Part shown: one piece after another, positions 1-49,820 of the stretch | Layout of the letters: each line of letters begins with the position of its first letter | Position numbering within the stretch: the first letter of the stretch is position 1 | The notes under the pieces: generated by a model | Database searches by the model: none | Told to the model about the DNA's origin: nothing | The model's input: only the letters and a program-made list of their open reading frames with translations | Assembly (NCBI GenBank): GCA_040905475.1 | Contig: JBBDRM010000032.1 | Span: 1-49,820, forward strand | Reading direction: 5' to 3' | DNA from: Actinomycetota bacterium | Lineage (GTDB): Bacteria; Actinomycetota; AC-67 | DNA: 49,820 bases | Program-made: the position numbers and the translations under genes

Positions 1-21
1 CCCCCCCCCCCCCCCCCCCCC
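1..21. other. Homopolymer of 21 C at window edge
   Basis: The window opens with 21 consecutive C residues directly before a coding frame. No function is suggested. It looks like an assembly or sequencing artefact at a contig end, because it sits where the N-terminus of a kinase gene should continue. Confidence 0.7.
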
Positions 22-3000
22 GAGCCTGCACGGCAACCCAGTCTTCCCTCCGCCTTCGGGGGAGGCCGGTACAAGGTCGAACGGTTCCTCGGCGAGGGCG
101 GCCGGAAGCGGGTGTTCCTCGCTCGCGACTCGCGACTCGAGCGCGACGTCGCGCTGGCGCTCATCAAGACCGAGGGGCTCGACGAGTCCGGGCTCGACCG
201 GGTCCGCTTCGAAGCACAAGCCATGGCACGCCTCGGCGACCATCAGAACATCGTGACCGTCTTCGACGTGGTGGAGGAGGACGCGTCCATGTACCTGGTG
301 TGTCAGTACATGAGCGGGGGATCGGTCGATGACCTCATCGCCGCCGCGGACGGGCACGGGCTGCCCTTGGAGGACACGGTGCGCATCGGCAGCCAGGTCG
401 CACATGCGCTCGAGCACGCGCACAGCCGGGGCGTCGTCCACCGGGACGTGAAGCCCGGGAACGTGTGGCTCCAGGAGAACGGCAGCGCCCGGCTGGGGGA
501 CTTCGGGCTCGCGGTCGCACTCGAGCGATCGCGGCTCACGGCCGAGGGCATGATGCTCGGCACCGTCGCTTACATGGCGCCGGAGCAAGCCATGGGCCGG
601 GCCCCCGACGCCCGCAGCGATCTGTATTCGCTCGGCGCGATGCTCTACGAGATGCTGACCGGACGCCCGCCGTTCCTCGGCGACGAGGCCGTCGCCATCA
701 TCTCCCAGCACATCGGGACCGCTCCGGTCGCTCCGTCGTGGCACACCCCAGACGTTTCTCCGGCCCTCGAGCGGCTGGTGCTGGGATTGCTCGCGAAGGA
801 TCCGGAGAAGCGGCCCCAGTCGGCGACCGAGGTCCGAGACGCGCTGCTCGTCATCGCGACGGCGACGAGCACCACCGGTCCGGCCGCAGCGGCGCACGAG
901 GAGGCGAACCCGCTCGACCGGCTCGCCGGCGGCGTCTTCGTGGGGCGCGAACGGGAGATGGATGATCTGCGCGCCGGTTTGGACGACGCGCTGTCGGGCC
1001 GGGGACGTCTCTTGCTCCTCATGGGGGAGCCGGGGATCGGTAAGACGCGCATGGCCGACGAGCTCACAACCTACGCCCGTCTGCGCGGCGCGCAGGTCCT
1101 CGTCGGCCGCTGCTACGAAGGCGAGGGTGCACCGGCGTTCTGGCCTTGGGTACAGGTGATCCGATCCTACGTTCACGACCGAGACGCTGATGCCCTCCGG
1201 TCGGTGATGGGGACGGGCGCTGCCGAGATCGCCCAGGTCGTCTCTGAGATCCGCGACCGCATCCCCGACCTGCCCGAACCCCCCGCACTCGACCCCGAGC
1301 AGGCTCGCTTCCGGCTCTTCGATTCCATCGGGATGCTTCTCCGCAATGCCTCACGTGCTCAACCGCTCGTGGTCGTGCTCGACGACTTGCATTGGTCCGA
1401 TGAACCGTCGCTGCTTCTGCTGCAGTTCCTCGCGCGGGAGATGCGCTCGTCGCGCCTTCTCATCCTCGGCACCTATCGAGACGTCGAGCTACGGCGCCAG
1501 CATCCCCTCGCCCGCACGCTCGCGGACCTCGCGCGCGAGAACGTAAGCCAACGCGTTGTCCTCCGCGGGCTGCTCGAGGAAGACGTGGCGCGCTACATCG
1601 AGATGACGTCCGGCATCGCTCCCTCGCCGGAACTGGCACGCACGGTGCACCGAGAGACCGAAGGGAATCCGTTCTTCGTCAGCGAGATCGTGCGGCTGCT
1701 CGCGAGCGAAGGGAAGCTCGAGCGGCCGGCCGAGGGGTCCTGGAGCATCAGCATCCCTCAAAGCGTCCGCGAGGTCGTGGGACGGCGCCTGGACCAGTTG
1801 TCCGACGGATGTAACGAGTTGCTGCGCATCGCTTCGGTCGTCGGGCGCGACTTCGCACTCGGCGTCGTCCAGGCCGCCGGCGAGCTCGACGGCGTCGCCG
1901 TGATGAACGCGATCGAGGAAGCGAGGGCGGCCCGTGTGATCGGGGAGGCCCCGCGATCCCTCGACCGGTACACCTTCTCGCACGCGCTTATCCGCGAGAC
2001 TCTCTACGAAGAGATCCCGACGACGCGCCGCGTCATGCTCCACCGACGGATCGGCGAGGTGCTCGAGAAGCTTTACGCCGATTCGCAGGAGCCGCACCTC
2101 GCCGAGCTCGCTCACCACTTCCTGGAGGCCGCTCCGGGCGGTGATCTGGAAAAGGCTCTGTCGTATGGGGAGCGCGCGGCCGACCGGGCCCTCGCGCAGC
2201 TCGCCTATGAGGAGGCCGTGCGACATTGTCTCCGCGCGCTCGACGCTCTGGAGCTGGCGCCGGGAAACGTGGCTCGTCGTTGCGCCTACCTGTTGCGGCT
2301 CGGTGAGGCGCAGCGCCGCGCCGGGGACACCGAGGGGGCACGAGAAGCGTTCTTCAAGGCAGCTGATCTCGCCCGGACGACCGGCGATATGCGGGCGCTC
2401 GCCGAGGCGGGGATCGGCTTGCGCGCCGGCGCGTCCTTCGGTTCCGTGGACGAGCGGCGCGCGACGATCCTCGAGGAGGCCCTGGCTGGGATCGGCGGGG
2501 ACGATCCTGCGCTCCGCTCCCGTCTTTCTTCCGAGTTGGCGCGCACCCTGTACTTCAGCCCGCAAACCGAACGGATCCGCCGGCTCGCGGAGGACGCGGT
2601 TGCAGCCGGATCCGCCTCGCACGATCCGATCGCGCTCGCGGAAGCGCTGAGCGCTCAGGCATACGTATTGTGGCTGGCCGACCCTCCCGAGGAACGGATA
2701 GAGAGCGGCAAGCGCATCGCGCAGCTGGCTCGCCCGGTCGGTGATCTCGAGCTGCTCCTGGACGGGATCATGTGGGGGATCATCGGCTTCACCGAACAGG
2801 CCGACATCAAACGTGCGGCCGCAGCCGTCGAGGAATACGCGAAGCTCGCGGAGGAGTCACGCATCCCCCGGTACATGCTCTATGCGTACTCGCGGCGGGC
2901 AACGATGGCCGGACTCGCAGGCCGGTATGAGGAGTTCGACCGCTGGGTGCACCTCGCGTACGACGTCGGTACCCGCGCGCAAGAGCCCGACGCGATCCAG

Positions 3001-4251
3001 GTCTACACGGGCCAGATCATGGTTCCTTCCGTCCAGCGAGGAGACCTCGAGAAGGTCAAAGAGGCGATCGCGAGTCTGACGACGTACTCGCAAGGATTCG
3101 GTTCCCGGCTCCCGTGGTTCGATCTGCTCTACGCCTATCTGCGTTGGCACCTGGGGGATCACGAGGAGGCCGTCCGCGACTTCGATCTGGTGATGTCGGA
3201 GGGATTGAACAGCCTGCTTTGGGGCGGTCTGGTCACCTCCTTCGCCGCCGCCATGCTGGCGGAGCTCGCCGTCGAGATGGGCCGTCTCGAAGAAGCGGAC
3301 GACTTGATCGAGATCCTCCGTCCGTTCGAGCACCGGAACATCGTGGCAGGCGGCGCCGTGTGGTGCCTCGGCGCCGGTGCCCGGTACATGGGCTTGCTCG
3401 AGGCTGCCACCGGGCGACTCGAAGAAGCGATCGAGCACCACGCGGTCGCTCTCGAGCTCCATGAGCGTATGGCGGCCCGGCCGTGGATCGCGACCACCCT
3501 TCTCGACCAAGCGGACGCCTGGCTCCGCCGAGGCAGGCCGGGCGACGCGACCCAGGCGATCGCGGCGCTCGATCGAGCTCTCGCGATCGCACACGACATC
3601 GGGATGACGCCGCTCGCCGAGCGAGCGGTCGCCCTGAAGCTCGAAGCCCAAGGCGCGGTGCTCCCGGCCGACATCAAGACGTCGATCGACCGGGTCGCGT
3701 CGTCGCTGGAACGCGAGCGCCCGAACCTTCGAACGCACGCGGCGCCCGACGGAACGGTCACCTTGCTCTTCACCGACATCGAGGGTTCCACGGCCCTGAA
3801 CGAGCAGGTCGGCGACCGCCGGTGGATCGAACTGCTCCGTATGCACAACGCGATCGTGCGCGAGCAGGTCGCCGCGCAGGGCGGGTTCGAGGTGAAGTCG
3901 TCGGGCGACGGCTTCATGGTCGCCTTCTCCTCGGCGCGACGCGCGGTCGCCTGCGCCGTCCAGATCCAGCGAGCGCTCGCCGGGCACGCGGACAAGAACC
4001 CCGACGACGCGATCCGCGTCCGTATCGGCCTGCACACCGGTGAAGCGATCGCGGAGGAGGGCGACTTCTACGGCCGCCACGTGAACCTCGCCGCCCGAGT
4101 GGGCGCCGCGGCCGAGGGGGGCGAGATCCTCGTGTCCTCGCTGCTGCGCGAGCTCACGGCCTCGAGCAAGGAGTTCGAGTACGGCGAGGCGCGAGACGTT
4201 CAACTCAAAGGGCTGGCCGGCACGCACCGCCTGTACCCGGTGAGGTGGTGA
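22..4251 (+). CDS. Ser/Thr kinase - AAA/STAND ATPase - TPR - class III nucleotidyl cyclase (5' end missing)
   Basis: Large multidomain signalling protein. The frame is open from the window edge; kinase sequence (RYKVERFLGEGG) lies upstream of the first possible start codon, GTG 112, so the true start is outside the window. Domains in order: protein kinase (nucleotide-binding Lys at nt 166-168, HRDVKPGN with catalytic Asp at nt 445, DFG at nt 499, MAPEQ); AAA/STAND ATPase with Walker A GEPGIGKT near nt 1030 and Walker B VVVLDDLHW near nt 1380; a long helical TPR-like region; and a C-terminal class III adenylate/guanylate cyclase domain. In the cyclase both metal-binding Asp are present (FTDIEGST at nt 3775, SSGDGF at nt 3907), as is the transition-state pair in VNLAAR, so it looks catalytically competent. 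Similar in plan to PknK with an added cyclase. The stop codon overlaps the start of the downstream Crp-type gene, the obvious cAMP receptor. Soluble, cytoplasmic by appearance. Confidence 0.93.
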   Translation, partial: EPARQPSLPSAFGGGRYKVERFLGEGGRKRVFLARDSRLERDVALALIKTEGLDESGLDRVRFEAQAMARLGDHQNIVTVFDVVEEDASMYLVCQYMSGGSVDDLIAAADGHGLPLEDTVRIGSQVAHALEHAHSRGVVHRDVKPGNVWLQENGSARLGDFGLAVALERSRLTAEGMMLGTVAYMAPEQAMGRAPDARSDLYSLGAMLYEMLTGRPPFLGDEAVAIISQHIGTAPVAPSWHTPDVSPALERLVLGLLAKDPEKRPQSATEVRDALLVIATATSTTGPAAAAHEEANPLDRLAGGVFVGREREMDDLRAGLDDALSGRGRLLLLMGEPGIGKTRMADELTTYARLRGAQVLVGRCYEGEGAPAFWPWVQVIRSYVHDRDADALRSVMGTGAAEIAQVVSEIRDRIPDLPEPPALDPEQARFRLFDSIGMLLRNASRAQPLVVVLDDLHWSDEPSLLLLQFLAREMRSSRLLILGTYRDVELRRQHPLARTLADLARENVSQRVVLRGLLEEDVARYIEMTSGIAPSPELARTVHRETEGNPFFVSEIVRLLASEGKLERPAEGSWSISIPQSVREVVGRRLDQLSDGCNELLRIASVVGRDFALGVVQAAGELDGVAVMNAIEEARAARVIGEAPRSLDRYTFSHALIRETLYEEIPTTRRVMLHRRIGEVLEKLYADSQEPHLAELAHHFLEAAPGGDLEKALSYGERAADRALAQLAYEEAVRHCLRALDALELAPGNVARRCAYLLRLGEAQRRAGDTEGAREAFFKAADLARTTGDMRALAEAGIGLRAGASFGSVDERRATILEEALAGIGGDDPALRSRLSSELARTLYFSPQTERIRRLAEDAVAAGSASHDPIALAEALSAQAYVLWLADPPEERIESGKRIAQLARPVGDLELLLDGIMWGIIGFTEQADIKRAAAAVEEYAKLAEESRIPRYMLYAYSRRATMAGLAGRYEEFDRWVHLAYDVGTRAQEPDAIQVYTGQIMVPSVQRGDLEKVKEAIASLTTYSQGFGSRLPWFDLLYAYLRWHLGDHEEAVRDFDLVMSEGLNSLLWGGLVTSFAAAMLAELAVEMGRLEEADDLIEILRPFEHRNIVAGGAVWCLGAGARYMGLLEAATGRLEEAIEHHAVALELHERMAARPWIATTLLDQADAWLRRGRPGDATQAIAALDRALAIAHDIGMTPLAERAVALKLEAQGAVLPADIKTSIDRVASSLERERPNLRTHAAPDGTVTLLFTDIEGSTALNEQVGDRRWIELLRMHNAIVREQVAAQGGFEVKSSGDGFMVAFSSARRAVACAVQIQRALAGHADKNPDDAIRVRIGLHTGEAIAEEGDFYGRHVNLAARVGAAAEGGEILVSSLLRELTASSKEFEYGEARDVQLKGLAGTHRLYPVRW

Positions 4252-4910
4252 TGGCCCAGGGCTTCGTCGCCGTGCTGGAGCCGGGCGACCTCGAGGCGCT
4301 GACGGCGTGGGGGAGCGCGCGGCGCTTCCGCCGCGGCGCGATGCTCTTCCACGAAGGCGAAGGCGCCGAGCACGTTCTCATCGTTCGCGCCGGCCGCGTG
4401 AAGGTGTCGAGCTTCACCGCGGACGGACGGGAGGTCGTCCTCGCGGTTCGCGGCCCCGGCGAGCTCCTTGGGGAGCTGTCTGCGATCGACGGCGAGCCGC
4501 GCTCGGCTTCGGCCAGCGCGCTCGAGCAGGTCGACGTGCTGAGCGTGCCGGCCGAAGACTTCCGCGCCTTCCTGGAGATGCGCCCGCGCGTCACGGTGTC
4601 GCTCATGCAGATGCTCTCCCGGAAGCTCCGCGACGCCGACCGGAAACGGATCGAGTTCGGTGCACACGACACCGTGGGGCGCGTGTGCCACCGGCTGGTC
4701 GAGCTTGCCGAGCGTTTCGGCGAGGAGTCCACGCGTGGGATCCGCATCGCGCTCCCGCTGTCGCAGCAAGAGCTCGCCGGCTGGACCGGCGCCTCGAGAG
4801 AAGCCGTGAGCAAGGCGCTCCATCAACTCCGATCGCGCGGCTACATCGAAACCGCGCGGCGCGGGATCACCGTCCTCGACCTGCCGGCGCTCCGTCGCCG
4901 CGCGATGTGA
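4251..4910 (+). CDS. Crp/Fnr-family cyclic-nucleotide-responsive transcription regulator
   Basis: 219-aa regulator. The N-terminal cupin-like cyclic-nucleotide domain carries the phosphate-binding-cassette pattern GELSAIDGEPRSASA, with the Glu and Arg that hold cAMP in true CRP proteins. The C-terminal Crp-type helix-turn-helix reads LSQQELAGWTGASREAVSKA. I chose ATG 4251 because it shares one base with the TGA of the upstream cyclase gene (TGATG), a translational-coupling arrangement; GTG codons at 4245 and 4248 are in-frame alternatives. The coupling suggests the regulator senses cAMP made by the upstream protein. Fnr-type iron-sulfur cysteines are not present at the N-terminus. Confidence 0.92.
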   Translation: MAQGFVAVLEPGDLEALTAWGSARRFRRGAMLFHEGEGAEHVLIVRAGRVKVSSFTADGREVVLAVRGPGELLGELSAIDGEPRSASASALEQVDVLSVPAEDFRAFLEMRPRVTVSLMQMLSRKLRDADRKRIEFGAHDTVGRVCHRLVELAERFGEESTRGIRIALPLSQQELAGWTGASREAVSKALHQLRSRGYIETARRGITVLDLPALRRRAM

Positions 4911-4923
4911 AGGGAGGCTACCG

Positions 4924-5631
4924 ATGTCGGAGCTCGGCACGATCCTAGGGGTCTGGGCACATCCCGACGACGAGACATACCTGACCGCCGGGCTCATGGC
5001 GCGAGCGGCGGACGACGGCGACCGGGTCGTGTGCGTGACTGCTACGAAGGGCGAAGGCGGCTCCTGGGACGAGAAGCGCTGGCCTTCGGAGACGATGGGC
5101 GAGGTGCGAGACACCGAGCTGATGGAGTCGCTGCGCATCCTCGGCGTGAGCGAGCACCACTGGCTCGGCTACATCGATGGTTCGTGCGCCGATGTTCCTC
5201 CCGAGGATGCTACCGCGAAGGTTCAAGCGATCATGGAAGAGGTCTCTCCGGATTCCGTCTTCACGTTCGGGCCCGACGGCATGACCGACCACGCCGATCA
5301 CAAGGCCGTCTGCGCCTGGACGACGGAGGCCTTCCGTCGTATCGGGAAGCGGGGGGCGAAGCTCTATTACGCGACGACAACCAAGGAGTGGGCGGACGAG
5401 TTCGTTCCTCGCATGAACAAGTTCAACGTGTTCGCTCCCGGATTGCCCCCGGTCAGTCCGCCGGACGAGCTGGCGATCGACTTCGCGCTCGAACCGGGCT
5501 TGATGGACCGCAAGCTACAGGCGATCGAGGCGCACGTCTCGCAGGTCGAGTACATGCTTCGCTACTTCGGCCAGGATTTCTTCCGGGAGGCGCACAAGAT
5601 CGAGCTGTTCCGGCTCGCCGAGTCTCGGTGA
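4924..5631 (+). CDS. LmbE/PIG-L family zinc-dependent N-acetylglucosaminyl deacetylase
   Basis: 235-aa PIG-L/LmbE hydrolase. The zinc-binding AHPDDE motif is at residues 12-17, and the distal DHADH motif at about residues 122-126 supplies the last His ligand (H13, D16, H126 by analogy with MshB). The family removes acetyl groups from GlcNAc-containing substrates, including mycothiol and bacillithiol precursors; the actual substrate cannot be told here. The ATG is preceded by a good ribosome site (AGGGAGG, about 5 nt away), 13 nt after the Crp gene, so it may be in the same operon. Confidence 0.9.
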   Translation: MSELGTILGVWAHPDDETYLTAGLMARAADDGDRVVCVTATKGEGGSWDEKRWPSETMGEVRDTELMESLRILGVSEHHWLGYIDGSCADVPPEDATAKVQAIMEEVSPDSVFTFGPDGMTDHADHKAVCAWTTEAFRRIGKRGAKLYYATTTKEWADEFVPRMNKFNVFAPGLPPVSPPDELAIDFALEPGLMDRKLQAIEAHVSQVEYMLRYFGQDFFREAHKIELFRLAESR

Positions 5632-5669
5632 GGGTGGGTTGGGCTCGGACTGGGTAGGGGAACGAGGTT

Positions 5670-7070
5670 ATGCCTAGGAAGCGCCGACCCCCGCCGGAGG
5701 AGACCGCTGCGAGCGAGTTCTCCGCCGAGCTCGAGCCGCACATCGGCGAGCTCGACGGGGTCGAGATCATCTGCGGCATCCCTTCGTTCAACAACGTGCG
5801 AACGATCCCCAACGTCGTCCGCGCCGTCGAGGCCGGGCTGCGCCGGGCGTTCCCCGGCGTTTCGGCCGCCATCGTCGTGTCCGACGGCGGCTCCGAGGAC
5901 GGCACCGTCGCCGCCGCGATGGAGGCCTCGACCGGACCCGACGAGGAGTTCCTGCTGATCGATCCGAAGGCGCCCTCGCCGAAACGGCTGGCCCTCCAGT
6001 ACCGCGGGATCTCCGGGAAGGGCAGCGCGTTCCGCACGCTGTTCTCCGTCGCGGAGATGGTCGGCGCCCGGGCGTGCGCCGTGTTCGACTCGGATCTGCG
6101 CTCGATCACGCCGCAGTGGGTCGAGGCGCTCTTGCGCCCGGTGCTCGTCAACGGACACGACTTCGTCGCGCCGATGTACGCGCGCCATAAGTACGACGGA
6201 ACGATCACCAACGCGATCGCGTTCCCCCTGACGTCCGCGCTCTACGGATCGCTGGTCCGCCAGCCGATCGGCGGGGAGTTCGGCTTCTCCGGCCGGATGG
6301 CCGCGAGCTGGGCCCACCGCGACGTCTGGGGCACCGACGTCGCTAGGTACGGCATCGACATCTGGATGACCACGACCGCCATCGTCGAAAGATTCCGGGT
6401 TTGCCAGACACAGCTCGGCGCGAAGGTCCACGACGCGAAGGACCCCGGCACGCACCTCGGCCCGATGTTCCGGCAGGTCGTCGGCTCGCTGTTCGCCCTC
6501 GCCGGCCGCTACGTCGACCGGTGGAGCGACGTCGAGGACATGACGTCGGTGTCCACGTACGGCTTCCGCGCCGCGACGTCCGCCGAGGAGATCCGCATCA
6601 AGGCGGGGCGGCTCACATGGCGCTTCATCGAGGGATACATGAAGTACGAGAAGCTCTGGCGCGACGTACTTTCGGCCGAGACGCTCAACGCCGTCGTCCG
6701 GGCGACCGACGAGGCGGCCGAGAAGACCGAGGGCTTCGTGCTCCCCGCCGACCTGTGGGCGCACATCGTCTACGACTACCTCGTCGCGTTCAGTGCGGCG
6801 GAAGTCGACTCATCGGTTCTGCTGGACTCGATGATCCCGCTGTACTTCGCGCGCACGGCGACGTTCGTGCAGGAGGCGTCGGCCGACGACCAGGACGCCG
6901 CCGAGGAGCGGATCGGGCGCTACGCGGACCTCTTCCTCGAGCGGAAGCCCTATCTGCTACGCCGCTGGGCCGAAGCGGGCGTCCAGCGCACCCTCGCCGA
7001 GCAGACGGTTCCGCCGGCCGGCATCGAAGCGTCGGAAACCTCGGAGATGCTCGGCGCCCAGTCCGACTGA
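5670..7070 (+). CDS. Family 2-like glycosyltransferase, resembling mannosylglycerate synthases
   Basis: 466-aa GT-A fold glycosyltransferase. The N-terminal nucleotide-binding stretch contains GIPSFNNVRTI and VVSDGGSEDGT; the metal-binding DSD is at residues 140-142, followed by a QPIGGEFG acceptor-site motif and WGIDIW-like YGIDIWMTT. This order (DxD, QPxGGE, GIDxW) is reminiscent of GT78 mannosylglycerate synthase, though I cannot assign the substrate. It converges on gpgS with a 7-bp gap. The pairing with a glucosyl-3-phosphoglycerate synthase suggests glycerate-linked sugar chemistry, such as compatible solutes or polysaccharide primers. No signal peptide or membrane segment seen. Confidence 0.85.
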   Translation: MPRKRRPPPEETAASEFSAELEPHIGELDGVEIICGIPSFNNVRTIPNVVRAVEAGLRRAFPGVSAAIVVSDGGSEDGTVAAAMEASTGPDEEFLLIDPKAPSPKRLALQYRGISGKGSAFRTLFSVAEMVGARACAVFDSDLRSITPQWVEALLRPVLVNGHDFVAPMYARHKYDGTITNAIAFPLTSALYGSLVRQPIGGEFGFSGRMAASWAHRDVWGTDVARYGIDIWMTTTAIVERFRVCQTQLGAKVHDAKDPGTHLGPMFRQVVGSLFALAGRYVDRWSDVEDMTSVSTYGFRAATSAEEIRIKAGRLTWRFIEGYMKYEKLWRDVLSAETLNAVVRATDEAAEKTEGFVLPADLWAHIVYDYLVAFSAAEVDSSVLLDSMIPLYFARTATFVQEASADDQDAAEERIGRYADLFLERKPYLLRRWAEAGVQRTLAEQTVPPAGIEASETSEMLGAQSD

Positions 7071-7077
7071 GCGAGCG

Positions 7078-8112
7078 CTACAACGTGGCGGCCTGCTCTT
7101 CTTCCTCGTCGTTCAACGCCTCGAGGTGCGCCGAGATCTGCTCCATGGGCGGGCGCTCGACCTCGATGCTGTCGTGGATCTGGATGCCGTCGGGCGAGGG
7201 ACTGAGCAACGGGGCGGCCGGGAGATCGAGCCCGGAACGCATGCGGCCCCGATCTTCGGCCCGGCGCAAGATCGTCTTGCCGATCGTGTAGGCCATCGGC
7301 CCGAGCTCGGCCAGCGTCCGGTTCCGGTGGATGCGCTCGTCGAGGTCGACCTGCGCCATCGCGTCGAGGCCCACGGTGTCGAGCAGGTCGATCAGCAGGC
7401 CGACTTCCACGCTGTATCCGCTGAAGAACGGCACGCGCCTCAGCACGTCGATGTGGCCGGCGTACTCGCCCGACAGCGGCTGGATGAACCCAGACAGCTC
7501 GGGGAACAACGCGGCCAGCATCGGGCGGGCGAGGAGCTCGGTGACGCGACCGCCCTCGTCGGGGATCAACTCGTCCCCGCGCGCGATCGGCCGTCGGTAG
7601 AAGCCCTTGGTGAATGAGATCGTCGGGTCGCTCAGGATCGGCGCGACGAGCCGCGTCACGAACCGGGTCGAGAAGTTGCGGATGTCGGAGTCGACCCAGA
7701 CGACGATGTCGCCGGATACCACCGAGAGGCTGCGCCACAGCGCTTCGCCTTTGCCGAGCACGACCGGCATCTCGGGGATGAGGTCGGAGACGTCGTGCAC
7801 GATCGCGCCCGCCTCGGTCGCGATCTCGGGCGTGCCGTCGTCCGACGAGCAATCCACGACGAGGAGCTCGTCGACCAATCCGGTACCGTCGATCAACCGG
7901 CGCTTGATCGTCGAGCATATCGGCCCGATCGTGGCCGCTTCGTTGAGCGCGGGAAGCACGACGCTGATGCGCTCGCCCGATGCGAGCTTGCGCGCGGCAA
8001 GTTCGCCCGCGCCCGGCAGGTTGCGGGATCCGAACGTACGACGCCGGTGCCAGCGTTGAGCCAAACCGGTGAGCCAGGGGAACTCGTAGGTTTCGTTCGA
8101 ATCCATCACCAT
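7078..8112 (-). CDS. gpgS: Glucosyl-3-phosphoglycerate synthase
   Basis: GT81-type enzyme that transfers glucose from a nucleotide sugar to 3-phosphoglycerate, the first step to glucosylglycerate and, in mycobacteria, methylglucose lipopolysaccharides. Recognised by LPALNEAATIG near residue 53, the GKGEALWRSL motif near 120, the metal-binding DSD at residues 141-143, GRVTELLARP and QPLSGEYAG, all hallmarks of actinobacterial GpgS. I start it at 8112 (344 aa), where GGAGG lies 5 nt upstream of the ATG; an in-frame start at 8190 would add 26 unconserved-looking residues. A Glu-rich tail (NDEEEEQ) ends the protein. Confidence 0.92.
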   Translation of the reverse strand: MVMDSNETYEFPWLTGLAQRWHRRRTFGSRNLPGAGELAARKLASGERISVVLPALNEAATIGPICSTIKRRLIDGTGLVDELLVVDCSSDDGTPEIATEAGAIVHDVSDLIPEMPVVLGKGEALWRSLSVVSGDIVVWVDSDIRNFSTRFVTRLVAPILSDPTISFTKGFYRRPIARGDELIPDEGGRVTELLARPMLAALFPELSGFIQPLSGEYAGHIDVLRRVPFFSGYSVEVGLLIDLLDTVGLDAMAQVDLDERIHRNRTLAELGPMAYTIGKTILRRAEDRGRMRSGLDLPAAPLLSPSPDGIQIHDSIEVERPPMEQISAHLEALNDEEEEQAATL

Positions 8113-8286
8113 GTCGTCCTCCGGCAAGGCGGGCGATGCGTGCGCGGCTTTATCCCCTCCCCGTGTGATGCCCAAACTGGCACCACCCAAGCGAACAGCG
8201 CTTCAGGCTATGTGGAGCTTGCATCGTTGGGCAACGCGACTCAACACCACTACCGACGCTTCACGCATTGGTAGTGTTCCATCGCG

Positions 8287-9048
8287 ATGTCGGTCGATCG
8301 CATCGCTTCTTCGGGATTCGAGGCGGGAGCCGAGGCGTACGCGCGCGCACGTCCCGGTTACCCACCGGCTGCGGTCGCCTGGCTGGTAGCGCGGCTGCGG
8401 ATCGGGAGGGGTTCCCGTGTGGTCGATCTCGGCGCCGGGACCGGAAAGCTCACCGAGCTGCTCGTGTCGACCGGAGCCCACCTGATCGCGGTGGAGCCGG
8501 TGGCCGCCATGCGCGAGAGGCTCGCCGCTCTGCTCCCCGCCGTCGCGACCGTTGCGGCCTCGGCCGAGGCGATCCCGCTCGCATCGGGGTCTGCCCGCGC
8601 GGTGGTGGCCGCTCAGGCGTTCCACTGGTTCGACGCACCGCGCGCGCTCGCGGAGATCCACCGCGTGCTCGAGCCAAGCGGCCGGCTCGGGCTCGTATGG
8701 AACGCGCGCGATACCTCGGTCGATTGGGTCCGCGAGATGGCCGCGATCGTCGATGAGTTCGGCGACGTGATCCGCCGTCACGAAACGGGCGAGTGGCGCC
8801 GCGCCTTCCCCGCGCCCGGGTTCGGGCCTTTGGAGGAACGCTCGTTCCCGAACGTGCAGCCGATCGCACCGGAGGGCATCGTCGACCGGGTCGCCTCCAC
8901 GAGCTTCATCGCTAGGCTGCCCGACGACGAGCGGGCGAAGGTCCTCGAGCGGATCGAGACCTTGGTCGAGTCCCATCCGGAAACGACAGGACGAGAAGTC
9001 ATCGAGTTCCCGCACACGACACGCGTCTCCGTGTGCGAACGGACCTAA
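8287..9048 (+). CDS. Class I SAM-dependent methyltransferase
   Basis: 253-aa methyltransferase with the SAM-binding glycine motif VVDLGAGTGK at residues 45-54, an acidic end of strand 2 (AVEP) and the QAFHWFD motif typical of the UbiE/Methyltransf_11-like small-molecule branch. Substrate unknown. It is divergent from gpgS with 174 bp between their starts, and its end overlaps the end of the convergent metallo-beta-lactamase gene by 4 nt. Confidence 0.88.
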   Translation: MSVDRIASSGFEAGAEAYARARPGYPPAAVAWLVARLRIGRGSRVVDLGAGTGKLTELLVSTGAHLIAVEPVAAMRERLAALLPAVATVAASAEAIPLASGSARAVVAAQAFHWFDAPRALAEIHRVLEPSGRLGLVWNARDTSVDWVREMAAIVDEFGDVIRRHETGEWRRAFPAPGFGPLEERSFPNVQPIAPEGIVDRVASTSFIARLPDDERAKVLERIETLVESHPETTGREVIEFPHTTRVSVCERT

Positions 9049-9893
9049 AGCTCGATCTCCATCCCCTCGTACGCGAGGACCGGATCGCCGCCGTTGCCGT
9101 TCGCGCCCCAGAGCTCGCCCGCTTTCGAGACCAGGGCCTCGAGGTGCTCGTCGGAGTGGAGCGGGTCGTGGTGGAACATCACGAGCTGCTTCACCTTGGA
9201 GACGAGGCCGAACGTGACGACATGCTCGACGCTTGAGTGCCCCCAGCCGACGCGATCGGCGTATTCCTCCGGCGTGTACTGCGCGTCGTGGAACAGCACG
9301 TCGGCGCCTTCCGCAACGCCGTGTCCAGAGATCCACTCGGGCTCCATCTCGGCAAGGTCCACACCGAGCGCGGGTTCGTGATCGGGCAGGTATGCCATCG
9401 TCTTCCCGTTCTCCGTGATGCGATAGCCGACCGTCGGGCCGCGATGGGAGATCGGCTGTGCCCGGATCGTCGCACCGCCGATCGTGAACTCACCGTCGGG
9501 AACATCGTGGAACTGCGGATGCGACGGGATGTCGGAGAGATGCACCGGGAAGAGAGGCGGTGAGAGGTAGCGCGCGATCCGTTGCTCGAGCGAGCGCAGC
9601 GGCGACGGCGGTCCCCACACGTGGAGCTCGACGTCGGGGCGCCAAAGAGGGGAGAAGAATCCGAGGCCTTCGAGATGATCCAGGTGCAGATGCGACAGGA
9701 ACAGGTGGATCGTCTTGTCGCGGTCGGGGTCGAGCGACAGTCCGAACGGTCGGATGCCGGTGCCGGCGTCGAGAACCATGAGGGTGCCGTCCGAGAGCCG
9801 GACTTCCATGCAGGACGTGTTGCCGCCGTACCGGATCGTCTCCGGCCCAGGCGAAGCAAGTGACCCCCGGCATCCCCATATCCGCGCGTGCAT
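9045..9893 (-). CDS. MBL-fold metallo-hydrolase
   Basis: 282-aa metallo-beta-lactamase fold protein with the metal site HLHLDH at residues 68-73, further His/Asp ligands (SHRGP, LPDHE, FHDAQY, GHSS, FHHDP) and the N-terminal CRGSLASPGPETIRYGGN signature of a widespread phosphodiesterase/RNase Z-like subgroup. I start at 9893 (ATG) because homologous sequence begins there and the upstream PAS gene stops 2 nt earlier; the longer open frame to 10133 is only a shadow of the PAS gene. The tight spacing implies one transcript with the PAS protein, which may sense a signal whose product the hydrolase handles. Confidence 0.9.
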   Translation of the reverse strand: MHARIWGCRGSLASPGPETIRYGGNTSCMEVRLSDGTLMVLDAGTGIRPFGLSLDPDRDKTIHLFLSHLHLDHLEGLGFFSPLWRPDVELHVWGPPSPLRSLEQRIARYLSPPLFPVHLSDIPSHPQFHDVPDGEFTIGGATIRAQPISHRGPTVGYRITENGKTMAYLPDHEPALGVDLAEMEPEWISGHGVAEGADVLFHDAQYTPEEYADRVGWGHSSVEHVVTFGLVSKVKQLVMFHHDPLHSDEHLEALVSKAGELWGANGNGGDPVLAYEGMEIEL

Positions 9894-9895
9894 CC

Positions 9896-10309
9896 TTACG
9901 CCGATCCCGTCGGTTTCTGTTCCCAGAAGATCGCGACGGCGCCGACGAACTCGTTCGCCCTCGCGAAGAGCGGGAATGCGGTCACGGCGATCTTCCGCTT
10001 CTCGTCGTCGAGCCCCGTGATGGTGAACTCCATGTGCCCGGGCTCGAGGTCGCGCATCACTTTCGCGAGCGGGAGCACTTCGAGCGGGATGGCCGCGCCG
10101 TCCTCGTCCACCGGCGAGAACATCGTCCCCCATTCCTCAGGTGAGAGGGGGCCGGTCTCGGCGAAGCTCCGTCCGAGCACGTGCTCGGCCGGCTCGTTGA
10201 AGTAGATGAGGTTCCCCGCCGGGTCGACGACGAACATCGGCGTCGCCGAGTTCGATGCAAGCTCCCGGGCGAGGATCAGAACCAGGTTTCGCTGCTGGGT
10301 CTTCTCCAC
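9896..10309 (-). CDS. Small single PAS-domain protein
   Basis: 137-aa protein that is almost entirely one PAS domain: ATPMFVVDPAGNLIYFNEPAE at the start, EHVLGRSF, and a C-terminal strand VGAVAIFWE. No kinase, cyclase or DNA-binding domain follows, so it would act as a stand-alone sensor or partner protein. Ligand unknown; no haem-specific His can be argued with confidence. Its stop is 2 nt before the start of the MBL-fold hydrolase, which makes that protein its likely partner. Confidence 0.85.
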   Translation of the reverse strand: MEKTQQRNLVLILARELASNSATPMFVVDPAGNLIYFNEPAEHVLGRSFAETGPLSPEEWGTMFSPVDEDGAAIPLEVLPLAKVMRDLEPGHMEFTITGLDDEKRKIAVTAFPLFARANEFVGAVAIFWEQKPTGSA

Positions 10310-10311
10310 AA

Positions 10312-10334
10312 GGCGGCGAGCCTAGCGCGCCGCC
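10312..10334 (-). terminator. GC-rich hairpin between glycosidase and PAS genes
   Basis: GGCGGCG at 10312-10318 pairs with CGCCGCC at 10328-10334 around a 9-nt loop, in the 52-bp gap after the glycosidase gene and just before the PAS start. No U-tract follows, so a terminator role is a guess. Confidence 0.35.
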
Positions 10335-10361
10335 CGGCTGCAGAACAAGGTTCGGATCCTT

Positions 10362-12758
10362 TTAGCCGCGGCAAGTGGCCTCGCCGACCAGTAGGCCGGC
10401 AGGACAGCCGCTCAGGCCGTGCACGAACGCGGCTCCGATGAACGCCTCGGCCCCCGACCAGATGTGCGGGAACCCGATCGAGTGTAGGTAGGTGCGGTCC
10501 CCGGTCCGGAAGATGCGTTCTCCGAACTGGAGTACGCCCGGATGAGCGACGGAGTCGGCCAGCCAGGCGACCCAGCCGGTCAGCCTGTCCTCTCGATCCG
10601 CCGCCGTCCACAGCGGGGCAAGCGCGAGCAGCGACTCCATGGGGTATTGGAAGTAGCCGCCGATCTCGGGGCTCGAGAAGTTCGCGCGCGCATCGAGCTC
10701 GCTCGCGAACCCGGCGAGATGCGTCTGGAGCAGCTGCGGCGCTCCGTCGGAGAGCAGCCGGGACGGCCAGGCGAGGTAGACGCCCCCGCGGCCGCCGCCG
10801 CACCCGCCGACGTCGCAGAGGCGCGCGATCGCCGCCTCGCGCAGCCCCGCGGCCCGGCGCCCCCAGCGCGGGTCGGGCTCCACGCCGAGCGCCTCGGCTG
10901 CGGCGACCGCCTTGGATAGCGCGAGGTAGGTCGTCGCCGCGCCTTGCGTGCCTTGCGTCGGCTGCAAGGCGTCGTCCTCGGGCGCGTAGCACTGAAGGTT
11001 GGTGAGCGGATCGTGGCAGAGCAGCAGCGCGTTCGCCGTGTCCGCTATCGCCGGGTACACCCGCTCGAGGTAGGAGCGATCCCCGGTGAACTCGTACGGC
11101 AGCCATAGCGCCCACAACGCGAGCCCTTGCGAGTCGATCTCGTAGGGGAAAACCGCACCGGCCTCCCCACCGTCCGGATAGTAGAACGAGTCCCAGGTCC
11201 CACCCGGCCGGTAGATGCGCGCGTAGAACTCGCCGTGCCGCTTCGCGAGCTCGTCGTACCCGGCGAGCAGAAGCGCGTAGTTGAAGAATGCGCCGTCGCG
11301 CACCCAGTCCTGCCGATAGGGGGTCTGCGGCGTCGCGTTGGCCACGATCGCGCCGGTCCGGCGATCGGTCGCCGTGCGGATCAGCTTCAGGGCCTGCTTC
11401 GACACGGCCAGCGCCCGCGGGTTCGACGTGGCCGGGAGCCGCGCCGGGGCGAGCCAGTTCGACCACCAGGATTCCGATGCCTCGCGGATCGCGCCGAAGC
11501 CGCTCGCACGCGCCGCCGCGACGCTCGCCGCCGCCCCGCTCGCCGTGTCCGAGGCTGAGATGTAGATCGTGTACGACCCGTCGGGGTCTGGTGGGATTCC
11601 AGCGAGTCCTCCGGCGGTCTTGCCCGTGGCGAAGTCGGAGCCCGAGAGATGTCCGTCGGACAGATCGTGGTACGGATCGAGCAGCGCCGTGCCCTCGGCC
11701 TCTTCCCGAACGAGCCCGGCGGCGTCGATCCCGGCCTGGTGCTCGGTGGCCGGACCACTCGCGCCGATCGCGACGTACACACCGCGGCCGTAGGTCCGAT
11801 CGAGTGCGTCGGGCACCAGCGTCTCGCCCTTGTGCGAGGTGACGATCGTGGTAAGCGGCACCGGGTCCACCCGGTAGGGCCGGAAGTGGAACATGACCGA
11901 CGAATCCGGATCGAACGCGGTCGCGAAATCGGAAACGTTGTCGAGCAGCGCGTCGGTGACCGACGGGACGCGCGGCACGCGCGTCGTCGTGGGATTCATG
12001 TTCGCGTAGTAGGAGAAGGTCGCGGCGGTTCCAGAGAACGCGAAGTTTCGCGCGACGAGGTCGAGCGTCGGATGGACCACGTCGGTGATCCTCACCGTGG
12101 CGCCGTCCTTGGCGAGAACGGTGACGAGCGTTTCCGAATCCTCGGACCCCCACGTCTGACTCACCGGGAGCCATCCGAACTCGGGCGTGAGCCAATCGGT
12201 GCCGATCCCGCCGAACGATCCCCCGTTGGCCGGCGCTCCGCGATTGGGATGCCCGCGCGCGATCTGAAGGAAGTTCACCTGGTCGTACCAACCCGGCCCG
12301 GGCCATATCAGTCCGGTCATACGGCCGGCGTCGTCGACCGCTTCGGTGATGCCGCCGACGCCGAGCGTCGCGGTCGCGATCGGCGGTCCGTAGGGCGACT
12401 CGTCGAGCTCCAACGAGAACCCCGAACGCGAGAGTTCTACCGCCCCCGATGTCGGGGGGTTGCCGACCCGGGCTCCATCGAGGCCGAGCGACGCGGTGTT
12501 CGTGAAACCGAATGCGCCGGCCCGGCCCGTCAGAGTCGCGGACGCTCCACCTTCCGACGGCTTGGCTCCCGCTTCGACGCGTACGCGCCCGTCGGGCGTT
12601 GCGATGTCGGCCGACCATGCCAGTGACGCGGTCGTGAGCATCGTGACCAGGCACAACAGGAGGGCTTTCACGAAGGAATGATTCTCGGGACGTTCGGGTA
12701 AATCCTCCGATAAGGAACCGGGCGACGGCGGACGAAGGGTGTTCATCGCGCCTACCAT
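10362..12758 (-). CDS. Secreted GH15-like glycoside hydrolase (glucoamylase/trehalase-type alpha/alpha barrel)
   Basis: 798-aa exported protein. A hydrophobic signal segment (ALLLCLVTMLTTASLAWSA) lies near residues 32-50 after a charged N-terminus. The N-terminal half is a beta-rich domain. The C-terminal half has the helical-barrel glucoamylase pattern, with PYRQDWVRDGAFFNYALLLAGY matching the W-RDGA motif of GH15, followed by AVFPYEIDSQGLALWALW. Likely hydrolyses alpha-glucans or a related oligosaccharide outside the cytoplasm. The start is ambiguous: ATG 12758 or ATG 12746, neither with a strong ribosome site. The open frame upstream of 12758 is a shadow of the divergent protease gene. Confidence 0.85.
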   Translation of the reverse strand: MVGAMNTLRPPSPGSLSEDLPERPENHSFVKALLLCLVTMLTTASLAWSADIATPDGRVRVEAGAKPSEGGASATLTGRAGAFGFTNTASLGLDGARVGNPPTSGAVELSRSGFSLELDESPYGPPIATATLGVGGITEAVDDAGRMTGLIWPGPGWYDQVNFLQIARGHPNRGAPANGGSFGGIGTDWLTPEFGWLPVSQTWGSEDSETLVTVLAKDGATVRITDVVHPTLDLVARNFAFSGTAATFSYYANMNPTTTRVPRVPSVTDALLDNVSDFATAFDPDSSVMFHFRPYRVDPVPLTTIVTSHKGETLVPDALDRTYGRGVYVAIGASGPATEHQAGIDAAGLVREEAEGTALLDPYHDLSDGHLSGSDFATGKTAGGLAGIPPDPDGSYTIYISASDTASGAAASVAAARASGFGAIREASESWWSNWLAPARLPATSNPRALAVSKQALKLIRTATDRRTGAIVANATPQTPYRQDWVRDGAFFNYALLLAGYDELAKRHGEFYARIYRPGGTWDSFYYPDGGEAGAVFPYEIDSQGLALWALWLPYEFTGDRSYLERVYPAIADTANALLLCHDPLTNLQCYAPEDDALQPTQGTQGAATTYLALSKAVAAAEALGVEPDPRWGRRAAGLREAAIARLCDVGGCGGGRGGVYLAWPSRLLSDGAPQLLQTHLAGFASELDARANFSSPEIGGYFQYPMESLLALAPLWTAADREDRLTGWVAWLADSVAHPGVLQFGERIFRTGDRTYLHSIGFPHIWSGAEAFIGAAFVHGLSGCPAGLLVGEATCRG

Positions 12759-12806
12759 GAGGTTTGCCTCGGAAGGGGCGACCGGCTCAGAGAGTAGGGG
12801 TCCAGG

Positions 12807-13670
12807 ATGAAGGGTTTTCGCAAGCTCGCCGTCGCGTTCGCAGCAGCAGCTCTCGCCACGATGATCGTGGCGCCCGCGGTATCCAACGCGGGTCTGCTCG
12901 GCAATAGCATCCAGTGGAAGACGCTCAAGGCACCGGCTCCGTCGTGGTACACAGATGCGCTGCATCAGCGGGTGCTGGCCGCCGGGCCGCGCGGCGTGCC
13001 GTTGCCCGCCGAGGCCGCGATCCCGACGTCCTCGCTGACGTTCCTCGGGATCCGGCCCGGCCAGCTGATCATCCTCAGCGGCGGCTCGCTCTGTACATCG
13101 AACTTCGTTTTCACCAACGGCGCGGGTGAATTCTTCATCGGCACCGCGGGTCATTGCGGAAACGTCGGCGAGCAGGTCACGATGCTGTATCTGCCCGGCG
13201 GACTGGTCGACATCGGCAACGTCGTGCTCAGCACCGGCGACGCGGGGATCGGCCACGACTTCGCGCTCATCAAGATCAAGCCCGAGTTGTACGGCGACGT
13301 CAGCCCGTCGCTCGCGTACTGGGGCGGACCGACCGGCGTGTACGGCGGCTCTGGCCCCGCGGTTGTTCAGCACGCGGGCTGGGGTCTCGTTGTCGGCACC
13401 GGTGGAACGCCTCGCGTTGGGCTGGGTCTCGATTGGGGACCGAACGCATGGCGCTTCGAAAGTGTGATCACGCCGGGCGACTCGGGGAGCGCCGCGATCG
13501 TTCTCGGTGGACAGGCGGCCGGGAACATCACGCACATCGCCGTCGACGGGAGCCTCTTCCCGCCGGTGTTCATGGCCGGCACGTCGATGACGAAGATCTT
13601 GCAGATCGCCGGCGGCTACCAACTCGCGACGTGCTCGGCGATCTCGTGGCCGCTGCCCGGCTGTCCGTAG
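12807..13670 (+). CDS. Secreted trypsin-like serine protease (copy 1)
   Basis: 287-aa protein with a Sec signal (residues 1-28, AAALATMIVAPAVSNA). The chymotrypsin-fold catalytic triad is complete: His116 in GTAGHCG, Asp151 in HDFALIKI, Ser226 in TPGDSGSA. The His site reads TAGHC rather than the common TAAHC. It shares most of its length with the next gene, including APAPSWYT near residue 43 and FLGIRPGQ near 79, segments outside the protease core that may form a specific N-terminal lobe. Divergent from the glycosidase with a 48-bp gap. Substrate unknown. Confidence 0.88.
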   Translation: MKGFRKLAVAFAAAALATMIVAPAVSNAGLLGNSIQWKTLKAPAPSWYTDALHQRVLAAGPRGVPLPAEAAIPTSSLTFLGIRPGQLIILSGGSLCTSNFVFTNGAGEFFIGTAGHCGNVGEQVTMLYLPGGLVDIGNVVLSTGDAGIGHDFALIKIKPELYGDVSPSLAYWGGPTGVYGGSGPAVVQHAGWGLVVGTGGTPRVGLGLDWGPNAWRFESVITPGDSGSAAIVLGGQAAGNITHIAVDGSLFPPVFMAGTSMTKILQIAGGYQLATCSAISWPLPGCP

Positions 13671-13681
13671 TCCGAGCCAAG

Positions 13682-13718
13682 ACGTGAGAAGGGGGCGCCG
13701 AGCGCCCCCTTCTCACGT
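13682..13718 (+). terminator. Strong intrinsic-terminator-like hairpin
   Basis: A perfect 17-bp inverted repeat (13682-13698 with 13702-13718; arm begins ACGTGAGAAGG) with a 3-nt loop lies 11 bp after the protease stop. No clear T-run follows, which is common for terminators in high-GC bacteria. Confidence 0.75.
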
Positions 13719-13798
13719 ATCCGCGGCGGGGGAGGACTTCGGGAAGCGCGGGGCGAAGTAAGGATCCGACCGAAATCCCATGCTTCGGAGGATCCCTG

Positions 13799-14641
13799 AT
13801 GAAGATCGCTCGCCTCGCTTTCGTCGCCGCTCTGGCCGCCGCTCTGGCTGCGCCCGGGATGGGGAGCACCGCTCCGGCTCTGAAAGCCATCCCGCTCTCC
13901 GCGCCTGCGCCCTCCTGGTACACGGCCGAGCTTCACGCCGAGGTGCTGGCTTCCGGCGTTGAGGGAGTTGCGCTACCAGAGTCGGTCGCGGTTCCGACGG
14001 CGGGGATCGCGTTCCTTGGGATCCGACCCGGGCAGTTCATCATCGTGGGCGGCGGGACGCTGTGCAGCACGAACTTCGTGTTCCGCAACGGAGCCAACTG
14101 GGCGATCGGCACCGCCGGTCACTGCGGAAACGTCGGCGCGCAGGTGACGATGCTCGCCCTGCCCCGTGTGCTGCTCAACATCGGAACCATCACCAAGAGC
14201 GTCAACGGCGGACCCGGCAACGACTTCGCGCTGATCTCGATCAATCCGGCGCTGAACAGTCTCGTGAGCCCGTCGATGGCCTTCTGGGGTGGTCCGACCG
14301 CTAACTACCCAGGACCGAAGAAGCCTCTCCTCGTCAGGCACATCGGCTGGGGTGCGGGCATCGGCGCCGGCGGCACGCCGCGCGTCGGCCTAGGCATCGC
14401 GTGGTCGCCGACGCTCTGGCGCTTCTCGGGCCTGATCGTCAACGGGGACTCCGGGAGCGGTGCGATCAACGAGAAGAGCAAGGCGATCGGCAACATCACC
14501 CACATCCAGGTCGACACGAGGTTCTTGCTGCCGGTGTTCAACAGCGGGACCGCGATGCCGCGCATCCTTGCGATCGCGGGACTTCCGCTCGCGACGTGCG
14601 GGCCGAGTCCTTGGCCGCTGTACGGCTGTCCGGGCCTCTAA
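13799..14641 (+). CDS. Secreted trypsin-like serine protease (copy 2)
   Basis: 280-aa paralogue of the preceding protease. Signal peptide at about residues 1-24; triad His108 (GTAGHCG), Asp142 (NDFALISI), Ser218 (NGDSGSGA). The shared blocks APAPSWYT, FLGIRPGQ, AGHCGNVG.QVTML, WGGPT, GGTPRVGLG and GDSGS show a tandem duplication that has since diverged, mainly in the loops before the Ser. GGAGG lies 8 nt before the ATG. It is separated from copy 1 by a strong hairpin, so the two are probably transcribed independently. Confidence 0.87.
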   Translation: MKIARLAFVAALAAALAAPGMGSTAPALKAIPLSAPAPSWYTAELHAEVLASGVEGVALPESVAVPTAGIAFLGIRPGQFIIVGGGTLCSTNFVFRNGANWAIGTAGHCGNVGAQVTMLALPRVLLNIGTITKSVNGGPGNDFALISINPALNSLVSPSMAFWGGPTANYPGPKKPLLVRHIGWGAGIGAGGTPRVGLGIAWSPTLWRFSGLIVNGDSGSGAINEKSKAIGNITHIQVDTRFLLPVFNSGTAMPRILAIAGLPLATCGPSPWPLYGCPGL

Positions 14642-14663
14642 TGCTGTGTTAACTCGAATCCTC

Positions 14664-14730
14664 TGGAGTTGACCCAGTTCGGTGGACACTGGGGGAAGAC
14701 CAACGTGTCCACGAAAGCGGGTCAACTCCA
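14664..14730. repeat. 67-bp palindromic mini-element with 12-bp perfect terminal inverted repeats
   Basis: TGGAGTTGACCC at 14664-14675 is the exact reverse complement of 14719-14730. Inside it, GTGGACAC and GTGTCCAC form a second, slightly offset inverted pair. The GTGGACAC ends resemble IS3-type transposon termini, so this could be a very short non-autonomous (MITE-like) element or a solo IS remnant. No clear target duplication is seen. Confidence 0.55.
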
Positions 14731-15315
14731 TTGAGGCCCTGCGGCCGTTGCCTGATTACGTGCTGCGTGTTGATGTATGCGGTGCTGATCCTCACGGCGT
14801 GCGGAGAGAAGCCGGCTTTCGGCGGGATGCAACAGCCAACGACACAGAGGGTTCCTGCTCGTCCAGGACAGACGATGTCGCACGGTATCTCCTTCGAAAA
14901 GATTCAATCTGCGAAGGTGATCCATCTTCTCTCGGTGGAGCCAGTGAGCAAGTCTCCGAGCCTTCAGGTCGTCGAAGTGGTGGCGTTCAGGCCGAGCGAG
15001 TTGGGGGCGATGATCTTGTCGGATCAGTATCCGCCAATAGTGTTTCCGGGCCATGTGTTCGATCCTCATCCGATTGGGGACGTATCCTTGCAGCCGCAAG
15101 AGATTCCCGACTGGCAGATACTCGTTGCTCTCCGGAGCGACTCTATTGGTCTCCACAGGGTCCGCCATCTTCGAGTGACCTACGAGGTCGGTGGTGAAAC
15201 TCAGTCGCAGATTTGGCCATATGTCCTTGAACTCGAGGTAGTCGATTGTTCAATCACGGCTAGACAGCAAGAGTTTGTCTGCAGGGGTGAGCCGATCAAG
15301 CCGCGCTCATCGTGA
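14731..15315 (+). CDS. Predicted lipoprotein of unknown function
   Basis: 194-aa open frame with a credible lipoprotein signal: a short basic N-terminus, a hydrophobic stretch and lipobox LTAC with Cys24. I do not recognise the mature domain (about 170 residues, mixed alpha/beta composition, Pro-rich after the Cys). The frame starts at TTG 14731, one base after the palindromic mini-element; ATG 14773 is in frame but would cut the signal peptide. No good ribosome site is visible, so existence and start are uncertain. Codon use is less GC-biased than in neighbouring genes. Confidence 0.5.
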   Translation: MRPCGRCLITCCVLMYAVLILTACGEKPAFGGMQQPTTQRVPARPGQTMSHGISFEKIQSAKVIHLLSVEPVSKSPSLQVVEVVAFRPSELGAMILSDQYPPIVFPGHVFDPHPIGDVSLQPQEIPDWQILVALRSDSIGLHRVRHLRVTYEVGGETQSQIWPYVLELEVVDCSITARQQEFVCRGEPIKPRSS

Positions 15316-15351
15316 TGGTCTGCTATCCGCGACGATGCTCGCGCAGCCGGT

Positions 15352-16548
15352 TCAGCCGATCAGCGGGAGCAGCGGATAATCGGCCCCGATGATCGGGCTG
15401 GGGTCCACGCCGAACGCCTGCGACAGGACGCTGCTGTAAACGCTCCCCAGGTGGATGGTCGGCTCGAGGTTTCCGTCGACCAGATCGGTGAGATCCGGCT
15501 TGCCACCGTAGGTTCCACCCAATACGCGCGGCCCCATGACGAGTACCGGCATCGAGGAGCCGTGGTCCGTGCCGCCGGACGCGTTCTCGCCGACGCGCCG
15601 GCCGAAGTCCGAGAACGTCACCACGGTCGCGCGGTCGGCGATCCCGAGCGTGCCGGCCGTGTCGAAGAAGGCTGCGATCGCTTCATCGACCTCCTTGAGC
15701 TGCGCCGCGTGCGCCCCGCGCTGTGTGGTGTGGGTGTCGAACCCGCCGACCGAGATGAACCCGATCTGTGTTCCGACGCCGGCCGAGAACATCTGCGCGA
15801 TCGTCTTCGCAGGCGTCATCGGCCCCGCCACGTCGTCGGCGACCTTCGACACGGCTGAGACGGCGTTCGTCATCCGGCTCTGCGCCTCGACCACCTTCGC
15901 GTGCATCGAACCGCCGGACGCCCCCACGCCGAACGCGGCGAACGCCGCCCGGCGGAGCGCGGCGTCGGGCCGGCCTTCGTCGGCGAACGCGAAGTCCGAA
16001 AGGCTGTTGAGCGCGACGCCGCCCCCGCCTTCGCCGATCAGCGTTCGGGGGAGCCCGGCGGTTCCCACCGCGACGGCGCGCACCGGGCCGCTGGAGGGGC
16101 CTTCGGTCGCGTCGAGGTATCGGCCGAGCCAGCCCGTGTGGTACTGCATGTCGGGGCCGGCCGTCTCCCAGATGTAGGTCGAGTCGAAGTGCGAGAAGTT
16201 CGGCTTGGGATAGCCGACGTTGTGCACGATGGCGACTTGGCCGGCGTGCCACATGGCGTTCACTCGCGCCAGCGACTTGTGCAGCGCGAGCCCCCCGCCG
16301 ATCCCGTACAGCTCGTCGGGCTTGAGCGCCAGTTGCGGCCGCGCAGCTTTGTAGGCGCCGTCGAGATAGGGCACGACCGTGTTCAGCCCGTCGTTCCCGC
16401 CGCCCAAGAAGAGCACGAGGAGCAGATGGTCGGGGATCGAGACCGAGCCGCCCTCGGCGGCTTCCGCGCCGACGGCGCTGAACCGCACCCAGAGCGGCGC
16501 CGACGACGCCAGCGCGACGGCTTTGAGGAATTCCCGCCGGTTCATCAT
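15352..16548 (-). CDS. DUF1501 family Tat-exported protein
   Basis: 398-aa DUF1501 protein with a twin-arginine signal at the start (NRREFLK then a hydrophobic segment). It shows family features FLGGGNDGLNTVVPY near residue 45, HNVGYPKPNFSHFDS, GGFDTHTTQ and FSDFGRR, plus GGTDHGSS, a sulfatase/phosphatase-like metal fold. The family is almost always encoded next to DUF1800, as here. Its ATG overlaps the stop of the upstream DUF1800 gene (ATGATGA), so the two are translated together. Biochemical role not established. Confidence 0.9.
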   Translation of the reverse strand: MMNRREFLKAVALASSAPLWVRFSAVGAEAAEGGSVSIPDHLLLVLFLGGGNDGLNTVVPYLDGAYKAARPQLALKPDELYGIGGGLALHKSLARVNAMWHAGQVAIVHNVGYPKPNFSHFDSTYIWETAGPDMQYHTGWLGRYLDATEGPSSGPVRAVAVGTAGLPRTLIGEGGGGVALNSLSDFAFADEGRPDAALRRAAFAAFGVGASGGSMHAKVVEAQSRMTNAVSAVSKVADDVAGPMTPAKTIAQMFSAGVGTQIGFISVGGFDTHTTQRGAHAAQLKEVDEAIAAFFDTAGTLGIADRATVVTFSDFGRRVGENASGGTDHGSSMPVLVMGPRVLGGTYGGKPDLTDLVDGNLEPTIHLGSVYSSVLSQAFGVDPSPIIGADYPLLPLIG

Positions 16549-17888
16549 GCGAGTGAGAAGTCCGGGCTCGCGATGACAAGGGTGATCATCGCGGCGTCGA
16601 GGGTCTGCGGCGTCGGATCCTTCGCCTGATCGAGGTAGCTCTGCAGAGCGGTCACCGTTGCGGGAGCGAGCTCGGTCATCCCGAAGAGCTCGCCCCAACC
16701 TTCGACCGTCGTTGCCCCGATCGCGGTCTGCCCCGGAAGGACGAACGTCGCGACATGGCGGTCGGCGAGCGCGTTCCCGGCGTTGTAGCGGGCCAGCACC
16801 TGCCCGGCCCCAAGCCACCCTTCGTTGTGCGGCCAGCCGCCGACGTTCGGGGGGTCGTACAGGGCCTGACCGGCCTGCTTCATCCACGCGATCCCCGCTT
16901 GCAGGAGTTCGTTCTCGGTGCGGCCCAGTGCGCGGAAAGCGCCCGTCATGAACTCCGCGGGCGACTTCACCAGCGCGCCGCGGACCGCCGGGTCCTTGAA
17001 CTCCGCAGACGTGAAGATCGCTTGTAGCGCCGGGACGAACTCCCAGTTGGCCGCCTTCAAGGCGGAAGCGATCTTGGCGACGAACGCGGACGACGGAGCC
17101 GGCGTGACGAACGCTTCGATGAGCTTCCCGGCGAGGAAGGTCGAAGCCGCAGGGTGGTCCAGGATGATGTTGATCACGTCGTGCGGCATGAACTTTCCGG
17201 ACTTCCCGAGGATCGTCTTCGTGCCGTCGTCGTGTAGCTCGGCGTTGAAGACCATCATGTTCCGCGGCCCAAGGGGCTCGAGGTTGTAGCCGATCTGATA
17301 GCCGGTCAGCGCTCGCGCCGCCTCGCGCACATCTGTTTCCGTGTAGTTCCCCACCCCGAGCGTGAACAGCTCCATGAGCTCGCGAGCGAGGTTCTCGTTC
17401 GGGTGCTCCTTCACGTTGACGTTGTTGTCGAGCCACGCCGACAGCGCCACGTCCTCGAGCATCGCGTGGCAGAGCGTCTTCCAGTTGCCGAGCGCGTTCC
17501 GGCGGAAGAGATAGTTCTGAGCGGTGAGCTCCTGCGTGTCGATGACGTCGCCGGGCCGGTATGCCGTCGCGAAGTGATCGTGGAGGAAGAGCGTCATCCG
17601 CTCGACCAGCGGCGTGGTGGACGTCACCATCCGGTTCAGCCACTCGGTCTGGATGTCGAGCAGTCCGCGGGGCGCAAGGCGTCCTACCAGGTTGTAGGTC
17701 GGTTCGCGAACGACCTCGGTCGATTCCGGGCCCGACGGCTGCGCGCCCATCAGCGGCGCGCCGGACAGAAGCTCCTCGACGGCGGCCTCGTATCCGGCGG
17801 CCTGATAGTGGTCGAGCTCGGCCGTACGTGCGCCGAAGCCGGCACGGCGGAACAGGTGCGCGATAAGTGGGCGGATCTCCCCGGCCAA
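16545..17888 (-). CDS. DUF1800 family protein
   Basis: DUF1800 protein, about 447 aa from TTG 17888, beginning LAGEIRPLIAHLFRRAGFGA as homologues tend to. Family features follow: WLNRMVTSTTPLVERMTLFLHDHF, NENLARELMELFTLG and a C-terminal NVGGWP...GW. The start is unresolved: no in-frame ATG lies in a sensible place, TTG 17966 is an alternative, and the frame reaching 18647 only mirrors the divergent gene. Partner of the overlapping DUF1501 gene. Function unknown; these pairs are usually linked to export or cell-surface processes. Confidence 0.88.
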   Translation of the reverse strand: MAGEIRPLIAHLFRRAGFGARTAELDHYQAAGYEAAVEELLSGAPLMGAQPSGPESTEVVREPTYNLVGRLAPRGLLDIQTEWLNRMVTSTTPLVERMTLFLHDHFATAYRPGDVIDTQELTAQNYLFRRNALGNWKTLCHAMLEDVALSAWLDNNVNVKEHPNENLARELMELFTLGVGNYTETDVREAARALTGYQIGYNLEPLGPRNMMVFNAELHDDGTKTILGKSGKFMPHDVINIILDHPAASTFLAGKLIEAFVTPAPSSAFVAKIASALKAANWEFVPALQAIFTSAEFKDPAVRGALVKSPAEFMTGAFRALGRTENELLQAGIAWMKQAGQALYDPPNVGGWPHNEGWLGAGQVLARYNAGNALADRHVATFVLPGQTAIGATTVEGWGELFGMTELAPATVTALQSYLDQAKDPTPQTLDAAMITLVIASPDFSLA

Positions 17889-18056
17889 GCCAGCCCCCGT
17901 CTCCCAACGCGTCCGGCTGGCTTCGCCTGAAAGCAGGAGGAATCCTGCCGGCTCTTCAAAGGACAAAGTAGGACGATATGTCGATGCACGCAGCAGAATC
18001 GCTCGATTCGCCCGGACCGGAAGGTAAGGGAACTTCGCCCGGCGAAACGCTCTGCG

Positions 18057-18761
18057 ATGCGACGCGGGTATACGAGGAGAGGATTCTTGACGGCCGCCGC
18101 CAGGGCGGGCGCGGCGGGAGCCGCCGTTGCATCCATCCCCTTGAGTGCCGTCTCCCTGAAGGCGCAGCCCGACCAACCCGTCCTCGTCCCGGCCCAGCGG
18201 GCGACCCTCGACGCGGCTCTGGCTCGCATGATCCCGGCCGATGGTCCGGACGACTGGTCGGCGGCGGATCTGGGCGCGGGCGACTACATCGAGCGTCTTC
18301 TCTCGGGCGACGGCGACATCTACGCAGGCGGCCCGACGCGCGAGAGCTTCCCGGCGTTCCCGCCGCTGACGCGCGCGAAGGAGATGGGCTGGGCGGCCGA
18401 GGTCGACCGTTTGCGCGCCGTCTACGCCGAAGGTCTCGCGGAACTCGACCGTCGCGCCGGCGGCTCGTTCGCCGACGCTTCGGAACCGATCCAAGATCTC
18501 GTCCTGACGACGCTCGACCTCGAGGGGTCTGCGTTCTTCGCCGCCCTGTACGATCACACGATGGAAGCGGTTTACGGGCATCCCGTCTACGGTGGCAACG
18601 CGGGGTATCGCTCGTGGAAGGATCTCTGCTACCAGGGGGACGTCCACGGCGTGCGCTTCCCGTCGACCGGAAGCCCGGGAGCCTGGAACCTCTACGGCGG
18701 CTACGCCCCCGAGGAGATGGTCGCACCCGGCACGTGCCCGGGGCAGGGGCCGGTCGAGTGA
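18057..18761 (+). CDS. Gluconate 2-dehydrogenase subunit 3-like protein, Tat-exported
   Basis: 234-aa protein with a twin-arginine signal (TRRGFLTAAARAG, RR at residues 7-8) and the gluconate 2-dehydrogenase subunit 3 fold (ATLDAALARMIPADGPDDW, DYIERLLSG, then F.PS......SPGAWNLYGGY). In known complexes this small subunit escorts the FAD-containing GMC subunit across the membrane by Tat. The GMC subunit is two genes downstream. Its stop overlaps the GTG start of the next gene by 4 nt, so the three form an operon, divergent from DUF1800. Confidence 0.87.
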   Translation: MRRGYTRRGFLTAAARAGAAGAAVASIPLSAVSLKAQPDQPVLVPAQRATLDAALARMIPADGPDDWSAADLGAGDYIERLLSGDGDIYAGGPTRESFPAFPPLTRAKEMGWAAEVDRLRAVYAEGLAELDRRAGGSFADASEPIQDLVLTTLDLEGSAFFAALYDHTMEAVYGHPVYGGNAGYRSWKDLCYQGDVHGVRFPSTGSPGAWNLYGGYAPEEMVAPGTCPGQGPVE

Positions 18762-19600
18762 AACGCGCGTTGCTCGCGTGCGCGGCCTTGCTCCTCGCCG
18801 CTTCGGTCGCCTCCGCGCACGACTTCCCCGCTACGCCGTTCACGCAGAGTCCGATGGGGCCGCTGGTCGACGTCACCGATGTGTGGACCGACTACCAACC
18901 GGCGGAGGCGTTCTGCGTCAGGCCCGATGTGTTCCAGCTCACCGGCATCGGACCGACCGTCGACGGTGCCGACCCGGACTGCGCCTTCTCGGGCTTCGCA
19001 CCGGCAGACACGGGGCTCGTGAAGATCGAGATCGTCACGCCGCCGCTCTGCAACGGCTGTCGTCGGCTGTTCGTCGACTACGCCCAGATCCCTCCGAACG
19101 AGGCGTCGGTCCGGTACGCGCACGGCCATTCGTATTTCCATTACGGCTCGCTCAACCCCACGTACACCGTCGAGCCGATCGCGCACAGCCCGAACGTCAA
19201 GAACTTCACGAACGACAAGGCCTTCGTTCCGGACGGCTCGGCCCAGGAGCCGCTGGTGTGGGCGTTCGACTCGCACAACCGGACCTACACGGGGAACACC
19301 ACGCACACGGTCCACTCCGAGGTGCAGGGCCCGTACTACACCGGTCCCTGGTATGTGAACGCCGCAGGCGTGCGGATCACCGGCGCCTATCTCGACGTCA
19401 ACGTGTCGGGCGATCTCGGCGCGCTTCCCGGCGACCATCGGCTCAACGAGATCGCGTACTTCGCCGCCTTCCATTCCGGTGAGCCGACCTGCCCCGACGA
19501 GCTCCTCGGGGACGGCGCGTACGCCGACGGCGACGCGTTCTACGGCGGCTGCATCGACGGATTCGGCGCCGGTCGCGAAGTCATAGATCCGTTCGGCTAG
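18758..19600 (+). CDS. Secreted protein of unknown function in a dehydrogenase operon
   Basis: 280-aa protein with a clear signal peptide (residues 1-20, ending ASVASA). I do not recognise the mature domain. It is rich in His, Tyr and Asn, with a lone CNGC pair near residue 105 and Cys in VRPD, DPDC and PTC contexts. There is no CxxCH, so it is not a c-type cytochrome. It starts at GTG 18758 overlapping the subunit-3 stop, and ends 2 nt before the GMC gene, so it is probably a third component of that oxidoreductase, in the place where a cytochrome subunit would usually be encoded. Confidence 0.82.
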   Translation: MKRALLACAALLLAASVASAHDFPATPFTQSPMGPLVDVTDVWTDYQPAEAFCVRPDVFQLTGIGPTVDGADPDCAFSGFAPADTGLVKIEIVTPPLCNGCRRLFVDYAQIPPNEASVRYAHGHSYFHYGSLNPTYTVEPIAHSPNVKNFTNDKAFVPDGSAQEPLVWAFDSHNRTYTGNTTHTVHSEVQGPYYTGPWYVNAAGVRITGAYLDVNVSGDLGALPGDHRLNEIAYFAAFHSGEPTCPDELLGDGAYADGDAFYGGCIDGFGAGREVIDPFG

Positions 19601-19602
19601 GG

Positions 19603-21317
19603 ATGGGCAAGCAGACGTTCGACGTCTGCGTCGTCGGCTCCGGAGCGGGAGGCGGCGTCGCCGCCTACGTCCTCGCGAAGGCCGGCGCGCGCGTGCTCGT
19701 GCTCGAGAAGGGCCCGTGGCTCACCGAGAAGGACTTCGGCGACGATGAGCTGCGATTCGGCGAGCGGAACCTGATCGATCAGGATCCGTTGATCGAGCCT
19801 CGCACGTTCCGCGACCGGCCGGAGCAAGGTCCCCATCAGTTCGTCGGGAAGGTCCTTCCCGTGTCGCGTTGCGTCGGTGGCGGAAGCGTTCACTACGGCG
19901 CGGTGTGCTTCCGTTTCCGGCCGGAAGACTTCAACGCTCGCTCAACCTGGGGCGACCTGCCGGGCGCCGACATAGTGGACTGGCCACTTAGCTACGACGA
20001 ACTTGCGCCCGCCTACCGCGAGGTCGAGCGCCTCATCGGCGTTGCTGGTGGGCGCATGAAGGACGAGCCGCTGCCGGCCACGCCGGTGCCCGGAGCGGAA
20101 TGGCGGACCGATCCGTACCCCATGCCGGGCCATCCGCCGAACTACGGCGCCAAGCTCTTCGAGGATGCGTCTCGGGCGCTCGGGTTCCATCCCTTCCCGA
20201 CGCCGGTCGCGATCAACAACGGCCCGTACGACGGGCGGCCGGGCTGCTCCTATTGCGGGTTCTGCTCGTCGCACGGGTGTCCCATCAACGCGAAGGGGGA
20301 CACCCGCGTCACCGCGCTGGCGAAAGCGGTGGCGACCGGACGCTGTGAGATCCGGCCCGACTCGTACGCGTTCCGGATCGAGCTGTCCGGCGGAAGCGTG
20401 AAGCGCGTCCTGTACGTGGACGGCGAGGGCGTCACTCGCTCGGCCGAGGCGAAGGCGTTCGTGCTCGCGTGCTCGACGGTCGACACGCCGCGCCTCGTCT
20501 TGCTGTCGGAGCTGCCGCGCGACCTCGTCAACCACGACGTCGTCGGCCGCTATCTGCAGATCCATCATTTCCCCGGCGGCGTCGGATTCTTCGACGAGCG
20601 GATCGATTACTACCGCGGGTTCTGGAGCATGCGCTGCATCGACGACTTCTACCTCGGGCCGCCGGGCGGACCTCCGGTGTTCGGCTTCGGGAACCTCCAG
20701 ACGATCGGCCCGTCGAGCGGCTACCCGGTCCTCGCCGGCGGCCTCATCTCGACCGCGAAGACGGCCGGGTGGGGGCGCGGTCACAAGGCGTTCATGCGGA
20801 GCGTCTTCGGACGCTTCCAATTCCTCGGGATGATCGGTCAGGATCCGCCGGTGCGATCCAACGTTGTCGATCTCGATCCGATCGTAAAGGACGTGTACGG
20901 ATTCCCGGTCGCGAGAGTCACCTACCTCCATCACCCGAACGACCTCGTCGTACAGGCGGCGATGGTGCCGTGGCTCGAGGCGATCTTCGCGGCGATGGGG
21001 GCCGTCTCGTCCCAGGTCGTGCTTCCTTTCGCGATCCCGACCGGTATCCCGCAGCTCGGCAAGACCGATTCGCACCGGCGCGGGATCGGCCGCCGGTTCC
21101 CCAACCCGATCGGCGGGGCCGTCAACCATCAGCTCGGGACAATGCGGATGGGGACGGATCCGGACGCCAGCGTGGTGGACGCGAACGGCCGGTTCCACGG
21201 GATCCCGAACCTGTACGTCGCCGATGGCTCGATCTTCCCGACGTCGGGCGGCTACAACCCGACGCTGACGATCCAGGCTCTCGCCTGGCGCATCGCCGAG
21301 GGGATCGCCGCCGCCGT

Positions 21318-21321
<4 letters not shown>
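19603..21321 (+). CDS. GMC family FAD-dependent oxidoreductase (gluconate dehydrogenase-like large subunit)
   Basis: 572-aa GMC flavoprotein. FAD-binding GSGAGG at residues 12-17, a VGGGSVHYG covalent/FAD loop, and a C-terminal [10 protein letters not shown] then GLYVADGS-type segment ([19 protein letters not shown]) are as in the gluconate/sorbitol dehydrogenase branch. A four-cysteine cluster (C215, C218, C221, C226: [12 protein letters not shown]) suggests an iron-sulfur cluster as in the membrane-linked members. It has no signal peptide of its own, which fits co-export with the Tat-tagged subunit-3 protein encoded upstream. The substrate alcohol or sugar is not known. Confidence 0.9.
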
Positions 21322-23351
<2,030 letters not shown>

Positions 23352-23414
23352 CGGCGTCAAGTTTCGCCGAACCGGGGGACCCCGCGCCACGAACGCCGGG
23401 TGAAGGAGGTCTGC

Positions 23415-23774
23415 ATGAAGAGCAAGCGCATGAGGCTCGCACTGGTCGCCGTGATCGCGCTCGTCGCCGTCTTAGGCGCGTGCGGAGGATCGGACCAGCC
23501 GAGTGGAACCACTTCCAACGCGGTTTCGATCAAGGGCTTCCTGTTCAAGCCCGAGACGCTCGCCGTCACGGCCGGGACGACCGTCACCTGGACCAACTCG
23601 GACGACATCGAGCACACGGTGACGTCCGGCACCCCCGAGGCGCCGAGCGGCGAGTTCGACTCAGGGAACAAGACGAAGGGACAGACGTTCTCGCACACCT
23701 TCGCGACCGCGGGCACGTTCACCTACTTCTGCAACAACCACAAGAGCATGCGCGGGGAGGTGACCGTCACCTAG
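23415..23774 (+). CDS. Cupredoxin (plastocyanin-like) lipoprotein
   Basis: 119-aa blue-copper protein, probably an electron carrier on the outer face of the membrane. Lipobox LGAC with Cys23, then a plastocyanin-type fold with the type 1 copper ligands His67, Cys106, His109 and Met112 (FCNNHKSM). AAGGAGG lies 5 nt before the ATG. It is divergent from the YyaL gene and first in a run of three lipoprotein genes, so it may work with the two helical lipoproteins that follow. Confidence 0.9.
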
Positions 23775-23834
23775 CAACACGAGCCTGCAGGTCTTGATCG
23801 TGAAGGAACGCGCTCGAAGAGGAGGTTCGCTCAG

Positions 23835-24491
23835 ATGAAGAAGAAGCTACTGATCGGGATCGCGCTCGCCGCCACGCTCGTCCTCGTAGGGGCGGCCTGC
23901 GGAGATAAGGCCGATACGGCCTCAACGCCGGCCGCGAAAGGGAACGCATCGGTAACCGGAACCGCGTCGACACTCCTCGTCACTCTCGATGCAGGTTTGA
24001 AGGAGCACGTGTACCTGGCAGCGATGGCGACCGAGAATGCGTTGGGCGGCCGCAAGGCTGGGTTCGAGGCTGCTGCGGCGGCGTTGGATGAGAACTCGGT
24101 TGCGCTGTCGAAGGCGATCGGTTCGGTGTTCGGCGCGGATGCGGAGAAGGCGTTCCTACCGCTGTGGCGTTCGCACATCGGCTTCGTGGTCGACTACACG
24201 TCGAATTTCGCCGACAAGGCCAAGCAGGACAAGGCCGTATCGGATCTGTTGGGCTACGCGCAGACCTTCGGCGCCTTCCTGAACGGCGCGATCCCCGCGC
24301 TGCCGAAAGATGCGGCTGCGGACTTGGTGAAGATGCACATCTTGACGCTGAAGGATGTCATCGACGCGCAGCAGGCGAAGGACTTCGTGAAGGCGGATTC
24401 GATGCTTCGTGAGGCGGCTCACCATATGGGGATGATCTCCTCGGGGCTGGCCGACGCGATCGTCAAACAATTCCCCGCAAAGTTCGCCTGA
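23835..24491 (+). CDS. Helical lipoprotein with HVYL...TEN motif (single repeat)
   Basis: 218-aa predicted lipoprotein: hydrophobic signal and lipobox GAAC with Cys22. The mature part looks all-helical, with a signature EHVYL at residues 57-61 and TEN at 66-68, then GFEAAAAALDENS, GSVFGADAEKAFLPLWRSHIGFVVDYT, and late in the domain LKDVIDAQQAKDF. The same units appear in the next gene, twice. I cannot name the family with confidence. The conserved His and acidic residues on the first helix and the WRSHI motif could bind a metal or haem; this is inference. GAGGAGG precedes the ATG. Confidence 0.8.
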   Translation: MKKKLLIGIALAATLVLVGAACGDKADTASTPAAKGNASVTGTASTLLVTLDAGLKEHVYLAAMATENALGGRKAGFEAAAAALDENSVALSKAIGSVFGADAEKAFLPLWRSHIGFVVDYTSNFADKAKQDKAVSDLLGYAQTFGAFLNGAIPALPKDAAADLVKMHILTLKDVIDAQQAKDFVKADSMLREAAHHMGMISSGLADAIVKQFPAKFA

Positions 24492-24503
24492 CCTGATCCT
24501 CAT

Positions 24504-24542
24504 GACCCGGGGTCACGCGCGTATGCGGCGGGGCCCCGGGTC
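24504..24542 (+). terminator. Inverted repeat after the helical lipoprotein gene
   Basis: GACCCGGGG at 24504-24512 pairs perfectly with CCCCGGGTC at 24534-24542. It starts 12 bp after the stop codon, has a 21-nt loop and no T-run. Plausible terminator between the two related lipoprotein genes. Confidence 0.5.
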
Positions 24543-24590
24543 GTCGTCCGGGGTCCAGAAGCGGGACGGACCCTGCGCTACGATCGAAGG

Positions 24591-25808
24591 GTGAAGAGTC
24601 CCGGCATCCGGATCGGAACGACGCTGCTCGCGTTCGCCTTGGCGTTCACCGCGTGCGGGCCGGCGTCGAAGACCGACCCGAAAAAGCTTCCCGAGCTGCC
24701 TACGACCCAGGCGGCGACCCTCGGCGCTTCGATGGAACTTCTCTTCCGAGAGCATGTCTACTTGCTCGGCATCTCGACCGAGAATGCGGTCACCGGTCAA
24801 ACGAAGGGTTTCGAGGCAGCGGTTGAAGCGCTCGAGCAGAACACGCTCGTGTTGGCCGATGAGTTCGAGAAGGCGTACGGCGATCGCGGGCAGAAAGGTT
24901 TCCTGACCGCCTGGCGCCCGTACATCGACCTGATCGGCCAGTACGCGAGCGGCAAGGCACGCAAGCTGGCGCTGCCGCTCGCCGACCGCACGTTCGCTCA
25001 GGCCGTCGGGAGGATCGCGTCCTTCGCAGGTGGCCTGACGCCGTTGATCAACCCGCGGGTGATGGGCGTGGACATGCGCGACGTCATGGGCGCCATCCGT
25101 GCCGCGGTGGACGCGCAGGTCGCGAAGGACTTCAAGAAGGCCGACGCTTCGCTGCGAACCGCAGCGAAGCTCGCGTCCGAAGTAGGAGCGGTCTTCGCGC
25201 GCGCGTTCGCCGACGACCTGCCCGCGATCTACCCCGGAGACCCGTCCAGTCCTGCGGCCGGTTTTCGTAGAACATTGGCGGCGCACCTGACCGACCACGT
25301 CTATCTCCTGGCGATGACCACCGAGAACATCCTCACGAAACAGTCCGGCCCGCGTGACGGCGCCAAAGCTGCGCTCGACGCGGTCTCAGCCGATCTCGGG
25401 AAGCAGATAGGCGCCTCGTACGGACCCGAGGCGGAGAAGGCGTTCGTGCCGGTGTGGAAGAGGCAGATCGATCTCCTCATCTCCTATGCCGGCACGGCGA
25501 CCGACAAGACGAAGCACGAGAAGGCGCGACAGGACCTCGAGCAGTTCGCGACCGACGCGGGGGCGTTCTTGGAGGGGCTGAACAAGGAGCTGGACAAATC
25601 GTCGATGGAGCAGATCATCGGCGGCCACGGCGACGCGATGACCCAGACGATCGACGCGCAGGTCGCCGGCGACTTCAAGAAGGCGGATCTGCGGCTCCGC
25701 GCTGCCATCCTGCAGATCGAGGCGCTGGGTCTCGCCCTCGCCAACGCCACGGTCCGGCGGTTCCCGGTCCGGTTCCAGCCGACCCCAACCGGCCTCGGCA
25801 CCCCCTAG
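24591..25808 (+). CDS. Helical lipoprotein with two HVYL...TEN repeats
   Basis: 405-aa lipoprotein (lipobox FTAC, Cys22; GTG start) made of two tandem copies of the domain found once in the preceding gene. Copy 1 has EHVYL at residues 54-58 and TEN at 63-65; copy 2 has DHVYL at 235-239 and TEN soon after, a spacing of about 181 residues. Each copy also carries G.EAA, A.GP/GD.....F...W...IDL, and a late D.QVA.DFKKAD.....A motif. The duplication implies the domain works as a unit. The stop TAG coincides with the left boundary of IS110 copy 1 but is also formed by the inferred uninterrupted target, so the insertion did not truncate the protein. Confidence 0.8.
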   Translation: MKSPGIRIGTTLLAFALAFTACGPASKTDPKKLPELPTTQAATLGASMELLFREHVYLLGISTENAVTGQTKGFEAAVEALEQNTLVLADEFEKAYGDRGQKGFLTAWRPYIDLIGQYASGKARKLALPLADRTFAQAVGRIASFAGGLTPLINPRVMGVDMRDVMGAIRAAVDAQVAKDFKKADASLRTAAKLASEVGAVFARAFADDLPAIYPGDPSSPAAGFRRTLAAHLTDHVYLLAMTTENILTKQSGPRDGAKAALDAVSADLGKQIGASYGPEAEKAFVPVWKRQIDLLISYAGTATDKTKHEKARQDLEQFATDAGAFLEGLNKELDKSSMEQIIGGHGDAMTQTIDAQVAGDFKKADLRLRAAILQIEALGLALANATVRRFPVRFQPTPTGLGTP

Positions 25809-25829
25809 ACATCCCACGTCTGGAAGCTG

Positions 25830-27043
25830 TCAAGCGGCGACCTCCTGCGAGGTGGGCCAAGCGAAGTCTTCGCGGTAGAGCTCTTGCTTGAGTAAACACG
25901 CGTCGAGGATGCCGACGAGCCGGTTCGCGAGCTGGCGGAGCGATTTGTGGTGTGTCTTTCCGCGGGCTCGGAGGGTGTCGTAGTAGCGGCGGGCTCCGGG
26001 TGAGCGTGTCAGCGACGCGAACGCCCACAAGTGACAGGCGTCGGCGAGATGGGTGTTGCGGGCGAACCGAGCCAGCACCACTCTTTTTGTTCCGGAGGCT
26101 TTGGTGATGGGCGCGGTTCCTGCGTAGGCCTTGCGTGCTCTAGCATCGGTGTAGCGGGTCCGGTCGTCGCCGAACTCGCCAAGCGCCCGGGCGCCGAGGA
26201 CATCGCCGAGTCCTGGGAGACTGAGGTAGATCTCGGCGTCCGGGTGGCTCCTAAAAGAGGCTTGCAGCTGCCCTTCGATCACGGCGACCTGCTCGACGAT
26301 CTCGCGCAGCACCGCGACGTTCGACCGCACCGCCGCAGCGTAGGCGTCTGCCAGCACCGCCGGCGCCTGGAGCTGCTCCGAGCGCAACGCCTCGGCGATC
26401 TCCGCCGCACGCTTGGCGACGTTGCGCTGACGTCCGCCCCGACGAAGCGCCGCGGCGATCTGCTTTTCCGACAGACGCCGTCCCAGCCTCGGCGAGGGCG
26501 CGCGCTCGAGCACGGCGAGTGCGTCGCGGTCGGCGAGATCCGAACCGAACGCATCCAGCGCCGCTGGATAGAACTCGCGCAGCTGGTTGCGCAGGCGGTT
26601 GGCTTGGCGCGTCCGGGAGGAGATCAGGTCCTTATGCGCCCTGGCCAGGACTTTGATCGCCTCGGAGAGATCGGAGTCGCCGGCGACGCGGCGATGGTGT
26701 GCCGGTCGGTGCGCACGATGTCGGCCAGCAGCTTCGCGTCGCCAGGATCGGACTTCGCGCCCGAGGTGGAATGCCGATCCCGGTAACGGTCGACCGACAG
26801 CGGATTGATCGCGTAGACGTCGTAGCCCGCCGCGACCAACGCACCCACAAGCAGACCACGATCGAGCTCGATGCCGATCGCGAGCTCTTCGTCATCACCG
26901 ACGTGGTCGGCGACGATGACATGCAGCCTCGCGACGCCCTCGATGCCGTCGGGGATCCGATCCTTGGCCAGCACGCGACCCGGCTCGTCCACCAGACACA
27001 GGTCGTGGTGTGCCTCGGCCCAGTCGATGCCAAGGAACTTCAC
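25830..27043 (-). pseudogene. IS110-family transposase, split by a -1 frameshift (copy 1)
   Basis: The N-terminal part (27043 to 26624 frame, starting MKFLGIDWAEAHHD) has the RuvC-like DEDD residues: D in GIDW, E in GIELDR, and DPGDA. The C-terminal part (25830 to about 26687, another frame) has the Tnp20 domain LPGLGDVLGARALGEFGD and the serine motif KASGTKR. Reading changes frame at about 26687: after ATC GCC GCG, one step back gives GTC GCC GGC GAC, which continues an ordinary IS110 sequence (VAGDSDLSEAIKVLARAHKD). No canonical slippery heptamer is visible, so I read this as a one-base loss, not programmed frameshifting. The identical lesion is in copy 2. Confidence 0.85.
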
Positions 27044-27267
27044 GGTGCTCTCCCTTCCGGGGAAGGACCGGACGGTTGAGCCAGAGGAGACCAGCAGCGA
27101 CCTAATGGATCAGTGCTCGAGGCACGACACCCCACCAGCCGTCCATCTCCCCAGCGACCGGCAGGAGCGCTGTCTAGGCGTAGGACTCGCGGTCCGGTTC
27201 CTCTCAGTGCTCTCCTGCCGGCGGCTCGGGAACAGTCTCCTACAGGAACCGCTGCGGTCCCATTAGT
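27044..27267 (-). ncRNA. Predicted bridge RNA region of IS110 copy 1
   Basis: The 224-bp 5' non-coding end of an IS110-group element is where the bridge RNA that pairs with donor and target DNA is known to be encoded. The sequence is strongly foldable: CCGGCAGGAG (27158-27167) pairs with CTCCTGCCGG (27212-27221) around a 44-nt loop that holds a smaller GGAC/GTCC hairpin, and CCTTCC/GGAAGG pair near 27053-27066. The exact ends of the RNA are not known. Confidence 0.55.
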
Positions 27268-27418
27268 TTAGGGCGTTTCTAGGGGCTTGGGAAGGACGAA
27301 GCTCCAGGAGCAGCGGACATACAGAGCGCACCATGCGAGTCCCCTTTACGCTCTCGGCCGTGCGTGAGAAGCTGCTAATAATGACGTCGCTACATCGTGC
27401 TCAGTCGTATGCTTCTTC

Positions 27419-27727
27419 TTGCTTGGCGCTCTCTTTGGGTTAGCAATTCTGAAAGCGCAGCCACCCGATCTGATTACAGATCTCTTGCTCGTCGCAGTGG
27501 TAGGTGGCTCTGTTCTCGTCGCTTCGTACTCGGCCCTGAGGCGGCGGAGTCTTCTGTGGATCGCCCTTGCGTGCTCGATGTTAGCCTTTGTCGCTGGTGC
27601 GATTATTTGGTACGCCAGCGCCAGCTTCGACTTTGTCCTGAAGGGCCCGGACCCGCTGTCGTACGCCTACGTCGCAGCCGGTCTTTTCATGGCAACGGGG
27701 ATCTTAAGCCTGATTTACGATCGTTAG
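27419..27727 (+). CDS. Small four-helix membrane protein, hypothetical
   Basis: 102-aa frame from TTG 27419 with about four hydrophobic helices (LLGALFGLAIL, LLLVAVVGGSVLVA, LLWIALACSMLAFVAGAIIW, VAAGLFMATGILSLIY), so very likely an integral membrane protein if expressed. Not recognised. The start is doubtful: the frame is open back to 27368 with no ATG or GTG, and a GTG at 27397 in another frame encodes a matching hydrophobic N-terminus (LSRMLLL), which could mean a frameshift near 27415. Confidence 0.4.
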   Translation: MLGALFGLAILKAQPPDLITDLLLVAVVGGSVLVASYSALRRRSLLWIALACSMLAFVAGAIIWYASASFDFVLKGPDPLSYAYVAAGLFMATGILSLIYDR

Positions 27728-27730
27728 AAA

Positions 27731-28088
27731 TCATTCACCACAGCCTCCCGAACTTAAGCATGTTCACAAGAAACACCACGGTGACCTCGCGGCGAAGACG
27801 GCTGTACTTCGCGGGCCAACCAGCGCATGCCCCAGGATGAAGGGCACTACCAGAGCCAAGCACACGAGAAGAGAGATTCGTCGTGAGCCACGTTGGGATT
27901 GCTGCCCGACTAGTCTTCGGCGCATTCCGCATCCCCGAATCCATTAAGCCAGTAATGGCTTAGTTAACAGAACATGTCGGACACACTAGGAAGTGTGCAA
28001 GGGAAACTTCTCGCCGTGACTCTGGTGGCGACTCGGAACACTACATACTGTGTAGACCAGCATCTAGGGTGGCCCTCAGCATCCACGC
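27731..28088. other. 358-bp stretch with no convincing gene
   Basis: Only short frames without ribosome sites or recognisable domains. It contains a 6-bp hairpin (CACACT...AGTGTG, 27982-27997) and the 15-bp dyad described separately; it is probably the promoter region of the XRE gene plus decayed sequence. Confidence 0.5.
28041..28055 (+). promoter_or_regulatory. Candidate XRE operator (15-bp dyad)
   Basis: CTACA (28041-28045) and TGTAG (28051-28055) are inverted around TACTG, 33 bp upstream of the XRE ATG. The position suits autoregulation by the XRE protein. Short and unconfirmed. Confidence 0.35.
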
Positions 28089-28313
28089 ATGCGACGAGCC
28101 ACACTCCTTCGGCAGTTTGGCGTTCGCGTTCGAACTCTGAGAGAAGCCCGCGACCTCTCGCAGGAGCGGTTAGGGGAGCTCGCAGGACTCCATCGCAACT
28201 ACATCGGCGCGGTGGAGCGGGGGGAATACAACCCGACGCTCGTCAGTCAAGCCAAGATCGCCAAGGCTCTCGGTGTTTCTCTCTCTGAGTTACTCAAAGG
28301 GATCAAGGGGTAA
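28089..28313 (+). CDS. Small XRE-family helix-turn-helix regulator (C-protein-like)
   Basis: 74-aa single-domain regulator. The helix-turn-helix LSQERLGELAGLHRNYIGAVERG, then NPTLVSQAKIAKALGVSLSELLK, is the pattern of short Cro/CI-type proteins and of the C proteins that time expression of restriction-modification systems. It starts a compact run of small genes (next start 2 nt after its stop). Whether it controls the hsd operon 9 kb away or only its own cluster cannot be told; the palindrome in the hsd promoter does not look like the dyad in front of this gene. Confidence 0.85.
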   Translation: MRRATLLRQFGVRVRTLREARDLSQERLGELAGLHRNYIGAVERGEYNPTLVSQAKIAKALGVSLSELLKGIKG

Positions 28314-28315
28314 GG

Positions 28316-28423
28316 GTGGTGGCCGATATGGACGAGCTCACAAGAATCGGAGGCCCACCGAAGCCTGCGGTTCTTTCTGATTGCTTGACCGAGGAAGTGT
28401 CGCAGTGCGAATATCGGATCTGA
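28316..28423 (+). CDS. Tiny ORF (35 aa), function unknown
   Basis: Starts GTG GTG GCC GAT ATG (28316, 28319 or 28328), 2 nt after the XRE stop, with AAGGGG just upstream inside the XRE end. The product contains two Cys (SDCL and SQCE) and a GGPPKP stretch. No family recognised. It could be a real small peptide or a leader for the genes that follow. Confidence 0.4.
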   Translation: MVADMDELTRIGGPPKPAVLSDCLTEEVSQCEYRI

Positions 28424-28465
28424 ATCGTCGATCGCTTGCGCTCCTTCCAGAGAAAGGGGATCACA

Positions 28466-28609
28466 TTGGCCAAGCCGCCGAAGCCACTCAAGCCACCGCC
28501 GCCCCCACCGCGACCTGTTAGACACGGCACGACTGGAGGGCCTAACACTGGCAGCGGAAAGGGCAACGCGCACGCGGGCAAGGGCAATCCTCATGGTGGA
28601 AAGAGATGA
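28466..28609 (+). CDS. Pro/Gly-rich basic small peptide (47 aa)
   Basis: TTG-started frame with AAAGGGG upstream. The product is a Pro/Lys run (KPPKPLKPPPPPPRP) followed by a Gly/Asn/Lys/His-rich tail (GSGKGNAHAGKGN, HGGKR). It is low-complexity, basic, with no signal peptide or membrane helix. The last codons overlap the next gene by 4 nt (ATGA), which supports real translation. No homologue is known to me; it may be a disordered nucleic-acid-binding or toxin-like peptide. Confidence 0.5.
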   Translation: MAKPPKPLKPPPPPPRPVRHGTTGGPNTGSGKGNAHAGKGNPHGGKR

Positions 28610-28851
28610 CAGAACTCGACACCAAGGAGACCGGGCGGGTGATTCACGCGCTAGCCGCAGTCCGAGACTCTGAAGGATCCCCCCAAGCCGCGGCCGCGAA
28701 GCTGGGTATCTCCGAGGAACTCTTGTTGGCCACGCTGTCCGCGGTGAGCCCAAAGTTCTGTTCTCACGATGCAGACGGCGTCATCCGTCTGACCCCGATG
28801 GGATCGCGCTTCGCTGACCAGACGGGTGTGTTTCCCTGGGTGAATTGGTGA
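28606..28851 (+). CDS. Small helix-turn-helix-like protein, unknown
   Basis: 81-aa protein whose start overlaps the Pro/Gly-rich peptide stop (ATGA). The stretch GSPQAAAAKLGISEELLLATLSAV looks like a helix-turn-helix and VIRLTPMGSRFAD like a wing, so a small winged-helix DNA-binding protein is the best guess. It ends with WVNW. Probably co-transcribed with the XRE gene and the two tiny ORFs. Confidence 0.55.
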   Translation: MTELDTKETGRVIHALAAVRDSEGSPQAAAAKLGISEELLLATLSAVSPKFCSHDADGVIRLTPMGSRFADQTGVFPWVNW

Positions 28852-28987
28852 TGTCAGCTTAGATCCCAACCGAGAGAGTTCAGACGAGGATGGCCGGGCA
28901 CAGCGAGGCGACCACTCGTCAAGACGGCTTTTCAGCCTGGTTAACCCTCATCCCATAGCAATGACACGAATCGAGAAAGGAGGGCGC

Positions 28988-29407
28988 GTGGGGTTGTTCG
29001 ATCACAGCAAGACATGGCGCTTCTCGGTTCGAGCATCCTCATCTGACTGTCTTTCAGCGTTTGTAAACGCGTTCTCCGGGGGCTTTCACTTGGCTGCTGC
29101 TAAATGGCAAGTAGAACGCTCTGGCAACGAGGCAACCGCCACCTATCGTGGCAGAGCAGGAATCGGCAAGCTCGCTTCCTCTTTGTCCTCTCGTGCGGCC
29201 TCCGAAGAGGAGGGGGCGATTGGATCAGGAGTGTCGTTCACGGTGGAGGAAGACGAGAACGAGAGAAAGACTTGCGCGATGTGGCTGAGCACTAGTTCGA
29301 AACGTCTTGGATTTACATCGGATGCGCGCTTCTTCAGGCCGTACATGCGTGCGGTAGAAAGAAATCTTAGGAATCTCGATCCGACGCTCTCGCTCGCAAA
29401 GGATTAG
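28988..29407 (+). CDS. Hypothetical protein (139 aa)
   Basis: A strong ribosome site AAAGGAGGG lies 3-5 nt before GTG 28988, which decides this start over ATG 28961. The product (GLFDHSKTWRFSV..., W-containing, FRPYMRAVERNL near the C-terminus) has a mixed alpha/beta look and no signal peptide. Not recognised. Same strand as the XRE cluster, 136 bp after it. Confidence 0.6.
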   Translation: MGLFDHSKTWRFSVRASSSDCLSAFVNAFSGGFHLAAAKWQVERSGNEATATYRGRAGIGKLASSLSSRAASEEEGAIGSGVSFTVEEDENERKTCAMWLSTSSKRLGFTSDARFFRPYMRAVERNLRNLDPTLSLAKD

Positions 29408-29435
29408 AGCGGTAGCCGCTCGAACGCGAAGAGTC

Positions 29436-29519
29436 AACCCCATCCTCGTCAGCATCGCTCGGACAACTCAGGCGATCGGCGTTTCTCTCTCCGAGTTGCT
29501 CAAAGTGATTAGGGGATAG
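29436..29519 (+). pseudogene. Remnant of an XRE regulator gene (C-terminal 27 codons)
   Basis: Translation NPILVSIARTTQAIGVSLSELLK, then VIRG and a stop, mirrors the end of the XRE gene at 28089-28313 (NPTLVSQAKIAKALGVSLSELLK, GIKG, stop); the DNA is also similar (GTTTCTCTCTC.GAGTT.CTCAAAG). The helix-turn-helix part is missing, so this is a decayed partial copy. Confidence 0.7.
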
Positions 29520-29528
29520 TCTCGCGCT

Positions 29529-29813
29529 TCAGCGCGCGCTATCAGCAAGCGCCTTCCGAAGACCTTTCACCAGCCGTTCGTAGCGCTTCTCAAGCATGTT
29601 GATACGTTTAACGAGGCGGGCGTCGCCGCCCGATCTACTGCCGCGCCGGCGTCCTGCGAGCTCTCGCTGCGAAGGAACACCGTGTCGGCTGGTTCTGTGC
29701 CGGCCAAGCCCCATCGCGTGGGCGGCCTTGAAACCACACTCAGGACAGACGAACTTCGACGGACGGCGCTTGGTTGGTGACTTCTTCTTCGTCCCACGTT
29801 TACTCGCGGCCAT
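29529..29813 (-). CDS. Small C2H2 zinc-finger protein
   Basis: 94-aa basic protein with one classical C2H2 finger: C23-X2-C26-X12-H39-X4-H44 (FVCPECGFKAAH...RHRTSRHG). The N-terminus is very Lys/Arg-rich, and a C-terminal helix (RLVKRINMLEKRYERLVKGL) could be a coiled coil for dimerisation. GGGAGGAG precedes the ATG. Such single-finger proteins are uncommon in bacteria and mostly occur on mobile DNA, where they are thought to bind DNA. Same strand as the hsd/PHP genes, but 159 bp after the end of the ATPase gene. Confidence 0.8.
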   Translation of the reverse strand: MAASKRGTKKKSPTKRRPSKFVCPECGFKAAHAMGLGRHRTSRHGVPSQRELAGRRRGSRSGGDARLVKRINMLEKRYERLVKGLRKALADSAR

Positions 29814-29972
29814 GAGTCTCCTCCCAGCAAAATGAGTTTCCCCTTCAGACAGCTCCCTTGCCAGGCTTTCGGAACCGCGATGCGAAACCCAGCGCCTTGA
29901 GCGTCGCCGTTAGCGCTGGCCCCGCTGTCCCCGACAAGTCCTGCATGCGGTTTGTCCTCGTCGTGGAGACGT

Positions 29973-32693
29973 TCAGAATCCGTACTTGAGCTTTCGGCGC
30001 TCGAAGGCCTCGCGGCCGCCTTCAACATGGTAAAGAACAAGCTCGCGTGTTTCGAACCTATCCAGAGCACCCGTCTTCGTGACTCGCCCGGCGTGTGCGT
30101 CTGCATCCATCGCCAAGACTTGCTCAGCATCCGCAGAAACGAGAACGTTTCCGCTTCTGGTTGCGAAGAGGCATTGACGCGCCCCGCGGTCGCCGCGCAA
30201 GCGCGCGACTATGTATTCCTCAATCCACGGCGCGTGCAGTGCATCCTCCGGTTGATCCACGATGAGAGGGGCGTCACCCTGCGCGAGAGCGACCATTAAC
30301 ACCACTGTGCATTTCTGGCCATGGGCCAAGGCTTCCAGGTCTCGGTACTCTTGTTCCTCAACAGCGAACTGTATCCGCACGCCATCCTCGAGATCGACTA
30401 GTTGGAGTTCGTAGAGGTCCCCGAGACGATTGCGTTCGTGAATGGTCTCGTGTAGTCGCTGAAACACGCCTTGGGCAAGATCTGACTCCTGGGCGGGAGT
30501 GTCGAAGTCCTGCGTTAGGAGCGACTTCACGAATGGCACAGGATGAAGACGTTTCGCCATCGCCTTAACTTCGCCGTCCTGGATATGGGAACCAACACGA
30601 ATGGCGCTTAGGGCTTCGATGAAGGCCCGGTCATCAGCGTCTCCACGCACGGAAATACGGACTCGTCCGTCAAGGCGGTCAGTCAGTTCCTTTGCCTTAG
30701 AGGTACGCTTTCCACGGATCGCACGACGCGCCGTCTGCAGCTTGTCGAGGAGGCCTTCTCGCTCATGTTCGAGGGTCTTCACTTGCGGGCTCAGTTTCTC
30801 GTCCATCTGTTTGGCTGTCCGAAGGAGTTGCGTTTCCTTTTCTCTTAGCCGATTTAGCTTCTGGCTCAGCGAGGCAAGACCCTTGCCGTCAGTGTCGAGC
30901 TCCGTCAGGAGTCGCTGATACTCGTGTTCGGCACTCTCAAACAGTGGCTTCCACGTCGAGTGCAAGTCTTGAATCTGCTTCATGAGGTCAGTCACGTCTT
31001 TGTGGTAGGCGGACTTGTGCTTCTCCTTTGCCTTGGCGATGTCCTCTTCGACACGACGCAGCTTGCCCATGGCTTCGGTGTTTGGGGTCGCCGCGGGGAT
31101 AGTCCAGTCGGAATCTGGATGTGGAAACTCTTCATCGATAGCCCCGAGTAGTTCGGCGACTTGGTCGCTTGCGTTTTGAAAAGCGTCCTTCTCTTTGTAC
31201 CAGCCGGCGTGGCCCTTGACTTTTGGGTCCTCAAAGAAGCGAGAGAGAGCTTTGATCTGTTCTTGAATACCTGGGAGCTCTTTCACCTGCGTGGTTGCGT
31301 TTTCAATTTTCTTTCTTGTCTCGATGATGCTCTTCGCGTTCTCTCTCAGCTGAGACTTGAAATTCTTGATGGCGGAGCGTTCGGTATCGGTGTCGATCAA
31401 GTCATCGATTAGTGACAGGCGAGCCAGTGGCTCGCGTGCGTGTTCAATTACTTCGCCTTGGCTGAACCCCTTGATTGGTAAGAAGCTAGGTAGATGAACA
31501 GGTCCATCCACCAATTCAACATCGTTCTCGCCCAAGCGATACACGACTGGGTCGGAGGCTTCGCCGGCCTGCCAAGCTCTTTCGACCAGATACCGCTCGC
31601 CGCTCTTTCTAACAAGGACCCGAACGTTTGCCGCGTCTCCCATGGCAAAGCCGAGGAGCAGGTTCACATCGTCCGCTATGTTCGGAAGAACCGCCGCGGG
31701 AGTCTGTTGGTCGAGAGCGAATCGAATGAGTTCAAGGGTGAGCGATTTGCCCGCGCCCGTCCCTCCTATTAGGCAACTGATGTTGTCGTTGAAACGGAAG
31801 CGCTGCCCGTCAAGAAAGCCCCCGGTTACGGAGACTCCCTCGATCACCGCGGACGGCTCGACTCTGGTCTGAGACGCTAGACAGACATGAAGAGCCGGGT
31901 CGAGGAGCGCTTGACGCAATGCGTCAACCGACAGGTCATCCATCTTGATTAAGCAGTACCGGCCCCCGATCCCGTCGACGTGGTGTGAGTCGCTGTTCTC
32001 TGGCCAGCAGTCAGATCCTTGGATGCACGGCAACCGCCTCGCATCTCCAACATCTAACGTTCGAAATTGTTCCAACGCCTCAGCGGTCACAACTTCAAGC
32101 GCAACAATGTTTGGCGAAGCGTAGATCTGGTTGCGCCGAGTTCGAGATCCCTCGGTCATTCTCCAGAAGCCTTTTGGTTGATCCACGTGCGCGGCAATCG
32201 CGAGACCGCCTGCTTCTTCTACCTTCTTAGCGATCTCGTCGATACGACCAGACGCTAGGACTTCAGGCCTACCGAAATCCGCCTGCGAGATGCCACAGCG
32301 AATCAGGAGTTCCTTGATCGTCTGGGCAGCAGTCTTTGGGTCAAAGATTCCGAGAAGGTGCCCCTCACTAGTGGAGATCTCAACGCCCGGGAACACTGCC
32401 AGTTGGGTCCCTTTAGCCGCTTCCCGGACGGAGTCGCACCAGTCGGCGGAGTTGTGGTCGGTAACCGCGATGACATCGATTCCCTTCTTGAGAGCGTGTT
32501 CGACAACATCTGAAGGCTTGGCATCCTTCCACTTTGCGTTCACGTCGGGTGACGCGGGAGTATGAACGTGGAGGTCTACCATGCGGAAGATCGCTCCACT
32601 GGACAGCGAAAGTATTGCACGGGCGTCATCGAATGCTCCCGTGCTCGACGCCACGTCGCCCTTGCCGGCAGCCTTCTTGGGTGCGGGCGTCAT
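29973..32693 (-). CDS. PHP-domain / SMC-like ATPase (TrlF-type), candidate defence protein
   Basis: 906-aa fusion. The N-terminal PHP phosphoesterase has its metal motifs: DLHVHT (H42, H44), VTDHN, FPGVEIS, AAHVD and GSDCW...SHH. An ABC/SMC-type ATPase follows, with Walker A IGGTGAGKS (Lys about residue 316), a long coiled-coil middle with many KE.. heptads, and a late Walker B/D-loop VDQPEDAL. This matches the TrlF family of AAA-like ATPases, often seen beside type I restriction genes. I start at ATG 32693, where AGAGGAAG lies upstream; GTG 32765 is in frame but has no ribosome site. It lies 99 bp after hsdR on the same strand and may be read from the hsd promoter. Its own biochemical role is inferred, probably nucleic-acid cleavage. 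Confidence 0.88.
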   Translation of the reverse strand: MTPAPKKAAGKGDVASSTGAFDDARAILSLSSGAIFRMVDLHVHTPASPDVNAKWKDAKPSDVVEHALKKGIDVIAVTDHNSADWCDSVREAAKGTQLAVFPGVEISTSEGHLLGIFDPKTAAQTIKELLIRCGISQADFGRPEVLASGRIDEIAKKVEEAGGLAIAAHVDQPKGFWRMTEGSRTRRNQIYASPNIVALEVVTAEALEQFRTLDVGDARRLPCIQGSDCWPENSDSHHVDGIGGRYCLIKMDDLSVDALRQALLDPALHVCLASQTRVEPSAVIEGVSVTGGFLDGQRFRFNDNISCLIGGTGAGKSLTLELIRFALDQQTPAAVLPNIADDVNLLLGFAMGDAANVRVLVRKSGERYLVERAWQAGEASDPVVYRLGENDVELVDGPVHLPSFLPIKGFSQGEVIEHAREPLARLSLIDDLIDTDTERSAIKNFKSQLRENAKSIIETRKKIENATTQVKELPGIQEQIKALSRFFEDPKVKGHAGWYKEKDAFQNASDQVAELLGAIDEEFPHPDSDWTIPAATPNTEAMGKLRRVEEDIAKAKEKHKSAYHKDVTDLMKQIQDLHSTWKPLFESAEHEYQRLLTELDTDGKGLASLSQKLNRLREKETQLLRTAKQMDEKLSPQVKTLEHEREGLLDKLQTARRAIRGKRTSKAKELTDRLDGRVRISVRGDADDRAFIEALSAIRVGSHIQDGEVKAMAKRLHPVPFVKSLLTQDFDTPAQESDLAQGVFQRLHETIHERNRLGDLYELQLVDLEDGVRIQFAVEEQEYRDLEALAHGQKCTVVLMVALAQGDAPLIVDQPEDALHAPWIEEYIVARLRGDRGARQCLFATRSGNVLVSADAEQVLAMDADAHAGRVTKTGALDRFETRELVLYHVEGGREAFERRKLKYGF

Positions 32694-32792
32694 CGGGTCT
32701 TCCTCTTTCTCATGGGAGTCCGCTCGCTTGCTGACGACTCTGGCCTTCAAGGCCCAGCGCGTCACTGAATTGCCGTTCGGTTTGGACTGCCC

Positions 32793-35747
32793 TCACGAAG
32801 CTTCCTTGCCGCTGGTGTCGTAGGTCACGGCGAAGATTGAATCAGACAACCACCTCTTGAACGATTCGTTGTCGCTGAACTGTTTGAAGAGCTCGGTGTC
32901 GTCCTTGAGGACTGCATTCATCACGCGCCCGAGCGCCTTGTCGTGCTCGATGCGCGCGTTTTGCTTGTCGTTATTCTTTTGCGCGTTGATGTAGGCACGA
33001 TCTGCCGCGACTCTCGAAGGGATATCTTCCGTAATTAGCCGTTGGACTCGATCGGTATCGCTCCACTCGATGTTCCCAAACTGGTCGTTGAACGCCTTGA
33101 GAATGTTAGACAGCGTGTCGATCGCGGGCTCTGGCTTCCGCCCGCCGGCAGAGGTCGGCACGGGTCCTATCTCTGAATCTTCATCGGGTAGCACGATCTT
33201 CATGGCCGCCTTCCTCTCGACTCGGTAGCTATCCATGTCGATCGTCTCGATGATGCCGCGAGAGAGATCCTCTTCCTTGGGCGCGGGAAGTTTCGGAACG
33301 AGGAAGTTGAGGAATATCGAGAGCTTTTCCCAGTCAGCGTTCGAAAAGGGAAGGACTGCGGCCAAGAATCCGTAAGTTCGCGTGAAGGTCTTGGCTTTGC
33401 CTTTGAACTCGACCTGCGCGTCCTCGTCGAGTTGCTCGTTGTAGGTTGCAACGCAAGCGTCGAGGATCGGGTCGAGTTGATCGCGGTCGGCGTTGCCCAG
33501 ATAGAGGCTGACGAACTCGTCAACCTGCACTTGCGAATACACTTCCCTTTGATCTAACTCAGTTCGTATGTCATGAAGCTTGTTCGGGTCGGTTTCGTCG
33601 CTCAAGATCGTCGTTCGATAATAGGGAGCGAAGGCGGTTTCGATCGTCTCGACGTCGTTCATGAAGTCAAGGACAAACACGTCGTATTTCTGGGGGTGCG
33701 CTCTGTTCAAGCGCGACAACGTCTGCACAGCCTTGACGCCGCTTAAGGGCTTGTCCACGTACATCGTGTGGAGCAACGGCTCGTCGTAGCCCGTTTGGAA
33801 CTTGTCTGCGCAGATGAGGAAGCGGTACGGATCTTGCTGAATTCGGTCTGCGATGTCTCGGCTTGCGAACCCATTTAGAGACGCTTCCGTGACCTTGGTT
33901 CCTCTGAACTCGTGCTCGCCGGAAAACGCAACGATCGCCTTGAGCGGGCTCTTCCGTTCCCCCAAGTAGTCGCGGAAAGCAAAGTAGTACTGGATCGCGC
34001 GTTCGATGCCACTTGTAACGACCATAGCGCGGGCCTGGCCACCGATCTTGTTCAGCGCAAGAACCTGGTCGTGAAAATGATCGACCATGATTTCCGACTT
34101 CAAGCGGATGGCATGATCGTTGCTCTCGACGTAACGACGGAGCTTCTTGTTGGCCCGTCGCGCGTCAAACTCCGGGTCACTTTCAACCGTCTTCACCAGC
34201 TTGTAGTAGCTGTTCACCGACGTGTAGCTCTTAAGCACGTCGAGAATGAAACCCTCTTGCACGGCCTGCTTCATCGTGTAGCTATGAAACGGTATATGTT
34301 TCGCCTTGTCGTTCTCCGGCTTGCGCTCGCCAAATAGCTCAAGCGTCTTGTTTTTCGGCGTCGCCGTGAACGCGTAATAAGTTGCGTTCGGAAGCATCTT
34401 GCGCGCTTCCATGATCCGATTGATCTTGTCCTCGACGGTTTCGTCTTGTTCTTCGGCACCAACCTCGGAGAGTGCGGTGCTCATTGCAGCCGAGGCCTTG
34501 CCTCCCTGGCTGGAGTGTGCTTCGTCGATGATGATGGCGAACGTTCGCTCGCGGTGCTCCTTGCCGATGTCGTCCAGGACGAAGGGGAACTTCTGAACCG
34601 TCGTAATGATTATCTTCTTTCCTCCGGCGAGAAACTTCTTCAGGTCGCCGGATCGCTCGGCATGTCCGACCGTTGAACTGACTTGAGCGAACTGCTTAAT
34701 GGTGTCGCGAATCTGCTGGTCCAGAAGGACGCGATCTGTTACGACGACTATCGAGTCGAAAACCTTCCTATCTTTGCGCTCCAACCCGATTAACTGATGC
34801 GCGAGCCACGCGATGGAGTTGGACTTCCCGCTTCCTGCCGAGTGCTCAATCAGATATCGATGGCCCGCCCCGCGCTCGCCACCGTGGGCCAGCAATCGCC
34901 TGACAACGTCGAGTTGGTGATACCGAGGGAAGATCTGAGTCGAGCTCTTCTTCCCCGTTCGTTGGTCCTTTACCGCAACCACCTGTGCGTAGTTCTCCAG
35001 GATGTCGGTCAATCCGTGAGGGCTGAAAATCTTCTTCCAGAGGTAGTCGGTCTTGAGACCCTCGGGGTTCGGGGGATTGCCGGCGCCGTCTTGCCAGCCC
35101 ATATCGAAAGGAAGGAACCAAGATCGCTTGCCTTGCAGGTGTGTAGTGAACTTCACCAGTTGGTCATCTAGCGCGAGGTGCACAATGCAGCGCCCAAATT
35201 GAAAGAGAAGTTCGCGAGGATCGCGATCGCGTCTGTATTGCTCAACAGCATCCTCGACGGTTTGCTTCGTCAGATTGTTCTTCAACTCGAAGGTCGCGAT
35301 GGGAAGGCCGTTGATGAAGAGGCAAAGGTCGAGAGCAAGCTGTGTCTCGTCTCGGCTGTAACGAAGTTGTCGAGTAACACTGAATCGGTTTTCCTCGAAA
35401 CGTTCAACGGCCTTGATGTTTCCCGGTGAGGGTGTTCCATAGAAGAGGTCGATGTGATGTGCGCCATGGTCGATTCCGCGGCGAAGAACGTCGATGACTC
35501 CGCGCTTTGCGATCTCTCCCTGAAGTCGCGTCAGGAATTTCTGCCGTGTCGGCGAATCATTCTTGAGGTCAAGAGCTTCAAGAACCGTTGGCTGCGTGTC
35601 GCCGAAAAACAGTCTGAGGTGGACGAGGTCTAGGGCGTGTTCACGGTCGTAGTCTCGCGGATCGCCGAGCCACCAACCGCCATGCGTTGATGTCATGAAT
35701 TCGACGATGAGAGTCTCAAGCCCCTTCTCGCTTGTATCCGTCGTCAT
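32793..35747 (-). CDS. hsdR: Type I restriction endonuclease, R (translocase/nuclease) subunit
   Basis: 984-aa HsdR that translocates and cuts unmethylated DNA as part of the R2M2S complex. N-terminal PD-(D/E)xK nuclease with D140 and E154-L-K156 (FELKN); superfamily 2 helicase with Walker A SAGSGKS (K308) and DEAH at 408-411; later motif SRLNRAHPQ (motif VI). Full length for the family, no disruption seen. Its ATG overlaps the hsdS stop by 4 nt. Last of the three hsd genes in the order M-S-R. Confidence 0.96.
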   Translation of the reverse strand: MTTDTSEKGLETLIVEFMTSTHGGWWLGDPRDYDREHALDLVHLRLFFGDTQPTVLEALDLKNDSPTRQKFLTRLQGEIAKRGVIDVLRRGIDHGAHHIDLFYGTPSPGNIKAVERFEENRFSVTRQLRYSRDETQLALDLCLFINGLPIATFELKNNLTKQTVEDAVEQYRRDRDPRELLFQFGRCIVHLALDDQLVKFTTHLQGKRSWFLPFDMGWQDGAGNPPNPEGLKTDYLWKKIFSPHGLTDILENYAQVVAVKDQRTGKKSSTQIFPRYHQLDVVRRLLAHGGERGAGHRYLIEHSAGSGKSNSIAWLAHQLIGLERKDRKVFDSIVVVTDRVLLDQQIRDTIKQFAQVSSTVGHAERSGDLKKFLAGGKKIIITTVQKFPFVLDDIGKEHRERTFAIIIDEAHSSQGGKASAAMSTALSEVGAEEQDETVEDKINRIMEARKMLPNATYYAFTATPKNKTLELFGERKPENDKAKHIPFHSYTMKQAVQEGFILDVLKSYTSVNSYYKLVKTVESDPEFDARRANKKLRRYVESNDHAIRLKSEIMVDHFHDQVLALNKIGGQARAMVVTSGIERAIQYYFAFRDYLGERKSPLKAIVAFSGEHEFRGTKVTEASLNGFASRDIADRIQQDPYRFLICADKFQTGYDEPLLHTMYVDKPLSGVKAVQTLSRLNRAHPQKYDVFVLDFMNDVETIETAFAPYYRTTILSDETDPNKLHDIRTELDQREVYSQVQVDEFVSLYLGNADRDQLDPILDACVATYNEQLDEDAQVEFKGKAKTFTRTYGFLAAVLPFSNADWEKLSIFLNFLVPKLPAPKEEDLSRGIIETIDMDSYRVERKAAMKIVLPDEDSEIGPVPTSAGGRKPEPAIDTLSNILKAFNDQFGNIEWSDTDRVQRLITEDIPSRVAADRAYINAQKNNDKQNARIEHDKALGRVMNAVLKDDTELFKQFSDNESFKRWLSDSIFAVTYDTSGKEAS

Positions 35748-37126
35748 GCCGAGACCTCTTCCAGGCCCTCTTCAAGCTCGCCGAGATTCTCGTCCTCATC
35801 GTCCTCCAGCGCATGGTTCGGCTGGTCCAACGCTTCGGGCAGTTCCTTTGCCGCCTGGCGAACGTCGAGTTTGCCGGTGACGACATCGGCAATAAGACGA
35901 TCCCGATACTCTCGAAGCAGTTCTATCTCTCGTTCGCAAAAAGATAGTTGGCGGTCCAGCTTCTCGAATGCGCGATCAAGATGTGAGGCGATCGCTGTCT
36001 GTTCCGGTAACGGAGGAAGAGGCACTCGGACGTTCTTGAGCCACGGCGTATGGATGTCGCGTTGGATATCGCCGACACCTTTGGATGACGTTACAAACTG
36101 AGCGACCATTACCCGCGACTTGAACAGATAGTCCGCGTAACGTCGATCAAGACCACTGCTCAGAGCGAGTACAACGTAGGCTGGGCTGACTATTCCGTGA
36201 TATGCGGAAACTCCAACTGACCCCCGCCAGGCCTGCTGATTGTTGAGAACCAGATCGCCGGCGTGAACAACCTGGTAGTTGGACAGGTCGAGACTCGGTT
36301 TGTGGACTTGCCCTCCTCCTTCGCCATAACGGATCACGCCTCTGCCAAGAAAGACCGAAAGAAGATCCAGACCAGAGGCATTTCTCTCGGAACGAATTCG
36401 GGCAAGGGTCCAGAGTCGCGCAGTGTCCCATTCAGCGCTAATTCCAAATACCGGCGTCGACAGCATAGGTCGCAGGTGTTTAGAACCGCTTAGACCACGC
36501 GTGATCGCGCGATAAACGATGGCTTGCTTGCGCTCGTTCAATAGCGCGATCAACTGCCTTTTCCCGCGGATGTAACTTTCAATCCGATGCCTCAAGTGGT
36601 TCAAGAACCGGACGATATTCAGTTGCTCACTGGGCGAGGGCACCACCGAAGGGACACGATAAAATGCCTTTGTATATAGGGGCATCATGCCGTCGCCTAC
36701 ACCGTAGCTCTCAGCAAGAAAGGCGGCTTTGTAGGGTTCCGACGCGAAGAGGCTGGCGTAGAAAGCAGTATTCGCAGATGCCGTGGGAGCGAACACTGAA
36801 TAGTTCGCAGTTATGAGCCCGCGCTCCACCGCGCACGCGAACAATCCGGCGTGTGCCTGGTACTTATTCATTACCAAATCGCCAGGATGGGCAACCGAGA
36901 ACGCGACCGATTGCGCCGTTGAGCCCGCCTTACCAAGCGCAGCGCTGCGAATCAGACCGTGATGGCGAGACATTGACATCTTAGGTTCAGTACCGTCGAC
37001 ATCGTGTCTCGTCACGGCTCGGAACAGTCTCCGGACCGGCCATATTTCCCAGTGCTCAGGCACTCTCCCAAGCCACGGCGAACCCGAGTCTTTGTAGACG
37101 GGATAGGGCTTGATGGTTCGGATCAT
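35744..37126 (-). CDS. hsdS: Type I restriction-modification specificity subunit
   Basis: 460-aa HsdS with two target-recognition halves. Each half starts in the usual way (PWLGRVPEHWE near residue 17; a second near AEWDTARLWTLARI) and the second ends with the conserved helix LPPLPEQTAIASHLD, then IELLREYRDRLIADVVTGKLDV. The two TRDs set the bipartite recognition sequence, which cannot be read from the protein by eye. Start and stop overlap its neighbours by 4 nt (ATGA). The Glu/Asp-rich C-terminal tail is unusual but harmless-looking. Confidence 0.94.
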   Translation of the reverse strand: MIRTIKPYPVYKDSGSPWLGRVPEHWEIWPVRRLFRAVTRHDVDGTEPKMSMSRHHGLIRSAALGKAGSTAQSVAFSVAHPGDLVMNKYQAHAGLFACAVERGLITANYSVFAPTASANTAFYASLFASEPYKAAFLAESYGVGDGMMPLYTKAFYRVPSVVPSPSEQLNIVRFLNHLRHRIESYIRGKRQLIALLNERKQAIVYRAITRGLSGSKHLRPMLSTPVFGISAEWDTARLWTLARIRSERNASGLDLLSVFLGRGVIRYGEGGGQVHKPSLDLSNYQVVHAGDLVLNNQQAWRGSVGVSAYHGIVSPAYVVLALSSGLDRRYADYLFKSRVMVAQFVTSSKGVGDIQRDIHTPWLKNVRVPLPPLPEQTAIASHLDRAFEKLDRQLSFCEREIELLREYRDRLIADVVTGKLDVRQAAKELPEALDQPNHALEDDEDENLGELEEGLEEVSA

Positions 37127-39108
37127 CGCAGGTCTTCCCCGACGATCTCGTCAAGAAGTCCCTCGGTTTCTTTCTCTAACGCGACGATGTCGGCCCGAAC
37201 CTCCTCGAGGGTGCGGAGAGGTTGCGGCTTATAGAAGTAGCGAGCAAAGCGGATTTCGTAGCCCACCTTGACGTTTGCCGAGTCATACCAGGCCTTAGCG
37301 TCATGAGGAAGCACTTCGCGGCGAAGGAATGCTTCGACCCCGCCTTCTTCAAGGCATGAAACTTGCTCCGAATCACGCAAGTCGTTGTCCGGTTCGTATT
37401 CGACCACACTCAGCTTGCCTGCGATCGTGGCTTCAAACAAACCTCGAATGGGATCAGGTTCGACCTTGCCAGGCTTGTGAATCCTCTTTATTACTGGAGG
37501 CGCGGCTTCATCCCGCTCCCCAGTCTCTCTTAACACCCTGATCTCCTTCGGTGTGTATGCACGTTCCGTATCGATGCCCTTCACCCGCAGCGGTCGTTCA
37601 ACGGTAGCTTTCCAGTACCCGAAAGCTTCATTGGGGAAGATTCTAGACTCCTCGGTTTCTTTGAAATCCATGAAGGTACTGGTAATGCGATCAATATCCT
37701 CGGGCGCTAATTCGCAGTTCTTCTTTCCAAGATTTTTTCGGAGAGACTTGTACCAGCGCGTGGCGTCGATCAATTGCACGCTTCCTTTGCGATTCTCAGC
37801 CTTGCGATTACTCAATACCCAGACGTACGTCGCGATGCCCGTGTTGTAGAACATGTTTAGGGGTAGCGCCACGATTGCTTCAAGCCAATCGCTTTCTATG
37901 ATCCAGCGACGGATGTTGCTCTCTCCTTGACCCGCATCCCCGGTAAAAAGGGATGAGCCATTGTGTACTTCAGCTATCCGACTCCCAAGTTTCGTTTTCG
38001 TCTTCATTTTCGACAGCAGGTTTGCCAGAAAGAGCATCTGACCGTCGCTCGATCTAGTGATTAGAGAGTACTCAGGGTCATCAAAACGTTCGATCAGAAA
38101 CCGCGGGTCCCTGATTCCAGTCTTGCCTCCCATGCGTTCCAGGTCCGTCTTCCAACTCTTGCCGTACGGGGGATTCGAAAGCATGAAGTCGAACTCGCGG
38201 GACGGAAAGGCGTCGTTCGAAAGAGTTGAGTACTCGGGACCGCCCACGATGTTGTCAGCCGCTTCACCTTCACCCTTGAGTAGCAGATCCGCCTTGCAGA
38301 TTGCGTAGGTCTCTGCGTTGATCTCCTGGCCGTACAAATGCGTTGCGACTTGTTTTCCGTGCTGCGAAGCCAAGTCGCGAAGAGTGTCTTCGGCCACCGT
38401 AAGCATGCCGCCCGTTCCCGCCGCACCGTCATAGAGAAGGTAAGTGCCAGACTCAATCTTGTCCGCAATAGGCATGAAGATGAGTCGCGCCATGAGCTTG
38501 ACGGCATCGCGCGGGGTCCAGTGCTCACCTGCCTCTTCGTTGTTCTCTTCGTTGAAGAGACGTATTAACTCCTCGAACACGGTGCCCATCCCATGGTTGT
38601 CGAGACCCGGATGCTTTTCTGAACCATTTGGATTGAGTACCGGATTCGGGCTCAAGTTGATCGAGGGATCGAGAAGCTTCTCGATCAAAGAACCGAGTGC
38701 GTCCGCTTTCGATAGTTTCGGAATCTGGTTACGAAACTCGAAGTTGTCGAGGATCTCTTGCACGTTCGGAGAGAATCCATCGAGGTATGCCTCGAAGTCG
38801 GCGCGGAGCTGCTGCTGGCTTGCGCGGGAACGAAGGTCGCGCAGCGTGAATTTCGACGTGTTGTAGAACGCCTGGTCGGCAGCTTGCCTGAGGGCGGCAT
38901 CTTGGTTCGTGATCCGCGACTTGTCGAGCTTGGCCTTCATGTCGAGTACCGCCTGCTTCGTCGACTCAAGAACAGCGTCGAGACGGCGGAGCACGGTCAT
39001 CGGCAAGATGACATCGCGGTACTTGCCTCTACCAAAGAGGTCGCGGAGTACGTCGTCAGCGATTCCCCAAATCAAGCTAACGATCTTGTTGTATTGGTTT
39101 TCGTTCAT
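37123..39108 (-). CDS. hsdM: Type I restriction-modification N6-adenine methyltransferase subunit
   Basis: 661-aa HsdM. N-terminal four-helix domain (IVSLIWGIADDVLRDLFGRGKYRDVILP), SAM motif AAGTGG near residue 230 and catalytic NPPY near residue 312 show an N6-adenine methylase. It is longer than the roughly 500-aa classical HsdM, with an extra C-terminal region. GAGGAG lies 5 nt before the ATG. First gene of the hsd operon, with a clear promoter upstream. Confidence 0.95.
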   Translation of the reverse strand: MNENQYNKIVSLIWGIADDVLRDLFGRGKYRDVILPMTVLRRLDAVLESTKQAVLDMKAKLDKSRITNQDAALRQAADQAFYNTSKFTLRDLRSRASQQQLRADFEAYLDGFSPNVQEILDNFEFRNQIPKLSKADALGSLIEKLLDPSINLSPNPVLNPNGSEKHPGLDNHGMGTVFEELIRLFNEENNEEAGEHWTPRDAVKLMARLIFMPIADKIESGTYLLYDGAAGTGGMLTVAEDTLRDLASQHGKQVATHLYGQEINAETYAICKADLLLKGEGEAADNIVGGPEYSTLSNDAFPSREFDFMLSNPPYGKSWKTDLERMGGKTGIRDPRFLIERFDDPEYSLITRSSDGQMLFLANLLSKMKTKTKLGSRIAEVHNGSSLFTGDAGQGESNIRRWIIESDWLEAIVALPLNMFYNTGIATYVWVLSNRKAENRKGSVQLIDATRWYKSLRKNLGKKNCELAPEDIDRITSTFMDFKETEESRIFPNEAFGYWKATVERPLRVKGIDTERAYTPKEIRVLRETGERDEAAPPVIKRIHKPGKVEPDPIRGLFEATIAGKLSVVEYEPDNDLRDSEQVSCLEEGGVEAFLRREVLPHDAKAWYDSANVKVGYEIRFARYFYKPQPLRTLEEVRADIVALEKETEGLLDEIVGEDLR

Positions 39109-39198
39109 GTGACTCCTCTGCGCGCACGTTCACGACCGCTCAGCAGAATACAGATCGGGTGCGACATCGTCGGCACGGAGCCGTAACGCGCTGCTTCG

Positions 39199-39227
39199 AT
39201 GATAGAGAGAACGTACGTTCGATTCAA
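39199..39227 (-). promoter_or_regulatory. hsd operon promoter with a LexA-box-like operator in the spacer
   Basis: On the minus strand: -35 TTGAAT (39222-39227), exactly 17 bp, then -10 TATCAT (39199-39204). The spacer holds the perfect 12-bp palindrome GAACGTACGTTC (39209-39220), which fits the GAAC-N4-GTTC core of LexA operators in actinobacteria and Bacillus. The predicted transcript would start about 80 nt before hsdM. Promoter call is firm by pattern; the identity of the repressor is inferred. Confidence 0.65.
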
Positions 39228-39251
39228 GGGGAAGCTGAATTCTTGCGCCGA

Positions 39252-40235
39252 TCAGACCTCGGCTGGCTCCTCGGCGTCGACGTAGTAGAGCAGCTCCATC
39301 TTCAAGTCGTCAGTGACGAACGCTCGCTTGATGATGTCGCTTATTTTGGGCTTCGCGAAGAGACCGATTCTGATTCCTTCGCCGCCAACATAGCGGAGGC
39401 GTGCCACGTTCCAGAGTTGCTTGAACAACTCATTAGCCATCGCAACGAAGGGGAGAGCCTCATCGATGTTCACCCACTTCGTGCTTTGATTCCAACGCGA
39501 CCCGCCGTTGGCGGTTTTCAGGACTTCGAGGAACATGATCGACGGTCCCTCGGCTCCTACGATCTTTCCGTCTCCGAGCTTGAACATCGACTCGCCGGCC
39601 ATCAGCGCGAGTCCATGTTTCGCGGCGTTGTACACGTTTGCATCGTCGAGCAGCAGACGCGCGAGGTAGCGAAGGAACGACTCGATGTTCGCAGGACCAT
39701 CGTTCCACTCTGCCTCTGGCATCGGTGGACCGGAAAAATCCTCGCGCTTCTCATGTCCGTAGAACAGACGCGGGAGCCGAGCCCGCGCCTCATCGAAGTC
39801 GAGATCAACGAAACGCTTCTTCAACTTCGACTTGAATCTAGCGAAGTTTCGCTCGCGTGAGAGTTCGAGCCATGGGCACCGCGGCATCGCCTCATGGACA
39901 AGGTACATTCGGAGCAGCGTCTCGCTGACGTGATGAAGCAAGAAGGCTGCATCCACAACGACGAACTTCTTGTATCGATCGCTGTCTTCATCGCCCAGTT
40001 CGCCTTCCTCCTCCCGATAGACCTTGAGACCACCGACCGTGAGCCCTTGGGCAAAGATGGGATCGATGTCGTCGGGCTTCGTCATCAACATGAGCAGCTT
40101 TAGGCGCATGTCGAAGTACTGAAACGGCTTCATCATGTAGAAGTACTTGTTGAGCTCAGCGAAGTTCTCCGGCGCAAGCAGCCGGTCCGCATCGTCGACC
40201 GGCTTGGGTTTTCTCTGTTGCTTGTTTGAGCTCAT
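39252..40235 (-). CDS. Unknown 327-aa protein with RX4H motif, upstream of hsd operon
   Basis: Not recognised. A largely helical protein: the helix containing LLHHVSETLLRMYLVHE carries R109-X4-H114, the form of the HEPN ribonuclease motif, and later YNAAKHG. The charged N-terminal tail is Lys/Gln-rich. ATG 40235 has GGAG 5 nt upstream; GTG 40241 is an alternative. It lies directly upstream of the hsd promoter on the same strand, so it is likely transcribed separately and then into hsd. An abortive-infection-type RNase role is possible but rests on one short motif. It ends 9-10 codons after an acidic DAEEPAEV tail. Confidence 0.65.
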   Translation of the reverse strand: MSSNKQQRKPKPVDDADRLLAPENFAELNKYFYMMKPFQYFDMRLKLLMLMTKPDDIDPIFAQGLTVGGLKVYREEEGELGDEDSDRYKKFVVVDAAFLLHHVSETLLRMYLVHEAMPRCPWLELSRERNFARFKSKLKKRFVDLDFDEARARLPRLFYGHEKREDFSGPPMPEAEWNDGPANIESFLRYLARLLLDDANVYNAAKHGLALMAGESMFKLGDGKIVGAEGPSIMFLEVLKTANGGSRWNQSTKWVNIDEALPFVAMANELFKQLWNVARLRYVGGEGIRIGLFAKPKISDIIKRAFVTDDLKMELLYYVDAEEPAEV

Positions 40236-40344
40236 GAGCACTCCGATCTAAGAACTTCTCTTCGAGTATCAAGTTTAGAACGACCGCGTTTCGTGAACGA
40301 GGATTTTCAGCGGGGCCTTGAGCTCGTTCCGCGCGCACAAGAAG

Positions 40345-40364
40345 AGACTCGCTTTCGCGAGTCT
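40345..40364. terminator. 8-bp hairpin between unknown gene and IS110 copy 2
   Basis: AGACTCGC (40345-40352) and GCGAGTCT (40357-40364) form a perfect stem with a TTTC loop, in the 277-bp gap upstream of the RX4H gene. No other feature is visible in this gap apart from GCCCCTAGAAAC at 40380-40391, an inverted match to a site near the other end of the island. Confidence 0.45.
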
Positions 40365-40538
40365 TGGGGGTCACTTCTCGCCCCTAGAAACAAGGCGCTT
40401 CCTCAGTCGGACGGGCAGACGCATGGCTCGAACGCGCAAGTGCTCGCCGTAAGGCCATCTGTCTTCTACTCTGCGTTTCAGAATCCGCATGATGCTCTCG
40501 AATACTGGAGCGCCTAGACATCCCACGTCTGGAAGCTG

Positions 40539-41752
40539 TCAAGCGGCGACCTCCTGCGAGGTGGGCCAAGCGAAGTCTTCGCGGTAGAGCTCTTGCTTGA
40601 GTAAACACGCGTCGAGGATGCCGACGAGCCGGTTCGCGAGCTGGCGGAGCGATTTGTGGTGTGTCTTTCCGCGGGCTCGGAGGGTGTCGTAGTAGCGGCG
40701 GGCTCCGGGTGAGCGTGTCAGCGACGCGAACGCCCACAAGTGACAGGCGTCGGCGAGATGGGTGTTGCGGGCGAACCGAGCCAGCACCACTCTTTTTGTT
40801 CCGGAGGCTTTGGTGATGGGCGCGGTTCCTGCGTAGGCCTTGCGTGCTCTAGCATCGGTGTAGCGGGTCCGGTCGTCGCCGAACTCGCCAAGCGCCCGGG
40901 CGCCGAGGACATCGCCGAGTCCTGGGAGACTGAGGTAGATCTCGGCGTCCGGGTGGCTCCTAAAAGAGGCTTGCAGCTGCCCTTCGATCACGGCGACCTG
41001 CTCGACGATCTCGCGCAGCACCGCGACGTTCGACCGCACCGCCGCAGCGTAGGCGTCTGCCAGCACCGCCGGCGCCTGGAGCTGCTCCGAGCGCAACGCC
41101 TCGGCGATCTCCGCCGCACGCTTGGCGACGTTGCGCTGACGTCCGCCCCGACGAAGCGCCGCGGCGATCTGCTTTTCCGACAGACGCCGTCCCAGCCTCG
41201 GCGAGGGCGCGCGCTCGAGCACGGCGAGTGCGTCGCGGTCGGCGAGATCCGAACCGAACGCATCCAGCGCCGCTGGATAGAACTCGCGCAGCTGGTTGCG
41301 CAGGCGGTTGGCTTGGCGCGTCCGGGAGGAGATCAGGTCCTTATGCGCCCTGGCCAGGACTTTGATCGCCTCGGAGAGATCGGAGTCGCCGGCGACGCGG
41401 CGATGGTGTGCCGGTCGGTGCGCACGATGTCGGCCAGCAGCTTCGCGTCGCCAGGATCGGACTTCGCGCCCGAGGTGGAATGCCGATCCCGGTAACGGTC
41501 GACCGACAGCGGATTGATCGCGTAGACGTCGTAGCCCGCCGCGACCAACGCACCCACAAGCAGACCACGATCGAGCTCGATGCCGATCGCGAGCTCTTCG
41601 TCATCACCGACGTGGTCGGCGACGATGACATGCAGCCTCGCGACGCCCTCGATGCCGTCGGGGATCCGATCCTTGGCCAGCACGCGACCCGGCTCGTCCA
41701 CCAGACACAGGTCGTGGTGTGCCTCGGCCCAGTCGATGCCAAGGAACTTCAC
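40539..41752 (-). pseudogene. IS110-family transposase, split by the same -1 frameshift (copy 2)
   Basis: Identical to copy 1: the DEDD half reads from 41752 and the Tnp20 half from about 41396 down to 40539 in another frame. The shared lesion means either both copies descend from one already-broken element, mobilised in trans or multiplied by recombination, or the element tolerates frameshifting. Confidence 0.85.
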
Positions 41753-41976
41753 GGTGCTCTCCCTTCCGGGGAAGGACCGGACGGTTGAGCCAGAGGAGAC
41801 CAGCAGCGACCTAATGGATCAGTGCTCGAGGCACGACACCCCACCAGCCGTCCATCTCCCCAGCGACCGGCAGGAGCGCTGTCTAGGCGTAGGACTCGCG
41901 GTCCGGTTCCTCTCAGTGCTCTCCTGCCGGCGGCTCGGGAACAGTCTCCTACAGGAACCGCTGCGGTCCCATTAGT
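41753..41976 (-). ncRNA. Predicted bridge RNA region of IS110 copy 2
   Basis: Same sequence as in copy 1, with the CCGGCAGGAG/CTCCTGCCGG stem at 41867-41876 and 41921-41930. If expressed, both copies make the same guide RNA. Confidence 0.5.
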
Positions 41977-42048
41977 CCCTTCGGCCGAGGACGAACCCTC
42001 CGGATGATGGGGGCGTTCCCTCGATGGGTCGGCTAGCGTTGAAATGGT

Positions 42049-43245
42049 ATGGCGCACGCGGAGCATCGCTCCACCGTCGAGCTCGGCCGGCTTCTGCTGG
42101 AGATGACGGGTCGCGTCCGGCTCGACCGGGCGCGTGATCTGACGGCGTCGGTGGTGCTCGCCACGCCGGAGGAGCGCTGGACCCTGCGGGTCCAGGAGGG
42201 GAGGCTCACCGTCGGGATCGGCGGAACCGATCGTCCGGACGCCGTGATCTCCTCGGACGCCCAGACCCTGGTCGACGTCAACACGGGACTCATCACCGGA
42301 GCGGAGGCCTTCCTGGCCGGCCGCGTGACCGTACGGGGCAATCTCGGACTGGCTCTTCGCCTGGAGTCGATGTTCGAGCCGATCATCCCACGGCCTCCCG
42401 AGGCGCCGACCGACCGTGCCGTCATCGCAGGCGGCCTTCCGGTGAGCATCCTGGAAGCCGGACGCGGAGATCCGGTGCTGCTTCTCCACGGTCTCGGTGC
42501 CACCAAGGCTTCGTTCCTGCCCACGCTCTTCGCCCTTTCGAAACGACATCGCGTAATCGCTCCCGACCTGCTCGGGCACGGCGACACGGCGAAGCCGCTC
42601 GCGCGCTACGACGCGCCGACCTTCGCACGGTTCACGCTCGACCTCATGGATGCGCTCGAGATCGACCGCGCGCACCTCATCGGGAACTCGATGGGCGGGA
42701 GGATCTCGCTCGAGGTCGCCTTGCACGCACCCGATCGGGTTCGGAGCCTCACGCTTCTGTGTCCGGCGGTCGCTTTCATCAAGCGTCGCGAGTTCGTCCC
42801 CATCGTGCGACTGCTCAGGCCGGAGCTCGGCTTCTTGCCGCATCGGCTGCCGCACCGGCTCGTGGTGCGGTCGGTCCGTGCGATGTTCGCTCGTCCCGAG
42901 CGCCTGCCGATGTCCTGGTACGAGGCCGGCGCCGACGAGTTCCTCCGCGTCTTCCGGAACCCCCGCGGCCGCGCAGCGCTCTACGCGTCGATGCGCAACA
43001 TCTACCTCGACGAGCCGGCGGGCGACCGCGGCTTCTGGGTTCGCCTGGAGCGCCTCGAGACGCCGGCGTTCTTCTTGTGGGGCGACCGCGACCGGCTCGT
43101 TCCCTCGGGATTCTCGCGCCACGTCGAGCGGGTTCTGCCGTCCGCCCGTAGCCTCGTCATCGACGACTGCGGACACGTGCCCCAGTTCGAGCACCCGGAT
43201 ACCACGCACGAGCTGGTCAAGGACTTCCTCGGCTCGGCCGCGTAG
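42049..43245 (+). CDS. SCP2-like sterol-carrier domain fused to alpha/beta hydrolase
   Basis: 398-aa fusion. Residues about 10-115 look like an SCP2/SCPx lipid-binding domain (WTLRVQEGRLTVGIGG...PDAVISSDAQTLVDV, then a FLAGRVTVRGNLGLALRL end). The rest is an alpha/beta hydrolase with HGLGATK oxyanion loop, nucleophile Ser214 in GNSMGG, Asp near 346-348 (GDRDRLV) and His376 (DCGHVPQ). Together they suggest hydrolysis of a lipid-like ester presented by the SCP2 part. Convergent with the TetR gene (8-bp gap). Confidence 0.88.
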   Translation: MAHAEHRSTVELGRLLLEMTGRVRLDRARDLTASVVLATPEERWTLRVQEGRLTVGIGGTDRPDAVISSDAQTLVDVNTGLITGAEAFLAGRVTVRGNLGLALRLESMFEPIIPRPPEAPTDRAVIAGGLPVSILEAGRGDPVLLLHGLGATKASFLPTLFALSKRHRVIAPDLLGHGDTAKPLARYDAPTFARFTLDLMDALEIDRAHLIGNSMGGRISLEVALHAPDRVRSLTLLCPAVAFIKRREFVPIVRLLRPELGFLPHRLPHRLVVRSVRAMFARPERLPMSWYEAGADEFLRVFRNPRGRAALYASMRNIYLDEPAGDRGFWVRLERLETPAFFLWGDRDRLVPSGFSRHVERVLPSARSLVIDDCGHVPQFEHPDTTHELVKDFLGSAA

Positions 43246-43253
43246 GGTGGCGG

Positions 43254-43898
43254 TCAGACGGAGCGGGGGCCGCGCCAAGCTTCGTTCGGGATGAGCTTCT
43301 CGAAACCTTTCATCATCCAGGTGACGACGACCTGCACCGCCGGCTCGCGCGCGACCCCCGGGCTGCGGATCAGCCACCGGGCCATCTCCTCGGCCACCGC
43401 AACGATCGCTCGCGGGAAGATGTCGTAGAGCGGGAAGTCATCGGCACCGGCGCGGCGCATCACGTCCCGCGTGCGAGCGCCGAGCATCTCGATGATGCGT
43501 TCGCGTGTTCGCTCGGCGCTCTTGACCACCTCGAGGTCCCGCGTGCCCGCGTCGCCGAAGATCACGCGGAACGAATGGGGGTGGAGCTCGGCGTACTCAA
43601 GGAACGCCGAGATCCCTTCGTACAGGCCCTCGTCGACCGGAAGCTTCGCGGTGCGGCTTAGCGTGGCGGTCATGTGCTCGATGAAGGTGCGCTCGCCGCG
43701 TTCGAGGAGCGCGTTGTAGATCTCTTGCTTCCCGCCGGGGAAGCAGTCGTAGAGCACCGCCTTGGAGACCGCGGCCCGCTCGGCGATCGCCTGCATCGAA
43801 GCGTCGGAGAATCCACCCTCGGCGAAGATCTCGAGCGCCGCGTCGAGGACGAGCGGACGCCGGCGTTCGGGCCCCAGATATTCGGCTCTCTTCGCCAT
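43254..43898 (-). CDS. TetR family transcriptional regulator
   Basis: 214-aa regulator. The N-terminal TetR helix-turn-helix (LVLDAALEIFAEGGFSDASMQAIAERAAVSKAVLYDCF, given here only by its pattern) is standard, with FPGGKQEIYNALLE following. The ligand-binding C-terminal domain is divergent. It starts at ATG 43898 (AKRAEYLG); the frame open to 44291 is a shadow. Probably controls the convergent hydrolase, the divergent gpsA operon, or itself. Confidence 0.88.
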   Translation of the reverse strand: MAKRAEYLGPERRRPLVLDAALEIFAEGGFSDASMQAIAERAAVSKAVLYDCFPGGKQEIYNALLERGERTFIEHMTATLSRTAKLPVDEGLYEGISAFLEYAELHPHSFRVIFGDAGTRDLEVVKSAERTRERIIEMLGARTRDVMRRAGADDFPLYDIFPRAIVAVAEEMARWLIRSPGVAREPAVQVVVTWMMKGFEKLIPNEAWRGPRSV

Positions 43899-44034
43899 CG
43901 TGCGCGCATCGTAGCGGTTTCGGCGTGTTGAGCGGTCCAAGTGTGAGAAACTCCATCCCCACCCGAACCGGTCCCTGGGCGCCCCGGTCCGCCGACTACG
44001 ACCAGCGTGCGCCGGGACAGTAGACTCCCGATCG

Positions 44035-45045
44035 ATGCTTGCCGTCGTCGGCGCAGGTGCGATGGGCACGGGTCTCGCCGTGCAGCTCAAGCGCGCGGGC
44101 CAGGAGGTCGCGATACTCGCGACCGACCACGATTCCCCCTTCGTCGAGGCCCACAAGGCCGGGAAGGACCATCCTGGGATCGGCGTCCCGTTCCCCGAGG
44201 CCGAGCTCTTCGAGCACGACGCGTGGTCCGTTCCGCTGTCCAAGGCCGAGGTGGTCGTGCTCGCCGTTTCCACCGCAGGGGTCGAGCACACGGTTCGGGA
44301 GGCCGCTGCTTCGTGCTCGGCCGAGGCCCTGTGGGCCGTGGCAACGAAGGGGTGGGAAGAGACGACGCTGCGCTCGGCCGGGCGTGTCGTGGCCGACGTG
44401 CTCGGCGACCCGAAGCGGGTCGTCGTCGTCGTCGGGCCCTCGCTCGCCTCGGAGATCGCGAACGGCGTGCCGACGGCCGTCGTGTGCGCCTCGGACGATC
44501 ACATCGCCGTCCGACGGGTCGCCACGATGTTCGCCTCGCCGATCTTCCGCACGTACGTATCGGACGACGTCGTCGGGGTCGAGGTCGGGGCGGCGTTGAA
44601 GAACGTGATCGCGATCGCGGTCGGCATGGCCGATGGTCTGGCCACCTCCTACGGCGTCGATGCGATGACGAACACGACGGCGTTCCTTTTCTCGCGCGGG
44701 TTGGTCGAGATCGCCCGGCTCGCCCGAGCGATGCGCGGACGCATCGAAACGGTGCTCGGGCTCGCCGGCGCCGGCGACCTCTACGTGACGTGCTTGGGCG
44801 GTCGCAACGCGCGATTCGGCAGGCTGGTCGGGCAAGGTATGACGCCGGATGAGGCGATGGCCGAGATGCACACGACGGTCGAGGGGTATCACAACGCCCG
44901 ATCCGCGGCCGCGCTCGCCGCGAAGTACCGCCTCGACCTGCCGATCGTACGCTCGGTCGCGAGCGTGATGGCGGGGGAGTCCACGCCGCGTCAAGCGATC
45001 GAAGAGATCCTGACGGGTACCGTCGAGGAGGAGTTCAACCCGTGA
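44035..45045 (+). CDS. gpsA: NAD(P)-dependent glycerol-3-phosphate dehydrogenase family protein
   Basis: 336-aa GpsA-type enzyme: Rossmann motif VGAGAMGTG at residues 5-13, VVGPSLASEIANG, the catalytic-Lys helix ALKNVIAIAVGMADGL, and GLAGAGDLYVTC with the C-terminal substrate motif. It reduces dihydroxyacetone phosphate to sn-glycerol-3-phosphate for phospholipid backbones. The usual TKG motif is present (VATKGWE), where many GpsA have TKGIE. First gene of an operon: the next gene starts with a 4-nt overlap (GTGA). Confidence 0.9.
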   Translation: MLAVVGAGAMGTGLAVQLKRAGQEVAILATDHDSPFVEAHKAGKDHPGIGVPFPEAELFEHDAWSVPLSKAEVVVLAVSTAGVEHTVREAAASCSAEALWAVATKGWEETTLRSAGRVVADVLGDPKRVVVVVGPSLASEIANGVPTAVVCASDDHIAVRRVATMFASPIFRTYVSDDVVGVEVGAALKNVIAIAVGMADGLATSYGVDAMTNTTAFLFSRGLVEIARLARAMRGRIETVLGLAGAGDLYVTCLGGRNARFGRLVGQGMTPDEAMAEMHTTVEGYHNARSAAALAAKYRLDLPIVRSVASVMAGESTPRQAIEEILTGTVEEEFNP

Positions 45046-46517
45046 CCGGCATCGCGGCGCGGATCGCCGCGTGGGCTGCGGACCTTCGTTACGAGGACGT
45101 CCCCGCCCGCGTCCTCGATCGTGCGCGCCTGCAATCCGCGAGCGTGCTCGGCGCGGTGCTCGCCGGAGCGTCGAGCGAGCTGGCGACGCGCGTGCGTCGC
45201 GCGGCGAGCCGGTGGGGGAGCGGCGACCAAGCGACGCTCATCCCCGGTGGGGAACGCGTCTCCACACACACCGCCTGCTACGTGAACGCGGCTGCGTCCG
45301 TGGCGTTCGACTACGACGACTACCTGTTCGCCGGGCACACCGGTCACTCGGCCGTGCTCGGCGCGCTGGCCTACGGGGAGGCGACCGGCGCGAAAGGCCG
45401 GGACGTGCTCGCCGCCCAGGTCGTCGGCAACGAGGTGGGCGGAAGGCTCGGCGCGGCCTTCCTGCTCGGTCCGCACAACGGCCAGATGTGGACGTACATC
45501 CACGCGCTCGAGGGCGCCTGTGTCGCCGGACGGCTCCTCGGGCTCGACGCCGGCCAGATGCAGCACGCGATCGGCATCGCGCTGGCACAGCCGCCGTACC
45601 CTCTTTCGCCGGCGTTCTTCGGGCCCGACTCGAAGGCGCTCATGGTTTCTTCGCCGTTCGTCGAGGGCGTGCGCGCGGCCGAGCTCGCCGCTGAGGGACT
45701 CACCGGTGCCGAGGACATCATCGGCGACCCCAACGGCATGCTCCGAAAGATCGGGGCACAACCGCTCGCGTTCGTCTTCTCGGGGTTCGGTTCCGCCTGG
45801 GTCACCGACTCGCTCGCGTACAAGCTCTATCCCGGCTGTGCGTACGTGGATACGCCCGTCGACGGTCTCGAGGAGATACGGGAGACCTTCGCCGGAAAGC
45901 ACGGCCGGCCTCTCGCCCCGGACGATGTGGCACGCATCCGCGTCGAAGGCACCATGTTCACCGCAGGCATGGAGGCGATGGCGACGCCGTACCGGAGTCG
46001 CGAGCGCCTGACGCCGGTCGACGTGAATTTCTCGGTCGGCTTGTCCTACGGCGTGATGCTCACCCTCGGCGAGATCTCTCCGGCGACGCTCGCGGCGGAC
46101 GTGCTGGCTGCGCACCGGGACGCGATCCTTTCCGTTTACGACCGCGTCACGGTCGAGCAGAATCCGGAGCTCACGATGCAGGTCGGAGGCCTCTCCGACC
46201 TCGGGATCGATGCGGCGCAGATCTTCTCGGGCGGCGAGGGGCTCACGCTCGACGGCGCCGACTTCGCGGCCTTCCAGATGCGCTTCCCGGCACGGGTCAT
46301 GCTGGAGACGACGACCGGCGAGGAGTACGCGGCCGAGGTCTCGATCCCCGCCGGCGCGCCGGGGCGTCCGTACGAGGAGACCGATCGAGCGGTCCGCGAC
46401 AAGTTCCTCCGTGGTGCGGCCGGGGTGATCGGGGATCCGGGAGGTGCGCTGGAGGCGACGTTGAGCCTCGACGCGGCTCCCGATGTGCGCGCCGCGATCG
46501 CGTTGTTGACCGGATGA
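45042..46517 (+). CDS. MmgE/PrpD family protein
   Basis: 491-aa MmgE/PrpD protein (2-methylcitrate dehydratase/immune-responsive-gene-1 fold): ARIAAWAADLRYEDVPARVLDRAR at the start, VAFDYDDYLFAGHTGHS with the family's conserved Asp/His region, and GMLRKIGAQP later. Members act on small carboxylic acids, but many have unknown substrates. Both ends overlap neighbours by 4 nt (GTGA and ATGA), so it is translationally coupled to gpsA and the GMC gene. Confidence 0.9.
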   Translation: MTGIAARIAAWAADLRYEDVPARVLDRARLQSASVLGAVLAGASSELATRVRRAASRWGSGDQATLIPGGERVSTHTACYVNAAASVAFDYDDYLFAGHTGHSAVLGALAYGEATGAKGRDVLAAQVVGNEVGGRLGAAFLLGPHNGQMWTYIHALEGACVAGRLLGLDAGQMQHAIGIALAQPPYPLSPAFFGPDSKALMVSSPFVEGVRAAELAAEGLTGAEDIIGDPNGMLRKIGAQPLAFVFSGFGSAWVTDSLAYKLYPGCAYVDTPVDGLEEIRETFAGKHGRPLAPDDVARIRVEGTMFTAGMEAMATPYRSRERLTPVDVNFSVGLSYGVMLTLGEISPATLAADVLAAHRDAILSVYDRVTVEQNPELTMQVGGLSDLGIDAAQIFSGGEGLTLDGADFAAFQMRFPARVMLETTTGEEYAAEVSIPAGAPGRPYEETDRAVRDKFLRGAAGVIGDPGGALEATLSLDAAPDVRAAIALLTG

Positions 46518-48610
46518 GCGACGAGCCCACGGCGCCGATCCCAACGTCCGAGCCCACAGCGCAGACGCCGGCGGTCGATCCGACGGTCCAGATCCCCCAG
46601 GCAGGTCCGAAGCCGGCACCCGAGCCGGACCTGCACTTTCCAAGCCCCAGCCCGCGGCCGGCGACGCCCCGCACGCTGAGCAAGCGCCGCTACGCGGCAC
46701 TGGCGGCGTTCGCGGAGGCGCTCATCCCGCGCGGGGGCCCGATCCCGCACTCAGCCTCGGACGTCGGCGTCGCGGAGCGTGTGGACGCGGCGCTCGCGAC
46801 CTTCGACCCGATCGTTCGCAAGCGGTTCAGCCGCCTCATCGGCTTGTGGGATTGGCTCGGCCTGTTCTCGCGCTATCTGCGCCCATTCTCGCGATTGTCG
46901 CCCCAAGCGCAGGCGGCTTTCTGCGACCGCGCCTCGCGGAGCCGCTCACCAGTGCACCGCAACACGTTCACGTTCCTCAAGCTCATGTGTTTGAACCAGT
47001 GGGCGTCGACGCCGCCGGTGGAGGACGCCATAGGCTTCACGTACGCGTGCGTCACGAAGGACCCCCCGCGCGACGGCGAAGCGCTCGAGGTCTTGTCGTG
47101 GCCGGCGATCGACCGCGATCACACCGAAGAGGCCGACGCGGTCGTGATCGGCTCGGGCGCCGGGGGCGCCGCCGTCGCGAAGGAGCTCGCCGAGGCCGGC
47201 CTGTCGGTCGTCGTCCTCGAGGAGGGCGGCTACTTCACGCGCAAGGACTTCACCGGCCCGCCGTGGGAGCGGCTCCAGCGGTTCTACCGCGCGAACGGCT
47301 CCACGATCGCGCTGGGGGTTCCGACGATCCCGCTTCCGCTCGGCAAGGCCGTCGGCGGAACGACGCTGATCAACTCCGGAACGTGCTTCCGGACGCCCGA
47401 CCGCGTGCTGAACGCGTGGGGCTCCCGGTTCGGCATCGAAGGGATCGACCCCGAGTCGATGCGGCCGTTCTTCGACCGGGTCGAGCGGATCCTGCACGTG
47501 AAGCCGGTGCCCGAGGAGCTGCTCGGCGAGAACGCGCGCGTGTTCCGTCGCGGCGTGCAGGCGCTCGGGCTGCACGGAGAGCCGATCCGCCGGAACATCG
47601 ACGGGTGCCGTGGCTGCGGCGTGTGCGCGTTCGGGTGTCCGTCGGACGCGAAGCAGGCGACGCACATCTCGTACCTGCCGCGGGCGCAGAAGCACGGCGC
47701 GAGCATCTACGTGCACACGCGCGCGGATCGGATCATCGTCGAGGACGGCCGCGCCCGTGGGGTCGTCGCGAGCATGCTCGACCCGTCGAGCGGCGAGCCG
47801 CGCGCGCAGCTCACCGTCAACGCGAAGGTCGTCGTCGTCGCGGCGGGCGCGATCCACTCGCCGGCGCTGCTGCAGGCCAACGCGATCGGGAACCGCTCCG
47901 GCGAGGTGGGACGGAACCTGCGCATCCACCCGGCCGCCGGGATCGGCGCGTGGATGCCCGAGGACGTCTACTCGTGGCGAGGGACGCTGCAGCCGTTCTA
48001 CGTGGACGACTGGCACGAGTCGCACGATCTGATGATCGAGGTGACGTCGTCGGTGCCGGGGATCGGCGCGGGAACGATGCCGGGGTCGGGTCTGTTCACG
48101 AAGGAGTTGCTCGGCCAGTCCGCGAAGCTCGCGTCGGCCGGCGTGTTCGTCTCGGACACGTCCTCGGGGCGCGTGCGGCGGATGCGCCGCGGTGAGCCGC
48201 TCGTCACGTATCGGCTGAACAAGCTCGACACGCGCAAGCTCGTGCGCGGCATGGTGCACGTGGCCGAGATCTTCTTCGCTGCGGGCGCAGGCGCCGTGTA
48301 CACGGGGATCCCCGGGAAGCACTTCGTGAGGAGCCTCAAGGATCTCGAGGACGTGAAGGAGGAGGCCGTGCGTCCCGGCGCGTTGCGCCTCACCGCGTTC
48401 CATCCCGTCGGGACGGCGCGGATGGGCGCCGAGCCTTCGGCGTCGGTCGTCGGCCAGTGGGGGGAGTGTCACGACGTCGCCGGGCTCTTCGTCGCCGACG
48501 GAAGCGTGTTGCCGGGGTGTCCGACGGTGAATCCGCAGATCACGATCATGGCGTTCGCGACGCGCACGGCCGACCACATGGTTCGCCACGGCGCGCGCTA
48601 CTTCTCCTAG
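46514..48610 (+). CDS. GMC oxidoreductase with fused N-terminal gluconate-dehydrogenase-subunit-3-like domain
   Basis: 698-aa protein. Residues 1-55 are a Pro/Thr-rich, probably disordered tail. Residues about 55-190 resemble subunit 3 of gluconate 2-dehydrogenase (KRRYAALAAFAEALIPRGG...RVDAALATFD), here without a Tat signal. The GMC flavoprotein follows, with GSGAGG near residue 213, VGGTTLINSG, a Cys cluster CRGCGVCAFGC near 365-376, and a C-terminal HPVGTARMG...VADGSVLPGCPTVNPQITI. Thus the two proteins that are separate at 18057 and 19603 are joined here. Electron acceptor and substrate unknown; cytoplasmic or membrane-bound. Confidence 0.88.
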   Translation: MSDEPTAPIPTSEPTAQTPAVDPTVQIPQAGPKPAPEPDLHFPSPSPRPATPRTLSKRRYAALAAFAEALIPRGGPIPHSASDVGVAERVDAALATFDPIVRKRFSRLIGLWDWLGLFSRYLRPFSRLSPQAQAAFCDRASRSRSPVHRNTFTFLKLMCLNQWASTPPVEDAIGFTYACVTKDPPRDGEALEVLSWPAIDRDHTEEADAVVIGSGAGGAAVAKELAEAGLSVVVLEEGGYFTRKDFTGPPWERLQRFYRANGSTIALGVPTIPLPLGKAVGGTTLINSGTCFRTPDRVLNAWGSRFGIEGIDPESMRPFFDRVERILHVKPVPEELLGENARVFRRGVQALGLHGEPIRRNIDGCRGCGVCAFGCPSDAKQATHISYLPRAQKHGASIYVHTRADRIIVEDGRARGVVASMLDPSSGEPRAQLTVNAKVVVVAAGAIHSPALLQANAIGNRSGEVGRNLRIHPAAGIGAWMPEDVYSWRGTLQPFYVDDWHESHDLMIEVTSSVPGIGAGTMPGSGLFTKELLGQSAKLASAGVFVSDTSSGRVRRMRRGEPLVTYRLNKLDTRKLVRGMVHVAEIFFAAGAGAVYTGIPGKHFVRSLKDLEDVKEEAVRPGALRLTAFHPVGTARMGAEPSASVVGQWGECHDVAGLFVADGSVLPGCPTVNPQITIMAFATRTADHMVRHGARYFS

Positions 48611-48618
48611 AGGCTGGC

Positions 48619-49083
48619 ATGACGGTGCAGGTGGGACATGAGGCGCCGGACTTCGACCTCCGGGACTCTGAGGGCGGGAAGACGAAGCTCTCGAGCTATC
48701 GCGGCCGCAAGAACGTGCTCCTCGTGTTCTTCCCGCTCGCGTTCTCGAGGGTCTGCTCGACGGAGTTCTGCACGTTCCGCGACGTCAACGCCGATATCGT
48801 GAACGACGAGACCGAGGTGATCGGGATCTCCGTCGACTCGAGTTGGGCCCTCAGGGCGTGGAAGGAAGCGGAGGGGTTCCCGAACATCTTCGTCGCCGAC
48901 TTCTGGCCGCACGGCGGGGTCACGCGCGATTACGGCGTCTTGAACGAGGAGCGCGGCACGGGACTGCGCGGGACGTTCTTGATCGACAAGGAAGGCATCG
49001 TGCGCTGGAAAGAGGTCGTCCCTGCGTCCGAGGCGCGCGACCAGACCGGCTGGCGCGAAGCGATCGCGCGGCTCTCCTCGTAA
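48619..49083 (+). CDS. ahpE: AhpE-like one-cysteine peroxiredoxin
   Basis: 154-aa peroxiredoxin. FFPLAFSRVCSTEFC gives the peroxidatic Cys46 (AhpE of mycobacteria has FFPLAFTGIC), and ISVDSSWALRAW, FVADFWPHG and YGVLNEERGTGLRGTFLID fit the AhpE branch. It reduces hydroperoxides; a second Cys (C51) sits nearby. It starts at ATG 48619; the open frame back to 48457 overlaps the GMC gene. It is 8 nt after the GMC gene, so it may detoxify peroxide made by that oxidase-like enzyme. Confidence 0.92.
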   Translation: MTVQVGHEAPDFDLRDSEGGKTKLSSYRGRKNVLLVFFPLAFSRVCSTEFCTFRDVNADIVNDETEVIGISVDSSWALRAWKEAEGFPNIFVADFWPHGGVTRDYGVLNEERGTGLRGTFLIDKEGIVRWKEVVPASEARDQTGWREAIARLSS

Positions 49084-49118
49084 TACGAAGGTCGCGACCG
49101 CGTCCTAGACTGTCGGCC

Positions 49119-49373
49119 GTGCCCTGTTACCGATGCGGCCGCGTCCAGGCGGATCCTCCCAAAGCCGTTCCGTCGCCGTGGGCGCGCGGCGTGATCGACG
49201 GTGAGCAAGTCTTGGTGTGCCCGGTCTGCCAGGAGGAGCACCCGGCGTGGAAGGACGAAGCCGAGAAGTGCCCCAATTGCGGCTCGTTCAAGCTTCTGAT
49301 CCAGCTCGGCCATCACGTGTGCCGAGCCTGCGGTCACGACTGGGAGCCGGGCGCCGGCTCATGGACACCGTGA
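49119..49373 (+). CDS. Small zinc-ribbon protein
   Basis: 84-aa protein from GTG 49119 with four CxxC pairs (CYRC, CPVC, CPNC, CRAC), enough for two zinc ribbons. No other domain. Typical of small actinobacterial zinc-ribbon proteins of unknown role, possibly in RNA or DNA binding or as redox/zinc stores. 35 bp after the peroxiredoxin; its end overlaps the start of the DUF523 gene by 13 nt. Confidence 0.7.
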   Translation: MPCYRCGRVQADPPKAVPSPWARGVIDGEQVLVCPVCQEEHPAWKDEAEKCPNCGSFKLLIQLGHHVCRACGHDWEPGAGSWTP

Positions 49374-49820
49374 AACTCCCCGAAGCAGAACCCATCTTGC
49401 TTTCGGCTTGTCTCGCCGGGATCCCGTGCACGCACGCCGCCGAGGCGAAGACGCGCACATGGGCGCTCAAGCTGATCGCCGAGGGCCGGGCGGTCACCGT
49501 CTGTCCCGAGGTCGCCGGCGGGCTCCCGGTGCCGCGGCCGGAGGCCGAGATCCACGGAGGCGCAGGCGGCGACGTGCTCGACGGGAACGCTCGCGTCGTC
49601 AACGTGGACGGCGAGGACGTCACCGCGAACTACCTCTCCGGCGCCGAAGCCGCGCTCGCCGCCGCCCGGCGCAGCGGTGCGCGGCTCGCGGTACTCAAGG
49701 CCCGGAGCCCGTCCTGCGGCTGCGGCGCGATCTACGACGGCGCGTTCACCGGCCGGCTCGTGTCCGGAGACGGAGTTACGGCGGCGACGTTGAAGCGCGA
49801 AGGCCTCGACGTCCTCAGCG
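49361..49820 (+). CDS. DUF523 family protein (3' end beyond window)
   Basis: ATG 49361 opens a frame that runs off the window. Features of DUF523 are clear: LLSACLAGIPC with its Cys pair near residues 15-23, VCPEVAGGLPVPRPEAEI near 50, and LKARSPSCGCGAIYDG near 125, the conserved cysteines that likely bind a metal or sulfur cluster. Role in the family uncertain (sometimes linked to tRNA thiolation or sulfur handling). It overlaps the zinc-ribbon gene by 13 nt. Confidence 0.85.
   Translation, partial: MDTVKLPEAEPILLSACLAGIPCTHAAEAKTRTWALKLIAEGRAVTVCPEVAGGLPVPRPEAEIHGGAGGDVLDGNARVVNVDGEDVTANYLSGAEAALAAARRSGARLAVLKARSPSCGCGAIYDGAFTGRLVSGDGVTAATLKREGLDVLS

Follow-up and report, generated by a model that had tools for sequence, protein, structure and literature searches.

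In the window, i.e., the whole 49,820-nucleotide stretch of DNA analyzed here, we identified a candidate LexA-type operator within the predicted promoter of an island-borne type I restriction operon. Judging from the sequence of this site and of the host's own SOS-type boxes, host LexA is likely to repress the island hsdM-hsdS-hsdR-TrlF operon, with RecA-triggered LexA cleavage releasing it. The features concerned are listed in Table 1.

Table 1. Features of the hsd island and its surroundings (positions in the window).
Feature	Position	Strand	Remarks
IS110-type element, copy 1	25804..27267	-	Identical to copy 2
XRE/C-protein-like regulator, small	28089..28313	+	PADLOC control-protein models, E 1.6e-19
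TrlF-family PHP-AAA ATPase	29973..32765	-	Last gene of putative operon; NF045780, above its cut-off
hsdR, type I restriction subunit	32793..35747	-	GSGKS, DEAH and ELK motifs; start overlaps hsdS stop by 4 bases
hsdS, type I specificity subunit	35744..37126	-	Start overlaps hsdM stop by 4 bases
hsdM, type I DNA methyltransferase	37123..39108	-	661 aa; NPPY motif
hsdM ribosome-binding site AGAGGAG	39113..39119	-	From sequence
hsdM promoter TTGAAT-17-TATCAT	39199..39227	-	Predicted; operator inside spacer; 91-119 bp 5' of hsdM ATG
Candidate LexA-type operator, 12-bp core palindrome GAACGTACGTTC	39209..39220	-	Fits CGAAC-RNRY-GTTC; 17.6 bits
Upstream gene, no named family	39252..40235	-	Same strand as hsdM
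Weak LexA-like site	40252..40263	-	13.1 bits; between TTGATA and TAGATC; 5' of upstream gene
IS110-type element, copy 2	40513..41976	-	

On the minus strand, the -35 hexamer (39227-39222) and the -10 hexamer (39204-39199) of the predicted hsdM promoter are separated by the 17-base spacer CGAACGTACGTTCTCTC, and this spacer holds the perfect palindrome GAACGTACGTTC, exactly as claimed in a first-pass annotation made from the sequence alone. Transcription is predicted to start approximately 7 bases past the -10, giving a leader of approximately 85 bases. The same annotation described the palindrome as an ideal GAAC-N4-GTTC repressor site. The core agrees with this description, but "ideal" overstates the match, in that one half-site is TCGAAC while the other is GTTCTC, with TC in place of the outer GA (not GTTCGA), and the score falls at the low end of the host sites. 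At a splB-like site of the same genome, the outer G is likewise missing from one half-site. In its extended form the candidate operator reads TCGAACGTACGTTCTC (39207-39222), and it overlaps the predicted promoter such that LexA would block RNA polymerase. The hsdM promoter was the sole promoter-like site in a scan of positions 28000-42000, where 3.2 were expected in shuffled sequences, a result that is not significant alone.

The palindrome also lies 31-42 bases past the stop codon of the upstream gene, a location at which it might act as an RNA or terminator element of that gene. This reading is extremely unlikely, however, given that the palindrome forms a stem of only four pairs, that the fold is weak (-8.3 kcal/mol for 67 nt), and that it has no T run and is absent from the terminator list. 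That list contains no terminator-like site at all between the upstream gene and hsdM, so read-through from the upstream gene could bypass LexA. The only relatives found for the upstream gene are distant and carried on Rhodococcus plasmids, with none amongst viral contigs. The weak LexA-like site located 5' of this gene may be due to chance or may be a weak second operator.

The assignment of the hsd site to LexA depends on the boxes that the host itself uses. The genome carries a single lexA (C152, 247 bits) and one clear recA (C57). The lexA gene is divergent from a gene for a small LysM protein, an arrangement known from yneA/divS-type division inhibitors, and the promoter common to the two has TCGAACAGTCGTTCGA and TCGAACAGAGGTTCGG as well as a third, weaker box. 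The recA promoter box is CCGAACAGGTGTTCGG. Because the lexA/LysM and recA promoters carry such boxes, the host box can be assigned to the GAAC-N4-GTTC type; it is the same type as the hsd site, rather than another type that would have spoken against LexA. This match supports the proposal of the first-pass annotation that the hsd operon would be under SOS-type (LexA) control. Furthermore, host LexA retains AAGG, GDSM and the VK lysine, which are features of self-cleavage. Spacer layouts like that of hsd were found at recA (TTGACT-17-TACCTT), lexA/LysM (TTGACA-18-TAGGGT) and dprA (TGGACA-17-TAGTCT), and the box also lies in the -35/-10 spacer, with weaker hexamers, at the dnaE2, splB-like and exonuclease genes; by comparison, 0.3% of positions picked at random are surrounded by a promoter of this kind.

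The recognition motif of Streptomyces venezuelae LexA is tCGAAC-N4-GNNCGa, and a box bound by this protein, that of dnaE2-1 (TCGTACGTACGTTC; PMC9380542), has a core that nearly equals that of hsd. The LexA, the SOS gene set and the relatives of the present host suggest that it, too, is an actinobacterium. Like the S. venezuelae SOS box (PMC9380542), the hsd site has a GAAC-N4-GTTC core, one full TCGAAC half-site and an RNRY center; unlike it, the second half-site lacks the outer GA and the site drives a type I restriction operon. Neither "restriction" nor "methyltransferase" appears as a word in the main text of that study (PMC9380542).

The bare core GAAC-N4-GTTC is weak evidence, because three copies were found in the window against 0.98 expected. 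The genome-wide scan, which used pattern matching and not a matrix, gave a clearer picture with the longer pattern CGAAC-RNRY-GTTC: 15 distinct sites were found in the 4.24-Mb genome, compared with two per strand for the reversed control, and 11 of them fall between called genes. The neighbours of these intergenic sites include recA, dprA, mraZ and hsd, together with a dnaE2-like operon (DUF6504-PHP), a radical SAM gene resembling splB and an exonuclease/GIY-YIG (UvrC-like) gene. When GAACN4GTTC had to be followed by TANNNT within 1-6 bases, nine sites were obtained (control, one per strand), including those at recA, lexA/LysM, dprA, the exonuclease/UvrC-like gene and hsd. In relatives from the same family, the box again adjoins recA, lexA/LysM, dnaE2 and the exonuclease gene. 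On other contigs of the same genome (L062 and L067), LexA-type boxes are present 5' of mraZ, in a cell-division cluster, and of dprA, which suggests that mraZ and dprA are under SOS control in this organism. Elsewhere in the genome (L058), a phage-type integrase gene and a LAGLIDADG-like gene flank another LexA-type box, which may mark a mobile element tuned to SOS.

To score the strength of the hsd site, we derived a matrix from seven SOS-type sites of the host, leaving hsd out. Its 17.6 bits were the top score in the window (the next was 13.1) and fell inside the range of 14.6-24.6 bits that the seven host sites gave in leave-one-out scoring. It is nevertheless conceivable that an ordinary promoter has a spacer that is palindromic by accident. 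A random sequence of genome size is expected to contain 6.75 sites, i.e., approximately seven, of at least 17.6 bits, and the site at hsdM is kept by no relative. For the 143-bp gap before hsdM, however, the chance is approximately 0.0002 (143 x 6.75/4.24 Mb), a figure that is supportive rather than exact, as are the scores, because the matrix sites were preselected for GAAC-N4-GTTC and the gene caller and promoter matching were simple. An accidental palindrome would also need to fall within a promoter spacer and to share the register seen in SOS promoters of the host, and we regard such an accident as improbable. The genome has only one other exact copy of GAACGTACGTTC, at C65:15738; with 10.5 bits and no operator-like look, it was rejected as an operator.

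Conservation was assessed in 109 hsdM relatives, comprising 80 cross-phylum loci and 29 from the same phylum. None of the 109 had an exact or strong box directly 5' of hsdM, and this holds even for a same-family hsdM that is 81% identical; one cross-phylum locus (L089) has a single exact core 297 bp upstream of hsdM, with a low score. The hsd site is therefore a local feature, and LexA-type wiring of hsdM appears to be rare amongst relatives. This missing conservation lowers the support for LexA control, yet conservation is no requirement for a target that was acquired with an island.

A second link between a LexA-type box and hsdM was found in a distant member of the phylum (L025, reverse complement 235-3983), whose hsdM is 43% identical. 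There, a DUF222-HNH gene is followed by hsdM and hsdS, with a 21.4-bit LexA-type box approximately 35-47 bases before the start of the DUF222-HNH gene and hsdM beginning 22 bases after its stop. This box is the only site that strong in 750 kb of hsd loci, and three more DUF222-HNH genes of the same genome have a box upstream. The hsdM of this locus may thus be a passenger in a unit under LexA control. With a LexA operator at hsdM in one case and an hsdM behind a LexA-boxed DUF222-HNH gene in the other, it is an evenly balanced question whether type I restriction operons can, more generally, join the host SOS regulon, such that single-stranded DNA sensed by RecA arms restriction.

The hsd operon, the XRE gene and the upstream gene all lie between two identical IS110-type copies of 1464 bp each, situated 14,709 bp apart; in both copies, the transposase is divided between two frames (139 and 227 aa). 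Because these copies bracket it, the operator sits on the island, but its sequence fits the host repressor. C proteins control many restriction systems, and the island encodes a candidate of its own, the XRE protein, which matches PADLOC control-protein models. Moreover, a C-family protein appears to repress the type I hsd operon of Mycoplasma gallisepticum (PMC12707154), which, like the arrangement proposed here, places a repressor at the operon promoter. The palindrome is nonetheless unlikely to be the operator through which the XRE protein controls the hsd operon. The dyad preceding the XRE gene, TAAGCCA-GTAA-TGGCTTA (27945-27962), differs from GAACGTACGTTC, as the first-pass annotation had observed, and the two were rejected as one and the same motif, i.e., as a common C-protein operator. 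In addition, the XRE gene and the operator are approximately 11 kb apart, the gene being on the opposite strand and close to the other end of the island, and the hsd site fits the host LexA matrix. Unlike in C-protein systems, the best-fitting repressor here is host LexA and not an island protein.

The operon that LexA would control encodes a type I system, in which HsdM, HsdS and HsdR are linked and the catalytic motifs of HsdM and HsdR are intact. Since hsdM, hsdS and hsdR overlap and the TrlF-family gene comes next, one promoter could serve all four genes. The TrlF-family gene more likely starts at 32693, at an ATG after an AGGA site. Its product also resembles the anti-phage protein Ppl. 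Gene order, overlaps and intact motifs are as in type I hsdM-hsdS-hsdR operons with a linked PHP-AAA (TrlF-family) gene; the apparent LexA control of the promoter distinguishes this operon from the others. The earlier suggestion that methylation might lead restriction could not be upheld as something readable from the sequence: each hsd gene overlaps the next, and all three would be raised jointly, so no head start for methylation can be discerned.

From the observed site, its promoter position, the host boxes and the motifs, we infer binding, repression, induction and a benefit as follows. LexA dimers on 39207-39222 would cover the hsdM promoter spacer and hold down the expression of hsdM-hsdS-hsdR and of the TrlF-like gene. 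RecA filaments would form on single-stranded DNA arising from damage, phage DNA ends or incoming conjugative or transforming strands, and the resulting LexA self-cleavage would lead to higher expression of the whole hsd operon. The benefit would presumably be a low basal cost, with methylation and restriction stepped up whenever the cell contains broken or foreign DNA.

The literature searched, which consisted mainly of open papers, yielded no account of a type I hsd operon under LexA control. LexA operators and type I systems are each well known, and their direct combination would be the new part. In E. coli, symE encodes a LexA-repressed, SOS-induced toxin whose family occurs in islands with restriction-modification operons (PMC1891008); it resembles the present case in the SOS control of a gene in such islands, but LexA controls a toxin there and not the hsd genes. 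In E. coli, DNA damage reduces type I restriction at the post-translational level and independently of LexA (PMC11109961). This damage biology (less restriction) runs counter to a damage-induced hsd operon (PMC11109961), although alleviation of the E. coli type and LexA control of hsd could both be present together.

Taken together, the candidate operator and its match to the host boxes indicate that the defence operon is probably expressed more strongly in response to damage or invading DNA. The hsd promoter offers a simple and direct way to examine whether restriction can be armed by SOS. If the proposed control is real, a mobile defence island would be tied to the damage alarm of its host, with restriction rising in the presence of broken DNA or foreign single strands, in contrast to E. 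coli, where damage relaxes type I restriction.
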